A stretch of 64,000 nt of DNA from assembly GCF_013376095.1 (NCBI RefSeq), contig NZ_JAAMFN010000013.1, forward strand, positions 1-64,000, written 5' to 3'. How positions within the stretch are numbered: position 1 is the stretch's first letter; the number at the start of each line of letters is the position of its first letter. This stretch comes from Arthrobacter sp. SDTb3-6 (GTDB lineage: Bacteria; Actinomycetota; Actinomycetes; Actinomycetales; Micrococcaceae). Position numbers and translations under genes: made by a program. Of this stretch, positions 1 through 64,000 are shown in pieces. Under the pieces are notes generated by a model. That model ran no database searches. It worked only from the letters and a program-made list of their open reading frames with translations, and had not been told where the DNA came from.

Positions 1-59
1 ATGCCGGCGCCGGGCGCCTCCAGCACATGGCTGTTCTCGAATGCCTCGGTTTCTTCCAT
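1..59 (-). CDS. 5' end of an unidentified gene, cut by the window edge
   Basis: An ATG at 59 on the minus strand is preceded by a strong GGGAGGG ribosome-binding site and opens a frame of 19 codons (MEETEAFENSHVLEAPGAG) that runs off the left edge. It begins 38 bases after the pobA stop in the same direction, so it is probably co-transcribed with pobA. Too little is visible to assign a family; a protocatechuate-pathway enzyme or an aromatic-acid transporter would fit the position, but nothing in the residues shows it. Confidence 0.5.
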   Translation of the reverse strand, partial: MEETEAFENSHVLEAPGAG

Positions 60-97
60 GGCATGCCCTCCCTTTTCTGTCTTCGGTGTAACGGTGC

Positions 98-1294
98 TCA
101 ACTGTGGGGCCAGCCGGTGTAGGCCTCGGCAAGGTACTGCTGTCCGTAGCGTGAGGACGCCACCCCGGCCAGTTCGCCCAGGATGCGTTTGCGCTCGAAG
201 CTGGTTTGGTCCTCCCGGGAGTGCAGCATGGTGGTCATCCAGAAGGAGAAGTTCTGTGCCTTCCAGACCCGCTCCAGGGCCGTGTCGCTGTAGCCGTCCA
301 GCAGTTCCGGCGAGCCGGTGGCATAGAACTGCCCGAGGGCCTCAAAGAGCACCCTGACGTCGGCCAGTGCCAGGTTCAGGCCCTTGGCCCCTGTGGGCGG
401 GACGGTGTGCCCGGCGTCGCCGGCGAGGAACATGTTGCCGTGGCGCAGGGGTTCGCAGACGTAGGAGCGGAAGGGCAGGACCATTTTTTCAAAGATCGGG
501 CCGCGCTTGAGCGTAAAGCCGTCCGGTCCGTCAACGCGCCTTTGCAGCTCCGCCCAAATCGCCTCGTCGCTCCACGCAGCGGCGTCCTCGCCCGGGTCGC
601 ACTGGAAGTACATGCGCTGAACGTGGTCGTTGCGCTGGCTGATCAGGGCAAAGCCGTGCTCGGAATTGGCATAGATCAGTTCCGGTGCACTCGGCGGCGC
701 TTCAACCAGGATGCCAAACCAGGCGAAGGGGTAGGCGATGAAGTGGTCACTGCGCTTTTCCGCCGGGATGGCGCGCTTGCACATCCCCTGGGAACCGTCG
801 GCACCCACGATGAAGTCTGCCTGCACCTCGAAACGCTGTCCGGCCGGGTCGGTGAAGCGCATCTTCGGAACGTCCGTCTCGAGGTCCAGGACTTCGGTGT
901 CCGTAACGGAAAACCGCACGTCACCGCCGTCGCGCTTGCGGGCGGCAGCCAAGTCAACGAACACCTCGTTCTGCGCGTACAGCCACACGGACTCCCCCAC
1001 CAGGTCCTGGAAGTCCAGGCGGTGGCTGGTCCCGTTGAAACGCAGGTCAATGCCGTCATGCCGGTGGCCCTCGGTCAGGACGCGGCCATCGACGCCGGAC
1101 TCGGTGAGCATCTTCACGGACCCGGCTTCCAGGATGCCGGCGCGGTGGGTGTGCCGAATGGTTTCGTGGTCGCGCTTTTCGATGACGATGCTCGCAATGC
1201 CGGCCCGTGAAAGCAGGTGGGACAGCATGAGCCCGGCCGGGCCGCCGCCGACAATGCCAACCTGCGTCTTGATGACCTGTGTGGCTGCTGGCAT
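98..1294 (-). CDS. pobA: 4-hydroxybenzoate 3-monooxygenase
   Basis: This is a cytoplasmic FAD enzyme that uses NAD(P)H and O2 to hydroxylate 4-hydroxybenzoate to protocatechuate. The 398-residue product is close to the usual 390-395. It has the N-terminal dinucleotide-binding loop GGGPAG (residues 16-21), the mid-protein DG motif (GADGSQG) and the second FAD motif GDAGHTVPPTGAKG near residue 290, in the order typical of group A flavoprotein hydroxylases. The ATG at 1294 is chosen because AAAGGAG sits just upstream and the Rossmann fold starts directly after it; upstream in-frame codons lack this. The IclR gene lies immediately upstream on the same strand. Position next to a cre-type cluster makes PobA the natural consumer of the 4-hydroxybenzoate that cluster would make. 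Family assignment is firm; the exact coenzyme preference cannot be read. Confidence 0.93.
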   Translation of the reverse strand: MPAATQVIKTQVGIVGGGPAGLMLSHLLSRAGIASIVIEKRDHETIRHTHRAGILEAGSVKMLTESGVDGRVLTEGHRHDGIDLRFNGTSHRLDFQDLVGESVWLYAQNEVFVDLAAARKRDGGDVRFSVTDTEVLDLETDVPKMRFTDPAGQRFEVQADFIVGADGSQGMCKRAIPAEKRSDHFIAYPFAWFGILVEAPPSAPELIYANSEHGFALISQRNDHVQRMYFQCDPGEDAAAWSDEAIWAELQRRVDGPDGFTLKRGPIFEKMVLPFRSYVCEPLRHGNMFLAGDAGHTVPPTGAKGLNLALADVRVLFEALGQFYATGSPELLDGYSDTALERVWKAQNFSFWMTTMLHSREDQTSFERKRILGELAGVASSRYGQQYLAEAYTGWPHS

Positions 1295-1365
1295 GGGATC
1301 TCCTTTGGGAAATGTGTTGCGGGTCTCCCACCACTGTGGCACCGGCAACACCCAAAGCCCTCAAG

Positions 1366-1380
1366 CATTCTCATTGAATG
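1366..1380. promoter_or_regulatory. Candidate IclR operator upstream of pobA
   Basis: A perfect 5-bp-arm inverted repeat, CATTC-TCATT-GAATG, lies in the 111-base gap between the IclR gene and pobA, 72-86 bases before the pobA start. Just upstream on the minus strand is a TATCAT that could be a -10 box. Size and location fit an IclR-family (PobR/PcaU-like) binding site; binding itself is inferred. Confidence 0.4.
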
Positions 1381-1405
1381 ATAAAAGTGCCCGCATCGCC
1401 ACTCC

Positions 1406-2161
1406 CTAGCCCCGCCGCTCCCCCACGGCCCGGGCTATGCCCCTGGCCCCGGTCATGAGGGCTGGCAGGAAGGAGTGGACGGAGACTGCCTGCCGGGCCA
1501 CCACCACGCCCAGCGCGGCAATGGCCGTGCGCCCGGGCCCGAGCACCGGCACGGCAATTCCCGTGGTGTCCTCATCCACCAGCCCCTCGAGGGCGGCGTA
1601 GCCCTGGGCCCGGATGCGGGCCAGGACCCGCCTGAAGTCGCCGGCCCCCGCGTCGCCGGGCACGGTGGCCGCCGGGTGGCGGAGCAGGTAGGCCTCCTGC
1701 ACGTGCGCGGGGGAAAAGGCGAGCAGCACAAGGCCGGAGGATGTGCGGTGCACCGGCAGGCGGCCTGCGACCCGGGCCTGGTTCACCACCGAATCGCGTC
1801 CGGACAGCCGCTCGATGAACAGCACCTCGTCATCCTGGAGGACCCCCAGCTGCGTATGCTGGCCAACCACCGCCTGGATGTCCTCCATGAACGGCATGGC
1901 GGCCTCGCGCAGGGTCAGTGCCGACGAACTCCTACTGGCCAGCTCCCACAGCCCGTACCCCAGGCGCACTGCGCCCGAGGAATCCCTGCGCAGGAAATCA
2001 TGGGCGGCCAGCTGGTCCACCAGACGGTAGGCGGTGGCCAGCGGCACGTCGGCACGGACCGCCAGGACGCCAACGCTCATGGAGGGGACGTCGGCGTCGA
2101 AAGCGCCCAATATCCGCACCAGCCGGTCCAGCGACGAGTCCCCCGACTTGGAATTTGCCAT
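1406..2161 (-). CDS. IclR-family regulator, probably of pobA
   Basis: The product is a 251-residue transcriptional regulator with an N-terminal winged helix-turn-helix (about residues 8-75, including SVGVLAVRADVPLATAYRLVDQL-like helices) and a C-terminal IclR effector-binding domain ending in GIAVPVLGPGRTAIAALGVVV. The length equals the family norm. The ATG at 2161 (MANSKSG) starts exactly at the DNA-binding domain; the frame stays open for 86 more codons upstream, but that part is Cys/Arg-rich, has no homology I recognise and is not used. The gene precedes pobA on the same strand with a 111-base gap that carries an inverted repeat, so control of pobA by 4-hydroxybenzoate or protocatechuate is the simplest reading. 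The effector is inferred. Confidence 0.88.
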   Translation of the reverse strand: MANSKSGDSSLDRLVRILGAFDADVPSMSVGVLAVRADVPLATAYRLVDQLAAHDFLRRDSSGAVRLGYGLWELASRSSSALTLREAAMPFMEDIQAVVGQHTQLGVLQDDEVLFIERLSGRDSVVNQARVAGRLPVHRTSSGLVLLAFSPAHVQEAYLLRHPAATVPGDAGAGDFRRVLARIRAQGYAALEGLVDEDTTGIAVPVLGPGRTAIAALGVVVARQAVSVHSFLPALMTGARGIARAVGERRG

Positions 2162-2479
2162 GGGGCAATGTTCCCATGTGCGGGCATACCGTGATTCGCG
2201 TGCAGTGGAAGGCCCGCATTGTCGCGGCAGCCACGGGCGGACCATGCTGGTTGCATGCCCACGATGCAGCCCTTGGCCAGCCAGTGTGGCCGCCCCGTAA
2301 CTGCGCACCTGCCGCCCGCTTCGCCAAGTGCCGCCACGATGACACCCGCACCGGCCCACCCCTGGACAGGGACAGCTCCCCTGCTTTGGGTTCGCGGCAA
2401 TGACGCCCACCCACTCCATGCCTCAGGCCTGGCCATGGCGCTGCCGGGGACATGCCGCTGCTGGGGATGTATCCGGAAG

Positions 2480-2788
2480 GCCGACGCCGGCTACACCCCC
2501 GCAACGGATGGACGCATCATTGGGATCATCGACGGCCACGATTCCCGCCCCACGGCCCTGACCATTGAGGACCGGATTGTCCAGGAGGCCGACAAGACCC
2601 GGCGGCTGGCCCCGGATGGCCTTGACACCGTCATGGACTGGTTTGGCCTTGACCGGGCACAGGCCCTGCAGCTGTGCTCGGAGCGCGCGCCCACCCACCG
2701 GTTTACCGAAGGGGCCCGGACCATTGAAGGGGCCCTGATCGCCTTGGAGTCGATCACGGTTTCGCCCCAGATGCGGCCCTGCCTTTAG
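2480..2788 (+). pseudogene. C-terminal relic of an HD phosphohydrolase (creD paralogue)
   Basis: The plus-strand frame contains GYTPATDGRIIGIIDGHDSR, then an EDRIVQEADKTRRL segment and a DWFGLD segment. These align with the C-terminal third of the intact HD protein at 10500-11258 (VCEIIDGHDTR, EDALVRDADRLWRF, SWFGMD). The relic keeps about 100 C-terminal residues, including the second metal-binding region, but has lost the N-terminal half with the HD pair. No start or ribosome-binding site fits. It sits between the two IclR genes, at the edge of the cre-type cluster, and looks like the remains of a duplicated or rearranged copy. The remaining 2162-2480 stretch shows no gene that I can support. 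Confidence 0.65.
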
Positions 2789-2795
2789 CCTGGCC

Positions 2796-2831
2796 GGTCC
2801 CCGACACTAGACTCGATCCAGATCGGGGACC
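2796..2831. terminator. Hairpin before the cre IclR gene
   Basis: GGTCCCCGA at 2796 pairs with TCGGGGACC at 2823-2831 across an 18-base loop, between the HD relic and the IclR start at 2862. It could be the relic's terminator or a leader hairpin; no T-run follows. Confidence 0.35.
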
Positions 2832-2861
2832 CCCAGTCCCCCCAGCTGGCAGGAGGCAGCC

Positions 2862-3656
2862 ATGGCCGGAGGCGGGCGCGACGCCGGGCGTTCGGTGACG
2901 TCGAAAGTCCTGGCCATCTTGGAGGTTTTCGAAAAATCCCGGGGGCCGTTGAGCCTGACCGAGATTTGCGGGCAGTCCGGTTTGCCGATGAGCACCGTCC
3001 ACAGGCTGATGGGCGAGCTGACCGATTGGGGGCTGCTGTCCCGTGGAGCCAACGGACGCTACCAGCTTGGCATCCGGTTGTGGGAACTGGCCCAAAACAC
3101 CGGCAGGCAGCTTCGGGAAGCCGCCAGGCCCCATGTCCAGGACCTTTTCTCGCTGACCGGCGAAACCGCACAGCTCGCCGTTCGGGAGGGCCACGAAGTC
3201 CTCTACATCGAGCGCATCTACGGCACCAAACGCGTTCCCCGCGCCTCCCGCGTGGGCGGACGCCTGCCCATGCATGCCACCGCCGTGGGGAAAGTCCTGC
3301 TTGCCTTCGGCGAGGACTGGGTACGCACCGCCTACCTCAACCGCGAGCTGGAACGGCCCACGGCCTTCACCCACGCGAACGCCGGGCTGCTGGCCGCCGA
3401 ACTCGACAGGGCGCGCGAGCAGGGCTATGCCACCACCGTGGACGAGATGCGCCTTGGCGCGTGTTCCATCGCCGTTCCCGTCCTTCACACCGGCAGGGTC
3501 GGCGCAGGACTCGGCCTGGTGCTGCCGTCGGCACAAGCTCCCGGCATGACGCGGCACCTGGCCGCTTTGAGGGGGGTTTCGGCCAAAATTGAGCGCGCGA
3601 CCGCACACATCCCGCTGGAAACGCTGCTGGGCGTCCATCTGAGCGGGCACGACTGA
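2862..3656 (+). CDS. IclR-family regulator of the cre-type cluster
   Basis: The 264-residue protein has an N-terminal winged helix-turn-helix (about residues 10-75, with SLTEICGQSGLPMSTVHRLMG) followed by an IclR effector domain (GRLPMHATAVGKVLLAF and, near the end, SIAVPVLHTGRVGAGLGLVL). The ATG is preceded by CAGGAGGCAG. It reads towards the P450-led operon that starts 143 bases downstream, and a 17-bp inverted repeat with the spacing of the other candidate IclR sites in this window lies in that gap. In C. glutamicum the cre cluster also has its own regulator (CreR), but I cannot tell whether this protein is its orthologue. Activation by the phenolic substrate or by a pathway intermediate is inferred. 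Confidence 0.87.
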   Translation: MAGGGRDAGRSVTSKVLAILEVFEKSRGPLSLTEICGQSGLPMSTVHRLMGELTDWGLLSRGANGRYQLGIRLWELAQNTGRQLREAARPHVQDLFSLTGETAQLAVREGHEVLYIERIYGTKRVPRASRVGGRLPMHATAVGKVLLAFGEDWVRTAYLNRELERPTAFTHANAGLLAAELDRAREQGYATTVDEMRLGACSIAVPVLHTGRVGAGLGLVLPSAQAPGMTRHLAALRGVSAKIERATAHIPLETLLGVHLSGHD

Positions 3657-3683
3657 CGGCGGCAGCGCCGGTACCATGATTGA

Positions 3684-3700
3684 CTTCCGCTCAGTGGAAG
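3684..3700. promoter_or_regulatory. Candidate IclR operator before the cre-type operon
   Basis: CTTCC-GCTCAGT-GGAAG is a perfect 5-bp-arm inverted repeat with a 7-base centre. It lies 99-115 bases before the P450 start and only 28 bases after the IclR stop codon. The arm sequence and spacing resemble the TTTCC-N7-GGAAA sites at 54622, 56504 and 59364. A TTGACT that could act as a -35 box overlaps its left arm (3681-3686). Confidence 0.45.
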
Positions 3701-3798
3701 AAAGGTATTTACACCGGGCTGTGATGGGGGCAACACTGGGGGAAGAAATCCGGTGGCGGCGCAAGCCGCACGGCCGGTGGTCAATCAAAGGAGTCCAG

Positions 3799-5076
3799 AT
3801 GTCCTCCCCCGCGGAAAACGCCCCCGGTTGCCCGTTCGGCCACGGCGCAGAGGCACCGGCCGGGCACCACGGCTACGAACCGTTCCAGATGAAGGACCCG
3901 TTCCCGGCCTACGCCGAAATGCGCGCCGAACAACCGCTCATGTTTGATGAGCGCATCAACTACTACGTCGCCACCCGCTATGACGACATCAAGGCCGTCT
4001 TCGACGACTGGGAGACTTTCTCCAGCGAAAACGCCCAGGCCCCTGTGCGGGAGCGCGGCGAGGCAGCCAAAAAGATCATGCTCGATGGTGGCTTCACGGC
4101 ATATTCCGGCCTTTCGGCCCGGGTCCCCCCGGAGCACACCCGGATGCGTGCCATCGTCCAGAAGGCCTTCACCCCGCGCCGTTACAAGGCCCTGGAACCG
4201 GCCATCCGCGAAAACGTGGTCACACGCCTGGAAACCATGCTCGCCCGGCCCGGCCGCGACGGGGACATGGTCCGGGACCTGGCCTACGACATTCCCACCA
4301 TCACCATCCTGACCCTGATCGGCGCCGACACCTCAAAGATCGACACCTACAAGCGCTGGTCGGATTCCCGCGCAGCCATGACCTGGGGAAACCTCAGCGA
4401 CGAGGAGCAGGTCCCACACGCCCACAACCTCGTGGAGTACTGGCAGGAATGCCTCCACCTGGTCGGTGCCGCCAAGGAATCCGGCGGCGACAACCTCACG
4501 GCGGACCTGGTCCAGGCGCAGGCCGAGGGAGCCGCGATCTCCGACCATGAGATCGCATCCGTGCTGTACAGCCTCCTGTTCGCCGGCCACGAGACCACCA
4601 CCACGCTGATCTCCAACTGCGTCCGCGTCCTCCTCGCGCACCCCGCACAGTGGGGCCAGGTCGTGGCCGACCCCAAGAAGATCCCGGCCGCCATAGACGA
4701 GATCCTGCGGTATTCCGGCTCCATTGTGGGCTGGCGGCGCAAGGCGCTCAGGGACACCACCGTCGGCGGCGTCGACATCCCCCAAGGCGCCGGCCTGCTC
4801 CTGCTGATGGGCTCGGCGAACAGGGACGAAGCACGGTTCGAGGACGGCGAGGCCTTCGACATCTCACGCCCCAACGCCCGCGAACACCTCTCCTTCGGCT
4901 TCGGCATCCACTACTGCCTGGGCAACATGCTCGCCAAGCTGCAGGCCAAGATCGCCCTGGAGGAGATCGTCCGCCTGGCCCCGACCCTGCAACTGGTGGC
5001 CCCGGAGTCCATCACCTTCCGCGAAAACCTTTCCTTCCGCGTTCCCGAAACCGTCCCCGTCACCTGGGAGTCCTAG
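3799..5076 (+). CDS. creJ: Cytochrome P450, CreJ-like (aryl-phosphate methyl oxidase)
   Basis: A soluble bacterial class I P450 of 425 residues. It shows the I-helix oxygen-activation motif AGHETTTTL, the K-helix pair and the haem-binding loop FGFGIHYCLGNMLAK with its cysteine ligand. The ATG at 3799 is preceded by AAAGGAG at 3787-3793; earlier in-frame starts lack a site. The 2Fe-2S ferredoxin and FAD reductase it needs lie downstream in the same operon, and the next two genes encode a PEP-synthase-like phosphotransferase pair. This combination is known from the C. glutamicum creHI/creJEF system, where the P450 oxidises the methyl group of 4-cresyl phosphate. The function is assigned from that context. 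The P450 family is certain, the phosphorylated substrate is inferred. Confidence 0.8.
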   Translation: MSSPAENAPGCPFGHGAEAPAGHHGYEPFQMKDPFPAYAEMRAEQPLMFDERINYYVATRYDDIKAVFDDWETFSSENAQAPVRERGEAAKKIMLDGGFTAYSGLSARVPPEHTRMRAIVQKAFTPRRYKALEPAIRENVVTRLETMLARPGRDGDMVRDLAYDIPTITILTLIGADTSKIDTYKRWSDSRAAMTWGNLSDEEQVPHAHNLVEYWQECLHLVGAAKESGGDNLTADLVQAQAEGAAISDHEIASVLYSLLFAGHETTTTLISNCVRVLLAHPAQWGQVVADPKKIPAAIDEILRYSGSIVGWRRKALRDTTVGGVDIPQGAGLLLLMGSANRDEARFEDGEAFDISRPNAREHLSFGFGIHYCLGNMLAKLQAKIALEEIVRLAPTLQLVAPESITFRENLSFRVPETVPVTWES

Positions 5077-5079
5077 GCC

Positions 5080-6150
5080 ATGAAAAGCAACAGCTACATC
5101 CAATTCTTCGACGGCGGCATTGAACCGACGCTGGACAACCTCGGCGGCAAGGGTGCATCCCTTGTCACCATGACGGAGGCCGGCATGCCGGTCCCGCCCG
5201 GATTTGTCGTCACCACGGCCGAGTTTGACGCTTTCATGACGGCTGCGGGGATCGCCGACAAGATCGCCGCAAGGTTGAAGGGGCTCGACCCGGAGGACGT
5301 CGCCGAGGTGGACCGCCTCTCCGAGGCAATTCGCACGGACATCTGCTCCCGCCCCATCCCCGAGGAGCTTCGCGAGCTGACCCGGAGTGCCTACGAGTCG
5401 CTGATGTCCCGCTTCGAGGCCCCCGTTCCGGTCGCCGTGCGGTCCTCTGCGACGGCCGAGGACCTGCCCGATGCCTCCTTTGCCGGCCAGCAGGACACCT
5501 ACCTGTGGCTGGAGGGATTCGACTCCGTGGGCGAACACATCCGCCGCTGCTGGGCGTCGCTGTACACCTCCCGCGCCATCATCTACCGGCTGAAGAACAA
5601 CATCCCCGACGCAGGCCTGTCCATGGCCGTCGTGGTGCAGAAGATGGTCAACAGCAAGGTGGCCGGCGTCGCCATGACCCTTGACCCGGCCACGGGCGAC
5701 CGCTCCAAGATCACGATTGATTCCTCCTACGGGGTGGGCGAAATGGTGGTCTCCGGGCAGGTCACCCCGGACAACATCCAGCTGGACAAGGTCACCTTGG
5801 CGCTCATCCACGAATCCCTCGGCACCAAGCATGCCGAACTGGTCCCCGACGCCGCCTCACACTGCCTCGTCGAACGCGAGGTGGACGAGTCCCGCCGGTC
5901 CGTCCGCAGCCTCACCGACACCGAGCTGGCAGCCGTGGCCCGGATGGCCAAGCGGGCCGAAAAGCACTACAAGTGCCCGCAGGACATTGAATGGGCCCTG
6001 GACGCCGACCTGCCCGACGGCGAAAACCTGCTGTTGCTCCAATCCCGCCCGGAGACCGTCCACTCCTCCAAGCCGGCCACCGCCCCTACGCCGATCGTGA
6101 CGGGTGGCTATGCCGCCACCTTCGGCTTCACCCCCAAGCTCCCTGCCTGA
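5080..6150 (+). CDS. ATP-binding subunit of a CreHI-type phenol phosphotransferase
   Basis: The 356-residue protein corresponds to only the N-terminal ATP-grasp domain of PEP synthase/pyruvate phosphate dikinase. It has GGKGASL near residue 24, PVPPGFVVTT, the AVRSSATAEDLPDASFAGQQ nucleotide-binding segment around residue 120-140 and QSRPET near the C terminus. It stops where the phosphohistidine domain of PEP synthase would start; that domain is on the next gene. Such split pairs are known as phenylphosphate synthase (Thauera) and as 4-methylphenyl phosphate synthase CreHI (C. glutamicum): this subunit would pass phosphate from ATP to the histidine of its partner. It starts 3 bases after the P450 stop, so the two are translationally linked. 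I do not assign CreH versus CreI because I am not certain which name belongs to which subunit. Confidence 0.82.
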   Translation: MKSNSYIQFFDGGIEPTLDNLGGKGASLVTMTEAGMPVPPGFVVTTAEFDAFMTAAGIADKIAARLKGLDPEDVAEVDRLSEAIRTDICSRPIPEELRELTRSAYESLMSRFEAPVPVAVRSSATAEDLPDASFAGQQDTYLWLEGFDSVGEHIRRCWASLYTSRAIIYRLKNNIPDAGLSMAVVVQKMVNSKVAGVAMTLDPATGDRSKITIDSSYGVGEMVVSGQVTPDNIQLDKVTLALIHESLGTKHAELVPDAASHCLVEREVDESRRSVRSLTDTELAAVARMAKRAEKHYKCPQDIEWALDADLPDGENLLLLQSRPETVHSSKPATAPTPIVTGGYAATFGFTPKLPA

Positions 6151-6195
6151 CGCGGCCCGTCCGCCCCGTTTACCGGCACTTCACCACATCAACCC

Positions 6196-6211
6196 GGCTC
6201 AGTGCTGAGCC
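6196..6211. repeat. 16-bp palindrome between the phosphotransferase subunits
   Basis: GGCTCAGTGCTGAGCC is a perfect inverted repeat (7-bp arms, 2-base centre) in the 79-base gap between the two phosphotransferase genes, the largest gap inside the operon up to 12763. It could be an mRNA-processing or stability hairpin that sets the ratio of the two subunits, or an internal operator. Confidence 0.4.
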
Positions 6212-6229
6212 ACCACGAAAGGGCATGAC

Positions 6230-8107
6230 ATGTCCATGAAATCCTTCCCGAAACCCTCGGAGCTGGCCGTCCCCGCCGGCGCCGAAGGCTGGGAAAAGCT
6301 GTACCCGTACTACCTGACCTTCCAGGAAAGCCTCAAGGATGAAGAGGACGCCAAGTTCTGGTTCTGCGATTCGCAGCACTGGCCCACCGTCTTCAAGCCC
6401 TTCGAGACCATTGGCGGGGAGTTCGCGGTCAAGTGCCTGGGCCAGTACAACGCCCGCCACCTGATGATCCCCAACGCCAACGGGATCGAGTTCCGCATCC
6501 ATCTGGGCTACCTGTACATGTCCCCCATCCCGGTGCCGGAGGAGCAGATCGCCGCGCGCGTGCCGCTGTTCGAGGAGCGGGTCGGCCACTATTTTGCCAA
6601 CTGGAACGAAAAGCTGGCCCAGTGGCACACAAAGGTCCGCGGCACCATCACCGAAATGGAATCCCTGGGCTTCGCCAAGCTGCCGGACCTGGTCCCCATG
6701 GCGGACATCCTCTCCGGCAAGGCCAAGGACGGCTCGGAGGTGCTGCTGGAAAACTACGACCGGCTGATCCAGCTGGCCTACCAAAACTGGCAGTACCACT
6801 TCGAATTCCTGAACCTGGGCTACATTGCCTACCTGGACTTCTTCAACTTTGCCAAGGCGGTCTTCCCCAACATCCCCGACCAGTCCATCGCCACCATGGT
6901 CCAGGGCGTGGACATGGAGCTGTTCCGCCCCGACGACGAATTGAAGGAGCTGGCCGCCCTCGCCGTCGAACTCGGCCTGCAGCCATCCTTCACCAACACG
7001 GACGACGCCGCCGCCACCCTGGCCGGGCTCGCTGCGGTTCCCGGCGGCGAACGCTGGCTGGCCCGTTACGAGGAAGCCAAGGACCCCTGGTTCAACTTCA
7101 CCGTCGGCAATGGCTTCTACGGGCACGACAAGTACTGGTACGAGTACCAGGAGATTCCGCTGGGCTACATTGCCGACTACATCCGCCGCCTCGACGACGG
7201 CCAGGAGATCATGCGGCCCAAGGAGGCGCTGATCGCCGAAAAGGAGCGGATCATCGAGGAGTACCGCGAACTGCTCGACGCCGACAACCAGGCAGTGTTT
7301 GACGCCAAGCGCGGCCTTGCCGCCACGGCCTACCCCTATGTGGAGAACCACAACTTCTACATTGAGCACTGGACCATGGGCGTGTTCTGGCGCAAGATCC
7401 GCGAACTCTCCCGCATGCTGCATGCCGAGGGTTTCTGGAACGGGCCCGACGACCTGCTCTACCTGAGCCGCAACGAGGTCCGCGATGCCCTCTTCGACCT
7501 CGTGACCGGCTGGGGCGTCGGCGCCAAGGCACCCATCGGCCCCATCTACTGGCCCGAGGAAATCGAACGCCGCCGCATCATTGTCGACGCACTGAAGACC
7601 GCCCGGCCACAGCCGGCGCTGAACACACCGCCGGAATCCATCACCGAACCGTTCACCCGCATGCTCTGGGGCATCACCACCGAACAGGTGGAGCAGTGGC
7701 TCGGCGCCGGCGAGGCCGTTGAGGGCGGCGGGCTGCGCGGCATGGCCGCCTCCCCCGGCATCGTCGAGGGCCGGGCCCGCGTCATCCACGGCTCCGACCA
7801 GCTCGCCGAGGTGCAGCAGGGCGAAATCCTGGTCGCGACCGTGACCGCACCCAGCTGGGGCCCCATCTTTGGCAAGATCAAGGCCACCGTGACGGACATT
7901 GGCGGGATGATGAGCCACGCAGCGATCGTCTGCCGCGAATACGGGCTCCCCGCCGTCACCGGCACCGGATCGGCCTCCACCACCATCACAACGGGACAGT
8001 GGCTGCGCGTCAACGGCACCAAGGGCACCGTCGAAATCCTCGACCACCCCCCGGTCTCGGGACCCGGCGCCCACAGCCACACACACGGGGAGCAGATCGA
8101 TGCCTGA
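6230..8107 (+). CDS. Phosphohistidine subunit of a CreHI-type phenol phosphotransferase
   Basis: The 625-residue protein ends in a PEP-utiliser mobile domain (about residues 505-605) with the swivelling phosphohistidine motif GGMMSHAAIVCREYG, His563 being the predicted phosphate carrier. The first 490 residues are rich in aromatic residues (for instance YPYYLTF, NWQYHFEF, YWYEYQ) and presumably form the phenol-binding catalytic part, matching the approximately 70-kDa subunit of phenylphosphate synthase. No PEP-binding TIM barrel of true PEP synthase is present, so this is not PpsA. With the preceding ATP-grasp subunit it would phosphorylate the hydroxyl of a phenol such as 4-cresol. The stop overlaps the start of the SDR gene by 8 bases. 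The extended C terminus is His-rich (HSHTHGEQ). Confidence 0.82.
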   Translation: MSMKSFPKPSELAVPAGAEGWEKLYPYYLTFQESLKDEEDAKFWFCDSQHWPTVFKPFETIGGEFAVKCLGQYNARHLMIPNANGIEFRIHLGYLYMSPIPVPEEQIAARVPLFEERVGHYFANWNEKLAQWHTKVRGTITEMESLGFAKLPDLVPMADILSGKAKDGSEVLLENYDRLIQLAYQNWQYHFEFLNLGYIAYLDFFNFAKAVFPNIPDQSIATMVQGVDMELFRPDDELKELAALAVELGLQPSFTNTDDAAATLAGLAAVPGGERWLARYEEAKDPWFNFTVGNGFYGHDKYWYEYQEIPLGYIADYIRRLDDGQEIMRPKEALIAEKERIIEEYRELLDADNQAVFDAKRGLAATAYPYVENHNFYIEHWTMGVFWRKIRELSRMLHAEGFWNGPDDLLYLSRNEVRDALFDLVTGWGVGAKAPIGPIYWPEEIERRRIIVDALKTARPQPALNTPPESITEPFTRMLWGITTEQVEQWLGAGEAVEGGGLRGMAASPGIVEGRARVIHGSDQLAEVQQGEILVATVTAPSWGPIFGKIKATVTDIGGMMSHAAIVCREYGLPAVTGTGSASTTITTGQWLRVNGTKGTVEILDHPPVSGPGAHSHTHGEQIDA

Positions 8108-8867
8108 TCCTACTGCTGCCGCCCCGGCCGCCCGGACCGTGCTCATCACGGGTGCCGCGGGCGGGCTGGGCCGGGCCTTCGCGTCCGGCTTCGGCGCCCG
8201 CGGCCACCGCGTGGTCGTGGCCGACGTGAACCTTGCCGGCGCCGAGGAAACGGCCGCACAGCTCAGGGCCGGCGGGGCCGAATCCCTGGCCCTGGAGACC
8301 GACGTCACGGACGCGGCGTCCACAGAGGCGCTCGCCGCCCGCGCCGCCGAATTCGGCGGCGGCCGCATCGACGTCGTCCTCAACAACGCAGCCATCTACG
8401 CCACCGTCACCAGGACGCCGTTCGAGGACATCGACCCGGCCGAGTGGGACCTTGTCATGAACGTCAACCTCAAGGGCCCCTGGCTGGTGACCCGGGCGGC
8501 GAGCCCCTACCTCCCCGACGGCGGACGCGTCATCAACCTCTCCTCCGCCACCGTTTTCTCCGGCTCGGAAAACTGGCTGCACTACGTGGCCTCCAAGGGC
8601 GGAGTGGTCGCCATGACCCGCGTCCTGGCCAAGGAGCTGGGGAGGCGCAACATCACCGTCAACACGATCGCCCCGGGCTTCACCCTCACCGAGGCCAGCT
8701 ACGGGCTCATGGACAACGCCGAAAACTACGGGGTTGACCGCGGGGCGCTAAAGCGGGCCAGCCAGCCCCAGGACATTGTGGGCGCGGCACTGTTCCTTGC
8801 CGGCCCGGACAGCTCGTACATCACCGGTCAAACCCTGGTCGTCGACGGCGGCCGGCAGTTCATCTAA
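8100..8867 (+). CDS. Short-chain dehydrogenase (4-hydroxybenzyl alcohol oxidation)
   Basis: A classical SDR of 255 residues with the NAD(P)-binding motif TGAAGGLG (near residues 18-25), NNAA (about 98-101), the catalytic Ser in NLSSAT and the YVASK pair (Tyr162, Lys166), ending VDGG. An acidic Asp at the end of beta strand 2 (VVVADVN) favours NAD over NADP. The ATG overlaps the end of the upstream gene by 8 bases. In the cre pathway an alcohol dehydrogenase oxidises 4-hydroxybenzyl alcohol to the aldehyde after phosphate removal, and this gene is the natural candidate. I leave the symbol empty because I am unsure which cre letter it carries. Confidence 0.82.
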   Translation: MPDPTAAAPAARTVLITGAAGGLGRAFASGFGARGHRVVVADVNLAGAEETAAQLRAGGAESLALETDVTDAASTEALAARAAEFGGGRIDVVLNNAAIYATVTRTPFEDIDPAEWDLVMNVNLKGPWLVTRAASPYLPDGGRVINLSSATVFSGSENWLHYVASKGGVVAMTRVLAKELGRRNITVNTIAPGFTLTEASYGLMDNAENYGVDRGALKRASQPQDIVGAALFLAGPDSSYITGQTLVVDGGRQFI

Positions 8868-8891
8868 CCCACACCACCTGAAGGAGGAGCC

Positions 8892-9212
8892 ATGCCAACG
8901 GTTCATTTCACCGACACGGCGGGAACGGTCCGCGACATCGAGGGCAACGTCGGCGATTCGGTCATGGAGACCGCCGTACGCAACGGCGTACCGGGCATCG
9001 TTGCCGAATGCGGCGGCTCGCTGTCCTGTGCCACCTGCCACGTCTTTGTCCGCGATGACGACTTCGCCGCCCTGCCGCCCATGGAGGACATGGAGGACGA
9101 AATGCTCTACGGAACAGCCGTGGACCGCGAGGACAACTCGCGCCTGTCCTGCCAGTTGCGCCTGCACGAAGGCCAGGAACTGCACGTGACGACCCCCGAA
9201 ACCCAGGTGTAG
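8892..9212 (+). CDS. [2Fe-2S] ferredoxin for the P450
   Basis: A 106-residue adrenodoxin/putidaredoxin-type ferredoxin. The cluster ligands are visible as Cys40-x5-Cys46-x2-Cys49 (ECGGSLSCATC) and Cys87 (LSCQLR), the spacing of class I P450 ferredoxins. AAGGAGGAG precedes the ATG. It would carry single electrons from the FAD reductase encoded 4 bases downstream to the P450 at 3799. In C. glutamicum the equivalent ferredoxin is, to my knowledge, CreF. Confidence 0.92.
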   Translation: MPTVHFTDTAGTVRDIEGNVGDSVMETAVRNGVPGIVAECGGSLSCATCHVFVRDDDFAALPPMEDMEDEMLYGTAVDREDNSRLSCQLRLHEGQELHVTTPETQV

Positions 9213-9216
9213 GACC

Positions 9217-10476
9217 ATGGCTGGGAAGGAAACCGACCTCCTGATTGTGGGCGCCAGCCAGTCCGGGGTGCAGCTGGCCATCTCCCTGCGCGCTTTGGGC
9301 TTCGAGGGGCACATCAAGCTGCTGGGCGACGAGGACCACCGCCCCTACCAGCGCCCGGCCCTGTCCAAGGAATTCCTGCAGGGCACGGTGGAAAGCGAGT
9401 CCCTGATCTTCCGTTCCAACGACTACTGGGACGAGCACAACGTCACCCTGGTCAAGGGAGCCCGGATCGTCAGGGTGGAAAAGGGCGCCGACGGCTCCGG
9501 GGTGGCCCATGCAGCCTCCGGGGAGTCGTTTGCATTCAAGCGCCTGGCGCTGACCGTTGGCGCGCGGGCGCGCCACATGGACGTGCCCGGCGGCGACCTG
9601 GCCGGGGTGGTCTACCTGCGCAATGCCGACGACGCGCTGAACCTCAAGCGCATTGCCCCGGAGGCCACGGACGTGGTGGTGGTCGGCGGCGGCTTCATCG
9701 GGCTCGAGGCAGCCTCCAGCATGCACAAAATGGGCAAGCGTGTGACCGTCCTGGAATACGGCCCACGGCTCGTGGGCCGGGCCGTGGGTACGGACACCTC
9801 CGAGTACTTCCTGGACGCCCATCGCGGGCGCGGGATCGACATCCGCCTCAACGCAAGGATCGCCCGGCTGGTGGATTCCGGGGAAGGCGCCGTCTCCGGC
9901 GTCGAACTGGAAGAAGGCACCGTGGTGCCGGCGCAGATTGTGCTGATCGGCATCGGGGTCATCCCCAACACCGAACTGGCCGAACAGATGGGCCTGGCCG
10001 TGGAAAACGGCGTCGTGGTCGATTCAAACGCGCTGGCCTCGGACGGCACCACAGTGGCCGTGGGGGACGTGGCCAACATGCCCAACCCGCTGCCCGGCGC
10101 CCCGGCAGGGGAACGCATCCGCCTGGAGAGCGTCAACAACGCCATCGAACATGCCAAGGTGGCCGCGTATTCCCTCATGGGGCGGCGGGAGGACTATGCG
10201 GGCATTCCGTGGTTCTGGTCCAACCAGGCCGATCTGAAACTGCAGATCGCGGGCCTGTCCCTGGGCTACGACTCCACCGTGGTCCGGCGGGACGACGAAC
10301 GCGGCAAGTTTTCCGTCCTCTATTACCGCGGGGGGCAGGTCATCGCCGTCGACTGCGTGAACACCCCCCTTGACTTCATGGCCGTGAAGAGCGCCCTGGC
10401 GAAGGGCCAGAACATACCGGCCGGCGCGGCTGCCGACCCGGCCGTTGCACTTAAGTCCATCACCACGGACGCCTGA
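9217..10476 (+). CDS. Ferredoxin reductase (FAD, NADH-dependent)
   Basis: The 419-residue protein belongs to the putidaredoxin-reductase family. It has an N-terminal FAD motif (LLIVGASQSGVQLA; the usual GxGxxG is here GASQSG), the mid NAD motif VVVVGGGFIGLEAA around residue 150-165, and the FAD-contact segment AVGDVAN near residue 285. Its length fits the family (400-420). It begins 4 bases after the ferredoxin stop and would pass electrons from NADH to it. In C. glutamicum the equivalent partner is, to my knowledge, CreE. The non-standard first glycine motif is common in this family and does not suggest inactivity. Confidence 0.9.
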   Translation: MAGKETDLLIVGASQSGVQLAISLRALGFEGHIKLLGDEDHRPYQRPALSKEFLQGTVESESLIFRSNDYWDEHNVTLVKGARIVRVEKGADGSGVAHAASGESFAFKRLALTVGARARHMDVPGGDLAGVVYLRNADDALNLKRIAPEATDVVVVGGGFIGLEAASSMHKMGKRVTVLEYGPRLVGRAVGTDTSEYFLDAHRGRGIDIRLNARIARLVDSGEGAVSGVELEEGTVVPAQIVLIGIGVIPNTELAEQMGLAVENGVVVDSNALASDGTTVAVGDVANMPNPLPGAPAGERIRLESVNNAIEHAKVAAYSLMGRREDYAGIPWFWSNQADLKLQIAGLSLGYDSTVVRRDDERGKFSVLYYRGGQVIAVDCVNTPLDFMAVKSALAKGQNIPAGAAADPAVALKSITTDA

Positions 10477-10499
10477 ACCTGATTCCCCCAAGGAGCACC

Positions 10500-11258
10500 A
10501 TGAACAACCACAACAGCACCGCCGCGGGCAGCCAGGCCCCGGCGTGGAGCCCGCCGGAACCCGGTCTTGACGCCCGGGACCCCCGCGCGCTGGCGTTCGC
10601 CGCGGCGCACCCGGTCCGGCCCATCCCGGCCACCGGACCGGTGGACACCACACCCATAGCGGGCACCCCCGCCCCCGGCCTCGAGGCCTTGTGGGGTGCC
10701 GTCGTGCCGGAAACGCGGACCCGCGGCAACGACATCCACCTGCCCATCTCGCTCGCCTTCGCCGCCCGGCTGTGCGACGCCCACCCGGAGGCGGACCGCG
10801 AACTGGTGCTCGTGGCGGTGCTCTTGCACGACACCGGCTGGGCGCACGTGGACGAATCCCGCATCATCTCCGAGGGGTTTTCCGGGGACTGGCGCACGGC
10901 CGCCATCCGGTACGAGCACGAAGCCGAGGGCTGCAAGGTGGCCCGGCGGGTGCTGCCGCCGCTGGAATACTCCGGGCCGTTCATCGACCGGGTCTGCGAG
11001 ATCATCGACGGCCATGACACCCGGCACGTCGCCTACTCCCTCGAGGATGCACTGGTCCGCGACGCCGACAGGCTGTGGCGGTTCGACCAGGCCGGCATCG
11101 CGCTGGCGTCGTCCTGGTTCGGCATGGACCCGGCCACCTACACCGACCGCCTGGCCGGTGAAATCATCCCCGAACTCATCACGCAGGCGGCTGTTGAGAT
11201 GGGCACCACCGACCTCTCCCGATCCACGGCCCTGCTCCAGACGAAAGTGATCCGATGA
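10500..11258 (+). CDS. creD: HD-domain phosphohydrolase, CreD-like
   Basis: The 252-residue protein carries a metal-dependent HD phosphohydrolase domain from about residue 75. Visible are an early histidine (NDIHLPISLAF), the HD pair in LLHDTGWAH, a further metal-ligand region RYEHEAEG, then IDGHDTR and the final aspartate in VRDADRLWRF. The first 60 residues are Pro/Ala-rich. In the cre pathway CreD removes phosphate from 4-hydroxybenzyl phosphate (or more oxidised forms) made by the P450, and this gene occupies the same context. AAGGAGCACC precedes the ATG, and the stop overlaps the ALDH start (ATGA). A decayed C-terminal paralogue lies at 2480-2788. Confidence 0.8.
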   Translation: MNNHNSTAAGSQAPAWSPPEPGLDARDPRALAFAAAHPVRPIPATGPVDTTPIAGTPAPGLEALWGAVVPETRTRGNDIHLPISLAFAARLCDAHPEADRELVLVAVLLHDTGWAHVDESRIISEGFSGDWRTAAIRYEHEAEGCKVARRVLPPLEYSGPFIDRVCEIIDGHDTRHVAYSLEDALVRDADRLWRFDQAGIALASSWFGMDPATYTDRLAGEIIPELITQAAVEMGTTDLSRSTALLQTKVIR

Positions 11259-12763
11259 CCTCACCCGCGCTCGCCGCCAGGGCCGCCCTCACCCTTCCGT
11301 ACACCCATGTCGAGTCCATGTTCATCGACGGGAACTGGGTGGCGGCGGACGGGGCCGGCCGCAACCAGGTCACGGACCCCGCCACGGGCCAGGTCTGGGG
11401 TTCCGTGCCGGACGGCTCCGACACAGACGTGGACAACGCGGCCGGAGCCGCGCGCCGGGCCTTCGACACCGGGCCGTGGCCACGCCTGGCCCCCGAGGAG
11501 CGGGCAAAATACCTGCTGCGCATCGCGGACGAGGTGGAACGCCGGGCCGACGCGCTGGCCCTGACCAACACCCGGGAGAACGGCTCTCCCATCGCCGAAT
11601 CTCGCGGCGCCGCGGCCAATGCGGCCGGGATCTTCCGCTACTTCGCAACCCTGGCCGGCTACCTCGGACGCGAGGACGTCCGCCCGTTCCCGTCCGGCGT
11701 CGGCGAGTCCGTGGTCCGGCGCGACCCCGTGGGCGTGTGCGCCCTGATTGCCCCGTGGAACTTCCCGATCAACCTCATGGTCATCAAGCTGGCGCCCGCC
11801 CTGCTGGCCGGCTGCACCGTAGTGATGAAGCCGGCCTCCCCCACCCCGCTGTCGCTGCGCCTGATCGTCGACTCCGTCGCCGCGGCGGGCGTGCCGGCCG
11901 GCGTGGTCAACATGGTGACCGGGTCGGGGCGCCTGGGCGATGCCATGGTCAGGCACCCCCTGGTGGACAAGGTTGCCTTCACGGGCTCTACACCGGTCGG
12001 GCGAAAGATCGCCTCGGCCGCCGGCGCCCTGCTCCGCCCGGTGACACTGGAACTGGGCGGCAAGTCCAGTGCGATCGTGCTGCCGGACGCCGACCTCGAT
12101 GCCATGGGCGGCGTGCTGGTGCGCTCCTGCATGCGCAACACCGGACAGACCTGCTACATCTCCACCCGCATCCTCGCACCGGCCTCCCGCTACGGCGAGG
12201 TGGTGGACATGGCCACCACCACGATCGCCGCCGGGCGCCAGGGCGACCCGCTGGATCCGGCAACGGTGTTCGGCCCTGCGGCCACGCCCGCGCAGTTCAA
12301 GACCGTCATGGAGTACGTCGCGTCAGGGCATGCCGAGGGCGCGCGGGCCACGACGGGCGGCCGGGCGGCCGTTTTGGGCGGCGGACTGGAGAACGGCTGC
12401 TTTGTGGAACCCACCGTCTTTGCCGACGTCGAGCCTGCCATGAAAATTTCCCGGGAGGAAATCTTCGGCCCGGTGCTGTCCATCCTGAAGTACGACGGCA
12501 TCGAGGAGGCCATTGCGCTGGCCAACAACACCGGGTTTGGCCTGGGCGGGCTCGTCTTCGGTGCCGACCCCACGGCGGCGCTGGCCGTGGCGGACCGCAT
12601 TGACTCCGGCTCCGTTGGCATCAATTTCTTTGCCTCCAACCACTCGGCACCCTTCGGCGGGCGCCACGACTCGGGGCTCGGCACGGAGTATGGCATTGAG
12701 GGGCTGAACGCCTACCTTTCCTACAAATCCATCCACCGGCGCGCATCGGCCCGTGGCGTGTAG
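11255..12763 (+). CDS. Aldehyde dehydrogenase (4-hydroxybenzaldehyde type)
   Basis: A 502-residue NAD(P)-dependent ALDH with the coenzyme-binding segment APWNFPINL, FTGSTPVG, the general-base glutamate in LELGGKS and the catalytic nucleophile Cys300 in NTGQTCYIST; EEIFGPVLS is near the end. It is translationally coupled to the HD gene (4-base overlap) and closes the operon that starts at 3799. Its expected role is oxidation of 4-hydroxybenzaldehyde to 4-hydroxybenzoate, the PobA substrate. The substrate is inferred from context; the enzyme class is certain. Confidence 0.9.
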   Translation: MTSPALAARAALTLPYTHVESMFIDGNWVAADGAGRNQVTDPATGQVWGSVPDGSDTDVDNAAGAARRAFDTGPWPRLAPEERAKYLLRIADEVERRADALALTNTRENGSPIAESRGAAANAAGIFRYFATLAGYLGREDVRPFPSGVGESVVRRDPVGVCALIAPWNFPINLMVIKLAPALLAGCTVVMKPASPTPLSLRLIVDSVAAAGVPAGVVNMVTGSGRLGDAMVRHPLVDKVAFTGSTPVGRKIASAAGALLRPVTLELGGKSSAIVLPDADLDAMGGVLVRSCMRNTGQTCYISTRILAPASRYGEVVDMATTTIAAGRQGDPLDPATVFGPAATPAQFKTVMEYVASGHAEGARATTGGRAAVLGGGLENGCFVEPTVFADVEPAMKISREEIFGPVLSILKYDGIEEAIALANNTGFGLGGLVFGADPTAALAVADRIDSGSVGINFFASNHSAPFGGRHDSGLGTEYGIEGLNAYLSYKSIHRRASARGV

Positions 12764-12919
12764 GCAGGAACCCGCCGAGCGGAGTCTTGCGCCCGGCGGC
12801 AACAGGGTCCTTACTTGTTGCAGGACCGAAATCAACCTGTGGCGCCGCAGACCGGCGGCATCCTGTTTCAGGTCCCCGACAAGGCAGGTCCCCAACAACA
12901 CCCCGTACGGGAGGAACCA

Positions 12920-13204
12920 ATGTTCGCTCGAGTCAGCAGCTACCACCCCGGCCCCGGGAGCACCGGCGAGCCGTCAGCCGACACCGTCAACCAGTTCCTG
13001 GACATGCCGGGCTGCAAGGGCTTCTACTACCTTGTGGGCAAGGATGGCACGTCCCTGTCCATAACGCTGTGGGAAGACGAAAATGCGATGGCCGTCAGCC
13101 AACAGGATTCGGAGCGGATCCGCTCGGTGACCAGCGCACAGCAGCACATGGAAATTCTCGGCGTGGATGGCTATGAAGTCCTGACGAGCCGGCTCAGGGA
13201 CTGA
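12920..13204 (+). CDS. Small ABM/dimeric alpha-beta-barrel protein
   Basis: A 94-residue protein (MFARVSSYHPG... to SRLRD) preceded by GGGAGGAACC. The pattern of an N-terminal beta strand, a CKGFYYLVGKDG strand pair, SITLWEDENAM and a C-terminal YEVLTSRL strand is that of the antibiotic-biosynthesis-monooxygenase/dimeric alpha-beta-barrel fold. Such proteins act as small oxygenases, isomerases or accessory stress proteins; no catalytic residues can be assigned. It is 156 bases downstream of the ALDH, so it may have its own promoter. Function unknown. Confidence 0.7.
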   Translation: MFARVSSYHPGPGSTGEPSADTVNQFLDMPGCKGFYYLVGKDGTSLSITLWEDENAMAVSQQDSERIRSVTSAQQHMEILGVDGYEVLTSRLRD

Positions 13205-13253
13205 CCCGGCCGCCCCATGGCTTCCGCTGCACCGGTGCCCGTAGGATGGCAGC

Positions 13254-14342
13254 GTGAATGCGGGTTACGGGAAGTTCTCGACCCGGCTGTCCGAGGCGGT
13301 TTCGACCCTCGCCCCCGGGTACTTTGCACTGGTCATGGCCAGCGGCATCATCTCCGTCGGGCTCGAACTGGAGGGCTTCGGCACGCTGTCCGCCGTCCTG
13401 CTGGGGCTGTGCCTGACCGCGTACGTGGTGCTCCTTGTCCTGAACGTGGTGCGCCTGGGCGCCTTCCGGGGGGCCATCCGCGCTGACTTTCTGCACCCGG
13501 GCCGTGCGTTCGGCTTCTTCACCTTCGTTGCCGGCACCAACGTCCTTGGCGTGCGGCTGGACCTGGCCGGCGCCCAAGTGGCGACGGCGGTGCTGCTGGC
13601 CGTTTCCGGGCTTGCCTGGGTCGGGCTCGGCTACGTGATCCCGTGGATTGCCGTGCTCGGCCGGGAGGAGAGGCCGATCTTCAAGGAGGCCAACGGGACC
13701 TGGTTCATCTGGTGTGTCGCGAGCCAGTCGGTGGCGGCGGCGTCGGCCACACTCGAGCCACTGGGCGGCCAGTGGGAGGCGGGACTGGCGCTGCTGGCGG
13801 TCGTCGCATGGTCAGTGGGCCTCATCCTTTATGCGGCGGTGGGGATCTTCGTTTCCCTCCGTCTCATGGTGTACCCCGTGCGTGCCCGGGACCTCGGCCC
13901 ACCGTACTTCGTGTCGATGGGGGCACTGGCCATCGGCGTCGTCGCGGGGGCCCGGATCGTTGAGATGACCGACGCCCCGGTGGCCGTGGCGGTCCACGAA
14001 CTCGTCGCGGGCATGGCGGTTGTGCTCTGGGCCTTCGCGTCCTGGCTGCTGCCGGTCCTCATCGCGGCGGGCTGCTGGCGGCACTTCGTCAAACGGGTGC
14101 CCCTCGTGTACGAGGCCGGAATGTGGAGCGTCATCTTCCCCCTGGGGATGTACGCCGTGTCCGGGATTTTTCTGGGACAGGCGGACAGGCTGCCCATTGT
14201 CCTGGCCATCGGACGGGCGGAACTGTGGTTCGCCACCGCGGCCTTCCTCGCCACGTTCTCCGGCATGGCCCACCACCTCTGGCGCACGCTCGTGGCCCCG
14301 CACCGTGGTCCGGCAGCGTCGGCCAGCCTGGGCGAAGGGTGA
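13254..14342 (+). CDS. TehA/SLAC1-like (TDT family) membrane transporter
   Basis: An integral membrane protein of 362 residues starting at a GTG behind AGGATGG. About ten hydrophobic segments are visible, the first being GYFALVMASGIISVGLEL, which matches the signature start of tellurite-resistance/C4-dicarboxylate transporters (TehA, Mae1, SLAC1). The family forms anion channels or carriers for malate, sulfite and similar anions. No regulator is attached and the gene faces the flavoprotein operon tail to tail. The substrate is not deducible; export or import of an organic acid would fit the region. Confidence 0.75.
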   Translation: MNAGYGKFSTRLSEAVSTLAPGYFALVMASGIISVGLELEGFGTLSAVLLGLCLTAYVVLLVLNVVRLGAFRGAIRADFLHPGRAFGFFTFVAGTNVLGVRLDLAGAQVATAVLLAVSGLAWVGLGYVIPWIAVLGREERPIFKEANGTWFIWCVASQSVAAASATLEPLGGQWEAGLALLAVVAWSVGLILYAAVGIFVSLRLMVYPVRARDLGPPYFVSMGALAIGVVAGARIVEMTDAPVAVAVHELVAGMAVVLWAFASWLLPVLIAAGCWRHFVKRVPLVYEAGMWSVIFPLGMYAVSGIFLGQADRLPIVLAIGRAELWFATAAFLATFSGMAHHLWRTLVAPHRGPAASASLGEG

Positions 14343-14378
14343 AGGGACCGCACAAGTGACCGGACATCCAGCCGACGT

Positions 14379-14406
14379 GCCGGTGCAGGCGGGCCGCCGC
14401 ACCGGC
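14379..14406. terminator. Hairpin between convergent genes
   Basis: GCCGGTGC pairs with GCACCGGC across a 12-base loop in the 76-base gap between the TehA-like gene and the oppositely transcribed flavoprotein gene. It is placed to act as a bidirectional terminator; there is no clear T-tract. Confidence 0.45.
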
Positions 14407-14418
14407 CTCCCACGCTGC

Positions 14419-16233
14419 TCACCAGCCCGCCATTGCCTTCAGCGTAGCCGCCCCCGGCAGGGCCCTCCCCACGATGTCGCGCACGGCGGCGTAGGCGAAC
14501 ACCAGGCCGGGGCCGATCGTGATGCCGGGTGCCGGGTAGGTCCCGCCCATCATGGACTGCATGTCGTTGCCCACTGCGTAGACCCCGCCCAGCCGTTCGC
14601 CCTCGCCCCCCAGGACCGCTGCCGCGGCATCCGTAATGAAACCGGTCGAGGCTCCAATGTCCCCTGGAAAGAGCCGCACTGCGAAGTATGGGGATCCGTC
14701 CACCGGCGCGATGTTAGGGGCCCCGGTCTCGGAACCCGGGTCCCCATTGAAGCGCTGGTACTCGTTCATCCCGCGGTGGAATTCCGGGTCCTCACCCTTC
14801 GCGGCCCAGGCATTGGTCCGGGCGACCGTCTCCTGCAACTGGCCGGCGGGCACCCCCAGCAGCGCCGCCAGCTCCGCCAGGGAGTCGCCACGCAGCAGGT
14901 AGCCGTCGTCCAGGTAGCGGCGCAGCTGCCGCTCCCGCTGGTACGGGCGGACCATGCCCAGGCCGTACCTTCGCATCCCGGTGGCGTCGGTGATCAGGAA
15001 GGACGGCGAGGCCGTACCCGGGTCCTCGTGGTTTTGCATGATCATTTGGTTGCCGAAGAGGTGGTAGCTCGTGGCCTCGTTGAGGTAGCGGCGCCCCTGC
15101 TGGTCCACCACGATCATGTGCGGCTTCGCGCGGTCCATGACGAAGTGCGGGAACACGGCCCAGGACCCGTCTTCGCGCCGCCGAGTCGACACGGGCGCAT
15201 AGAAGGCGTTGGCGAATCCGCCCGTGCCGTAGTGGCCGCCAAGCCCGTCGAGAATGTCGTGGGCCTGGCCGGTGTGGCCGGGTGCTCCGGGGCACCATTC
15301 CATCCGGTGCCCCGGCAGCAACGCAGCGCGGCGCTGCGGGTCGCGGTTGAAGCCGCCCGATCCAAAGATGAGGTGGGAGACGGTGATGGTGAGGTCGTGG
15401 CCGTCTTCCCGCACGCCCACCTGCCACGCATCGCCGTCGCGTGCCACGGAGATGACTTCGCTGCGCGTGAGCACGGGCACGCGTGCCTCGTCGAGCGTGT
15501 GCAACAGACCGGTGATGAGTGCGTTGCCCATGGTCCGTCGCGTGTCACACCCATGGACCTTGACGGCATCGCGGTAACGGCGGCGCAGGCCCAGCAGGTG
15601 GGTGCGCGATTCCTTGGCGGGGTGGGCTCCCGCCAGGTGCCCGATGTCGTCGCGCTCGATGGACATGCCGTTGAACGCGGTGAACTCCGGCAGCGGCGGG
15701 CGCACGAGTGCCAGCCGCTCCCCCAGGACGGTCCCGTCGAAGGTCCGCGGTTCCAGCGCGCGCCCCGACATCCGCGAACCGGGCAATTGCGTGAGGTAGT
15801 CGGGGTGGAGGGGGCGTGCCACGTAGTCCACGTGGGACCCGGACTCCATCACCGCCACGGCCTCGGGGCCGAGCTCGAGGAAGGCCTCGCGCAGCCCGGC
15901 CGGGGCATGGGGCCCGAAGGCGGCGTCGAGGAATGCGCGCGCCTCAGCCTTGGTGTCGACGGCGCCCACCTCGGCCGCGTGGTACGTCCCAGGCACCCAC
16001 GTGGTCCCGGCCGTGTAGGCCGTCGTCCCCCCAACCTGCCCGGTGCGCTCGACGACCGCCGTGCGGAGGCCGGCAATGGAGGCAAACACGGCCGCGGACA
16101 TCCCGGCCCCGCCGCCGCCGACCACCAGGACATCGAGGACGTCCCCGTCGTACAACGCCGCGGCCGCCTCCCCGGAAGCGTAGGGGATGCTGGTGCCGGC
16201 GGGTAGGACCTTCTGGGTGGCTCGGGTGCTCAT
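14419..16233 (-). CDS. FAD-dependent dehydrogenase (ketosteroid dehydrogenase/fumarate reductase type)
   Basis: A 604-residue FAD_binding_2 flavoprotein. The FAD loop VLVVGGGGAGMSAAVFA (about residues 36-52) is followed by GGTTAYTAGTTWVPG, and the C-terminal half has GIDVGNDMQS-like FAD contacts (YAVGNDMQSMMGG and YPAPGITIGPGLVFAY). Proteins of this group introduce C=C bonds next to a keto or carboxyl group (3-ketosteroid delta1-dehydrogenase, 3-oxocyclohexenyl dehydrogenases) or reduce fumarate-like bonds. The start overlaps the stop of the upstream flavoprotein by 4 bases. It is the last gene of a minus-strand operon headed by an MHS transporter that shares an upstream motif with the mhp operon, so dehydrogenation of an alicyclic precursor of a hydroxyphenylpropionate is a reasonable guess. 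Confidence 0.78.
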   Translation of the reverse strand: MSTRATQKVLPAGTSIPYASGEAAAALYDGDVLDVLVVGGGGAGMSAAVFASIAGLRTAVVERTGQVGGTTAYTAGTTWVPGTYHAAEVGAVDTKAEARAFLDAAFGPHAPAGLREAFLELGPEAVAVMESGSHVDYVARPLHPDYLTQLPGSRMSGRALEPRTFDGTVLGERLALVRPPLPEFTAFNGMSIERDDIGHLAGAHPAKESRTHLLGLRRRYRDAVKVHGCDTRRTMGNALITGLLHTLDEARVPVLTRSEVISVARDGDAWQVGVREDGHDLTITVSHLIFGSGGFNRDPQRRAALLPGHRMEWCPGAPGHTGQAHDILDGLGGHYGTGGFANAFYAPVSTRRREDGSWAVFPHFVMDRAKPHMIVVDQQGRRYLNEATSYHLFGNQMIMQNHEDPGTASPSFLITDATGMRRYGLGMVRPYQRERQLRRYLDDGYLLRGDSLAELAALLGVPAGQLQETVARTNAWAAKGEDPEFHRGMNEYQRFNGDPGSETGAPNIAPVDGSPYFAVRLFPGDIGASTGFITDAAAAVLGGEGERLGGVYAVGNDMQSMMGGTYPAPGITIGPGLVFAYAAVRDIVGRALPGAATLKAMAGW

Positions 16234-17912
16234 GCGTTGACCTGTTCGGGTTCGCGGGTGGATGTGGCAGGCCGGAAGGCGGTAATCCCGGTGTCACGGC
16301 GCCTGGACAGGGTGGCCGCCAGATGTTCCCCGGCGATGAAGGCGCGGGTCACGGCCGGGCCCAGTGTGGCGCCTCCGGCCGGATAGGCACCGCGGAACGG
16401 CGTGGCCGAGACGTTGCCGGCTGCGTAAAGGCCGGGGATGACCGAGCCGTCAAAGCGCACTACCTGCGCGTTCAGGTTCGTGGCCAGCCCGCCGGCGGTG
16501 CCCAGGGCTCCGCAGTGCACCGGAACGGCATGGAACGGCGGCTCGGTGAGCGGGCGCAGGCACGGGTTCGGGGTGACGGAGGCATCACCGAGGAAGCGGT
16601 CCTCCGGGGTATCCCCCCGGCCGAACACTGGATCCTCCCCGCGCGCGGCAGCTTCGTTGAACTCGCGCACCTGCCCGGCCAACGCGGCCGCGTCCACCCC
16701 GATGCACCGGGCAAGGTCCTCAACGGTGGCACCCTCGGCCATCCATTCCGGGGGCGTGCCGGGCGTGGATCCGGCCACGGGGTAGGACTCCAGGTAGCGG
16801 CGGTCGAAGATCAGCCAGGCGGGCATGCCCTTGGCCGTGAGCCGGTGCTCGTCGATGGCGCCCATGACGTGGGAGACGTCGTGGTAGTTCAGGGCCTCGT
16901 CCACGAAGCGGCGGCCGTCGGCCCCGACGGTCAGGGATCCGGGCAGTGTCATCTCGACATTGCCCATGCGGCCCGACGGCTTTCCGTCGTAGACATGCTC
17001 CGGGGACGTGATCACGGGGACGCCCCAGAACGCGGTCATCTCTTCGACGGCGGCGCCGATCTGCAGGCCCAGGCGCAGCCCGTCGCCTTCGTTGGACGGG
17101 GCGGAGATCGGGGTGACCGGGTGCGCCAGGAACGCGCGCTGCAGCGCGGGGCTCCATTCGAAACCCCCGGAGGCGATGACGACGGCGTCGGCCACGATTT
17201 CCACGGCTCCTTCCCCCTCACCTGCGATCAACCGCCAGCGGGGCCCGGTCCGGGCCGGGGTGGCGCCGTCGTCGGGCCTGAGCGAGGTGACCCTGGCTTC
17301 CGAGGCGACCTTGACGCCGCGCTCCAGGGCGGAGACAAGCAGGCTCGCGACGAGGGCGCCGCCCATGGTCCGCACGCCGGACTCGGCCCGCGAGGCAAGC
17401 AATACCGGGTCCGGTGCGGAGCCGTTGAGGTTGTCGCGCTCCGCCATCGTCAGCAAGGGGAAGTAGCTGGAGGGTCGCAACGCCTCGCCCAGGCCGTCCA
17501 CGGAGCCGACGTCGAATGCGTCGTTGTCCAGGCTGCGCCCGCCCTGCGTGGCACCGGGGAACTCCAGCCGGTAGTCGGGCCGGGCGAGCGGCGTCAGGGA
17601 TACGTGCGTGTGCCCGGTGAGGTAGTCGACGGCACGCGCAGCGCCGTCCACGTACCAGGCGGCCTCGTCCCCCGTGAGCCGGCCTTGGCCGGCGGCCGTG
17701 AGGTAGCTGATCGCCTGGTCGCGGCTGTCGGAGTAGCCGGCCTCGAGTCCGGGGCGGTTGGCCGGCGCCCACAGGACGCCCCCGCCGGCAGCTACGACGG
17801 ATACGGGGCACCCAACGCCCCCGTCAGGCACGCCGTCCAATATGAACTCCGGCGTGACAGCTGCTAAAACGCGGAGGGCCGGCAGCGGTCCGCAACGGTG
17901 CAGCCTTCGCAC
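16230..17912 (-). pseudogene. FAD-dependent dehydrogenase lacking its FAD-binding loop
   Basis: The last 530 residues are a good FAD_binding_2 protein (VVIASGGFEW, MGNVEMTLPG, GLYAAGNVSATPFRGAYPAGGATLGP), paralogous to the next gene. The N terminus reads LDGVPDGGVGCPVSVVA and then directly AGGGVLWAPANRPG. In the intact neighbour the equivalent strand (DVLDVLVVG) is separated from TAGTTWVPG by about 36 residues holding the GxGxxG loop and the first FAD-ribose contact. The comparison indicates an in-frame deletion of roughly 100 bases at about 17781-17800. No convincing start exists: the GTG at 17912 has no clear ribosome-binding site, and the well-spaced ATG at 17924 is in another frame. The protein should not bind FAD normally. 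Listed limits follow the open frame. Confidence 0.7.
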
Positions 17913-18071
17913 CCGGCCCCGTCATTTCCTGGAAGGATCCGCCGGGCAAGTCGGGGCGCCTGAACCCGCAGGCCCGCCCCAATTTATCGCTGCGCGCCGA
18001 ACCAGCCGTACAGCGTCCGCCCGCCCCACGGGAGGTTTTGCCGGCGCTGCCGCCCGTCGGCTTCGCCGCAG

Positions 18072-19115
18072 CTACCCCCGCGTAGCCGTGCCTGCGAAGG
18101 AAATCTCCTCGAGGTCGTCGGGGACCAGGTACTCGCCGGCAAATCCGCCCGCCCCGCGCCACCACACCGCTTTGGGAGCCGTGCCTGGCACCAAATGATG
18201 CAGTGCCAGCGCCTTCGCGCCCGCTTCCGTGGCCACCGCAACACAGTCCGCGACGGATGTGTGGGCGTGGGTGTGGTGGTCGATCGCGGCCTGCAACGAT
18301 TCCGCCGGAACCCCGGGCCGGTCGCGATGCACCCAGTCCAGGTCAATGGCCTCATGGAGCAGCAGGTCGGTATTGCGCGCCAGCCGCACCACGTTGCCGC
18401 AGCGCCCGGTGTCCCCCGAGATGGTCACAGACCCCTCGGCAGTGTCGAAGCGGAAGGCAAAGGCGGGCGCCACCGGCGCGTGCCGGACCAGAATCGCCGT
18501 GACGGTCACCAGTTCGTCGGAGAAAATCTCAAACGGTTCCATGTCCGGGGCCGGGTTGTCATTGGGGTGGTAGCCAATCCCTTCCGGGAGGGCAATGTCC
18601 TCCACGTCAAGGAAATCGTAGGGCGAGGGCCGCAGGGTGTCGAAAATCCGGTCATTGAGGTCGGTGGCATAACCTCCCAGGATGGCATCAAACAAGGCCA
18701 CCGTCCCCGGGGTGGGCCGGTCCGGAAACACCGGCACGGGCGCCTCCGCGGGCCGCCCGGATGGCCGGGGCAACATGCCGCGGTCCCCCGGGCCCATGAG
18801 CTTGATCTTGTCTCCCCGTTTCAGGTCGTAGAGGCCGAAGATCGCCAGGGACCCAAGGTCGATCGTGTGGTCCGAATGGAGGTGTGTCAGGAAGATCCCG
18901 GAGATCGAGGAGATGCCGATGCCGGCGAGCATCAATTGCCGCCCGACCCCATGCCCGCAGTCAACAAGGTAGCAGCGGTCCTTGACCAATACTGCCGTGG
19001 CTATGCCGCTGCGTGCTCCGGCCCCCTGCCCGGTCCACCACATGGGGCCGCCGGCAGTGCCCAGCGTGACGACCCTGGGGTTCAAGGCCGACACACCGGC
19101 CACCATTGAAGTCAC
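18072..19115 (-). CDS. Metallo-beta-lactamase-fold hydrolase
   Basis: A 347-residue MBL-fold protein of the RNase Z/arylsulfatase-like branch. It has the zinc motif HLHSDH (His78, His80, Asp82, His83), a later SGDTGRCGN segment with the bridging aspartate, LLHEAIDLDW, and HHLVP near the C terminus. It starts at a GTG that overlaps the MHS transporter stop (GTGA), so it is co-translated. A paralogue with the same motifs is at 58003-58929, also beside oxidoreductases and a transporter. The substrate is unknown; lactone or ester hydrolysis of a catabolic intermediate is possible. The 160-base gap to the next gene downstream contains no recognised feature. Confidence 0.8.
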   Translation of the reverse strand: MTSMVAGVSALNPRVVTLGTAGGPMWWTGQGAGARSGIATAVLVKDRCYLVDCGHGVGRQLMLAGIGISSISGIFLTHLHSDHTIDLGSLAIFGLYDLKRGDKIKLMGPGDRGMLPRPSGRPAEAPVPVFPDRPTPGTVALFDAILGGYATDLNDRIFDTLRPSPYDFLDVEDIALPEGIGYHPNDNPAPDMEPFEIFSDELVTVTAILVRHAPVAPAFAFRFDTAEGSVTISGDTGRCGNVVRLARNTDLLLHEAIDLDWVHRDRPGVPAESLQAAIDHHTHAHTSVADCVAVATEAGAKALALHHLVPGTAPKAVWWRGAGGFAGEYLVPDDLEEISFAGTATRG

Positions 19116-20497
19116 GCCTTGACCAGCCCATCGGATTCGAAGCTGGCAGGGTCACTCTCCGCGCCGTTGGACCGCCCGGTTTCCTTGGCCACGAAGAAGG
19201 CAAGCCCGCTGACAACACACAGGACGCCAAAGAAGGCTGACAACATCCACGTCGAGCCGTGGCCGGTGGCCAAAAAGCCCGCTGCAATGAGTGGTGCGAA
19301 GCCCGCGCCCAGAGTGGTGGCCAGCTGATAGGACAGGGAGACGCCGGTGTAACGGAGCTTGGTCGGGAACTTCTCGCTGATAAAGGCGCCGATCGGTCCG
19401 TACATCATGGCCTGCGCGATCGGGTTGGCCATGATGTAGCCCAACAGCAGCAGCCAAATGTTGCCGCTTCCGACAAGTGCGAAGATCGGCCAGATGACCA
19501 CCAGCCCAACGATGGTTCCGGCGATCAGGACCGGCCGGCGGCCGACCCGGTCCGAAAGTGCCGCCCACGCGGGGATGGCAAAAATGTGCAGGAATGTTGA
19601 AATGGTCATCATCAGCAGGACCTGTGTCTGCGGTTGGCCCGACTTGACGGCATAGGTCAGCGTGAAGGTGGCCATCAGCGACTGCAGGAACAAGGGCGCC
19701 AGGCCGGCGAGGACACAAACGAGCACAGCCTTCCAGTGGTTCCGCAGCACGGTGACAACCGGAACGCCGGCCCGCACGGTTCCAGCCGCTTCGGCGGCTA
19801 GCTGTGCCTTGAGGAAGATCGGGGACTCCGTCACGCGGTAACGCAGCCACAAGGCAATGACCACGAGGATGCCGGAGAGCAGGAACGGCACACGCCAGCC
19901 CCAGGCCAGGAACTGGCCTGCCGGCAGCATGGTGAAAAGGGCCAACACAATGGTTGCCAGGACCGATCCGGAGGGACCGCCACTGACGGCGATGCTCGCA
20001 CTGAATCCGCGTTTGCCTGCCTTGGAGTGTTCCATGCCCAGGAGCGTGGCCCCTGCCCATTCGCCTCCGACGGCGATGCCCTGGATCACGCGCAGCGTGA
20101 CCAGCAGGACGGGCGCAAGCACACCGATCTGTGCCGAGCCGGGCAGGGCGCCGACCAACACGGAGGCGGCCCCCATCAGCGCCATCGTCACAAACAGCAT
20201 CTTTTTGCGGCCGTACCTGTCACCGAAGTGCCCAAAGATGACGCCGCCCAGCGGCCGGGCGACATATCCCACGGCCAGGGTGACGTAGGAAAGGACAACG
20301 CCGACGGCCTCCGGCACGCCACTAAAAAACAGTTCGGGAAATACCAGTGACGCCGCGGTCCCGTACAGCAGGAAATCGTAAAACTCCACGGTCGAGCCCA
20401 GGTAGCCGGAAACGAGCGCACGACGGCGGTCCTTGCCATCGCTGAGCCGCTTGGCCCCGGCGTCGGGGCCCCGCTGCGGGGTGGGGGTGATACTCAT
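19112..20497 (-). CDS. MHS-family metabolite:H+ symporter
   Basis: A 461-residue major-facilitator protein with twelve predicted membrane spans. Features are EFYDFLLYGTAA in the first span (signature of the metabolite:H+ symporter family), the loop 2-3 motif GHFGDRYGRKKML, RVIQGIAVGGEWAGA in span 4, and DRVGRRP in the central loop. It is likely to import an organic acid with protons. It heads a minus-strand operon with the MBL hydrolase and flavoproteins, and a 16-bp motif 48-63 bases upstream is shared with the promoter of the divergent mhp operon, suggesting co-regulation by the IclR protein encoded between them. Confidence 0.88.
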   Translation of the reverse strand: MSITPTPQRGPDAGAKRLSDGKDRRRALVSGYLGSTVEFYDFLLYGTAASLVFPELFFSGVPEAVGVVLSYVTLAVGYVARPLGGVIFGHFGDRYGRKKMLFVTMALMGAASVLVGALPGSAQIGVLAPVLLVTLRVIQGIAVGGEWAGATLLGMEHSKAGKRGFSASIAVSGGPSGSVLATIVLALFTMLPAGQFLAWGWRVPFLLSGILVVIALWLRYRVTESPIFLKAQLAAEAAGTVRAGVPVVTVLRNHWKAVLVCVLAGLAPLFLQSLMATFTLTYAVKSGQPQTQVLLMMTISTFLHIFAIPAWAALSDRVGRRPVLIAGTIVGLVVIWPIFALVGSGNIWLLLLGYIMANPIAQAMMYGPIGAFISEKFPTKLRYTGVSLSYQLATTLGAGFAPLIAAGFLATGHGSTWMLSAFFGVLCVVSGLAFFVAKETGRSNGAESDPASFESDGLVKA

Positions 20498-20544
20498 GGG
20501 AACTCCATCGTTCGAGAGGAAGGGAGGAATTATCCAGGCAGCTG

Positions 20545-20560
20545 TTGTGTAAATAACGCA
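20545..20560 (+). promoter_or_regulatory. Shared 16-bp regulatory motif, copy 1
   Basis: TTGTGTAAATAACGCA lies 48-63 bases before the MHS transporter start. The same sequence with one change (TTGTGTAAATAATGCA) occurs on the opposite strand before mhpC at 21494-21509. Both copies have the same orientation relative to the gene they precede. A probable -10 box for the transporter (TATTAT on the minus strand) lies just upstream of it. An operator for the intervening IclR regulator is the likely role. Confidence 0.6.
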
Positions 20561-20695
20561 TGGCCGCAGGCGATAATAATTCTACTGTGAGTGAAGTCAC
20601 CCGGTTCTGTCAATCCCGGGGGGAAATTCGGCGGACTGCCACGGGGGTGGCAAGCGCAGTCCGGGCTGCGCCGAACTACTGGATAGGATGGCCAG

Positions 20696-21394
20696 GTGAG
20701 TGAAAACGCAGCAGTTCCAGCTTCCCGGACGGCCGGTTCCCAGACGCTGGCCCGTGGCATCACGGTCCTGAAGGCCGTCGCGTCAGCAAGGGAAGGGATG
20801 ACCATCCAGGACGTGGCCGACCAGATCGGCGTCCACCGGACCATCGCCTACCGCATCCTGAACACGCTCAGCGACGCACAGCTCATCCACAAGGGCAGCG
20901 ACAGCCGGTACCGCGGGGCCTCGGGCCTCCTGCAGCTCTCCAGCGCCGGCCACTCGGCCATGCGTGAGGCCGCCATGCCCGTCCTGGCCGAGCTTGCCAA
21001 CGAGCTTGGCCAAACGGTTTCACTCATCGTCCAGGAGGGACCCGACGCCGTCGCGCTGGCTGTGGTTGAGCCGCGCAACCGCACCTACCGGATTTCCTTC
21101 GCCGAAGGCAGCCGCCACCCCTTGAACCTCGGTGCGGCCGGCCATGCCATCAGCTCCTGCCTCCCGCCGTCTCCGCTCGACCCGGAAGGGGTCCGGCTGG
21201 CGCGGGCCAACGGATATTCGCTCACCTACGGGGAGGTGGAGCCCAACATGTATGGATTGGCCGCACCGCTGCGCGGAGTTGCCTGGGAAAGCCCGGCCTG
21301 CGTCAACCTCATCACCACCCGCAAGGAACTGGCGGAATCGGCCACCGGCGCCGTCATGGCCGCAGCCGCACGTATTTCCAGCCGCATGGCCTAG
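20696..21394 (+). CDS. IclR-family regulator of the mhp and transporter operons
   Basis: A 232-residue regulator with the N-terminal winged helix-turn-helix (about residues 15-75, TIQDVADQIGVHRTIAYRILNTL) and an IclR effector domain that is somewhat shorter than usual: the KVLLA-type helix is reduced to NLGAAGHAISSCLPP. The start is a GTG at 20696. It is encoded between the divergent transporter operon and the mhp operon and 131 bases before mhpC. Identical motifs before those two operons make it the obvious regulator of both, probably responding to a hydroxyphenylpropionate-type inducer (MhpR of E. coli is also IclR-type). Confidence 0.85.
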   Translation: MSENAAVPASRTAGSQTLARGITVLKAVASAREGMTIQDVADQIGVHRTIAYRILNTLSDAQLIHKGSDSRYRGASGLLQLSSAGHSAMREAAMPVLAELANELGQTVSLIVQEGPDAVALAVVEPRNRTYRISFAEGSRHPLNLGAAGHAISSCLPPSPLDPEGVRLARANGYSLTYGEVEPNMYGLAAPLRGVAWESPACVNLITTRKELAESATGAVMAAAARISSRMA

Positions 21395-21427
21395 CCCTTC
21401 CGGCCGGCGCCTTGCGCGCCGCCGTCC

Positions 21428-21460
21428 CTTGACATGGATCACTCCCACATGGTGTGATAC
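21428..21460 (+). promoter_or_regulatory. Candidate promoter of the mhp operon
   Basis: A consensus -35 box TTGACA at about 21430 is followed after 18 bases by TGTGAT (overlapping GATACT) as a -10 region. This is in the gap between the IclR stop and the mhpC start, upstream of the shared operator copy at 21494, so a repressor there would sit just downstream of the start site. Confidence 0.4.
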
Positions 21461-21493
21461 TAATCATCGCCGTGCACTTAGTGTTTATTCACG

Positions 21494-21509
21494 TGCATTA
21501 TTTACACAA
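21494..21509 (-). promoter_or_regulatory. Shared 16-bp regulatory motif, copy 2
   Basis: Read on the minus strand this is TTGTGTAAATAATGCA, 15 of 16 bases identical to the copy before the MHS transporter (20545-20560). It ends 16 bases before the mhpC GTG. A GTGTTTATT half-site immediately to its left gives a loose inverted repeat around CACGTG. Confidence 0.6.
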
Positions 21510-21524
21510 TCCAAGGGAGTCTTC

Positions 21525-22394
21525 GTGTCCGAAAATTCGTTCACCAGTGTTTGGTCCGATCTCGCGCAGCTTGAGTTCAGCCAGGGTTTCATCCAGGCCC
21601 CGAAGTACCGCACCCGCTATCTTCATGCGGGGGATCCGTCGAAGCCGGCGTTGATTGCCATGCACGGCATTACGGGCCACGCGGAGGCTTATGTTCGCAA
21701 CCTGGAGGCGTTGTCGGAGCATTTCTCGGTCTGGGCGATCGATTTCATCGGCCACGGCTACAGTTCCAAGCCGGACCGCCCCTTGGAAATCAAGGACTAC
21801 ATTGAACAGTTGTTGGAGTTCATGGCCGCCATCGGTGCTGAGAAGGCCTTTTTCACGGGCGAGTCGCTGGGCGGCTGGGTGGCGGCACGGTTCGCCATTG
21901 ACCATCCCGAGAAGGTGGAGCGGATCCTGTTGAACACGATGGGCGGGACGATGGCGAACCCGGCCGTGATGGAACGGCTGTTCACGTTGTCGATGGAGGC
22001 GGCGAAGGATCCTTCCTGGGAGCGCGTCAAGGCCCGTCTGGAATGGTTGATGGCTGATCCGTCCATGGTCACCGACGACCTCATCAAGACCCGCCAGGCC
22101 ATCTTCTCCCAGCCGGACTGGCTAAAGGCCTGCACGTCCAACATGGCCCTGCAGGACCTGGCCACGCGCAAGCGCAACATGCTCACCGATGAGGCCCTGG
22201 GCCAGATCAAGGCCCCGGCCCTGGTCCTGTGGACCACCAAGGACCCCTCCGGTCCTGTCGATGAAGGGCGCCGGATCGCCTCCCTCATCCCCAATGGGGA
22301 ACTGGCGATCATGGAGAACTGCGGGCACTGGCCCCAGTACGAGGACCCGGCAACGTTCAACAAGATCATCCTCGACTTCCTCCTGGACCGCTAA
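21525..22394 (+). CDS. mhpC: 2-hydroxy-6-oxo-nona-2,4-dienedioate-type hydrolase
   Basis: A 289-residue alpha/beta hydrolase that cleaves the C-C bond of the meta-cleavage product into 2-hydroxypentadienoate and a short acid (succinate for hydroxyphenylpropionate). The nucleophile elbow GESLGGW places Ser114; the acid is likely in WTTKDPSGPVD, and the histidine in NCGHWPQYEDP near residue 267. The start is the GTG at 21525, with AAGGGAG at 21513-21519; the frame is open further upstream, but that part overlaps the IclR gene. It is the first gene of a six-gene operon and 39 bases ahead of mhpA. Confidence 0.88.
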   Translation: MSENSFTSVWSDLAQLEFSQGFIQAPKYRTRYLHAGDPSKPALIAMHGITGHAEAYVRNLEALSEHFSVWAIDFIGHGYSSKPDRPLEIKDYIEQLLEFMAAIGAEKAFFTGESLGGWVAARFAIDHPEKVERILLNTMGGTMANPAVMERLFTLSMEAAKDPSWERVKARLEWLMADPSMVTDDLIKTRQAIFSQPDWLKACTSNMALQDLATRKRNMLTDEALGQIKAPALVLWTTKDPSGPVDEGRRIASLIPNGELAIMENCGHWPQYEDPATFNKIILDFLLDR

Positions 22395-22433
22395 GCGCCA
22401 CCGGAAGGACCACCCGCGGTGGAAGGAAAACCA

Positions 22434-24158
22434 ATGACACCACAAGCAATCGACACCGAGGTACTCATAGTCGGGGCAGGACCGGCCGGCTTGATGCTGG
22501 CGAACCTGCTGGGCCTGTATGGCCACGAGGCCACCCTGCTCGAACAGCTCCCCGAGCTCATCGACTACCCGCGCGGCGTCGGCATTGACGACGAGTCCCT
22601 GCGCTCGGTGCAAACCACCGGCCTCAGTGATACCGTCCTGCCGCACACCACCGCCCAGCACATCATGCGCCTGGTCAACGGCCGCGGCAAGGTCATCATG
22701 ACCAACGAGCCCAAGGCCGACGAGTTTGGCTGGCCGCGCAAAAACGGATTCGTGCAGCCCCTGGTCGACAAGGCCCTGCACGAGGGCCTGCAGCGCTTTC
22801 CCCGTGTTTCCATGCACTTCAACCACCGCGTGGTCGATGTTCTCGAAACGGCCGCGGGCGTCACCGCCACGGTCGAGGTCGACAACGGCACCGGAACACC
22901 GCTGACCCGGCAGGTCCGCGCCAAATACATTGTGGGCTGCGAAGGGGGCAAGTCCGGAACCCGCAAACGCATGGGGGTCAGCTTCGAAGGGCAGTCCCCC
23001 TCCACCCGCTGGCTCGTCGTCGATGTGGAAAACGACCCCCTCGGCACGCCCAACGTGTTCCTGGGCGCTGACCCCAAGCGCCCGTACGTCTCCATTGGCC
23101 TGGCCCATGCGATCCGCCGCTGGGAATTCATGATCTTCGACCACGAAACCGACGCCCAGGTCATGGAGAAGGCCTTCATCCACGGACTCCTCAAGGACCA
23201 CGTGCCCGACCCTTCGGCACTGGAGATCATCCGCGAACGCGTCTTTACCCATCACGGGCGCATCGCCGGGTCCTTCCGGAAGGGCCGCTGCCTCATCGCC
23301 GGCGACGCCGCCCACCTCATGCCCGTATGGATGGGGCAGGGCTGGAACTCCGCGGTCCGCGACGCGACCAACCTGGCCTGGAAGCTGGCCACCGTGCTCC
23401 GAGGCGACGCCGACGAACGGCTGCTGGACAGCTATGACGCCGAGCGCCGCGACCATGCCAAGGCCATGATCGACCTGTCCCTGACCCTGGGAAACATCAT
23501 CAAGCCCACCAACCCGTTCGTGGTGGCCGGACGCGACGCCCTGGCCGCGGCCTTGAACCTCTTCCCCACGGTGAAGTCCTACTTCTCGGACATGCGCTTC
23601 AAGCCCATGCCCCGCTACACCAGCGGCGTCGTCGTGGACCCGACGACGTTCACTCCAGGCCGGGCGGGCGCGACGTTGACCGGCCGGCTGATCCCGACCC
23701 GGACCTCCAACAACCGCACCTCCCCGGTCGGTGTGCAGTTCATCCAGCCGCTGGTCGCCACGAAGGCCCATCCCGCGCTTCGCCTCGACGACGCCGTCGG
23801 GAGCTGGTGGACGGTGCTGGCGTGGGGAAACAACCCGAAGGGCATGTTCAACTCCGCCGACCTTGCCCGGCTCGAATCCCTCGGGGCCGCCTTCGTGGCC
23901 GCGGTGCCCGAGTCCCAACGAACTTGGGCCGAATCACGCTACCCGAGCGACGTCGTCGTGGTCGGGGACACCACCGGGGCGTTGAAGGCGTGGTTCGACG
24001 ACCGGCCCACACCGGTGCTGTTCCTGCGCCCGGACCGCTTCGTCGCCGCCGCCTCCCTGGCCCAGGATGCACCCCGGGCCCTGCACGCCATTCTTCACGC
24101 ACTCTCATTCACCGAAGGAGCCACCGATGCCACTCGCACTCATCTGCATGTCGCATAG
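22434..24158 (+). CDS. mhpA: 3-(3-hydroxyphenyl)propionate hydroxylase (FAD)
   Basis: A 574-residue group A flavoprotein monooxygenase, near the 554 of E. coli MhpA. It shows GAGPAG (residues 14-19), the DG motif GCEGGKSGTRK around residue 168, and GDAAHLMPVWMGQGWNSAVRDATNLAWKL around residue 290, where MPVWMGQG is typical of the MhpA/resorcinol-hydroxylase group. It adds a hydroxyl ortho to the phenol to give 2,3-dihydroxyphenylpropionate. AAGGAAAACC precedes the ATG. Its last 32 bases overlap mhpB in another frame. Confidence 0.9.
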   Translation: MTPQAIDTEVLIVGAGPAGLMLANLLGLYGHEATLLEQLPELIDYPRGVGIDDESLRSVQTTGLSDTVLPHTTAQHIMRLVNGRGKVIMTNEPKADEFGWPRKNGFVQPLVDKALHEGLQRFPRVSMHFNHRVVDVLETAAGVTATVEVDNGTGTPLTRQVRAKYIVGCEGGKSGTRKRMGVSFEGQSPSTRWLVVDVENDPLGTPNVFLGADPKRPYVSIGLAHAIRRWEFMIFDHETDAQVMEKAFIHGLLKDHVPDPSALEIIRERVFTHHGRIAGSFRKGRCLIAGDAAHLMPVWMGQGWNSAVRDATNLAWKLATVLRGDADERLLDSYDAERRDHAKAMIDLSLTLGNIIKPTNPFVVAGRDALAAALNLFPTVKSYFSDMRFKPMPRYTSGVVVDPTTFTPGRAGATLTGRLIPTRTSNNRTSPVGVQFIQPLVATKAHPALRLDDAVGSWWTVLAWGNNPKGMFNSADLARLESLGAAFVAAVPESQRTWAESRYPSDVVVVGDTTGALKAWFDDRPTPVLFLRPDRFVAAASLAQDAPRALHAILHALSFTEGATDATRTHLHVA

Positions 24159-25068
24159 CCCGCTGCTGGAACACACAAACCCACCCGCCGAGGTCAAAGC
24201 CGCCGTGGAGGCAGCCTTTGACCAGGTGCGCGCCTTTGCCGCGGACTTCAAGCCGGACCTGGTCGTGAACTTCGGCCCGGACCACTACAACGGCTTCTTC
24301 TACGACCTCATGCCACCGTTCTGCATCGGCTACGAAGCCGAAGGAACGGGCGACTATGATTCCTGGGACGGGCCGTTGAACGTGCCCACCTCCCTGGCCA
24401 TGGACCTTGCCGAACACGTCATCGCCCGTGACATCGAGACGGCGATCTCACGCAAGATGGAAGTGGACCACGGGGCCGTGCAACCCATGGAAATCATCTT
24501 CGGGGACCTGGGCCAGGTCCCCGTCATCCCGATCTTCGTCAACTCGGTCGCGCCGCCGTTCTCGAAGATGAGCCGCATCCGCGAATTCGGCACCGCCGTC
24601 GGCTCCTTTTTCAAGGACACCGATAAAAGAGTGTTGTTCATCGGTTCCGGCGGGCTCTCCCATGACCCGCCCGTGCCGCAGATCGCCACGGCCACGCAGG
24701 AACAACGTGCGTTCCTCACCAACGGCCGCCACCCCACCCCCGAAGCCCGCGCCGCACGCCAACAACGCACCATCGACACCGCCAAGGCCTTCGCCCGCGG
24801 TGAAGCGGACATCATGGACCTGAACCCCGACTGGGACCGGAACTTCATCGAGGCCTGCAAATCCGGTGACGTCTCCCGCTTCGACGCGTACATCCCGGCC
24901 GAGATGGCCGCAGCGGCCGGCAACTCCTCCCACGAGGTCCGCACCTGGGTCGCCGCCTACTCCGCCCTGGCCGCCGCAGGCGACTACGAGGTCACCTATG
25001 ACTTCTACAAACCCATCAAGGAATACATCGCCGGCTTCGGCGTCACCACCGCGGTAACCAGGAAATGA
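24127..25068 (+). CDS. mhpB: 2,3-dihydroxyphenylpropionate 1,2-dioxygenase
   Basis: A 313-residue class III (LigB-type) extradiol dioxygenase that uses Fe(II) to open the catechol ring between C1 and C2. Metal and active-site histidines are seen in MSHSPLLE (near residue 9), NFGPDHYNGF (about 55), VDHGAVQP (about 120) and SGGLSHDPP (about 180). AAGGAGCCACC precedes the ATG within the end of mhpA. Length and motifs match the MhpB/HppB family closely. The stop overlaps the mhpD start (ATGA). Confidence 0.92.
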   Translation: MPLALICMSHSPLLEHTNPPAEVKAAVEAAFDQVRAFAADFKPDLVVNFGPDHYNGFFYDLMPPFCIGYEAEGTGDYDSWDGPLNVPTSLAMDLAEHVIARDIETAISRKMEVDHGAVQPMEIIFGDLGQVPVIPIFVNSVAPPFSKMSRIREFGTAVGSFFKDTDKRVLFIGSGGLSHDPPVPQIATATQEQRAFLTNGRHPTPEARAARQQRTIDTAKAFARGEADIMDLNPDWDRNFIEACKSGDVSRFDAYIPAEMAAAAGNSSHEVRTWVAAYSALAAAGDYEVTYDFYKPIKEYIAGFGVTTAVTRK

Positions 25069-25874
25069 GCGAATCCCCCATGAACACCCAACGCAGCGCG
25101 CTGCTGGAGTCCCTGGCCCGGGAACTGCTCACGGCCACCGAAACCCTTGTCCCCGTCGCCCCCCTGCGGGACCGGGTGGCGGACATGGACCTGCAGGACG
25201 CCTACACCATCCAGTCCCTGCAGCTGGAGCACCACCTAGCTGCCGGGCGGGTGCTGGCCGGACGGAAAGTCGGCCTGACATCCGTGGCCATGCAGCAACA
25301 ACTCGGCGTGGACTCCCCGGACTTCGGCTACTTCTTCACCGACATGGTCCACCACGACGGCGCCCGGATTCCTGCCACGGCCTTCCTCTCCCCCAAGGTC
25401 GAACCGGAATTCGGCTTCGTCCTCAAGGACACCCTGCACGGGCCCGGCATCACCGTCGAACAGGCGACCGCGGCGATCGGGGCCGTCTACCCGGCCATCG
25501 AGATCATCGATTCACGCATCAGCGACTGGGACATCACCCTCGTGGACACCGTGGCGGACAACGCCTCGTGCGGCGCGATCGCCGTCGGCACCGAGCCCCT
25601 GGACATTGACCCCGCCCACCTCGGCGGCATCGGATGCGCCCTGGTCATCGACGGGCACACCCTGGGCCGCGGCACCGGTGCAGACGTGATGGACAACCCC
25701 GTCGCCCCGCTGGCCTGGCTGGCCAACGTCCTGGGCGAACAGGGCGTTGCCCTGGAAGCCGGGCAGCTGATCCTCCCGGGCTCCTTCACCCAGGCCGAAC
25801 CCGTCACCGCAGGCAGCAGCGCCACCGCCGACTTCGGCCCGCTGGGCTCCCTGACCATCCACTTCACGCACTAA
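25065..25874 (+). CDS. mhpD: 2-keto-4-pentenoate hydratase
   Basis: A 269-residue hydratase of the fumarylacetoacetase-like fold that adds water to 2-hydroxypenta-2,4-dienoate, giving 4-hydroxy-2-oxovalerate. Family landmarks are [18 protein letters not shown] (metal-binding glutamates), the segment [11 protein letters not shown] and the C-terminal PLGSLTIHF. It overlaps mhpB by 4 bases. A second in-frame ATG six codons in (MNTQRS) could also serve as start. Confidence 0.92.
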
Positions 25875-25884
25875 GGACACCACC

Positions 25885-26835
25885 ATGGCAAAGAAAACAG
25901 CCGCAATCGTCGGCTCGGGCAACATCGGCACCGACCTGATGTTCAAGATCATGCGCCGCAGCACCAACGTCGAGGTGAAGTACATGATCGGCGTCGACCC
26001 CGCCTCCGACGGCCTGGCCCGCGCCGCAAGGCTGGGCATCACGACCTCCGCCGAAGGCGTTGACTGGCTCCTGGCCCAGGACGAACTGCCCGACTTCGTC
26101 TTTGAATGCACCTCCGCGAAGGCCCATGAGGCCAACGCTCCCCGGTACAAGGCCGCCGGCATCCACGCGATCGACCTGACCCCGGCCGCCGTGGGCCCTT
26201 ACCTGTGCCCCGTGGTCAACCTGGACTCCCTCCAGGACGTGCTGAACGTAAACATGATCACCTGCGCCGGGCAGGCCACCACACCCATCGTGGCCGCGGT
26301 GTCCTCCGTGGTCCCGGTCGAGTACGCCGAAATCGTCGCCTCCATCGCCTCCAAGTCCGCCGGGCCCGGCACCCGGGCGAACGTCGACGAATTCACCGAA
26401 ACCACCTCGAAGGCGCTGGAAGTGGTCGGCGGGGCCAAACGCGGCAAGGCCATCATCATCATCAACCCGGTGGAACCGCCCATGATCATGCGCAACACCG
26501 TCTACTGCGCCATCCCCGCCGCAGCCGCCGAACCCGGTGGACTCCAGGACAAAATCCGTGCAGCGATCGATGCCGCCGTGGCCGACATCCAGGCCTACGT
26601 CCCGGGCTACGCCCTGCGCGTGGAACCCCAATTCGACACCGCCCGAGAGGACTGGAACGGCAACGGCCGCGTCGGCATCTGGATCCAGGTCCGCGGCGCC
26701 GCCGACTACCTCCCCGAATACGCCGGCAACCTCGACATCATCACCGCAGCCGCCACCCGCACCGCAGACCTTCTCGCCGAACGCATGAACACCACCGCCG
26801 CCAACACCGCCAGAACCGCAGGAGCCCACGCATGA
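25885..26835 (+). CDS. mhpF: Acetaldehyde dehydrogenase (acylating)
   Basis: A 316-residue enzyme that turns acetaldehyde, CoA and NAD into acetyl-CoA. The N-terminal NAD motif is [14 protein letters not shown], the catalytic cysteine lies in [11 protein letters not shown] (about residue 131), and [13 protein letters not shown] follows near residue 200. It forms a channelling complex with the aldolase MhpE, whose gene overlaps it by 4 bases (ATGA). The order F then E, directly adjacent, is standard for this complex. Confidence 0.94.
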
Positions 26836-27866
26836 ACACCCCTAACGCCACAGCGCCGGACTACAGCGTCCGGCTCACCGACACCACCCTGCGCGACGGC
26901 TCCCACGCCATGAGCCACCAATTCACCCCCACCCACGTCCGCTCCGTCGTCCGCGCCCTCGACGACGCCCGCGTGGAAGTCATCGAAGTCACCCACGGCG
27001 ACGGCCTCGGCGGTTCCTCCTTCAACTACGGCTTCTCCCTCACCCCGGAACTGGACCTGGTCCGGGCCGCCGTCGATGAGGCGAAGAACGCGAAAATCGC
27101 CGTGCTCATGCTCCCGGGCCTGGGCACCATCCACGACCTCAACCAGGCCCGTGACGCCGGCGCCTCCGTGGCCCGCATCGCCACCCACTGCACCGAGGCC
27201 GACGTCTCCATCCAGCACTTCGCCCACGCCCGCAAGCTCGGCATGGAAACCGTCGGCTTCCTCATGCTCGCCCACCGCACCAGCCCCGAGAACCTGGCGA
27301 AGCAGGCCCGCATCATGGCCGACGCCGGCTGCCAATGCATCTACGTCGTCGACTCCGCCGGCGCCCTCATCCTCGAAGACGTCTCCGACCGCGTCGCCGC
27401 CCTCGTTACCGAGCTCGGCACCGACGCCCAGGTCGGCTTCCACGGCCACCAAAACCTCAGCTTCGGCGTCGCCAACTCCGTCTACGCCGCACGCGCCGGC
27501 GCGAAGCAAATCGACGGCACCCTCCTCGCCCTCGGCGCCGGGGCCGGGAACTCCCCCACCGAAGTCCTCGCCGCCACCTTCAACCGCCTGGGCATCCATA
27601 CCGGCACCGACGTCCAAGGCCTCATGGCCGCCGCCGAAGACGTCGTCAAACCCTTCATCACCCGCATGCCCATCATGGACCGCGCTTCCATCATGCAAGG
27701 CTACGCAGGCGTCTACTCCTCCTTCCTCCTCCACGCCGAACGCGCCGCCCAACGCTACAACGTGCCCGCCTGGCAAATCCTGGAAGAAATCGGCAAAGCC
27801 GGCTACGTCGGCGGCCAGGAAGACATGATCATCGACGTCGCCGTCCAACTCGCCACCACCAGCTAA
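26832..27866 (+). CDS. mhpE: 4-hydroxy-2-oxovalerate aldolase
   Basis: A 344-residue TIM-barrel aldolase of the HMGL-like family that splits 4-hydroxy-2-oxovalerate into pyruvate and acetaldehyde. The start of the barrel [14 protein letters not shown] carries the catalytic arginine and a metal-binding aspartate; [13 protein letters not shown] carries metal-binding histidines. The acetaldehyde is passed to MhpF. It is the last gene of the operon and is followed by a strong hairpin. Confidence 0.94.
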
Positions 27867-27880
27867 GACGCCAAACCACA

Positions 27881-27928
27881 CCACGGGCCCGCCCGGCACC
27901 CACCACAGGACGCCGGACGGGCCCGTGG
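27881..27928 (+). terminator. Terminator of the mhp operon
   Basis: CCACGGGCCCGCCCGGC at 27881-27897 pairs with GCCGGACGGGCCCGTGG at 27912-27928 (17-bp arms, one mismatch, 14-base loop). It begins 15 bases after the mhpE stop. No long T-run follows, as is common in high-G+C terminators. Confidence 0.75.
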
Positions 27929-28001
27929 CATTCCCCAAACAATCCCCGCCACCAAAGACCGGGCAAACTTTCATGCGCCGTGGCTGAACGAAACGGCGGG
28001 G

Positions 28002-28739
28002 CTAAGGGAGCGGGGCCTGGGTCCGGGCCTCATCAAGGTAGGAATAGGCCGTGACCCGCGAGATGTCCAGGCGCGCCGCGATCCGCTCGATGCCCTTGCG
28101 CATCTGCAGCACGCCTTGTTGGTCCAGCTTGGTGAGCACGGCAATGCGGTCATCCCGGCTCATCTGGTCCACAGGCTTGCCAATCTCGCCGATCGCCTCG
28201 GCGATCATCACATCCATCACGGAGACCAGGTCGCGTCCAAAGTATTCCTCCGGCTGCTCCTGCGTGCTGGTTGATTCGTGTGGCAGGAGCCCGTCAAGAA
28301 GGGCCCTGGCCTGCTGTATGGCGCTGACGTCGACGTTCATGCACAGGGCAGCGATGATCCGGCCGGCCGAGTTGCGGAAGTACACGGACGAACAGCGCAG
28401 CTGGCGTCCGTCGCTGGTGATGCCGCGGTATCCGAACGCGTTGTGGTCCGCTGCCTGGTTGTGGATCACGCCCACCCCAAAGCTCGTGGACGGGCCGCCA
28501 ATTTCGCGGCCCGTGACATGGCCGTTTTCAATCGCCGCGATGGTGTGGCTGAGATCCGGTTCCGGTGCGGAGAGATCGTGCAAGACCACCTCGCAGCCCG
28601 GCCCCACGGCAGCGGCCATGGCGTGCATGACGGGGCGGAACGCGAGAAGGATCTCCTTCACCGACTCATAGGTCCCCATGTGCGCCAGGTGGTCCACAAC
28701 AGGCGGGGCACCACTCATCATCGTCACGTCCTCACTCAT
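28002..28739 (-). CDS. YheO/DauR-type transcriptional regulator
   Basis: A 245-residue protein with an N-terminal YheO-like PAS domain (about residues 25-140; CEVVLHDLSAPE, SSVYFRNSAGRIIAALCMNVD) and a C-terminal helix-turn-helix of the HTH_22 type (GVLQMRKGIERIAARLDISRVTAYSYLDE). DauR of Pseudomonas, in the same family, represses D-arginine utilisation. It is divergent from the transporter-led operon at 28881, and two direct repeats in between look like its operator. Given that operon's predicted pathway, an amino-sugar acid or 2-keto-3-deoxy acid is the likely effector; this is inference. Confidence 0.85.
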   Translation of the reverse strand: MSEDVTMMSGAPPVVDHLAHMGTYESVKEILLAFRPVMHAMAAAVGPGCEVVLHDLSAPEPDLSHTIAAIENGHVTGREIGGPSTSFGVGVIHNQAADHNAFGYRGITSDGRQLRCSSVYFRNSAGRIIAALCMNVDVSAIQQARALLDGLLPHESTSTQEQPEEYFGRDLVSVMDVMIAEAIGEIGKPVDQMSRDDRIAVLTKLDQQGVLQMRKGIERIAARLDISRVTAYSYLDEARTQAPLP

Positions 28740-28767
28740 AAGACAGTCCTATACGTCCGATACGCTA

Positions 28768-28799
28768 TAGACAAATTGTAAAAGCCGTAGACAAAATGT
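28768..28799 (+). promoter_or_regulatory. Tandem direct repeat operator
   Basis: TAGACAAATTGT (28768-28779) and TAGACAAAATGT (28788-28799) are direct repeats 20 bases apart, i.e. two helical turns, in the divergent gap between the YheO-type regulator and the MHS transporter. The spacing suits cooperative binding on one face of the DNA. Confidence 0.55.
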
Positions 28800-28880
28800 T
28801 CAAGTGAGTGCTAACTTGGACGAAGTCGCGGGACTCCCGGCGGCACGGACATGTTTTTCGCGGCGGGCAAGGAGGCTCCC

Positions 28881-30215
28881 ATGACAGGAACAAGGCAGGC
28901 GCAGCCAACAGCGTGGAGATCGGGGATTTCGGCGCAGCAGCGCCGCACCATAGCGGGCGGTGCAGTCGGCACCCTGATGGAATATTTCGACTATTACCTT
29001 TACGGGCTGGCGTCGGCCACCGTGTTCCCCACGGTGTTCTTCCCCAACGACAACGCAGTCGTCGGTACGCTGGCTTCCTTTGCCAGCTTTGCCTTTGGAT
29101 TCCTCCTGCGACCGGTCGGGGGCCTCATCTTTGGCCACATCGGGGACCGCATGGGGAGGAAAGTGACGCTGATGATCACGGTCATCGGCATGGGCATCTC
29201 CACGGCAGCCATCGGCCTCATTCCGTCGGCGCACTCGATCGGGATCGCGGCGCCGGTCCTGCTTCTCCTCTTCCGCATGTGCCAGGGCCTTTTCGTGGGC
29301 GGGGAAATGGGCGGCGCGGCGACACTTGTCGTCGAGCATGCACCCGCCGGCCGGCGTGGACTTTTCGGGGCGCTGCTGATCAGTGGAGCAGGAATCGCGA
29401 ACGTAGCCTCGGCCGGGCTGATGGTGGCGGTGGGAGCGGGCTCGCACTCGTTTTTCATCACCTGGGGCTGGCGGATCCCGTTCGTCTTTGCCCTGGTGCT
29501 GGCGATCATTGCCATCGTGTTGCGCTCCAAGTTGGATGAGTCCGACGAATTCAAGGAACTCGCCGCAGCCCGGGCCATGAAGCCTGAAACGCGCAGGTCC
29601 CCGCTCAAGGAGGTCTTCCGCCACCCGAAGAATGCGATCCTGGGCATTCTCATCGGCCTGCCCCAGAGCATTGCCGGGTACATCATCCTTACGTTCGGGC
29701 TTGCCTACATGGTGTCCAAGGGAACCCACGCCCAGGTGGGGTTCATGGGGACGATGATTGTGGGTGTCCTGCAGATTTTCGCGGCACCGCTGTGGGGAAG
29801 CCTGTCGGACAAGATCGGGCGCCGCAAGACCTACATCGGCGGCTGCGTCGGTTTTGCCCTGCTCATTTATCCGGCCTTCCTGCTCTACGGCACCGAAACG
29901 GCCGTGCTCATCTGGCTGGGCATGATCATCGGCTTCGTCATCCCGGGCGTGGCCATGCAAGGCACCCTCCAAACGATGCTCGTTGAGATGTTCGACGTCG
30001 AAGCCCGCACCACGGGGGTCAACATCGGCTACCAGATCTCCAACACGATCGGCGGCGGCTTCGCACCCCTGATCGCGACGGCCCTCGCCGCAGCATTTGG
30101 CAGCGTGTGGCCGGTCATCATCTATGCCGCCCTGATCTGCCTCATCGGCATCATTGCCACCGCCTACGCTTCGTTCCGGCCCGATGTCGAGAACGCCGGC
30201 CGGCTGCACGCCTGA
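28881..30215 (+). CDS. MHS-family transporter, probable sugar-acid importer
   Basis: A 444-residue major-facilitator protein with twelve spans. It has EYFDYYLYGLASA in the first span, GHIGDRMGRKVTL in loop 2-3, RMCQGLFVGGEMGGAA in span 4 and DKIGRRK in the central loop, all typical of the metabolite:H+ symporter family. The start ATG (MTGTRQ) follows AAGGAGG at 28869-28875. It leads the operon for deacylation, deamination and 2-keto-3-deoxy-acid breakdown, so it probably imports the acylated amino-sugar acid or D-amino acid on which they act. Confidence 0.87.
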   Translation: MTGTRQAQPTAWRSGISAQQRRTIAGGAVGTLMEYFDYYLYGLASATVFPTVFFPNDNAVVGTLASFASFAFGFLLRPVGGLIFGHIGDRMGRKVTLMITVIGMGISTAAIGLIPSAHSIGIAAPVLLLLFRMCQGLFVGGEMGGAATLVVEHAPAGRRGLFGALLISGAGIANVASAGLMVAVGAGSHSFFITWGWRIPFVFALVLAIIAIVLRSKLDESDEFKELAAARAMKPETRRSPLKEVFRHPKNAILGILIGLPQSIAGYIILTFGLAYMVSKGTHAQVGFMGTMIVGVLQIFAAPLWGSLSDKIGRRKTYIGGCVGFALLIYPAFLLYGTETAVLIWLGMIIGFVIPGVAMQGTLQTMLVEMFDVEARTTGVNIGYQISNTIGGGFAPLIATALAAAFGSVWPVIIYAALICLIGIIATAYASFRPDVENAGRLHA

Positions 30216-30218
30216 CCC

Positions 30219-30236
30219 GCGCCCGGGCCCGGGCGC
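30219..30236. repeat. 18-bp GC palindrome after the transporter gene
   Basis: GCGCCCGGGCCCGGGCGC is a perfect palindrome 3 bases after the MHS stop and 47 bases before the RidA start. It may be a processing or attenuation hairpin that lowers expression of the downstream genes relative to the transporter. Confidence 0.35.
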
Positions 30237-30283
30237 CCTGCACCGGTACATTGAAAAACACCAAGAGACCAAAGGTACGATTC

Positions 30284-30676
30284 ATGAATTCAACAGCCAA
30301 GACCGCCTTCCAGACCAACAACGCCCCGCAGCCGGCGGGACCCTACAGCCAGGGCATTGCGGCGAACGGCTTCTTCTACACGGCAGGCTTTGGCCCGCAG
30401 GACCCCGCCACCGGCGCCGTCCCCACGTCCGTGGCCGAGCAGACGCGCCAGGTGCTGCGCAACGTCCAGATGATCCTCAAGGAGCGCGGCCTGACCATGG
30501 ACGACTGTGTCAAGACCACCGTGCACCTTGCGGACCTGGCCGACTTCGCCGAATTCAACGAAGCGTACAAGGAATTCTTCTCCGAACCCTATCCCGTGCG
30601 CACCACGGTCGGGTCGCAGCTGGCGGACATCCTCGTTGAGATCGACGTCGTCGCCGCCCTGCCGGAAGGCAAGTAG
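30284..30676 (+). CDS. RidA-family enamine/imine deaminase
   Basis: A 130-residue YjgF/YER057c/RidA protein with the N-terminal APQPAGPYSQGI segment, the conserved arginine in PVRTTVGSQL and a C-terminal glutamate region VEIDVVAAL. RidA proteins hydrolyse the enamine/imine products of PLP dehydratases to 2-keto acids and ammonia. It sits directly ahead of a PLP enzyme of the dehydratase type, which makes a dedicated role in that step likely. Confidence 0.9.
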   Translation: MNSTAKTAFQTNNAPQPAGPYSQGIAANGFFYTAGFGPQDPATGAVPTSVAEQTRQVLRNVQMILKERGLTMDDCVKTTVHLADLADFAEFNEAYKEFFSEPYPVRTTVGSQLADILVEIDVVAALPEGK

Positions 30677-30693
30677 GGGCCGGGGCGGACACC

Positions 30694-31983
30694 ATGGAAC
30701 ACAAGCTGCTGCTCGGGGAGCTGGGGAATGCGCGCCTTTCCCCGCGCGAGAAGGGCCTTCCGGTGCGCGCAGCCGGCATGACCGTGCGGGACTTTCTGGC
30801 GACAGGGCCCAGGCTCCCGGAGTTCTGGACGCCCATTGTCGCCCTGGACCAGGAAGCCATGCAGGCCAACGTGGACCTGATGGCGCGGTGGTGCTCCGCC
30901 CGCGGGCTCAAGCTGATGCCGCACGGCAAGACCACCATGGCCCCGCAGCTGTGGCAGCACCAGCTCGACGCGGGAAGCATCGGCATCACCCTGGCCACCA
31001 TGGGCCAGGTCCGCACCGCGCGCACCTTCGGGCTGAGCTCCATCATGCTCGCCAACGCCGCCGTCGACGACCGGTCCCTGCGCTACCTCGCCGGTGAGCT
31101 TGTCGATCCGCAGTTGCGCTTCCTGTGCTGGGTGGACTCCGTTGCAACGGTGGAGGCGATGGAACGGACGCTCCGCGACGCCGGCACGCCCCGGCCGGTG
31201 GACGTCTGCGTCGAACTTGGCGCGGCTGGCGGACGCACCGGTGCCCGCACCGTCGGCGAGGCCGTCGAGGTGGCACGGCGTGTTGCCGCCTCCGACGTCG
31301 TCCGCCTGGCCGGCGTCGCTGGCTACGAGGGCTCCCTCGGGCACGACCGGTCGGAGGAAACACTGGCGGCCGTGCGCAGCTACCTCCACCGGCAGGTCGA
31401 ACTGCACCGGGACCTGGCCGGGCTTTACGACGACGGCGACATTTATGTCACGGCGGGCGGCAGCGCCTATTTCGACGTCGTCGCCGACGTTTACGGCGCC
31501 GCCATGGCGGCGGGCGGGCGAACCTTATGGACGCTGCGCAGCGGCGCCTATATCACCCACGACGACGGCTTCTACCGCCGGATCTCCCCCCTCGACGAAG
31601 GAGGTCCGGAGGGCCGGCAGGCCCCGGAGCGGTTCCGCTCCGCCCTCCGCGGAATCGCCCGCGTGGTCTCGCACCCGGAACAGGGACTGGCCCTCCTCGA
31701 CGGGGGCAAACGCGATTTTCCCTTCGACGAGGGCCTGCCCATCCCCCGCCTACTTGCCCCGGACCTCCACGGCCCGTGGACGACGTTGCCGGGCGCCTCC
31801 GTTCCGGCCATGAACGACCAACACAGTTACCTCCGGCTCACCGGCCGGGATGCGCCCGTGGGCGCGGTCGTCTCACTGGGGCTCTCGCACCCGTGCACGA
31901 CCTTCGACAAATGGCGCTACCTGCCGGTCACGGCCTCCCCATCCAGCGACCTCGTGGTCGGACTGGTCCGGACCTTCTTCTAG
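30694..31983 (+). CDS. PLP enzyme of D-threonine aldolase/D-serine dehydratase fold; candidate D-glucosaminate dehydratase
   Basis: A 429-residue fold-type III PLP enzyme. The N-terminal alanine-racemase barrel carries the cofactor lysine Lys79 in LMPHGKTTMAP, and the C-terminal beta domain has the metal-binding pair in NDQHSYLRL and SHPCTTFDKW. This is the architecture of D-threonine aldolase and eukaryotic-type D-serine dehydratase; D-glucosaminate dehydratase of Pseudomonas fluorescens is, to my knowledge, in the same family. In this operon it stands between an N-deacylase and KDG kinase/KDPG aldolase, and deamination of D-glucosaminate yields exactly the KDG those two would use. D-threonine or another D-amino acid remains possible. 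Confidence 0.78.
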   Translation: MEHKLLLGELGNARLSPREKGLPVRAAGMTVRDFLATGPRLPEFWTPIVALDQEAMQANVDLMARWCSARGLKLMPHGKTTMAPQLWQHQLDAGSIGITLATMGQVRTARTFGLSSIMLANAAVDDRSLRYLAGELVDPQLRFLCWVDSVATVEAMERTLRDAGTPRPVDVCVELGAAGGRTGARTVGEAVEVARRVAASDVVRLAGVAGYEGSLGHDRSEETLAAVRSYLHRQVELHRDLAGLYDDGDIYVTAGGSAYFDVVADVYGAAMAAGGRTLWTLRSGAYITHDDGFYRRISPLDEGGPEGRQAPERFRSALRGIARVVSHPEQGLALLDGGKRDFPFDEGLPIPRLLAPDLHGPWTTLPGASVPAMNDQHSYLRLTGRDAPVGAVVSLGLSHPCTTFDKWRYLPVTASPSSDLVVGLVRTFF

Positions 31984-32015
31984 CCAACACCATGAAACAT
32001 TCCTGAAAGGACCCC

Positions 32016-33587
32016 ATGATGCGCCTGGTGATGCGCGGTGGAACCGTCGTCAACAACGACGGCCTACGAAAAGCCGACGTGGCAATCGAAGGTGACACCA
32101 TCACGGGGGTCGGTGCCATCCCCGCACGACCGGACGACCGGACCATCGACTGCCGCGGACGCTTCGTGCTGCCCGGATTCATCGACACCCATTCGCACGC
32201 CGACGGCCGTGCAGAGGATGAAGACGTGCAGCGGGCGCTGCTTAGGCAGGGCGTGACGACGGTCATCACCGGCCAGGACGGTGTTTCCTACGCGCCCGGC
32301 AACGGAAAATACGCGAGCAGCTACTTTGCCGCGATCAACGGCACCCACCTGCATTATGCCGGTGGCGGCGTCGCCGCGTACCTTGCCGCGGTGGGGGGAC
32401 GGTCCCGGTTGAACTTCGCCTACCTTGTCCCCGCCGGAACCATCCGCCAGGAAGTATGCGGTCGCTCCAGCGCCGCTGCCGACGCGTCGCAGCTTGCGCG
32501 CATGGAGTCGCTGGTCGAACAGGGCCTGCGCGAGGGCGCCGTCGGGTTGTCCACCGGGCTGGACTATGTGCCCGGCATTTTTGCCGGCACCGGCGAAATT
32601 GCGGCCTTGTGCAGGCCGGTCGCGCGCGCCGGCGGCATCTACGTCACACACATGCGCGGCGGCTACGAGGCAAATTCCGCTGCCGGGGTCTTGGAGATTG
32701 GCCGGATTGCCGCGGCCTCGGGCACCCGCATCCACATCTCGCACTTCCACGCCCAGGCACACATCATCGACGAACAGCTGCGCCTCCTCCGGGACAGGGG
32801 TGTTGACACGACCTTTGACGCGTATCCATATACGCGCGGCTGCACCCTGCTGGCCATGCCCTTGCTGCCCCCCGGGCTCTCCGTCCTGCCGCCGGACACG
32901 GTCCTGGCCACCATCACAGACCCGGCCGAACGTGCCCGCCTGCGCCGGGACTGGTTTCCCACAATCGAGCGCAACGCCAGCCTCGGGCCCGAATGGCCCT
33001 CGATGATCACCCTGGCCCACATCGCCGCACCCGAATTTGCCTGGGCCCACGGACTGAGCCTCGAAGCCGCCGCGGCCCGGGCCGGCACCGACCCGATCGA
33101 CTTCACCCTGGATGTGCTCGCCGCCTCCCGCCTGGAGGTCAACGCGGTCATGGCCGTGCGGCACCAGCGGCCCGTCGCCGAACTGGCCGCCATCTTCTCA
33201 CAAAAAGGCCACATGGGCGGCTCCGACGGCATTTTCATCGGCGCACATCCGCACCCGCGCGCCCGCGGGACCTTCGCCCGGTACCTGCGGCAGTACGTGC
33301 GTGAAACGGCAACCTGGTCCTGGCCGCAGGCCGTCCACCACCTCTCAACCGCCCCGGCGGCCCGCTTCGGCCTGGGCCGGCGCGGCACGGTGGCTGCCGG
33401 CTGGATCGCCGACCTTGCCGTCGTCGACCCCGACACGGTGGCCGACACCGCCACATACGAACGCCCCCTGGGTGAAGCAACAGGGATCGCCGACGTGCTG
33501 GTGGCCGGCAGGCCGGTACTCGCCGAAGGCGCGCTCGCAGCGGCCCGGCCCGGATTGGGCCTCAGACACGAAAACAGCAAAAGCTAA
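32016..33587 (+). CDS. D-aminoacylase family N-deacylase; candidate N-acetyl-D-glucosaminate deacetylase
   Basis: A 523-residue amidohydrolase-superfamily protein. It has the metal motif GFIDTHSHAD near residue 60, further ligands in YVTHMRGGYE (about 210) and HISHFHAQAH (about 245), and GSDGIFIGAHPH near residue 405. AAAGGACCCC precedes the ATG. Members remove acyl groups from N-acyl-D-amino acids. Between a PLP dehydratase and the KDG kinase, the fitting substrate is N-acetyl-D-glucosaminate, the lytic-oxidation product of chitin or GlcNAc. That substrate is inferred from the operon; the family is clear. Confidence 0.8.
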   Translation: MMRLVMRGGTVVNNDGLRKADVAIEGDTITGVGAIPARPDDRTIDCRGRFVLPGFIDTHSHADGRAEDEDVQRALLRQGVTTVITGQDGVSYAPGNGKYASSYFAAINGTHLHYAGGGVAAYLAAVGGRSRLNFAYLVPAGTIRQEVCGRSSAAADASQLARMESLVEQGLREGAVGLSTGLDYVPGIFAGTGEIAALCRPVARAGGIYVTHMRGGYEANSAAGVLEIGRIAAASGTRIHISHFHAQAHIIDEQLRLLRDRGVDTTFDAYPYTRGCTLLAMPLLPPGLSVLPPDTVLATITDPAERARLRRDWFPTIERNASLGPEWPSMITLAHIAAPEFAWAHGLSLEAAAARAGTDPIDFTLDVLAASRLEVNAVMAVRHQRPVAELAAIFSQKGHMGGSDGIFIGAHPHPRARGTFARYLRQYVRETATWSWPQAVHHLSTAPAARFGLGRRGTVAAGWIADLAVVDPDTVADTATYERPLGEATGIADVLVAGRPVLAEGALAAARPGLGLRHENSKS

Positions 33588-33595
33588 GGATCCCC

Positions 33596-34546
33596 GTGCC
33601 CCACACCATCAATCCAGCGGCCGCGGCGCCGCAGCTGATCACCATCGGCGAGACCATGATGATGCTCACGCCCGAAAATGCCGGGCCGCTGCGCACGGCC
33701 CGGCAGCTTTCCCTCCACCCGGGCGGGGCGGAATCAAATGTGGCCAGCCATGCCGCCCGCCTGGGCGTTCGGGCCGCGTGGGTCAGCGTGCTGGGCGACG
33801 ACGTGCTCGGCCAGCGCATCCTCCACGACATCGCGGGCCACGGCGTGGACACCCGCTGGGTCACCTGTGACCCGGCGGCACCGACGGGGGTGTACTTCAA
33901 GGACCCGGGCCAGGGCGTGCTGTACTACCGCCGGGGATCGGCCGCAGCCGGCATGGGCCCGGCCACCGTGGCGTCCGTTCCCCTCGAAGACGCCGCCATC
34001 GTCCACCTCTCCGGAATTACGCCGGCGCTCTCGGCAAACTGCGCCGCGCTGGTCGGGTCCGTGGCCACACGTGTTGCCGCCAGCGCCGCAGCACTGAGTT
34101 TCGACGTCAACCACCGTCCGCCCCTGTGGCCCGACGGCGTCGCGGCACCGGCACTGCACGCCCTCGCCAATCGCGCCGACATCACCTTTGTCGGCCTGGA
34201 TGAAGCGGGTGCGCTCTGGGGCTGCACCACGCCGGAAGAAGTACGCACGCTGCTGCCGGGCCCCGGACGGCTCATCGTCAAGGACGGCGACGTCGGCGCG
34301 ACCGAATTCGGCGCGGGACCAGCCGTGTTCGAACCGGCAATCCCCACCAACGTGGTCGAGGCGGTCGGCGCGGGCGACGCCTTCGCCGCCGGCTACCTCG
34401 CCGCAGCCATTCAGGGTGGCGGCACGCGGGAGCGCCTGCGGGCGGGCCACGCACGGGCACACCTGGTCCTGCTCTCCACCAGCGATTTTGTCGCCACCCC
34501 CACCGACCCGGATCCGCGCGCCGTGGACGCGGCCACCACCGTCTGA
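33596..34546 (+). CDS. 2-keto-3-deoxygluconate kinase (PfkB family)
   Basis: A 316-residue ribokinase/PfkB sugar kinase with the N-terminal GETMMMLTP and GGAESNVASHAARLG (substrate-binding) segments and the ATP/anion-hole motif EAVGAGDAFAAGYLAA containing the catalytic aspartate. The start is a GTG 8 bases after the deacylase stop. The early GE(T/M)M segment and GAESNVA are typical of KdgK. It is followed directly by an eda-type aldolase, the standard pair for KDG to KDPG to pyruvate and glyceraldehyde-3-phosphate. Confidence 0.85.
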   Translation: MPHTINPAAAAPQLITIGETMMMLTPENAGPLRTARQLSLHPGGAESNVASHAARLGVRAAWVSVLGDDVLGQRILHDIAGHGVDTRWVTCDPAAPTGVYFKDPGQGVLYYRRGSAAAGMGPATVASVPLEDAAIVHLSGITPALSANCAALVGSVATRVAASAAALSFDVNHRPPLWPDGVAAPALHALANRADITFVGLDEAGALWGCTTPEEVRTLLPGPGRLIVKDGDVGATEFGAGPAVFEPAIPTNVVEAVGAGDAFAAGYLAAAIQGGGTRERLRAGHARAHLVLLSTSDFVATPTDPDPRAVDAATTV

Positions 34547-34562
34547 AAGGACCGAAAAGACA

Positions 34563-35195
34563 ATGATTGGGAACGAACAGTTCAGCGAGGTTTTTGCCGC
34601 GGCACCCCTCATGGCCATCCTTCGCGGAATGGGTGCCGAACGCAGTCTTGCCGTCGCAACCACCGCCTGGGACCTGGGCATCGACGTCGTCGAGCTCCCC
34701 ATCCAGACCCCGGAGGACCTCAGGGCCTTGGAAAGGGTCGCCGCAGCCGGCCGCGAAAGGGGCAAGGTTGTCGGTGCCGGGACCGTCGTCTCCGTCGAGC
34801 ACGTCCGCAGCGCCGCCCAGGCAGGAGCGCAGTTCACCGTCAGCCCGGGCCTGGACCTTGAGGTAGTCCGGGCATCAGCCCAGGCCGGCATGCCTCCCCT
34901 GCCCGGCGTCGCCACGGCCACCGAGGTGCAGTTGGCCCTGGCAACGGGCCTGACCTGGCTCAAGGCATTCCCCGCATCGGTCCTTGGCCCCTCGTGGATC
35001 AAGGCCATGCACGGACCCTTCCCGCAGGCGAAGTTCGTCACCACCGGCGGCATGGATGCAGGCAACGCCGGCGGGTTCCTGCTCGCCGGAGCGCGCGTCG
35101 CCGCCGTCGGCTCCGCCTTGGACGACCCGTCCCAACTGCCCCAACTCGCAGCGTTGCTTGGCAACGACGGCCTGGGCACGACGGGGGCACGGTAG
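34563..35195 (+). CDS. KDPG aldolase (Eda family)
   Basis: A 210-residue class I aldolase. The Schiff-base lysine is in TWLKAFPASVLGPSW (about residue 129), and LMAILRG near residue 17, VGAGTV and VTTGGMDAGNAG are further family segments. It splits 2-keto-3-deoxy-6-phosphogluconate to pyruvate and glyceraldehyde-3-phosphate. AAAGGACCGAAAAGACA precedes the ATG. The stop overlaps the next GTG start by 1 base (TAGTG). Confidence 0.88.
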   Translation: MIGNEQFSEVFAAAPLMAILRGMGAERSLAVATTAWDLGIDVVELPIQTPEDLRALERVAAAGRERGKVVGAGTVVSVEHVRSAAQAGAQFTVSPGLDLEVVRASAQAGMPPLPGVATATEVQLALATGLTWLKAFPASVLGPSWIKAMHGPFPQAKFVTTGGMDAGNAGGFLLAGARVAAVGSALDDPSQLPQLAALLGNDGLGTTGAR

Positions 35196-35677
35196 TGGCC
35201 CCCCGCAGCGAGCTGCTCGCCTTTGTGGACGCCAGACTGGCCTACGAAATCGATGTGGTGGCTGCCGCCCGGGCCCAAGCCCGCGGCAACGCGGTCATCG
35301 TCGACACCCGCAAAGGCCGGTCTTGGGACCACGGACACGTGGCAGGGGCAATGCACCTGCCCGAGGACGCACTCGATTCCCTGCCCGCTGCCCTTCCCCG
35401 CGACCGCACGCTGATCGTCTACGGATGGGGACCGGGCTGCAACGGCGCCACCCACACCGCACGCCGCCTGCTCGCTGCGGGCTTCGAGGTGCGTGAGATG
35501 CTTGGCGGCTACGAATACTGGGTAAGGAACGGATTCCCCGTAATCACGGCCGGTACGGGCCCCCGCCTCGAATCCGACCCGCTCGTTACCGCAGAATCGG
35601 ACCAGGCCGTCCACGCGGCAGCGCCGGCCCCTGTCCCGGGGCACGGCCTCAGGCATGCAGGATGGGCCGGTAAATGA
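35195..35677 (+). CDS. Rhodanese-domain protein
   Basis: A 160-residue single rhodanese domain: VIVDTRKGRSWDHGHVAGAMHLPED at the front and the active-site loop YGWGPGCNGATHTARRL with the persulfide cysteine near residue 75. The GTG start overlaps the aldolase stop by 1 base, so it belongs to the operon. Sulfur transfer has no evident part in amino-sugar-acid breakdown; such small rhodaneses are often stress or thiol-repair proteins. Its last 29 bases overlap the convergent reductase gene. Confidence 0.8.
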   Translation: MAPRSELLAFVDARLAYEIDVVAAARAQARGNAVIVDTRKGRSWDHGHVAGAMHLPEDALDSLPAALPRDRTLIVYGWGPGCNGATHTARRLLAAGFEVREMLGGYEYWVRNGFPVITAGTGPRLESDPLVTAESDQAVHAAAPAPVPGHGLRHAGWAGK

Positions 35678-36227
35678 GCTCTTGGGTACGGCCGTCCAGC
35701 GTGGTGCTCTCGAGCAGTTCGAGATCGAAGTCGGCCGCACCCTGGAAGATCGGGCCCTCCCCGGTCTGTCCCGTGATCACAGGGAAAATCGTGACCTGGA
35801 TGCGGTCCACCAGGCCGGCGGCCATCAGGGCCCTGTTCATCGACAAGCTGCCGTGGGAGCGCAGCGGCACCTCGGACTCCTCCTTGAGCCGGGCAACGAC
35901 GTCGACGGCGTCGCCCCTCACGAGGGTCGCATCCGGCCAGTCGAGCGGTTCCTTCAGCGTCGTCGACACCACGGTTGCCGGCATGCCCACCATCCGGGTG
36001 ACCCAGGGGTCGCGCACTGCCGGGTCGTCGGTGCTCCCGGCCAGCATCTGCACGAGTTGCCGAAAAGTGGTGGCACCAAAGACCATCCGCTGCCCTGGCC
36101 CGTACAGGGCAAGGCGGTGGGCGAGAAGCTCGGGGCCCTGCTTGCCCCAGTAGCCGCTCCAATTGCGGCTGGCGGAGCCGAATCCGTCGAGGCTGGTAAA
36201 GACATCGAAGGTGTAGCTGGCGGTCAT
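35649..36227 (-). CDS. RibD C-terminal/dihydrofolate-reductase-like protein
   Basis: A 192-residue stand-alone RibD_C domain (MTASYTFDVFTSLDGFGS at the start, VFGATTFRQL, VPLRSHGSLSMNRALMAAGLVD, and VTIFPVITGQTGEGP). Such proteins bind NADPH and are usually annotated as dihydrofolate-reductase family; real substrates are unknown. GAGGAGGTTGCC directly before the ATG fixes the start, although the frame is open well upstream through a FUSC remnant. A paralogue is at 42372-42935. Confidence 0.82.
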   Translation of the reverse strand: MTASYTFDVFTSLDGFGSASRNWSGYWGKQGPELLAHRLALYGPGQRMVFGATTFRQLVQMLAGSTDDPAVRDPWVTRMVGMPATVVSTTLKEPLDWPDATLVRGDAVDVVARLKEESEVPLRSHGSLSMNRALMAAGLVDRIQVTIFPVITGQTGEGPIFQGAADFDLELLESTTLDGRTQELIYRPILHA

Positions 36228-36239
36228 GGCAACCTCCTC

Positions 36240-37399
36240 AGGTGCCGTGGACGGACAGTCCACGTTCCACCCATTCATTATGCTCCCCGCACCGGTGCCC
36301 CGACAGCCCCGCGGCCAGTGTGATCGGCGTTCCCCGGTGCGTCCATGGCGCCCAAGGCCCCCGGGGTGATCGCGTCGCGTCGTGACGTTCGGCACGGCAA
36401 CAGCGCGCAGGATTGCTTCGGCACCGCCACCTTGCAGTTTCACGTTGCCGGGGACCATGCTCGACGCCACCAGCCGCGTCCGGGTCCGTTGCGTGCGGGT
36501 GGTGGAGCAGATGACCAAAATTGCCGTCACGGCACCCACCGTGGTTCCCAGGGCCCGGTCCAGGATCAACCCGGATGAGGACTGCCCCGCCACAAATTCC
36601 GTCATCAACAAAGCCACGGGAGTCATGAACACAAGTGCAACGCTGTAATTCCGGATCACATACACCTCACCGAAGAACTGGAGCGCGGCCAGCAGGAACA
36701 CCAGCCCGACCGGCGGCCGGGACACCGGCAACAGCAGGGCGGTGAGGACCAGTCCGCCATAGGTGCGAACAATCCTTATGCACGGCCCGCTCCCGCGACG
36801 CCCACGGCGACAAGATAGCGGCCCGCATGCTTGAGGATCCTGGCCGCCGGGAACCGGGGCGGCTCAACCAGGCCCCGACCGGGATGGCGCCGGCGTGCAT
36901 GGAGCCTGCCCGAAAAACCGACCAGGAGCACCACGACGACACTTCCCACCACTGTCATCGCCGCATCGAGGATGCACCCTGGGTATGGAACTGCTGCGCT
37001 GGCGGTGAAGGCGAACAGGAAGAAGAACGGCCCCGAGGGCCGTAGCCGGAGGTGATCGGCAACGCTCGAGAGGAGGCCCGAAGCTGCAGCGGCTGCCGCG
37101 ACAATCCCCCACGCTGACAGGCCCACGACCAACAAGGCCACGCCGACGGTGACACTGGCAGCCATGAGGGTGCCGGCCGCCGCCTGGTGCCTGAGGCGAA
37201 GCCAGTGCGGCTCCATGCGCCCATAGACGCCCGTCAAGGCCCCGAAGGCCCCGAAGGCCCCATAGACGGTCAGATCCAACCGACCGATGGCCACGACGAA
37301 GAGAAGCGGGGCAATGATCCCTGCCGCCACCCGCAAGGCAGGAACCCTATGCCCGCGACCAGGCGGAACGTGGACGAAATTGCGCACATACACTTCCAT
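36240..37399 (-). pseudogene. FUSC-family membrane protein gene with a frameshift
   Basis: From the ATG at 37399 the first part (MEVYVRNFVHVPPGRG, then hydrophobic spans such as AAGIIAPLLFVVAIG and GIVAAAAAASGLLSSVAD) has the N-terminal domain of FUSC/aromatic-acid-exporter-like proteins and ends at a TAA at 36776. The family sequence continues at once in another frame (IRIVRTYGGLVLTALLL, GLVFLLAALQFFGEVYVIRNYS, VALLMTEFVAG), so a 1-base shift at about 36776-36790 splits the gene. After about residue 330 the second frame loses similarity and runs without a stop into the RibD-like gene. It is divergent from a MarR regulator with a palindromic operator between. A sequencing error cannot be excluded. 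Confidence 0.68.
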
Positions 37400-37427
37400 G
37401 GCCAACGAACCCTTCCAGTCCCCCTGC

Positions 37428-37451
37428 ATTTACTTTACCCGTAAAGTAAAT
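37428..37451. promoter_or_regulatory. Perfect 24-bp palindromic operator
   Basis: ATTTACTTTAC-CC-GTAAAGTAAAT has perfect 11-bp arms and a 2-base centre. It lies between the divergent FUSC and MarR genes, 29 bases from the FUSC start, and is strikingly A+T-rich for this DNA. A MarR dimer site with autoregulation is the expected role. Confidence 0.8.
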
Positions 37452-37504
37452 AGCCGGCCTGGAAAGCCGGCCCCATCGGAACAGGGCGGCGCAAGTAGTC
37501 TGGG

Positions 37505-37960
37505 ATGATGAAGGACTACATGGATCAGCTTCAGGGGCAGTGGATGCGGCTGTACCCCGAGATCGAAACGGCACCCAGCGCGGTGATCGGACGGGTCAGC
37601 CGGCTGGCCCGGATCATCCAAATGCGCAGCGACGTGGTCCTTGCCTCACGCGGAGTCACATGGGCCGAATTTGACATCCTGTCCCTGCTGGCCCGGACCG
37701 GACGACCCATGACGCCTACGGAACGGGCCGCTGACCTGCTGACGTCGGCGCCGGCCAGCACGAAGAGGGTGAAGAAAATGCTCGGGTCCGGCCTGGTCCG
37801 CCGGGAGACAAACCCCAAGGACCGGCGCGGGGCAGTCATTGTGATGACGGAAAAGGGAAAAGCGTCGCTGGCCCCCATACTGGCCTCCGTGCGTGAGTTG
37901 GAAGCCGGGCTTCTCCAGTCCCTGGCGGCCGGGGACGGATGGTCCCCTCGACGCGGGTGA
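37505..37960 (+). CDS. MarR-family regulator
   Basis: A 151-residue winged-helix protein: a dimerisation helix (VIGRVSRLARIIQ), then WAEFDILSLLARTGRPMTPTERAADLL, the recognition helix SAPASTKRVKKMLGSGLV and the wing RRETNPKDRRGAVIVMTEKGKA. The ATG at 37505 lacks a clear ribosome-binding site; the ATG at 37520 (MDQLQG) has GAAGGAC correctly spaced and may be the real start. It is divergent from the frameshifted FUSC exporter gene, and the palindrome between them is the likely operator. With FUSC broken, its only remaining target may be itself. Confidence 0.85.
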   Translation: MMKDYMDQLQGQWMRLYPEIETAPSAVIGRVSRLARIIQMRSDVVLASRGVTWAEFDILSLLARTGRPMTPTERAADLLTSAPASTKRVKKMLGSGLVRRETNPKDRRGAVIVMTEKGKASLAPILASVRELEAGLLQSLAAGDGWSPRRG

Positions 37961-38079
37961 CGGACCGGTCCCGCTCGCCGGCCCGTCCCGGGTTTGACAC
38001 CGCCGTCCTTGTTTCCAAAAAGCGGCGATTGTGCCCCGGCCATTTCCTGAGCAGTTCCCTAATGCCGGTTCAGCTTTTG

Positions 38080-38225
38080 TAGGTCCGTCGCGCATTTTCC
38101 GGAAGCGGTCATCCCTGCAACCAGGATGGCGCCAAGGAGGGGCAGTTCCGGCAGGCCGAAGGCGTCGGAGGAATACAGCAGCCTGGCGAAGGGTGCCAGT
38201 TCAAGGCATTCGACGGTGGTGTCCG
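38080..38225 (-). pseudogene. C-terminal relic of an amidohydrolase
   Basis: On the minus strand the translation TTVECLELAPFARLLYSSDA followed by FGLPELPLLGAIL closely resembles the C-terminal signature of amidohydrolases of the glutamine-synthetase-associated/TIM-barrel type (metal aspartate in the YSSDA segment). No start or earlier part is recognisable and the frame degrades after about 45 residues. It lies in the 317-base space between MarR and TetR, which holds nothing else that I can identify. Confidence 0.55.
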
Positions 38226-38278
38226 TGCTTCGCGATCCTACAGGGTTGAGCGCCAGCCCGACGTCGATTGGGGCTTGG

Positions 38279-38992
38279 TTACCTTGGCAGGTCAGCTTCC
38301 GTTGCTACTTCCCGGACCCGTTCTTCAATGGCATCCAGGAGCAGTTCCATCCCAAAGTCGAACAATATATCGGTGTCCGGGTACAGGGATCCAGCGGCCG
38401 CACTGGAGTCCGGAAACTTGGCAGGATCCAAGGCGGAGTAAATGCGCCGCTGTTCATCACGGAGGCTGGGCGTGGTCATCCACGGTGAAAGCGCCGCCAC
38501 CAACCCGTACCCGACCGTGTGGTTATAGATGGCCTGATGAAACAATCCGATGTCCGTGGAAGGAACTCCCGCACGCCGCAACTCGTGAACAGTCCATTCC
38601 GTCAAGGAGAAGAGCCGTGGCTGGTCATCGGCCTGGCCTGCCATTGCCTCGGCCAGCCCAACGTGGCGCCTATAGATGTCGAACCATGCCCGCATCAGGG
38701 TCGTCAGGTTTTCACGCCAGGGCCGGCCAGGATCCGGTTCCGGGACATCTGCAAAGAGGAGATCGATCAGCGCCGAGAGAAGGTCTTTCTTATTCTTGAA
38801 ATGGCGGTACATGGCAGTCGAATCGACACCGAGCTCCTTCCCGAGACGGCGGAGCGTCAGGGCACTCAAACCCTCCTGATCGCACAGTTCCCGCGATGCC
38901 TCAAGTATCATGTCGCGGTCCAGCCGCGCGTGGTGGGCCGGCGTTGCCCCAGGAACCGGACCGCCGTCGTCGAGCCGAGATTGATCCATCAC
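38279..38992 (-). CDS. TetR-family regulator
   Basis: A 237-residue protein with an N-terminal TetR helix-turn-helix (about residues 24-75: DMILEASRELCDQEGLSALTLRRLGKELGVDSTAMYRHFKNKKDLLSAL) and an all-helical TetR C-terminal ligand domain of the TetR_C type. It is divergent from the APC permease gene at 39120 and probably represses it and the serine hydrolase. The ligand is unknown. Confidence 0.85.
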   Translation of the reverse strand: MMDQSRLDDGGPVPGATPAHHARLDRDMILEASRELCDQEGLSALTLRRLGKELGVDSTAMYRHFKNKKDLLSALIDLLFADVPEPDPGRPWRENLTTLMRAWFDIYRRHVGLAEAMAGQADDQPRLFSLTEWTVHELRRAGVPSTDIGLFHQAIYNHTVGYGLVAALSPWMTTPSLRDEQRRIYSALDPAKFPDSSAAAGSLYPDTDILFDFGMELLLDAIEERVREVATEADLPR

Positions 38993-39119
38993 GTCATCGT
39001 CTCATAACAAACAATTCAAAAAAACTCAGTCATCACTGTTGACATCACCGTGGACAATGACGTTTGCTTGCCTAAGCGATTGTCAAAATCCCAACTTCGG
39101 CCCGCACGTGGAGGACGCG

Positions 39120-40574
39120 ATGAATGTCAAAAACATCGGTGTGACTGTGCAACGTCGCGCCTACAAGCAGGAGCTTCACCGCTCGCTTGGCCTGTGGGAA
39201 AACATTTCGCTGGTCGTCTCTGCCGTAACACCCGCGACGGGCGCCTTCATTATCGCCCCGGTCTTGTTCACGCTGACCGGAACCGGGGCGCCGCTAACTT
39301 TTGTTATCGCGGCCGTCATGGGACTGGCGTTGGCCTTCTGTTGGGCAGAGTTGGGATGCGCGTATCCCATTGCGGGCGGCGACTATACCTTCGTCGCCCG
39401 CATCCTTGGCCGTCCCGCCGGGTTCGTCTCGCTCATTTTGAGCGGTCCCATCCAAGCCGTCTTGATTCCGGCCGTCGTCGCCCTCGGCATCGGGCAGTAC
39501 GTCGGGGTCATCGTCAACGTCAATACCAATATTTTGGCTGCCGTCATCATCCTGCTCGGTGCGGCCGTCGCGATTTTGGGTGTGCGGCTCAGCGCGATCG
39601 CCGTCGGCGTCCTCCTCGCCATAGAACTTCTGTCAGTCGTCTTTGTGGGTGCGCTGGGCCTGTTTCACATCCAGCGTCCCATCGGAACGCTCTTTCATCC
39701 GTTGATCACCAATGCCAATGGCACCACGCAATCATTGACCATTGGCGCACTCGTTGCCGGCATCGCCGTTGCGAGCTTTGCCTACAACGGATTCCAGGGG
39801 GCGCTCCTGTACTCGGAGGAAACAACGGGGAGCCGCCGCAATGTAGCCCGATCGGTCTTTATAGCCTTGGGAGTCGCGGTAGCGTGCGAGGTACTGCCGG
39901 TCGCCATGGCAATCCTTGCCTCGCCGTCACTGGCTGACCTTTCGGCCAGCCCTAATCCGTGGCAGTATTTTCTGACGTCAATGGGTGGAGACACCTTTAA
40001 TACGATCATCAGCCTCGGCATTGCCGTTGCCGTGCTCAATGCCGTGGTGGCACTCATGCCGTTCTTCGCACGGATTCTCTACAGTTCCGGCCGGGACATG
40101 GCCTGGCCTGCGCCCCTGAGCAAGGCCCTCGCGTCAGTTCATCCACAATGGGGCACGCCCTGGATTTCAACGATCGTCGTCGGCGTCGCCGGTGCAATTC
40201 TCGTACTGTTCACGGACGTTGCCACATTGAGCACATGCGTCGGCGCCGTACTCTGCGTGGAATTTATCCTTGTCGCGGCATCCGCGATCGTGAGCCGGCT
40301 GAGGGACAAAACGACGGACCGGCCGTACCGGATGCCTCTTTGGCCCGCAGCGCCGGTCCTGGCGATCGTCATGTCAGTTGTGGTTCTGACACAGCAGACT
40401 TCAAGTGACCTTTTCATTGCGGGTGCCATCGTCGCGGCATCCCTGGCCTACTATCTCATCTACCTCCGTCCCCGGCGTCACACCCACATGCTGATGCTGG
40501 ATCCCGTCCGCCCCACCACTCCGCCTGGTCCCCAGCATAAGGAGGCCGGCGAGAATGCCAAAGAGCCACTTTGA
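39120..40574 (+). CDS. APC-superfamily amino-acid permease
   Basis: A 484-residue membrane protein with about twelve spans. The N-terminal LGLWENISLVVSAVTPATGAF and the second span WAELGCAYPIAGGDYTFVARILG are typical of APC amino-acid/amine permeases. GTGGAGGAC precedes the ATG at 39120; an earlier in-frame ATG lacks a ribosome site. The stop lies 20 bases inside the next gene, which encodes a secreted-type serine hydrolase fold, so import of a product released by that hydrolase is possible. The exact substrate is not deducible. Confidence 0.83.
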   Translation: MNVKNIGVTVQRRAYKQELHRSLGLWENISLVVSAVTPATGAFIIAPVLFTLTGTGAPLTFVIAAVMGLALAFCWAELGCAYPIAGGDYTFVARILGRPAGFVSLILSGPIQAVLIPAVVALGIGQYVGVIVNVNTNILAAVIILLGAAVAILGVRLSAIAVGVLLAIELLSVVFVGALGLFHIQRPIGTLFHPLITNANGTTQSLTIGALVAGIAVASFAYNGFQGALLYSEETTGSRRNVARSVFIALGVAVACEVLPVAMAILASPSLADLSASPNPWQYFLTSMGGDTFNTIISLGIAVAVLNAVVALMPFFARILYSSGRDMAWPAPLSKALASVHPQWGTPWISTIVVGVAGAILVLFTDVATLSTCVGAVLCVEFILVAASAIVSRLRDKTTDRPYRMPLWPAAPVLAIVMSVVVLTQQTSSDLFIAGAIVAASLAYYLIYLRPRRHTHMLMLDPVRPTTPPGPQHKEAGENAKEPL

Positions 40575-42081
40575 AACAGCCCCCGACAGTGAAACCCGGA
40601 GGACGTACTGGAATATCGACGATAGTTTCAGGCACACAGCGAACGAAATCGCCGGAAACACCACGGGAACTCCCGCACTGGCGTGGGCCGTGGTCAGCCA
40701 GGGGGCCATGGTCCATGTCTGCTCAACCGGAGAAACCGCGCTCGGCAATGGACATCGACCGGACGTGAATACGGTTTTTCGAATCGCATCGCTGTCAAAG
40801 AGCTTTGCCGCCGCAACGACGTTGCTCCTGGAGCGCCACGGGCTCGTGGACCTTGAAGCGCCAGTTGCCAACTACCTTCCGGGGCTCGTGGACGCGGGAC
40901 CGTCCGGAAGGTTGCCCACCCTTAACGACGTCCTGTCCATGTCCGGAGGTTTTCCGTCCGATGATGCCTGGGCCGACCGCCAAGAGACGATGACGTCCGA
41001 AGCCTTTGACCGCTTGTTGGCGGGAGGCACAGTAAGGACCACCCGTCCGCGGCAAACCTTCCAATATTCAAATTTGGGGTACGCGATGATTGGGCGCATC
41101 GTCGAGACCGTGACGGGACAGCCCTACCCGGAAGTGGTGGGGAAGCTGCTTTTTGGCCCGTTGGGACTTCAGTCAACAACTTTTGACCACCGCACCGTTC
41201 CCCACGACAGATTCGCCCACGGCTACCGGCTCACTGAACACGGCTGGAAACTACAAAAACCGACCGCCCCAGGCGCCTTTTCGGCCATTGGCGGCGTCCT
41301 CAGCAGTCTCTCCGACATGGGCAAGTGGGTCAGCACCCTGGCCGCGTCGACGCTGACGGATGACGGGCCCCTGCCCTCGACGCTCCGGCGTCGAATGCAA
41401 CAACCCATCACGCCAGTTCCGTTCACCGTTGACCCTGCAACAGGTCTCCCCTCTTCAAGGGATTTCCCGTGGGGAATCTCCAGTTACGGACTCGGCATCT
41501 TCATCGAACAGGACCCGGACTTTGGGCTGATCAGCCATCACGTCGGTGGCTACCCCGGATATGGGGCCCACATGTGCTGGCACCAGTCATCCGGAACCGG
41601 AGTCATCGCATTGGGCGGCAGCACCTACGCCCCCGTAAGCGCCCCGGCCGGCCTCGCCCTCAAATCCCTTCTAAAACGGCCATTGGACACATCCCTCGAG
41701 ATCCACAATTTGGACAGGATCGTCGCCGGCGTCAGATCGTTCATGCTCCACGGCGAAGTCACCGCCGGGGTCTTCTCTCCCTGTGTCGCCCTCGACAGGT
41801 CGTGGCAGGAGCGACGGGATGAACTGGCCTACCTGAAAACACACGTGGGCCCGTTGGCTCCGGATGGCTGCCAGGTCTCCATCATCGACAACTCCCGCCT
41901 GAAAGTCCGCTTTCACGGGCCTGGCGGGGTCCTGGCGGCGGGAGTTCTACTCACCCCGGTTCATCCACGTCGGGTCCAGGTCCTTGCGTTGGAGGACCAT
42001 CCGGCCAGGGGCCGCCCGCCTGATCCGCTAAGCCGTGGACGGCCCACGCGAGCGGCACACGTCTCAAACAACAAACCTTAG
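40555..42081 (+). CDS. Serine hydrolase of the beta-lactamase/DD-peptidase fold
   Basis: A 508-residue serine hydrolase with the three class C/DD-peptidase motifs: SLSK (nucleophile Ser79, Lys82), YSNLGY near residue 165 and HHVGGY near residue 325. No signal peptide is visible at the N terminus, so it is probably cytoplasmic. The C-terminal 120 residues form an additional domain (after the third motif) as in esterase EstB or D-aminopeptidase-like proteins. It overlaps the permease gene by 20 bases and is followed by a strong terminator. Likely activities are D-amino-acid amidase/peptidase or esterase. Confidence 0.8.
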   Translation: MPKSHFETAPDSETRRTYWNIDDSFRHTANEIAGNTTGTPALAWAVVSQGAMVHVCSTGETALGNGHRPDVNTVFRIASLSKSFAAATTLLLERHGLVDLEAPVANYLPGLVDAGPSGRLPTLNDVLSMSGGFPSDDAWADRQETMTSEAFDRLLAGGTVRTTRPRQTFQYSNLGYAMIGRIVETVTGQPYPEVVGKLLFGPLGLQSTTFDHRTVPHDRFAHGYRLTEHGWKLQKPTAPGAFSAIGGVLSSLSDMGKWVSTLAASTLTDDGPLPSTLRRRMQQPITPVPFTVDPATGLPSSRDFPWGISSYGLGIFIEQDPDFGLISHHVGGYPGYGAHMCWHQSSGTGVIALGGSTYAPVSAPAGLALKSLLKRPLDTSLEIHNLDRIVAGVRSFMLHGEVTAGVFSPCVALDRSWQERRDELAYLKTHVGPLAPDGCQVSIIDNSRLKVRFHGPGGVLAAGVLLTPVHPRRVQVLALEDHPARGRPPDPLSRGRPTRAAHVSNNKP

Positions 42082-42096
42082 CGACCTCCAATCCTG

Positions 42097-42136
42097 CCTG
42101 GAGACGAAGGACCATTGGGGGTCCTTCGTCTCCAGG
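42097..42136 (+). terminator. Strong terminator of the permease-hydrolase operon
   Basis: CCTGGAGACGAAGGACC (42097-42113) pairs perfectly with GGTCCTTCGTCTCCAGG (42120-42136) across the 6-base loop ATTGGG, 15 bases after the hydrolase stop, and is followed by GCTTTGT. Confidence 0.85.
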
Positions 42137-42266
42137 GCTTTGTCCCGACTGGTTACTTGCCGGATATCCTGAATGGGCAGTCGGCGCAGCTGGCTGCGCG
42201 TCCCGTCCAAGGCATCGCGCGTGCACCACCTGCGCAGTTGTAGATGGCGGTGTACTATCAACTCAG

Positions 42267-42307
42267 AAGCCCTACCGGATCGTCCCCCAATAGATCCGGT
42301 AGGGCTT
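42267..42307 (+). terminator. Second terminator hairpin
   Basis: AAGCCCTACCGGATC (42267-42281) pairs perfectly with GATCCGGTAGGGCTT (42293-42307), loop of 11 bases, with TTGTT following on the plus strand. It lies 65 bases from the end of the convergent RibD-like gene. The 130 bases between it and the preceding terminator carry no ORF and could be the body of a short RNA. Confidence 0.75.
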
Positions 42308-42371
42308 TGTTACAGCCCGATACCGTCAGTGGACCCTGGGGCTGACAGGGGCCAAGTACGGCGGGTGGAAC

Positions 42372-42935
42372 TCAGCGCCTGGTTTCATACCTGGTCAGCA
42401 CCACACCGCCGGAAAAGGTCCGGGTTTCCACCAGGTGCAGGTTGACCCAGTTGTCCAGGGCCGTAAAAAAGGGCGTGCCGCCTCCCACCAGGACCGGTGC
42501 GGTGGCCAGCACGTACTCGTCGATCAGCCCGGCCCGCATGGCCGCCGCTGCCAGGGTTGCACCGCCGATGTCCATGGGGACTCCGTCCCCGGCCTTGAGC
42601 CGCGTGATCTCCGCGACCGCGTCGCCGGTGACCAGGCGGGTGTTCCAATCAACCGCCCTGGCAGTCGACGAGAACACGACCTTCGGCATGTCCCGCCAAC
42701 GGCGGGCAAAAACGATCTCCGCCGCCGTGGCCCCCGGCTGCTGGTCCGCCGTCGGCCAGTGGGAGCCCATCGCCTCCCACAGCCTTCGCCCGTACAGCGC
42801 CAGGCCCGTCGCGCCGACCCGGTCGGACCACCACTGGAACAGCTCTTCGCTCGGCACACTCCAGCCAAGGCCGCCGCCGGGTGCATCGATGTAGCCGTCC
42901 AGGCTCACGTTCATGCCAAAGCAAAGTTTCCGCAT
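42372..42935 (-). CDS. RibD C-terminal/dihydrofolate-reductase-like protein
   Basis: A 187-residue stand-alone RibD_C domain (MRKLCFGMNVSLDGYIDAPGGG; LALYGRRLWEAMGSHW; VPMDIGGATLAAAAMRAGLIDEYV; APVLVGGGTPFF). It is paralogous to the protein at 35649-36227, and the two share the SLDG start and the GxxL...AGLxD block. NADPH-dependent reductase activity is assumed from the fold. The 316 bases upstream to the aminotransferase gene hold no gene or hairpin that I can support. Confidence 0.83.
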   Translation of the reverse strand: MRKLCFGMNVSLDGYIDAPGGGLGWSVPSEELFQWWSDRVGATGLALYGRRLWEAMGSHWPTADQQPGATAAEIVFARRWRDMPKVVFSSTARAVDWNTRLVTGDAVAEITRLKAGDGVPMDIGGATLAAAAMRAGLIDEYVLATAPVLVGGGTPFFTALDNWVNLHLVETRTFSGGVVLTRYETRR

Positions 42936-43251
42936 GGCCCCATCATCGCGCGGGCCGGCACGGGCGTACAGACCCGCACGATGCGGAAGAACCACCGGCC
43001 TGCACACGCTGAAGGCCGCTGAAGCAGCGCCGGCACGCTGCAGCGGTGCAGCGGTGCAGCGACTCGACGTGAACGGTTCCCCAGCGATCGGGCGGCTTCG
43101 GCAAAGGCACTGACGACGCCGTCCCAGGCCGCAGCCGGTCGAAGCAGCCGCTGATCGGGTCCGATCCGGGGAATCCGAGGTGCGGTCAGTGACCGCCATC
43201 CCCGGCCCTGTTGTGACGCCCCGAGGCCACCTTGGTACCCGCCGTGGCCGG

Positions 43252-44649
43252 TCAAGGGTTTGCGGTGAACCCGTCGGCGATGTCGAGGACCTCATCGAGG
43301 ATCGCCAGGCCTGCCGTGGCCTCCGCGACGCCGGTGTTGCAGGGCGGGACCACGTGGATCCGGTTGAAGTTGGCGAAGGGCAGGAGCCCGCGGGACTTGC
43401 AGGCTGTGATGAGCTGGTTCATTTCGGGGCTGGAGGAGCCGTACGGCGCCAGCGGTTCGCGCGTTTGGCGGTCCTTGACCAGTTCGATCGCCCAAAAGAC
43501 ACCCATGCCGCGGACTTCGCCTACGCATTTGTGTTGTTCGGCGAATCCGTGCAGGGCAGGGCCAATGACGTCGGATCCCAGGGTCGCGGCATGCTCCACC
43601 ATGTTCCCTGATTCCATGGCGTTGATGGTGGCGACGGCCGCGGCGGTGGCGAGGGGGTGTCCGGAGTAGGTCAGACCGCCCGGGTAGACACGTTTGCCGA
43701 AGGTGGCCGCGATGTCCGGGCCAATGGCTACGCCCCCCAATGGCACGTAGCCGGAGTTGACGCCCTTGGCGAACGTCATCAGGTCGGGGATGACGTCAAA
43801 GTGCTCGACGGCGAACCACTTGCCGGTGCGGCCGAATCCGGTCATGACTTCATCGGCGATGAAGACGATTCCGTGCTTCGTGCACAGCTCCCGCACCCCC
43901 TGCATGTACCCGGCGGGCGGGACGTAGATGCCGGCCGTGCCCGGGATGGATTCCAGCACCAGGGCCGCGATTGTTTCGGGTCCTTCGAAGCAGATGAGCT
44001 GTTCGAGGTGCTCCAGGGCCCGCTGGCTTTCTTCCTGCCCGGTAGTGGAGTGGAAGCTGGTCCGGTAAAGATACGGCGGGAAGAAGTGGACCGTGCCGGT
44101 GCTGGCGGTGTCGTTGGCCCACCGCCGCGGGTCACCGGTGATGTTGACGGCCAGCTGGGTGCCGCCGTGGTAGGAGCGGTAGGCCGAGAGCACCTTGGTC
44201 CGGCCGGTGTGCAGGCGGGCCATGCGCACGGCGTGCTCGTTCGCGTCGGCTCCGCCGTTGGTGAAGAAGATCTTGTTCAGGTCTCCCGGGGTGCGCCCGG
44301 TGATGAGGCGGGCCGCCTCCGACCGGGCCTCGTTGACGTACCCCGGGGCGATGGTGCACAGCTTGGCGGCCTGGGCGGCGATCGCGGCCACGACGGCCGG
44401 GTGCTGGTGTCCGATGTTCGTGTTGACCAGCTGGGAGGAGAAGTCGAGGTACTTTTTGCCGTCCCCGTCCCACACGTAGGAGCCTCGGGCGGCGGAGATG
44501 ACCATGGGGTCCAGCAGGTCCTGGGCGGACCAGGAGTGGAAGACGTGTTTGCGGTCGAGTTCGTAGGCCCGACGGGCGGCGGCAGCGTCGATGGCGGGAG
44601 CGCCGTCGAACGCGTAGGGAAGGGCCGCGTTGTCAATCATGGAAGTCAT
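43252..44649 (-). CDS. Class-III aminotransferase (omega-amino acid:pyruvate type)
   Basis: A 465-residue fold-type I PLP aminotransferase. The cofactor lysine is in DLMTFAKGVNSGYVPLGGV, preceded by FIADEVMTGFGRTG with the PLP-binding aspartate; AYRSYHGGTQ and TNGGADANEHAVRMAR are further cofactor contacts. GAAGGAAAC precedes the ATG. The gene follows an acylating semialdehyde dehydrogenase in the same operon; beta-alanine (to malonate semialdehyde) or 3-aminoisobutyrate/4-aminobutyrate are the obvious amino donors. The specific substrate cannot be read from the sequence. Confidence 0.87.
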   Translation of the reverse strand: MTSMIDNAALPYAFDGAPAIDAAAARRAYELDRKHVFHSWSAQDLLDPMVISAARGSYVWDGDGKKYLDFSSQLVNTNIGHQHPAVVAAIAAQAAKLCTIAPGYVNEARSEAARLITGRTPGDLNKIFFTNGGADANEHAVRMARLHTGRTKVLSAYRSYHGGTQLAVNITGDPRRWANDTASTGTVHFFPPYLYRTSFHSTTGQEESQRALEHLEQLICFEGPETIAALVLESIPGTAGIYVPPAGYMQGVRELCTKHGIVFIADEVMTGFGRTGKWFAVEHFDVIPDLMTFAKGVNSGYVPLGGVAIGPDIAATFGKRVYPGGLTYSGHPLATAAAVATINAMESGNMVEHAATLGSDVIGPALHGFAEQHKCVGEVRGMGVFWAIELVKDRQTREPLAPYGSSSPEMNQLITACKSRGLLPFANFNRIHVVPPCNTGVAEATAGLAILDEVLDIADGFTANP

Positions 44650-44689
44650 GGCTGTTTCCTTCGTTGTAATTGTCCGCAAGGGATGCCGC

Positions 44690-46177
<1,488 letters not shown>

Positions 46178-46249
46178 TGCTTCTCCTGTGGTTGGTGGAA
46201 CGATTGATCCCAGTCTGTCCGCCGGGCCGCCGGGCCGTAATTGGCAAAC

Positions 46250-46287
46250 TGTAAATAAAACGGTGATCAGATTTACACTATGTAAAT
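46250..46287. promoter_or_regulatory. TGTAAAT operator array in the mmsA/pucR gap
   Basis: Three TGTAAAT boxes occur: 46250-46256 (+), 46271-46277 (-) and 46281-46287 (+). The last two form the perfect palindrome ATTTACA-CTA-TGTAAAT, which overlaps the ATG (46286) of the regulator gene. A regulator bound there would block its own translation-start region, giving tight autoregulation. Confidence 0.65.
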
Positions 46288-47929
46288 GCTGCCCACGCTC
46301 CACTCCATCCTCGCCCTCCCCATCGTGCACGACGCCGGGCCCACCCTCCTGGGTGGGCCCGCCTCCCTGGACACGGCGGTGCGCTGGGTTCACGTCAGCG
46401 AACTGCTGGACATCACCGACCTGCTGTCGGGCGGCGAGCTGGTCCTGACCACCGGACTGGAGCTGGAAAAGGAACCCGCCCGGGCGGCGTCATACATCCG
46501 CTCCCTTGAAAAGGCAGGTGCGGCGGGGCTCATCGTGGAGCTGGCCGGCCCGCGCGAGCGCAGCCTTGCGGCCCTGCGCTCGGCAGCCGGGCACTCACCA
46601 CTACCCGTGATCACGCTCAAGCACCGCGTGCGCTTCGTGGAGATCACCGAAACCGTGCACCGCAGGATCGTCGCCGAACAGCTTGAACAGGTCGAAAGGG
46701 CCCGTGACGTCCACGAGGCCTTTACCCTGCTAAGCCTGGAAAGCGCCGACACCCAGCAAGTGGTCGAACAGGCCGCGGCAATGATCGGCGCGCCGGTCGT
46801 CCTCGAAGACCTCCAACACCTGGTGATCGCCTACGCCGCCAACCCCCTGGCCACCACGGAACTGCTTAGCGACTGGGAACGGCGCTCCCGCACCACACCC
46901 AGCCCCGCCCGCACAGCCCGCACCGGCCCCGAAGGCTGGCTGCAGGTCCCTGTCGGCGTGCGCACCCAGCTCTGGGGCCGGCTCGTGGCACCGTCCGCCG
47001 CAGGAGATGACGACTTCACCGCCACGGTCCTGGAACGGGCCGCCCAGACCCTCGCGATCAACCGCCTGGCTGAACGCGACCACAGTGAACTCGCCCACCA
47101 GGCCCAGGCAGGCCTGCTCAACATCCTGCGCAACCCGCGCGGCCTCAGCGAAGCCGACGCCCTGGCACGCGCCGGATCCCTCGGCCTTAAACGCGCCCCG
47201 TTCTACCTGCCGGCAGTCTTCCGCACCATCCAGCCCCTGGGCTCCGGCCGCGGGACCACGGCCGACGCCGGCAATCCGCTCGCGCGCCAGCAGGAAGAGC
47301 GGGAACTGCTCGACCTGCTGGCGCGGACCCTGAAATCCATCTCCGGAAGCGCCCTGACAGCAAGCATCCAATCCGGCTCGGTCGGCATGGTCCTGGCCCT
47401 GCCGGCCAAGCAACTTCAGGACGCCACCCTGCAACGGTTGGCAGACACGCTCGCTGCCCACGCCGGCGGGGGAACCCCTCGCTGGAGAATCGGTGTCGGG
47501 CGCGTACGGGCAACGCTTCTGGAGGCCGCAGCGGGGATCGAGGAAGCCTCCCACGTGGCCGAAACAGCAGCAACGCTGCGCGGCCCCGGGCGCCCCTACT
47601 ACTACGCCACGGACGTTCGGCTCCGCGGGCTGTTGGCGCTCCTGCGCAATGACCCGCGCGTCCAGCAGTTCGCCGAATCCGAACTCGCCGGCATCCTTGA
47701 CGCCGAGGCACAGGGACAGGGCGGGCTCCTGGACCTGCTCGGCCACTACCTTGAATCCGGCGGCAACAAGGCTGCCCTGGCGCGCCGGGGATACCTCAGC
47801 CGGCCCACCCTGTACGCCCGCCTCGCCAAGCTGGAAGAACTGCTCGCCGTGGACCTGGACGACGCCGAATCCCGCACCTCCCTCCACGTGGCCCTGCTGC
47901 TGCACCGCCTCAGGGGCGGTTCGGCGTAG
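46286..47929 (+). CDS. PucR/CdaR-family regulator
   Basis: A 547-residue protein with an N-terminal PucR purine-catabolism-regulator-like domain (about residues 5-125: ILALPIVHDAGPTLLGG, GGELVLTTGLELE), a middle GGDEF-like CdaR segment and a C-terminal PucR helix-turn-helix (about 480-540: LLDLLGHYLESGGNKAALARRGYLSRPTLYARLAKLEELL). The ATG at 46286 has no ribosome-binding site and lies within an operator palindrome, suggesting a leaderless transcript. It is divergent from mmsA and presumably activates the aminotransferase/dehydrogenase operon. Confidence 0.87.
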   Translation: MLPTLHSILALPIVHDAGPTLLGGPASLDTAVRWVHVSELLDITDLLSGGELVLTTGLELEKEPARAASYIRSLEKAGAAGLIVELAGPRERSLAALRSAAGHSPLPVITLKHRVRFVEITETVHRRIVAEQLEQVERARDVHEAFTLLSLESADTQQVVEQAAAMIGAPVVLEDLQHLVIAYAANPLATTELLSDWERRSRTTPSPARTARTGPEGWLQVPVGVRTQLWGRLVAPSAAGDDDFTATVLERAAQTLAINRLAERDHSELAHQAQAGLLNILRNPRGLSEADALARAGSLGLKRAPFYLPAVFRTIQPLGSGRGTTADAGNPLARQQEERELLDLLARTLKSISGSALTASIQSGSVGMVLALPAKQLQDATLQRLADTLAAHAGGGTPRWRIGVGRVRATLLEAAAGIEEASHVAETAATLRGPGRPYYYATDVRLRGLLALLRNDPRVQQFAESELAGILDAEAQGQGGLLDLLGHYLESGGNKAALARRGYLSRPTLYARLAKLEELLAVDLDDAESRTSLHVALLLHRLRGGSA

Positions 47930-48148
47930 ATGGCATCATGGACCCATGGCGAATGAGCTACCGCTAAACCTGCGCTGGATACCCGCCTGGTCCGCTGTCC
48001 ATGGCGCGTAGGCTGCGCACACACCAACTAAATGCTCGAAGTGCGCCGGCCATCTGTAACACTGTGCCCGATGTGCCACAAGCGAGGCTCAAACCCGGGC
48101 AACCCTTGGACAGACACTGGCCTCCCGCCGAACCATATGGAACCCGGC

Positions 48149-48178
48149 CCGGACTGGCCCCGGCCCGGGCCAGTCCGG
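48149..48178. terminator. GC-rich hairpin between convergent genes
   Basis: CCGGACTGGCCC (48149-48160) pairs perfectly with GGGCCAGTCCGG (48167-48178) across 6 bases. It is the only structured element found in the 448-base space (47930-48377) between the PucR and thiolase 3' ends, which otherwise shows no gene that I can support. A bidirectional terminator is likely. Confidence 0.5.
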
Positions 48179-48377
48179 AGGAAAATGTGTTCACGACAGC
48201 GTGGTGGCACTGTCAACACGGCCAGTCGTTCACCACTTCGAGTCTCATCCGGAAATGACCGGCGGCATCTCATGACATGGCCGGTCTGGATCGGATGGCC
48301 GGGCAGGCCCGGACGCCGGGGAGGGACCCAGGCCTGCGTCGTGCCTTCACAGTCGTGCGGGCGTTACGGCTGTTTGC

Positions 48378-49547
48378 TCAGAGTGCCCGCAGGATGACGG
48401 CACTGCCCTGGCCTCCGCCACCGCAGATGCCGGCGGCGCCCACGGCTCCGGTGCCGAGTTCGGCCAGTTGGCGGGCGAGCGTGCCGACGATCCGCGCACC
48501 TGAGGCTCCGATGGGGTGTCCGAGGGCGATGGCTCCGCCTTTGGTGTTGACGATTCCCGGGTCGATGCCGAGCTTGGCTGTTGAGCGCACGCCCACGGCC
48601 GCGAAGGCTTCGTTGATTTCCACGGCTCTCAAATCCGCCGCTGCCAGGCCGGTGCCATCCAGGGCGGCGAGGATCGCATTGGCCGGCTGCTCGTGCAAGC
48701 GCACGTCCGGGCCGGCGACCAGCGCGTGGGAAACAATCTCGGCGAGCGGCGTGACCCCCAACCTCTGGGCGGCCGCCTTGCTGACCAGCACCAGGGCGGC
48801 AGCACCGTCGGTGATCTGGGAGGCGTTGCCCGCCGTGATGGTGCCGTCCCGGCTAAAGGCCGGGCGCAGCCTGCCCAGGGACTCCACCGTGGTCTCGGCG
48901 CGCACGCCGTCGTCCGCCGAGAAGACGGTGTCCCCGCGTCGGGAGGTGATGGTGAACGGTGCGATCTCCGCGGCGTGGAAGTCCGCTGCCGCCGCGGCGA
49001 GCTGGTGCGAGCGGGCGGAAAACGCGTCCTGCTCCGCCCGCCCGATGCCCAGCTCGGTGTTGCCTTCCTCCGTCGAGGACCCCATGGAGCGGGCCTCGAA
49101 CGCGTCGGTGAGCCCGTCGAACTCCAGGGTGTCGAGCATCTCGATGGCACCGTGCTTCGTCCCGGCCCGGGCGCGCTGCACGTGGGGGGCCTGGGACATG
49201 GACTCCTGTCCGACGGCCACGACGACGTCGGCCTCGCCGGCGACAATCATGCGGGCACCGGCGACCACGGCTTCGGTGCCCGAAAGGCAGACGGCGTTCA
49301 ACGTCAGGGCCGGGACGTGGAAGCCGATCCCGGCGCCCACGGCGGACTGCCGGGCAGGGTTCTGCCCGGCACCTGCTTGCAGGACGTGCCCGGCAAAGAC
49401 CCGCTGCACCTCCCCGGCGTCGATCCCGGCCCGGCCAAGCGCGGCAGCTGCGGCGTGGGCTCCCAAGGCCGTGGCGGAAACGGTGGCCAGTGCCCCGTTG
49501 AACCGGGCAAACGGGGTGCGGGCGTACCCGGCGATCAATGCGTTCAT
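48378..49547 (-). CDS. pcaF: Thiolase (3-oxoadipyl-CoA/acetyl-CoA acyltransferase)
   Basis: A 389-residue thiolase with the nucleophile Cys87 in [11 protein letters not shown], the histidine of [17 protein letters not shown] and the second cysteine in [12 protein letters not shown]. It cleaves 3-oxoadipyl-CoA (or acetoacetyl-CoA) with CoA. It overlaps the CoA-transferase beta gene by 4 bases in a three-gene operon whose order (transferase A, B, thiolase) is that of pcaIJF; acetoacetate degradation (scoAB-atoB) would look the same, so the symbol rests on the local protocatechuate context. Confidence 0.78.
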
Positions 49548-50203
49548 GCTGCTTCCTCTTCCTCTAAGCCAATGCTGAAGGCGGCCCCGGTGGAATCGAC
49601 CAGGGATTCGATGGTGACGCCCGGCGCCACGGCGCGCAGAACCAGGGCGGAGTCAACGACGTCGAACACGGCCCGGTCGGTGATGATCCGGTCCACCACG
49701 CCGACACCGGTCAGCGGCAGGTTGCAGTGTTCGACGATTTTCGGGGTGCCGTCCTTGGCCACATGGTCAGTGATGACGATGACGCGAGGAGACCCGGCGA
49801 CCAGGTCCATGGCGCCTCCCATGCCCTTGACCAGTTTCCCGGGAATGGTCCAGTTGGCCAGGTCCCCGTTGGCCGCGACCTGCAGGGCGCCGAGGATGGC
49901 CGTGGCAACGTGACCGCCCCGGATCATGCCGAAGGAGGTGGCGGAGTCGAAGTAGCTGCCCCCGGGCAGCAGGGTGACGGTCTGCTTGCCCGCGTTGATC
50001 AAATCCGCGTCTTCCTCCCCGTCGTAGGGGAACGGCCCCATGCCCAGTAGCCCGTTTTCGCTTTGCAGGGTGACGCGCACGCCGTCGGGCAGGTTGTTGG
50101 CCACCAGCGTCGGGATGCCGATGCCCAGGTTGACGTACTGGCCGTCTTGTAGTTCGCTGGCGCCAATGGCCGCCATTTCATCACGTGTCCACATGGTCCT
50201 CAT
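49544..50203 (-). CDS. pcaJ: 3-oxoacid CoA-transferase, beta subunit
   Basis: A 219-residue subunit B with the catalytic glutamate Glu49 in [12 protein letters not shown], which forms the glutamyl-CoA thioester, and GLGIGIPT-like [10 protein letters not shown] at the front. With subunit A it transfers CoA from succinyl-CoA to 3-oxoadipate (or acetoacetate). It overlaps subunit A and the thiolase by 4 bases each, so all three are translationally coupled. Confidence 0.82.
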
Positions 50204-50904
50204 GCCTCCTGACGGACGCGCACGGTCCGCTGTTCGATGTCCTTGGTGCCGTCCGTTGCCACCACGTGCTTCACGAAGATGCCGGGGGTTTCCACAAGGG
50301 AGGGATCCAGGAAACCCTCATGGATGATTTCAGCCTCGGCGAAGGTAATCCGGCCCGCCGCGGCGGCCAACGGGTTGAAGTTCCGGGCCGTCATCCGGTA
50401 GCGGAGGTTCCCCTCCGGATCGGCCTCATGGGCGCGCACCAGCGAAATGTCTGCGACGATGCCGCGCTCCAAAATCGCGGGACGTCCGTCGAAGTCCATG
50501 ACCGGCTTCCCCTCAGCCACCGGGGTCCCCACACCCGTCGGCGTGTAAAAGGCCGGAATCCCGGCCCCGCCAGCCCGCAACCGTTCAGCCAGCGTGCCCT
50601 GCGGAACGAACTCAACCTCAAGCTCATGGTTCAAAAACTGCTGCGCAAAAAGCTTGTTCTCACCCACATAGGAGGCCATCACCTTGGAGACCTGCCGGTT
50701 CTCCAGCAACAGGCCCAACCCCTTGCCGTCCACTCCCATGTTGTTCGACACGATCGTCAGGTTTTTCGCGCCGGAGTCGCGCAGCGCCGTGATCAGCCGG
50801 CTCGGGATCCCGCTCAGGCCGAAGCCGCCGACGGCCACTGTCATGCCGTCACGCACACACTCAGCCAGTGCCCCCGCGGCATCTGCCAACACTTTTGTCA
50901 CCAC
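50200..50904 (-). CDS. pcaI: 3-oxoacid CoA-transferase, alpha subunit
   Basis: A 234-residue subunit A with the glycine-rich [16 protein letters not shown] segment near residue 25, [46 protein letters not shown] in the middle and [17 protein letters not shown] near the end. GAAAGGACGG precedes the ATG. It is the first gene of the minus-strand operon, divergent from an IclR regulator. Confidence 0.82.
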
Positions 50905-50921
50905 AATTCCGTCCTTTCCCG

Positions 50922-50934
50922 TTCACAATATGAA
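50922..50934. promoter_or_regulatory. Candidate IclR operator before the CoA-transferase operon
   Basis: TTCACAATATGAA lies 18 bases upstream of the pcaI-like start; TCCATAATATGAA (11 of 13 identical) occurs at 51042-51054 over the start codon of the divergent IclR gene. The pair suggests one regulator controlling both directions. Confidence 0.55.
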
Positions 50935-51041
50935 ATCAGCCGTTCCTGATCCCGACGGTAACCATTCCGCCGATTCCAGGTCAACGAAACATTGATGATG
51001 AAGCTTGATTGCTCGGATGATGACCCGGATCACCATAATCG

Positions 51042-51054
51042 TCCATAATATGAA
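51042..51054. promoter_or_regulatory. Second copy of the operator, over the IclR start codon
   Basis: TCCATAATATGAA matches the copy at 50922-50934 and includes the ATG at 51050 of the regulator gene, so binding would repress the regulator itself. Confidence 0.5.
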
Positions 51055-51844
51055 CATGAACACTTCGTTTCCCGGTGCGCAGATGGTCGGCAGAATGGCC
51101 GCCGTCCTGCGCACGGTCAGCACAGCAATGCCCCGGGGCATCACCACCACCGACGCGGCACGGGCCACCGGGCTGGCCCGCCCCACCGTCCACCGCCTCC
51201 TGGCGGCCCTGACAAACGAAGGCTTCTGCGACCACGACCACGCCACCGGGTTCTGGATGCTCGGCCCGGAACTGTACCTCATGGGCACTGTGGCCGCGGA
51301 ACGCTACGACATTACCGACCTTGCGCGCGGCCATGTCGCCGCCCTGGCCAACGCCACCGGCGAAAGCGCCTTCCTTTCGGTCCGGCGCGGAGATGAAACG
51401 GTGTGCCTGCTGCGCCTGGACGGCGCCTTCCCCATCCGTTCCTTCGTGCTCTACGAGGGCAAAAGATTCCCCCTGGGCGTGGCATCGGCCGGACTGGCCA
51501 TCCTGTCCTTCCTGCCCGAAAAAAGCATCGAACGATACCTGGAAAACCACGACCTGGACGCCACACACGGCAACGCCCACGGGCAGGCCCCGCTGCGGCA
51601 CCGCATCGCCGAAACCCGCGAACGCGGCTGGGCACTGAACCCCGGACTCATCGTGGAAGGCAGCTGGGGCATGGCAGCAGCAGTCTTCGATCAGGCCGCC
51701 CAGCCAGCCTGGGCACTAAGCCTCACCGGCATCGAATCACGCTTCACGCCCGAACGCCGCCAGGAAATGGGAACGCTGCTCATGCACCATGCCCACGAAC
51801 TCACCAAACAACTTCGCAACGAATCAAACGCGCCCACACCCTGA
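51050..51844 (+). CDS. IclR-family regulator, PcaR-like
   Basis: A 264-residue protein with the winged helix-turn-helix (about residues 15-70: GITTTDAARATGLARPTVHRLLAAL) and an IclR effector domain (RFPLGVASAGLAILSF, then GSWGMAAAVFDQAAQPAWALSLTG). The start is taken as the ATG at 51050, with the ATG at 51056 equally possible; neither has a good ribosome site, so the mRNA may be leaderless. It faces away from the CoA-transferase/thiolase operon, and the two near-identical motifs between them make it its likely regulator, responding to protocatechuate or beta-ketoadipate if that operon is pcaIJF. Confidence 0.84.
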   Translation: MNMNTSFPGAQMVGRMAAVLRTVSTAMPRGITTTDAARATGLARPTVHRLLAALTNEGFCDHDHATGFWMLGPELYLMGTVAAERYDITDLARGHVAALANATGESAFLSVRRGDETVCLLRLDGAFPIRSFVLYEGKRFPLGVASAGLAILSFLPEKSIERYLENHDLDATHGNAHGQAPLRHRIAETRERGWALNPGLIVEGSWGMAAAVFDQAAQPAWALSLTGIESRFTPERRQEMGTLLMHHAHELTKQLRNESNAPTP

Positions 51845-52271
51845 CAAGGAACCCGCAGTGGACGCCCCGAGCACCCCGACGGTTGCCTAGGCAGCCGGCC
51901 GGATTTACCCCTTGTGCGAGGGCTCGGAAGTGGACTCGATCGCGGAGGCAACCTGCCAGAGCCCGCCGGCCAGGAAGGCCGCGGGCCAGGAAGGCTGCGG
52001 GCGAGCGGGTTTCACCCAGAAAAGTACATTCGGTGGTCCGGGTGAATCGGCCGCCACGCTCGGTGCCTCCGGTGAGCACCCGGGACGAGAACCGGTTGCG
52101 CGAGAGTGCCTGACGGCGTGGTCACCGGGATCCTTTCGCATGTGTAAGGGTGGAAAGTGCTGCCCGGTCGCTTCGTCAACCGCATCCAACCCTAGCGCTG
52201 GCTCCAATGACATCATTGCCGTGCGCGCGGCAACGACGCAAAACGCGACACTAGTGCCGCAGTTGCTGCAG

Positions 52272-53471
52272 CTATGCCCCGGTGATGCGCACCGGCAAGG
52301 ATTCGAAGCCACGGAGAACGTTGTGCAGGATGGGCACGGGAGCACCGTCTGGCTCGATCGCGGCCACCCGCTCGGCCAGCTGCTGCAGGATGATCTCCAT
52401 TTCGAGACGGGCGATGGGCTGCCCCACGCACTGGTGCAGGCCCATCCCGAAGGCCACGTGACCGGAGGCATTGCGGTCCAGATCGAACTCGTCGGCATTG
52501 TCGCCCCACTTGCGCGGGTCCCGGTTCGCGGCGCCGAGGAATACCAACACCTTCGCGCCGGCCGGGAGGTGCACGCCGCCCAACACTGTGTCCACGGCAA
52601 CAGTCCGGTGGAACTTCTGGAACGGCGACTCCAGGCGCAGCGACTCGTCCACGGCGAATTTTGCCAGCTTGGGGTTCTCCCGCAGCCTGGCCCAGGCTTG
52701 GGGGTGTCGGACCAGCACCGAAAGCGTGTTGCCGATGCCGAAGATGGTGGTGTCCACTCCGGCGGAGAGCAGCGCCCGGACCAGCAAAGTGGCCTGCTGC
52801 TCTGTGATGATGCCTTCGTTGACGCGGTCCCAGATCTGCGCCCCGAAACCAGTGTCGTCCAGATTCTCCCGCTGGCAGTTCCGCATCACCGCGGCGGCGT
52901 GCTCGTCCTCCTGGGCGAACGCCTGCTTGAATATATAGTTCTCCGGGCCAAAGGCGTTGAACACCATGTTGCCGTAGGGCAGGAGGTGTTCGCGGCCGCC
53001 GTCGGAAATCCCCACCGCATCCGGGAAGACACGGAGGGGGTATTTCTCGGCGAGGTCAGTAACCGCGTCGAAGCGGTCCCGGCGCGCCAGCTGCTCCGCC
53101 AGTTCGACGGCCGGCGGCGTGAACGGCTGCCGGAGGGCACGTACGGTGCCGGGGTTGATCACGCCGGTCAGCGCGCGGCGCATAACGGTGTGGATGGGCG
53201 GGTCCGATTCGAGGATGCTGGGCGGTCGCCACCCCGAGTCCTTCCGGATGTCGCGCGGGCCGAGGCCGCCAGAGGAAATGTAGGTTTCGAAATCAGTGAG
53301 GACCTCGTACACCTCCTCGTATCCCGCCACCGCGTAACTCCCTGTGCTCTCCAAGTAGGAGACGGCACCTGCCTCTCGGAGCCGGCCAAGGAAAGGGTAC
53401 GGGTCGAGCAGGTTTTCGGTAGCGAAGGGGTCGTCACCCAGGACGTTGGCTTCATGCGTGGTGGCGGTCAT
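52272..53471 (-). CDS. Cytochrome P450, CYP199A-like (para-substituted benzoate)
   Basis: A 399-residue soluble P450. The haem loop is FGMGLHQCVGQPIARLE, the I helix has LLSAGVDTTIFGIGN, and the segment WRPPSILESDPPIHTVMRRAL matches the CYP199A family (4-methoxybenzoate O-demethylase of Rhodopseudomonas, PbdA of Rhodococcus), as does FPDAVGISDGGREHLLPYGNMVFNAFGPEN. The substrate is thus likely a benzoate with a para methoxy, methyl or ethyl group. The electron partner is a VanB-like reductase encoded 68 bases upstream. The 427 bases downstream (51845-52271) hold no supported gene, only a fragment on the minus strand with a hydrophobic segment. Confidence 0.85.
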   Translation of the reverse strand: MTATTHEANVLGDDPFATENLLDPYPFLGRLREAGAVSYLESTGSYAVAGYEEVYEVLTDFETYISSGGLGPRDIRKDSGWRPPSILESDPPIHTVMRRALTGVINPGTVRALRQPFTPPAVELAEQLARRDRFDAVTDLAEKYPLRVFPDAVGISDGGREHLLPYGNMVFNAFGPENYIFKQAFAQEDEHAAAVMRNCQRENLDDTGFGAQIWDRVNEGIITEQQATLLVRALLSAGVDTTIFGIGNTLSVLVRHPQAWARLRENPKLAKFAVDESLRLESPFQKFHRTVAVDTVLGGVHLPAGAKVLVFLGAANRDPRKWGDNADEFDLDRNASGHVAFGMGLHQCVGQPIARLEMEIILQQLAERVAAIEPDGAPVPILHNVLRGFESLPVRITGA

Positions 53472-53539
53472 TGCAGTGCTCCTGGTTGGATGGCGTGGCC
53501 GTGGCGGACGGCCGGGAAGGTCACGGTCGGAAAGCTGGG

Positions 53540-54505
53540 CTAGAGATCCAGGACAAGTCGGGGGCAGCCGGCAGCCGCGCGCGAGACGCAGACCAGCATG
53601 ATCCCACCGGCTTCCCGGTCTTCCTCCGTCAGCACCGCGTCACGGTGCTCCGGTTCCCCGGAGATGATCCGGGTTTCGCAGGTACCGCACAGTCCTCCGC
53701 GGCAGGAGGAGAGGACGCGCACGCCAATCCCTTCGACGGCCTCGAGGATGGTTTTGTCGTTCGGCACAGCAATCGTGCTCCCGGTGCGTGCAAGCTCCAC
53801 TTCGAACGGAGCATTGGCCGCAGCGGCACCCAGCGTGGACGCCACGAAGCGCTCAGTGTGCAGGACACCGGGAGGCCAGCCCATGCAGCGCTCCTCCACG
53901 GCGTTCAGCAGGCCACCGGGACCACAGGCATAAACCAGCATGTGCGCCCGCGGCATGCCGAGGATCGAGTCAAGGTCCAGTCGCCCGACCTCGTCCTCGG
54001 CAAAGATGCGTATGCGGTCCGTCCCGTACCGGTCTTCCAACTGCCGGGCGAACGCCATGGTGCCCCGGCTGCGGCCTCCGTAGATCAGCGTCCATTCCTT
54101 CCCGGCACGCTCGGCTGCCTCGATCATCGGCATCAGCGGGGTGATCCCGATGCCTCCGGCGAGGAATAGGTAGCGGCGGGACTCGCGCAGTGGGAAGTTG
54201 TTGCGCGGCTCCGAGATGGCAAGCTGGAAGCCGGCCAACAGCGCGTGCACGGCCTTTGAACCACCGCGGGAATCGGGCACATGGAGTACACCGATCCGCA
54301 GATGGTCCAGCTCCTCGGGCGAGGAGCACAGCGAGTATTGGCGCACCAGTCCGTCGCCCACATGGACGTCGATGTGCGCTCCAGGCTGCCAAGGCTGGAA
54401 CGGCCGGCCGTCCACCCGCCGCAGGACAAGGGAGACCACCTGGTCCGCCACGACGTCCACATGGTCGACGACGGCGTCGATGGTGGTTCCTGCAGGTGCA
54501 GTCAT
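53540..54505 (-). CDS. Phthalate-dioxygenase-reductase-like (VanB/PbdB type) electron-transfer protein
   Basis: A 321-residue one-piece reductase: an N-terminal flavin domain with RQYSLCSSP (about residues 55-63), an NAD domain with AGGIGITPLMPM and YACGPGGLLNAVE, and a C-terminal plant-type [2Fe-2S] domain with SCRGGLCGTCETR and a distal cysteine in MLVCVSRA. It replaces the separate ferredoxin and reductase of the cre system. It would feed electrons from NADH to the adjacent CYP199A-like P450, as PbdB does for PbdA. The ATG at 54505 follows AAGGAAGTGAAG. A 17-bp inverted repeat lies 117-133 bases upstream. Confidence 0.87.
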   Translation of the reverse strand: MTAPAGTTIDAVVDHVDVVADQVVSLVLRRVDGRPFQPWQPGAHIDVHVGDGLVRQYSLCSSPEELDHLRIGVLHVPDSRGGSKAVHALLAGFQLAISEPRNNFPLRESRRYLFLAGGIGITPLMPMIEAAERAGKEWTLIYGGRSRGTMAFARQLEDRYGTDRIRIFAEDEVGRLDLDSILGMPRAHMLVYACGPGGLLNAVEERCMGWPPGVLHTERFVASTLGAAAANAPFEVELARTGSTIAVPNDKTILEAVEGIGVRVLSSCRGGLCGTCETRIISGEPEHRDAVLTEEDREAGGIMLVCVSRAAAGCPRLVLDL

Positions 54506-54621
54506 GAAGGTCTTCACTTCCTTTGGAAAAGCTCGCATGCCGCACAGGCCGCGGCCGGCGGTCAAGCCAGAATAAGGACTTACCTCAGGTTAGGTGTTCC
54601 ACAACACATCAGACGGGACGC

Positions 54622-54638
54622 TTTCTGTCCAATGGAAA
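54622..54638. promoter_or_regulatory. 17-bp regulon motif, site A
   Basis: TTTCTGTCCAATGGAAA lies between the IclR gene and the reductase gene, 117-133 bases before the reductase start. It matches sites B (56504) and C (59364) in 14 of 17 positions; each has TTTC(C/T)-N7-GGAAA form. Confidence 0.6.
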
Positions 54639-54664
54639 ACTTGAAAAGTCCGCCCAAACGAAGG

Positions 54665-55507
54665 CTACTGAGGCAGGTGCTCGACACCGAGCCTGCGCGC
54701 GATGCCGCGGGCGGCAATGTTGAGCACGGGAACTACGGTCCCGACCGGTGCGGGCCGGCCGCGGGTGACGATGCCCAGCGCCGCGACCAACTGGTTGTTG
54801 GGCAGAAACACCGGGACGGCCAGGCCATAGTTGTCCGGGCCTGCTTCTTCCTCCGTGGTGGCGTATCTATTGGTCCGGACCCGCTCGACTTCGGCCGCCA
54901 ACACGGTCGGGTTGGTGATGGTCCGGGGCGTATGCGGATCAAGGCGCTGGGCGGCGGAGGTCAAAAGCTCCTTTGCGCCGTAGGCCAGCATGATCTTGCC
55001 TGCGGCACTGGCGTGGAGCGGCAGGCGTGCGCCCACCCTTCTGAAAGGCTGGCCCGCACCAGTGCCGGACATCCGCTCCACCAGCAGGACGTCCGTCCCG
55101 TCCAAAATGAAAAGGTTGACCACGTTGTGGGTGACGAAGAGCACGTCCTGCATGAATGGGGCCGCCACTTCGGCGATGTTTTGCCGTGCAGGGGCCAGCA
55201 GGCCAAGTCGCCAGATGCGCTGGCCCACCCGGTACCCGCCGGGGACCTTTTCCAGCCCACCCCAGGCAACAAGGTCGCCCGCAAACCGATGCGCCGTGGC
55301 CACCGGCAGGCCGGCGCGGCGCGCCATGGCACTGAGGGTCTGGACGGAGTGCTCGACGTCAAAGGTGCCCAGCAGTGCCAGTGCGCGTGATGTCACGCTG
55401 GCCGCCTGCCGGTCAGCGGCAACGCTGTCGCCCTTTTTGACCCCTACGGGCACGGCAGCGTTGCCGGGCGTCCTGGGCTCTCGTCCATTGGGCGCAGCGT
55501 TGGCCAT
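54665..55507 (-). CDS. IclR-family regulator of the CYP199A regulon
   Basis: A 280-residue IclR protein with a 30-residue N-terminal extension, the winged helix-turn-helix (about residues 35-95: TLSAMARRAGLPVATAHRFAGDL) and the effector domain (RRVGARLPLHASAAGKIMLAYG; DNYGLAVPVFLPNNQLVAALGIV). The ATG at 55507 follows AGGAGG at a 10-base distance. It precedes the reductase-P450 operon on the same strand. Three copies of a 17-bp motif before the reductase, the SDR/ALDH pair and the transporter suggest that it controls all of them. Confidence 0.85.
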   Translation of the reverse strand: MANAAPNGREPRTPGNAAVPVGVKKGDSVAADRQAASVTSRALALLGTFDVEHSVQTLSAMARRAGLPVATAHRFAGDLVAWGGLEKVPGGYRVGQRIWRLGLLAPARQNIAEVAAPFMQDVLFVTHNVVNLFILDGTDVLLVERMSGTGAGQPFRRVGARLPLHASAAGKIMLAYGAKELLTSAAQRLDPHTPRTITNPTVLAAEVERVRTNRYATTEEEAGPDNYGLAVPVFLPNNQLVAALGIVTRGRPAPVGTVVPVLNIAARGIARRLGVEHLPQ

Positions 55508-55575
55508 GCAGCACCATCCTCCTGCCCCGGAACCGAACACCAACGGCGGCCGCCGTCTCCTGTCATTTTAATGCC

Positions 55576-55621
55576 CGATGCCGGGACCTGCTCACTGACG
55601 AAAGGTGAGGTCCCGGCATCG
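55576..55621 (-). terminator. Terminator of the SDR gene
   Basis: CGATGCCGGGACCT (55576-55589) pairs perfectly with AGGTCCCGGCATCG (55608-55621) across 18 bases, 12 bases after the SDR stop and upstream of the IclR gene, separating the two minus-strand units. Confidence 0.78.
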
Positions 55622-55633
55622 TGCGTCATGAAG

Positions 55634-56434
55634 CTATGTGGTGGCCGACGTGAGGGCTGAGCCGCGGTAGGCTGCGAGGCCACCGTCGACCCGGATGTCG
55701 GATCCGTTGATCCAGCGGGACTCGGGGCGAAGCAGGAAGTCAATGACGGGGGCGATGTCGTCCGGGTCCCCGAAGCGGCCCAGCAGCGCACCGGCACATT
55801 CAACCTTGTCCCGGCCGTGGTCCTTCTTGAAGTCCTCGAGGATGGGAGTGGCCACCGGTCCAGGGCTGACGCTGTTCACGCGGATGCGTTTGGGCAGCAG
55901 TTCGGCGGCCAGGTGCTCGGTGAGGAACCGGACGCAGTGCTTGGAGAAGAGGTAGGACTCCCCGGTGATTTCGGCATCGCCTGCTAGCGCGTCCAGCGCC
56001 GCAGCCTGGTCCTCGGCGAGTGCGAACGCGGCGCAGCGGGCCTTGACAGTGCGCCACTGCACGGCCACGTTGGACGCCAGGTTCACGACGGCGGAGCCCT
56101 CTCCCAGGAGCGGGGCCAGTGCCCGGACCAGACCGCGGACGCCGCAGACGTTGACGGAAAGCACCACACGCCATGGTGCCGTGCCCGGGACACCGGCGAT
56201 GTTGGCCAAACCGGCAATGCCGTGCGGTGCGGCCGCTGCGACGGCGGCCGCGGCCGCGTCGATGCCGTCCTGGCTGGACAGGTCCGCCTGTACGAAGGTG
56301 CCGCTGAACGCCGCGGGTGCGTTGCGGTCAATGCCGATGAGCGGCACTCCGCGTTCGGCCAGGATCTGCGCTGTGCGGGCACCAATGCCGGACGAAACCC
56401 CGGTCAGGACGATAGGCAGTTGCTCTTGGGTCAT
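55634..56434 (-). CDS. Short-chain dehydrogenase/reductase
   Basis: A 266-residue SDR with the cofactor motif TGVSSGIG near residue 11, IDRNAP with an acidic residue suggesting NAD, NIAG (about 80), the serine in NLASNVAVQW and the catalytic YLFSK pair near residue 155; IRVNSVSPGPVATPI follows. It is divergent from the ALDH gene and shares with it the 17-bp motif at 56504. It probably oxidises an alcohol made by the CYP199A-like P450 to an aldehyde that the ALDH then oxidises. Confidence 0.84.
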   Translation of the reverse strand: MTQEQLPIVLTGVSSGIGARTAQILAERGVPLIGIDRNAPAAFSGTFVQADLSSQDGIDAAAAAVAAAAPHGIAGLANIAGVPGTAPWRVVLSVNVCGVRGLVRALAPLLGEGSAVVNLASNVAVQWRTVKARCAAFALAEDQAAALDALAGDAEITGESYLFSKHCVRFLTEHLAAELLPKRIRVNSVSPGPVATPILEDFKKDHGRDKVECAGALLGRFGDPDDIAPVIDFLLRPESRWINGSDIRVDGGLAAYRGSALTSATT

Positions 56435-56503
56435 GGGCGCTCCTCGTTGTGCATGATGTGCTTCACTCCATGGTGGCAAGCCTTCTGCCACATCCGGGTC
56501 AAC

Positions 56504-56520
56504 TTTCCGTTGGATGGAAA
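56504..56520. promoter_or_regulatory. 17-bp regulon motif, site B
   Basis: TTTCCGTTGGATGGAAA (reverse strand TTTCCATCCAACGGAAA) lies in the 157-base divergent gap between the SDR and ALDH genes. The reverse strand differs from site C in a single base (16 of 17 identical). Confidence 0.65.
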
Positions 56521-56591
56521 ACGTCTACCGGGGTGTGACGGCTGCCATGACACTGGGATAAGAATTCCCCTCCGCGCCGAAAGGATGGACG

Positions 56592-57971
56592 ATGACGGCA
56601 GCCCACTACGAGGTACTGGATCCGGCGACGCTCGAGGTTGTAGGCCGGGCCCCTGAGAACACCGAGCAGGATGTTGAGCTGGCGGTCGCAACCGCCCGCG
56701 CCGCCGCACCCGGATGGGCCATGGACCGCGAAGCACGCCGCGCCGCCCTCCGCAAGGCCGCCGCCCTGGTCCGCCGCGATCTGGACTCCCTGGCCACCCT
56801 GCTCTCCCGGGAACAAGGCAAGCCCAAGGCCGAGGCCGCGGGCGAGTTCACTGTGGCCGCGGGGCTCTTTGAGCACTACGCTGGCCTGGCGTGGGATGAG
56901 GTGGAACCGCTGGCGCCGCGCGCCGACCGCGCCTTGGAGGTGCAATACCGGCCGGTGGGTGTAGTGGGCACCATCACGCCCTGGAACTTTCCCATCTCAC
57001 TGCTTTGTGTGAAGCTGGCTCCGGCACTGGTGGCGGGCTGCACCGTGATCGCCAAGCCCTCACCGTCCACGCCGCTGTCCACCATCGCATTGGTCAACCT
57101 GCTCAACGAGGTCCTTCCGGCCGGCGTGCTGCAGACCCGGACCAGCTCGCGGCGCACGGTCAACGTTGCCTTGGGCGTCTCCCCTGGAATCCGGAAGATC
57201 TCGTTCACCGGCTCCACCGATGTCGGGATATCCATTGCGCAGCAGGCAGCCGCCACGGTCAAGCGCGTTACTATGGAACTCGGCGGCAACGATCCAGCCA
57301 TCGTGCTGGACGACGCGGACATCGCGGTCACGGCCCGCGGGATCGTGGGCAGCGCGTTCCGCAATGCCGGCCAGGTCTGCATGGCGGTCAAGCGCGTCTA
57401 CGTCCCGCGCAGCCGCAGCAGGGAACTCGCCGAGGCCATCGCCAGCGAGGCATCCCGCCACGTCTTGGGCCATGGCCTCGCGGAAGCTACCACCATGGGG
57501 CCCATGCACAATGAATCGCAGCTCAAACTGGTCCACGGCCTGGTGGACTCCGCCGTCGGCGGTGGCGCCCGCATCATCACCGGCGGCAATCCAGGCTGCG
57601 ACCTGCCCGGCTACTTCCTCTCCCCCACCGTAGTGATCGATGCCGAGCCGGGGATGGGGCTGGTGGAGCAGGAACAGTTCGGGGCCGCGCTGCCGATTGT
57701 TGCCTACGACGATCTCGATGCCACCATCGCGGGGCTGAACGCCGGGAAATTCGGCCTCGGCGCGTCCGTGTGGAGCCCGGACCAGGAGCGCGCTTACGCC
57801 ACCGCCTCCCGGATTGAGGCCGGAACGGTGTGGATCAACCAGCACACGCTGGTGGAACCGGATGCCCCGTTTGGCGGTTGGAAGGCCTCCGGCGTCGGGC
57901 GCGAACGCGGCCACTGGGGGCTGGAGGAATACCTGGAGACCCGCGTCATTAATGCCCGCCCCCATTCCTGA
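56592..57971 (+). CDS. Aldehyde dehydrogenase
   Basis: A 459-residue ALDH, slightly short (470-500 is usual) because the N terminus begins close to the coenzyme fold. It has TPWNFPISLL, FTGSTDVG, the glutamate in ELGGNDP, the catalytic Cys263 in NAGQVCMAVKR, and a C-terminal PFGGWKASGVGRERGHWG. The segment between VLPAGVLQ and GIRKISFTG (TRTSSRRTVNVALGVSP) departs from the usual VTGG..VG..L..HP pattern, which may affect coenzyme binding. CGAAAGGATGGACG precedes the ATG. It is divergent from the SDR and followed 31 bases later by an MBL hydrolase. Confidence 0.86.
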   Translation: MTAAHYEVLDPATLEVVGRAPENTEQDVELAVATARAAAPGWAMDREARRAALRKAAALVRRDLDSLATLLSREQGKPKAEAAGEFTVAAGLFEHYAGLAWDEVEPLAPRADRALEVQYRPVGVVGTITPWNFPISLLCVKLAPALVAGCTVIAKPSPSTPLSTIALVNLLNEVLPAGVLQTRTSSRRTVNVALGVSPGIRKISFTGSTDVGISIAQQAAATVKRVTMELGGNDPAIVLDDADIAVTARGIVGSAFRNAGQVCMAVKRVYVPRSRSRELAEAIASEASRHVLGHGLAEATTMGPMHNESQLKLVHGLVDSAVGGGARIITGGNPGCDLPGYFLSPTVVIDAEPGMGLVEQEQFGAALPIVAYDDLDATIAGLNAGKFGLGASVWSPDQERAYATASRIEAGTVWINQHTLVEPDAPFGGWKASGVGRERGHWGLEEYLETRVINARPHS

Positions 57972-58002
57972 TCCCGCACCAAACCTGCAGAAGGACTTCC
58001 TC

Positions 58003-58929
58003 GTGAGCGTCGAACTGATCACCCTTGGCACCGCCGCCGGACCGGCCATCCGCGGACCGGAAAACGGTATGTCCAGCGCCCTCGTGGTGGGCGACGCCTT
58101 CTACATGGTGGACTTCGGACTGGGCTGTTCCCGCGCCGCCCACGAAGCGGGACTGCGCGGCAAGGATTTCGTGGCCGGTTTCGTCACCCACCTGCACTCG
58201 GACCACGTGGTGGAGCTGCCCGGATTCCTGCTGTGGAATTGGGGCAACCCGGTGGAGGGCTTCACCGGACCTGTATCCGTGGTGGGCCCAGGCAAGGATC
58301 ACACCCGCGACGGCGGCGCGAGGCTTTCAAGCACCAGCGAACTGGTCTCGCATTCGCTGAAGGCGTTCTCGTATGACATCGACATCCGCGTCCACGACGA
58401 GGCACGCCCGGAACTGGCCTCCCTGCTGCGAACCGTCGACCTCATCACGCCACGGCACGGCGCGCCGGAGGCGGCTCGCCCGTTCGACGTCTACGAAGAT
58501 GACCGGGTCAAGGTTACCGGCATCCTGGTGGAGCACCCTCCCGTCCGTCCCGCACTGGCGTTCCGCTTCGATACCGACGCCGGTTCGGTGGTTTACTCCG
58601 GCGACACCGCCGAATGTGATACCTTGGCCGTGCTCGCCACCAGCGCGGATGTCCTGGTGCACGAAGCCGTGAACCTGGACTTCTACGCGGGCAAGGGCTT
58701 CTCCCCGGAATTCCTGAACCACCAGCGGATCGCGCACACCCCGCCCGAGGGCGCCGGGCGCGTTGCCACAGCCGCCGGCGTGGGACGCCTCGTGCTTTCA
58801 CACCTGGCCGGCCGGGCCGAGCCCGAATGGTGGCGCAGCCGTGCCGCCTCCAGCTTCGACGGCCCCGTGGACGTGGCAGTGAGCGGGCAACGGTTCACCA
58901 TCGGCAGCCCCGTTCTGGCCCCGCTCTAA
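58003..58929 (+). CDS. Metallo-beta-lactamase-fold hydrolase (paralogue of 18072-19115)
   Basis: A 308-residue MBL-fold protein: TLGTAAGP at the front, the zinc motif THLHSDH (His63, His65, Asp67, His68), YSGDTAECD with the bridging aspartate, LVHEAVNLDF and LSHLAGR near the end. It shares with the protein at 18072-19115 the order TLGTA-G, HLHSDH, PAxAFRFDT, SGDT and HEA. The GTG at 58003 follows GAAGGAC; the frame is open upstream but overlaps the ALDH gene. Substrate unknown; its repeated pairing with oxidoreductases and an MFS transporter suggests a catabolic lactonase or esterase. The following 540 bases (58930-59471) contain no gene that I can support. Confidence 0.8.
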   Translation: MSVELITLGTAAGPAIRGPENGMSSALVVGDAFYMVDFGLGCSRAAHEAGLRGKDFVAGFVTHLHSDHVVELPGFLLWNWGNPVEGFTGPVSVVGPGKDHTRDGGARLSSTSELVSHSLKAFSYDIDIRVHDEARPELASLLRTVDLITPRHGAPEAARPFDVYEDDRVKVTGILVEHPPVRPALAFRFDTDAGSVVYSGDTAECDTLAVLATSADVLVHEAVNLDFYAGKGFSPEFLNHQRIAHTPPEGAGRVATAAGVGRLVLSHLAGRAEPEWWRSRAASSFDGPVDVAVSGQRFTIGSPVLAPL

Positions 58930-59363
58930 GGAATCCCAACCCGCCCGCCACCCTCTGCCGAGTACAGCCCCTGGCTCCGCCTTGGCTCACCACCGGACCA
59001 CCTGCTTCGGGAACGACGACGGAGAACATGTCCTGGCTTGCCGTGCTCGCCGCAGGCATCGCAGCGGACATACGTATCTGGAAACTCCAGGCGACGTCAG
59101 CGCGGGCCCTCTCAATCAGCATGGCCCGTCCGAACGGAGGATCATCCCAGGACGTTCCTGGCGATGTCCGCCGCCTCCGTGGCCACCTTCGCCGTGGATT
59201 GGGCGACCATCGGGTACGGGATCCTCATCCAGGTCGGGTTCCTTGCCGTGTTTTCCGCCGTCCGAGACCTGGTCCCTGCCGCGGTCACCCGCCGCTCGAT
59301 GCACATCGCCTCCCCCGCCGACGCGTCCGTCACGGGTGTACGTGCGTCACCGCTGAAAGCGGC

Positions 59364-59380
59364 TTTCCACCCAACGGAAA
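59364..59380. promoter_or_regulatory. 17-bp regulon motif, site C
   Basis: TTTCCACCCAACGGAAA lies 92-108 bases before the MFS transporter start; with site B it gives the consensus TTTCCRYCCAAYGGAAA. Confidence 0.65.
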
Positions 59381-59471
59381 GCTTCAATGTAAGCCCCATC
59401 ACACGACCCTAGAGTCAAGGAAACGCCGCTGCAAACCTGCAAAGGCTCCCTCTTCAACGATTGGGCATACC

Positions 59472-60917
59472 GTGTCTGCAACTCCCCTTCTGGACGTGGC
59501 ATCGCGCTCCGTGAAATCCCGCGATCCCCGGACCTGGCCCCGGGCCAAGCGCAACCGTTACGGCTGGTACATCACGTTCACCTTGCTCTTCCTGATGATG
59601 CTCAACTGGGCGGACAAGGCCGTCCTGGGCATCGCCGCGGTGCCGATCATGAAACAGCTCGGCATCACGCCGGAGCAGTTCGGCCTTGTGGGCAGCGCCA
59701 TGTTCCTGACCTTCGGCGTGGCGCAGATCGCGGCTGCACCGCTGGCGAACAAGGTGTCAACCAAGTGGATACTGCTGGCGTTGTGCCTGCTGTGGTCTCT
59801 GGCGCAGGCCCCGATCCTGCTGTTCGCATCGCTGCCCGCCCTCTGGACCAGCCGACTGCTGCTGGGCGCCGGCGAGGGTCCACTGGCGCCGGTGCTTATG
59901 CACGGTATCTACAAGTGGTTCCCCGAGAAGAAGGGCGCGACCCCGGCCGCGCTGGCGTCCTCCGGCGTGACGCTGGGCATCGTGGCGTTCGCCCCGGTCC
60001 TGGCCTGGGTGATCGGGCAGTTCGGCTGGCAGACTGCGTTCGCGCTGCTTGCCATCGTGGGCCTTGTCTGGACCCTCTTCTGGTTCATCGTAGGTAAGGA
60101 AGGCCCCTACACCAGCCGCAAGGCCGAGCAGGAAATTGACGGCATCGCACTCGAGGATGCCCCCGTATTGGTCGAAACCAAGATCCGCTACTGGCGCACC
60201 ATGCTCTCCCCCAGCTGGATCTTCGCCGTGCTGGCGTCCTTCTTCGGTTACTGGACCTTCACCCTGGCCATGTCCTGGGGACCGGCGTACTTCCAGAACG
60301 TCCTGGGGTTCAGCGGCCAGCAGGCCGGAACCATGATCGCACTGCCCGCAGCTTGGGGCACCATCGCCACCGTGGGTCTGAGCGCACTGACGCAGCTCTT
60401 GCACCTTAAAGGCATTCCCACCCGTAAGGCCCGCGGCTGGGTTCTGGGCGGTGCGGGCTTGATCGCGGGGGCCTGCCTGGTGGGCGCCACCCTGACCACC
60501 TCCCCCGTCTTGTCCATCGCCCTCATGGTCATCGGTTTCGGCACGGCACCGGCGCTCTTCGCCATCACGTACCTCGTGGTGGCAGAACTGACCACAGTCA
60601 GCCAGCGCGGTGCCAACCTCTCCATCGCCAACGCCGTCCTGACCACCGGCGGCGTGTTTGCACCGGCAATCTCGGGTTTTCTCATCGGAGGAGCCGCCAC
60701 CCCGGCGGAGGGATACCGTGCGGCGTTCGCCCTCGCCGGCGGTCTGATGCTTACGTTCGGTGTCTTGGCCCTGGTGTTCGTCAACCAGCAGCGCGACCGC
60801 CGCAGGCTTGGTCTCGACACAGCAGTTGCCCCCGCTCCGCCTTCCGCCGCACCCAGTGTTTCCATCCCGGCCACAGGCGTTGAACCCGCCCCTGTGCAGG
60901 TCACCACGAGGGCCTAG
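59472..60917 (+). CDS. MFS transporter, probable aromatic-acid importer
   Basis: A 481-residue major-facilitator protein of the anion:cation/phthalate-permease branch with about twelve spans. The first span FTLLFLMMLNWADKAVLGIA has the family's NxxDK pattern; PLANKVSTKWI is in loop 2-3 and RLLLGAGEGPLAPVL in span 4, with a GEG typical of tartrate/aromatic-acid carriers. The start is set at the GTG at 59472 (VSATPLLDV), although the ribosome-binding site is weak; a longer N terminus would be non-homologous. It carries its own copy of the 17-bp motif upstream and probably imports the substrate of the CYP199A pathway. The C-terminal 40 residues are Pro/Ala-rich. Confidence 0.83.
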   Translation: MSATPLLDVASRSVKSRDPRTWPRAKRNRYGWYITFTLLFLMMLNWADKAVLGIAAVPIMKQLGITPEQFGLVGSAMFLTFGVAQIAAAPLANKVSTKWILLALCLLWSLAQAPILLFASLPALWTSRLLLGAGEGPLAPVLMHGIYKWFPEKKGATPAALASSGVTLGIVAFAPVLAWVIGQFGWQTAFALLAIVGLVWTLFWFIVGKEGPYTSRKAEQEIDGIALEDAPVLVETKIRYWRTMLSPSWIFAVLASFFGYWTFTLAMSWGPAYFQNVLGFSGQQAGTMIALPAAWGTIATVGLSALTQLLHLKGIPTRKARGWVLGGAGLIAGACLVGATLTTSPVLSIALMVIGFGTAPALFAITYLVVAELTTVSQRGANLSIANAVLTTGGVFAPAISGFLIGGAATPAEGYRAAFALAGGLMLTFGVLALVFVNQQRDRRRLGLDTAVAPAPPSAAPSVSIPATGVEPAPVQVTTRA

Positions 60918-60959
60918 CCCCAGCTCCCGTTACCTTTTTAGTAGCCCCTTAGACGAGTA

Positions 60960-61189
60960 AGAATTGGGGTTGTTGGCCTGTCGGTCCCGGCATGGTTCCT
61001 GCCCCCAGTCATCCATGATCCGGGGGGTGTTGCCACCGGGGTCCGATAGGCGCCAGGGATATCGCTAATGGGGACCGGACCAGCACAAGGAACCGCCGTG
61101 TAGGTCAGCCGTAACGTGGATGCCGAGCCTTGCCGCCGCAGGACAAGCCAACGAAGGTTTCACAGGACACTTTTTCTGGGAGGTTAGCG
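60960..61189 (+). ncRNA. Candidate bridge RNA region of the IS110 element
   Basis: IS110-group recombinases are guided by a bridge RNA transcribed from the non-coding end upstream of the transposase. Here about 230 bases between the MFS stop and the TTG start are non-coding and rich in short complementary blocks (for example CCGGGGGGTG...CCACCGGGG and GGTCCGATAGG...GGGGACCGGACC). The loops and their target/donor pairing cannot be resolved by eye. Confidence 0.4.
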
Positions 61190-62389
61190 TTGATCAAAGA
61201 CCATGAATCCGTCGATATCTTCATAGGCGTTGATGTCGGCAAGAGCAACCACCACGCGGTCGCCATCGACCGTGCCGGCAAGAAGCTACTGGACCGGGCC
61301 CTGCCCCAGGACGAGGCGAAACTCCGGGCCATCATCAAGGCCGTGGCCGGCAAGGGCACCGTGTTGCTGGTCGTGGACCAGCCCTCCACCATTGGTGCCC
61401 TGCCCGTCGCTGTGGCCCAGTCCGAGGGGATCATGGTCGGCTACATTCCCGGGCTGGCGATGCGCCGCATCGCGGACCTGCACCCGGGAGAGGCCAAGAC
61501 CGACGCCCGGGACGCTGCGATCATTGCCGAGGCGGCACGCTCCCTGCCACACACGCTGCGTTCGATCGTGCTCGCCGACGAACAAGCCGCCGAACTCTCC
61601 ATGTTGTGCGGGTTTGACGATGATCTGGCGAAGCAGGCCACGGCGACATCGAACCGGATCCGCGGGCTCCTGACACAGATCCACCCCGCCCTGGAACGCG
61701 TGATCGGTCCCCACCTGGACCATCCCGCCATGGTCGAGCTGCTGCTGAAGTATCCGTCCCCGGACAAGCTCCGCAAGGCCGGCCAGGCCCGCGTCGGCAC
61801 CCTGCTGGGCAAGCATGCCCCACGGGCCGGGAAACGCTGGACCGCCGATGTCTTCACCGCCCTGGGCGAGCAGTCCGTGGTCGTCGCCGGGACCGGCGCC
61901 GCCGGCATCGTCCTGGCCCAGCTCGCAGGCATGCTCAAACAGCTCCGCGGCGCCCGCGAGGAGCTCCTGGAACAGGTCGAAGCCCTCGTGGAGGCCCACC
62001 CTCTTCACCAGGTCCTGACCTCCATGCCGGCGGTAGGCGTCAGGACCGCAGCACGCATCATCACCGAGGTCGCCGGCAAGGAATTCCGCTCCTCCGGGCA
62101 CCTGGCCTCCTACGCCGGGCTCGCCCCGGTCACCTGGCGGTCCGGGACCTCGATCCGCGGCGACCACCCCTCCAGAAAGGGCAACAAGACCCTGAAACGG
62201 GCGTTCTTCCTCTCCGCGTTCGCGGCGTTGAAGGACCCGCTCTCACGGGCCTATTACGACCGGAAAAGGGCCGAGGGGAAACGGCACAACCAGGCCCTGA
62301 TTGCCCTCGCCCGCAGGCGGTGTGACGTGCTCTTCGCGATGCTCCGCGACGGCACCTTCTACGAGGCGCCAGTGGCCAAGGCAACCTAA
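61190..62389 (+). CDS. IS110-family transposase (RuvC-like/serine recombinase)
   Basis: A 399-residue transposase with the N-terminal DEDD (RuvC-like) domain: IFIGVDVGKSNHHAVAIDRAG with the first aspartate, LLVVDQPST, and KTDARDAAIIAEAA with the last two. The C-terminal Transposase_20 domain has SMPAVGVRTAARIITEVA, SYAGLAPVTWRSGTSIRG (nucleophilic serine) and GNKTLKRAFFLSAFAAL. The start is the TTG at 61190 behind GGGAGGTTAGCG, which gives the normal IS110 N terminus (IKDHESVDIF). The frame is full length and undisturbed, so the element may be active. Confidence 0.9.
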   Translation: MIKDHESVDIFIGVDVGKSNHHAVAIDRAGKKLLDRALPQDEAKLRAIIKAVAGKGTVLLVVDQPSTIGALPVAVAQSEGIMVGYIPGLAMRRIADLHPGEAKTDARDAAIIAEAARSLPHTLRSIVLADEQAAELSMLCGFDDDLAKQATATSNRIRGLLTQIHPALERVIGPHLDHPAMVELLLKYPSPDKLRKAGQARVGTLLGKHAPRAGKRWTADVFTALGEQSVVVAGTGAAGIVLAQLAGMLKQLRGAREELLEQVEALVEAHPLHQVLTSMPAVGVRTAARIITEVAGKEFRSSGHLASYAGLAPVTWRSGTSIRGDHPSRKGNKTLKRAFFLSAFAALKDPLSRAYYDRKRAEGKRHNQALIALARRRCDVLFAMLRDGTFYEAPVAKAT

Positions 62390-62510
62390 CCAAACCAGGA
62401 AAACCAGCTGACGGGCACTCACCGCCAGCAACTACCCCCTGCCCAAAAACGGCATCCCAAAAATACTTGAAGAAAATCCAGCCAACCCCTTGACGAAAAA
62501 CATAGGGACA

Positions 62511-63551
62511 CCCCCCGGTGGAGGCCGGTATCGGAACGGCTGATTGTCCCGGTACCGGCCCCGTCTCGTTCTCTGACGTTTAAGACACTGAATCGAACCC
62601 GACGGGAGGGTCGCTTCGAGCACCTGAAATACCCTAAGCGAAGCCCGTTCATAATGGCATACCCCAATGCCAGCCGGACGGGCTGGAAGCGGCATCGACG
62701 CCCGTGCAGTGATGCCTGAATAGTGCGGTTCTCGACTTTTCCGACGTGCCCGAATCGTGGCCGGCAACCGCTGCCGAAGCGGTGCTTTCCACCTCGATGA
62801 CCACGGGGCCCAAGCAGCGGATGGATGCGCTTGCGCCGGGTCTCAAACACCGCTCCTACAGGTACCGGCTTACTTTCACCAGAGACGGTATGCCACGGAG
62901 CACCGAGGTTGGTGCCGCCCAGAAGGTGTCAAGAATCGAGGCCATGCGCCTTGGCCTATCAAATGGGCGATCCCCTGCCGCACGTCCCCAATCGGAACAA
63001 CCCGCTTCCTGCCCCTAAAAGGGGCTGAAGAAGGTGCTTCGTGCGTTGGATTTAGGCTAGGCCGCGGTCAAGTACAACAAGGTCGCTGTCCCATCCCAGA
63101 ATGAGCGGACCAGCAGGCTCCCGGACCTTAATCGGGCTACTCGAGGGCCACACGGCTGACGGCATCATCGAACTTGGGATCTGCCAGCACGGCCGTGCGT
63201 CCTCTTCGGCAGCAAGATTTCCCTGAGTGAGTACGGCAGAGTGCTGGAATGTGCGACCCGGGCGCGTAAACCGGAAGTTCGCAGCAATGGGCTTTCCCGC
63301 TGGCATGGCAAGAACAAGAGCAATTAGGCGTGGTATTCACCTCGGGTTGTCCCCTTCTGAAGACACCGGCAAACTCCCGCACGCGAGGCCAAATAAGACT
63401 TGTATGCGCCCAACCGTGAAAGGAATGGCTGTGACTGTCTCTATCGGGGCGGTGTCGAGTTGAAATTTCCTGACCATGAAAACGTTGTATATGGAAAGCC
63501 GGAGCATCAATTTGTTGAAATGTAGGCTCCGCAACATCAACCGGCAAAAGG
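62511..63551. other. Decayed DNA without a recognisable gene
   Basis: About 1 kb to the right of the IS element with lower G+C and broken frames on both strands. Fragments resembling coding DNA appear on the minus strand (for instance GWDSDLVVLDRGLA near 63060-63100 and VLADPKFDDAVSRVALE near 63140-63190), but none has a start, a consistent frame or an identifiable family. Confidence 0.5.
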
Positions 63552-63893
63552 GCTGGCGGTCTTGCCGATGTTCTCGCTGCCGTCTACATCGTCCAGGATG
63601 TACGGCAACAATTGAGTGCCAGCGGCCTTGTTGTTTGAGTCGGCCATTCGGCCGGCGGCCAGTTGGCACTTCAGTCGGCTGCCCTTGCCGAGGCCGGTAT
63701 TGTCCTCGCCCCGGTCACTGATGCCCCAAAGCGTTATACGCAGGCGTCTCCCATCGCGCAGCTGCCTTTGGAGCGCCCGTTGCTGATGGTCCCCGGCATG
63801 CCAGACATCAGTGTTCCCGAATTTCACTCAGCCGCCTCCGCCGCCGCCCGTGCCGCCGGCGAAAACATCGAGTACTGGTCGTTGGGGGAACGT
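63552..63893 (+). pseudogene. Alpha/beta-hydrolase pseudogene with an in-frame stop
   Basis: In one plus-strand frame the translation GLADVLAAVYIVQDVRQQLS leads to SGLVV, a TGA at 63636-63638, then VGHSAGGQLALQSAALAEAG, later SPIAQLPLERPLLMVPGMPD and ISVPEFHSAASAAARAAGEN. GHSAGG is the nucleophile elbow and PLERPLLMVPGMPDISVP the acid-residue loop of esterases of the BD-FAE/kynurenine-formamidase-like group, in correct order but closer together than in intact enzymes, indicating a deletion between them. The stop, the missing N terminus and loss of similarity after IEYWSLGE show that it is dead. It lies 1.2 kb from the IS110 transposase gene. Confidence 0.65.
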
Positions 63894-64000
63894 TGCCCAC
63901 ACGAAGCAAATAGAACCTCGCTCTCCGCACTGGCCCCCTGCACAGTTGGCGGCCGGCAGAGGACCCCGATGCACCGTCAACGGCACGGGGCCAGGAAGCG

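Follow-up and report, generated by a model that had tools for sequence, protein, structure and literature searches.

Does a cluster of co-directional genes near the start of an Arthrobacter contig encode a pathway in which cresol is phosphorylated before its methyl group is oxidized, like that of Corynebacterium glutamicum? We have analyzed this cluster in Arthrobacter sp. SDTb3-6, within a window of 64,000 nucleotides (contig NZ_JAAMFN010000013.1, positions 1 to 64,000), and have compared it with 80 related actinobacterial loci. The pathway itself is already published, and the operon presented here adds another member. We consider it very probable that this orthologous cre operon serves the aerobic, phosphorylate-first catabolism of 4-cresol under the control of CreR, acting through a palindrome at 3685-3699; alkylphenols other than 4-cresol are probably catabolized as well.

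Gene content and layout of the operon

A summary of the features is presented in Table 1. The nine genes of the cre region (2862-12763) all lie on the plus strand and are open frames with the expected Pfam domains, which bears out the initial annotation of a co-directional, cre-type gene set. Several genes had also been described as overlapping by 1 to 8 bases; overlaps of 8 bases (creH/creG) and 4 bases (creD/creC) do occur, but these are the only two such pairs, and the remaining gaps between the P450 and the aldehyde dehydrogenase genes range between 3 and 79 bases. The creJ start was placed at ATG 3799, which is preceded by the ribosome-binding site AAAGGAG and yields a protein of 425 residues. 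A start at ATG 3676 was rejected, since it makes the ORF too long and the ribosome-binding site points to the later ATG. A scan of positions 1300-13400 for sigma-70 promoters returned 0, against 1.1 expected.

The sequence motifs expected of each enzyme are retained. CreJ keeps the heme cysteine, I-helix and ExxR motifs, CreF the CX5CX2C pattern of ferredoxins with one more cysteine, CreG the TGxxxGxG and YxxxK motifs of SDR enzymes, CreC the GQTC and ELGGK motifs of aldehyde dehydrogenases and CreD its HD ligand motifs, while the swivel histidine motif of CreH reads TDIGGMMSH. CreH scored 1259 bits against NF006150 (cut-off 650). CreJ matched PDB 5xjn/7ccf, which we take to be CreJ, with 718 bits, and 5gwe likewise; CreD had no PDB match at an E-value of 0.001.

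Table 1. Features of the cre region and its upstream flank in SDTb3-6 (positions in the window)
Feature	Position	Strand	Basis
pobA-like 4-hydroxybenzoate 3-monooxygenase	98..1294 (start chosen)	-	NF006091, 530 bits (cut-off 351)
Second IclR-family regulator, adjoining pobA	1406..2161 (start chosen)	-	ORF; matches pobA-adjacent IclR genes of some relatives
creD2 remnant, decayed HD phosphohydrolase	2252..2788 (start approximate)	+	Relatives' proteins match ~2252-2785
creR-like IclR-family regulator	2862..3656	+	IclR_C, HTH_IclR
Predicted CreR operator, 15-bp palindrome TTCC-N7-GGAA, TTCCGCTCAGTGGAA	3685..3699	.	Upstream of creJ
creJ, cytochrome P450	3799..5076	+	PDB matches, ribosome-binding site, identity to C. 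glutamicum
creI, ATP-grasp component of aryl-phosphate synthase	5080..6150	+	PPDK_N, 362 bits
creH, swivel-His and phenol-binding component of aryl-phosphate synthase, 625 aa	6230..8107	+	PEP-utilizers
creG, SDR (alcohol dehydrogenase step)	8100..8867	+	adh_short_C2
creF, [2Fe-2S] ferredoxin	8892..9212	+	Fer2
creE, ferredoxin reductase	9217..10476	+	Pyr_redox_2, Reductase_C
creD, HD-domain phosphohydrolase	10500..11258	+	HD, 43.9 bits; five ligand motifs present
creC, aldehyde dehydrogenase	11255..12763	+	Aldedh, 504 bits

Orthology, distribution and the kinase clade

The reference for comparison was a locus (L128) from a genome taken as C. glutamicum, the CreJ of which is 100% identical to the PDB 5xjn chain over 400 residues. 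All eight catabolic proteins of the window share between 68% and 77% identity with this reference (CreJ 77%, CreI 69%, CreH 77%, CreG 76%, CreF 75%, CreE 69%, CreD 68% and CreC 70%) and are encoded in the same order, creJ-I-H-G-F-E-D-C. A lack of homology between the 625-residue subunit and CreH, CreI or phenylphosphate synthase would have refuted the initial reading; the subunit shares 77% identity with CreH. The order had been thought to differ from that of C. glutamicum; it is in fact identical, because the run from cg0637 (creC) to cg0645 (creJ), as tabulated in PMC7764795, is the order of the window on the opposite strand. Judged by its proteins and gene order, the SDTb3-6 operon is an orthologue of the C. 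glutamicum 4-cresol operon, from which it differs in intergenic spacing and in what lies upstream, namely pobA and the remains of a second HD gene.

The complete creJ-to-creC order was found in 72 of the 80 related loci, and five of the other eight are cut by contig ends. Recurrence of the same content and order on this scale is far beyond chance. The IclR gene, once regarded as an extra, is by this comparison the usual upstream neighbour of creJ: 62 of the 72 loci able to show one carry, no more than 1000 bases upstream of creJ, an IclR gene with 50% identity or more. The creR product is 57% identical to the IclR protein beside an operon with a 96% CreJ match in a Corynebacterium genome (L129).

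The kinase pair could belong instead to the hydroxyphenylethanone (Hpe) pathway or be a phenylphosphate synthase, since all of these are two-component dikinases of one family. PpsAB of Thauera aromatica works with phenylphosphate carboxylase and is not known to involve a P450 set. According to PMC12167813, it initiates anaerobic phenol catabolism, and HpeH, CreH and PpsA are alike at about 45% pairwise. The same source describes HpeHI of Rhodococcus rhodochrous GD02 as a two-component aryl dikinase with ATP-grasp and swivel-histidine parts, and places a cysteine before the catalytic histidine in HpeH and a serine in both CreH and phenylphosphate synthase. In a tree of the 625-residue subunit, built from a chosen subset of 38 rows that excludes the authentic HpeH and PpsA sequences, a Cre clade of 31 rows separates from seven Hpe-like rows with support of 100/100, and the window groups with CreH. 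The residue before the histidine is serine in all 31 Cre-clade rows, that of the window included, whereas it is cysteine in all seven Hpe-like rows. This serine does not separate Cre from phenylphosphate synthase, as CreH and PpsAB have it in common.

Gene context also differs. The seven Hpe-like loci have the subunits in the reverse order and no matches to the P450, ferredoxin, reductase or aldehyde dehydrogenase of the cre set; SDR-type matches occur in two of them (L140 and L142), and in another (L143) a CreD-like HD gene lies ~6.6 kb from the kinase pair. In the published Hpe cluster, genes for a biotin-dependent carboxylase adjoin the kinase (PMC9618137). Pfam searches of the ten ORFs at 2862-13204 identified no carboxylase of either the biotin-dependent hpeCBA or the phenylphosphate type. 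We rejected an Hpe-type identity on the strength of clade, residue and context, and a phenylphosphate synthase on that of the 77% identity to CreH and the gene context, with its oxygen-using P450 set; we regard either identity as exceedingly improbable. A single-chain relative, rifampin phosphotransferase, has ATP-grasp, substrate and swivel domains and matches both subunits, but it is one chain with an antibiotic as substrate and both matches fall far under the family cut-off. The claim of a phosphorylate-first, cre-type pathway is strongly supported by the 68-77% identities, the CreJ structure matches and the position of the kinase in the Cre clade.

A predicted CreR operator and a second HD phosphohydrolase

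The palindrome TTCC-N7-GGAA was found upstream of creJ in 55 of 72 loci and was missing there in the other 17; control patterns were found in between 0 and 4 of the 72. In the SDTb3-6 genome the strict motif occurs once, at 3685-3699, as does a reversed control pattern, and relaxed matches in the window number 10 against 7.4 expected. As the count within the window is close to chance, the case for the operator rests on its conservation between species, from which 3685-3699 is likely the CreR operator. We also considered a CRP/GlxR-like site in the interval from the operator to creJ and rejected it: GTG-N8-CAC occurs in 43 of 72 loci, but the control spacing N10 occurs in 42.

Upstream of creR lies the remnant of a second HD phosphohydrolase gene, for which we use the name creD2. 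The remnant lacks the LHD and HE motifs, both metal-binding. Among the related loci creD2 is present in 41 of 80, mostly beside creR, and TTCC-N7-GGAA precedes it in 19 of 36. It has no match in three Corynebacterium genomes, among them the C. glutamicum-like G359 (part of which reads N) and G509. An operator-like match at 2196-2210 before the remnant is one of the relaxed matches occurring at chance level, and its identification as a decayed operator is only suggestive. Neither a CreR operator nor the second HD gene was described in the literature searched, which did not extend to the two core cre papers.

We see an even chance that CreR governs the cre pathway across Actinomycetota as a regulon of two or more units, among them creJIHGFEDC and creD2-creR, with a palindrome resembling TTCCRYYNRRYGGAA as the switch of each of these two. 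CreD2 would then serve a different phosphorylated intermediate, the lineage of the window would be losing creD2, and pobA would join the regulon in some lineages. For example, CreD2 might release aryl phosphates that have become dead ends, or widen the range of alkylphenols used.

The operon is rare among its close relatives, being present in just 2 of 23 listed genomes of the same genus, which counts against the main reading. This rarity, together with the remnant adjoining the operon, could mean that the operon itself is degenerate or silent in this strain. All nine of its frames are open, however, the motifs checked are intact, and a palindrome and a ribosome-binding site stand ahead of creJ; we find such decay very improbable.

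The proposed pathway and its substrate

In the cre-type pathway that we favour, phosphate taken from ATP by CreI would move to CreH, onto its swivel histidine, and from there to the phenol hydroxyl. CreJ would oxidize the methyl group of the resulting aryl phosphate with electrons delivered via the CreE reductase and CreF ferredoxin, CreD would strip the phosphate, and CreG and CreC would complete the conversion of alcohol to aldehyde to acid. The assignments of CreC, CreD and CreG to their steps follow the table of PMC7764795 and the general scheme of the pathway. Whereas the genes, their order, their orthology, the kinase clade and the motifs were observed directly, the phosphorylated intermediates and the chemistry of each step in this organism are inferred, as they were in the initial reading. 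CreR would control the operon through the palindrome; PMC7764795 describes the inducer of the cre operon as unknown. For p-cresol in Rhodococcus opacus 1CP a different route, by a hydroxylase and meta-cleavage, has been proposed (PMC13101518).

The end product would be 4-hydroxybenzoate, and it is plausible that the neighbouring PobA uses it. The pobA-like product falls below the cut-off of TIGR02360 (422 bits against 538.7), and the adjoining second IclR regulator had no NCBIfam match at 1e-30. For the step after PobA, a search of the genome for the beta subunit of protocatechuate 3,4-dioxygenase gave nothing at the cut-off (best TIGR02422 score 55 bits against 296), which is a point against the main reading. 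One LigB gene lies ~24 kb into the window; searches for LigA gave no signal in any control genome.

The unfound protocatechuate ring-cleavage route would suit an operon that is cre-type and phosphorylate-first but has another para-alkylphenol as its main natural substrate, with 4-cresol as one of several. Related kinases accept several phenols, the rate of HpeHI on cresol being about one-quarter of that on 4-hydroxyacetophenone (PMC12167813), and Cre enzymes are in use as an alkylphenol oxidation system (PMC9549646). Against this stand the 68-77% identity and identical gene content shared with an operon described for 4-cresol, and the pobA-like genes found nearby, in both orientations, in 17 of the 80 loci (within the stretch examined for each), which fit 4-hydroxybenzoate as the product. 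We judge another main substrate unlikely. Lignin-derived or dimethyl phenols are examples of such compounds.

The phosphorylate-first cresol route of C. glutamicum is thus conserved as an operon in many actinobacteria, from which orthologues of an alkylphenol-oxidizing P450 system become available. With the predicted operator and the second phosphohydrolase, two questions can be put to the test: how the operon is switched on, and what leads many lineages to retain a pair of HD phosphohydrolase genes next to a single pathway.

Orthology with the cresol operon of Corynebacterium glutamicum

Nine open reading frames, all co-directional, occupy positions 2862-12763 and match, in order, the Pfam families IclR, P450, PPDK_N, PEP-utilizers, SDR, Fer2, pyridine nucleotide-disulphide reductase, HD and ALDH. 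The P450 start was set at the ATG at 3799, which is preceded by AAAGGAG and lies 143 bases beyond the IclR stop codon. Adjacent frames overlap twice, by 8 and by 4 bases; the others between P450 and ALDH are spaced 3-79 bases apart. The sequence motifs checked in the operon proteins were all present.

The cresol pathway was reportedly established by Du et al. 2016 and Li et al. 2014. The window P450 scored 718 bits against PDB entries 5xjn/7ccf and 5gwe, which we take to be CreJ. The 5xjn chain matches a protein of genome G359, presumably C. glutamicum ATCC 13032, at 100% over 400 residues. The window proteins are 77% (P450), 69% (CreI), 77% (CreH), 76% (SDR), 75% (ferredoxin), 69% (reductase), 68% (HD) and 70% (ALDH) identical to those of G359, and the eight catabolic genes have an identical order in both. 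In the table of PMC7764795, creC, creD, creE, creF, creG, creH, creI and creJ are cg0637, cg0638, cg0639, cg0640, cg0641, cg0642, cg0644 and cg0645. Read on the opposite strand, cg0637-cg0645 gives the window gene order, so the claim of the initial annotation that the order differs from that of C. glutamicum is unsupported by either the G359 matches or these locus tags. Its recognition of a cre-type pathway from the gene content was right; the window operon is an orthologue of a published operon and retains the published order.

Distribution of the operon and of its kinase

Genome contigs were scanned with the 625-aa CreH protein; 454 stretches held a relative, and the analysis was confined to the best 80, at 73-87% identity, of which L064 and L079 share a chromosome. 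Of these 80, 72 carry all eight genes, identically ordered and matched at no less than 50% identity. The other eight comprise five cut by contig ends and three that differ (L046, L104, L111). L046 and L104 are cre operons with P450 and ATP-grasp genes unmatched at the usual place. The operon of Microbacterium lacus (L111, 7669-14889) has no ferredoxin or reductase match, so its P450 would need other redox partners. The P450 match in L048 and the reductase match in L086 are each in two pieces, possibly through frame errors or decay. Relatives of the 625-aa protein at E 1e-60 occur in 50 of the 295 genomes of the window's family, Micrococcaceae; 49 of these hold a relative of 67% identity or higher and 8 hold one of a 44-46% class, the only class present in G001. 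Among the 23 genomes listed for the genus, two carry a relative, the window's own and G255 (88%).

A tree of the 625-aa protein, built from 38 chosen rows (the window plus 37 loci, with L145 flagged as a long branch), splits at support 100/100 into 31 rows, namely the window, the G359 locus L128 and other operon-borne proteins, and 7 rows of 44-46% identity. The residue preceding the swivel histidine is Ser in 31/31 of the former and Cys in 7/7 of the latter. PMC12167813 gives Cys580-His581 for HpeH, of the hydroxyphenylethanone kinase HpeHI, and Ser for CreH and phenylphosphate synthase; PMC9618137 places kinases for hydroxyphenylethanones, phenol and alkylphenols in distinct clades. Subunit order in the seven loci is reversed relative to cre, and we label them Hpe-like by that order and the residue alone. 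Searched for the cre set, these seven loci gave no P450, ferredoxin, reductase or ALDH match; an SDR-type match occurs in two of them, and in L143 a CreD-like HD gene stands about 6.6 kb from the kinase pair.

Neighbouring aromatic genes

Genes resembling pobA recur within 17 of the 80 loci (best 80 of 454), on both sides and strands, which supports 4-hydroxybenzoate as the end product. In the window's genome (G000) no protocatechuate 3,4-dioxygenase beta subunit scored over the cut-off, though pobA is present; among the 23 genomes listed for the genus, 3 have one. Two weaker matches in G000 look, by reading only, like hydroxyquinol and catechol 1,2-dioxygenases. The LigB gene of an Mhp-like cluster is the sole LigB match in G000. 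Two FAD dehydrogenases could, as a guess, supply pobA with 4-hydroxybenzoate from cyclohexanecarboxylate.

Coordinates of features in the window outside the operon
Feature	Position	Strand	Remarks
pobA-like gene	98-1294		passes NF006091, not TIGR02360
creD2 (second HD gene) remnant	2252-2788	+	match over about 2252-2785; between pobA-side IclR gene and creR; without LHD and HE
Two FAD dehydrogenases	14419-17912	-	ketosteroid-dehydrogenase type; 4-oxocyclohexanecarboxylate dehydrogenase models among better matches, all below cut-off
Mhp-like aromatic cluster	20696-27828	+	IclR, alpha/beta hydrolase, 3-hydroxyphenylpropionate-type hydroxylase, LigB dioxygenase, acetaldehyde dehydrogenase
Imperfect TTCC-N7-GGAA palindromes	56505-56519; 59365-59379		chance level by count; possibly sites of other IclR-type regulators

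A predicted operator and a second phosphohydrolase

Alignment of the intergenic stretch before creJ, the P450 gene, revealed the palindrome TTCC-N7-GGAA. Among the best 80 of 454 loci, 72 include the P450 with 1000 or more bases ahead of it; in 62 of these an IclR gene (creR, at least 50% identity) is found within 1000 bases upstream of creJ. Of 72 stretches covering the 250-300 bases before creJ, 55 have the palindrome, and six controls with altered spacing or letters gave 0, 0, 0, 0, 4 and 0 in the same stretches. In two of the 17 motif-negative loci, L057 and L062, the alignment shows a near match to it. The motif is retained at creJ though the regulator is elsewhere, since four Sinomonas loci (L041, L045, L056, L059) keep it without a matched adjacent creR and Sinomonas G104 has a creR-like gene (71%), paired with a second HD gene, at over 50 kb from the operon. 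Such persistence is what an operator used in trans would be expected to show, and we infer that CreR binds it. Counting against an operator, the strict motif and a reversed control pattern each occur once in G000, and relaxed matches in the window are no more than expected by chance.

About 7 kb separate the creD2-creR pair of G104 (L149 7579-9108; L138) from an Hpe-like kinase pair, and about 2 kb separate it from a 71% homologue of the protein encoded at 13254-14342 in the window, TDT exporter-like by reading. In three Corynebacterium loci (L071, L073, L129) the alignment has a GTGA-N6-TCAC stretch between palindrome and creJ, which we take to resemble the CRP/GlxR consensus; as a general feature this site was rejected, a wider test over the loci having failed its control.

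A second HD reading frame, longer than the window remnant and here called creD2, is present in at least 41 of the 80 loci (best 80 of 454), some others ending before the place, with 35-42% identity to CreD or 32-40% to the window remnant, whichever matched better. It usually lies directly upstream of creR; the exceptions are L092 and L093 (between creR and creJ), L068 and L075 (downstream of creC) and L081 (other strand). Its 41 copies retain NDxH (40), LHD (41), HE (41), DGHD (38) and [DE][AS]D (41). Leaving out L068, L075 and L081, and also L034 and L063 as too short, the palindrome precedes creD2 in 19 of 36 loci, and in 18 of the 19 the distance to the assumed start is 48-109 bases; controls gave 0, 2, 0 and 0. 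The form TTCC-R-N5-Y-GGAA has 100 sites in all 80 loci (best 80 of 454), 56 before creJ, 21 before creD2 and 23 elsewhere, 6 of the last standing 63-108 bases before a pobA-like gene.

A search of G000 for creD2 matched the window remnant and CreD only, and in G359 (part of which reads N), G509 and G255 it matched the CreD copy alone; CreD as query gave a single match in the C. gallinarum genome. We know of no earlier account of a cre operator or of this second phosphohydrolase. Most likely creD2 encodes a putative paralogue that removes phosphate from a different phosphorylated substrate or intermediate, and that is dispensable for cresol use in some lineages.
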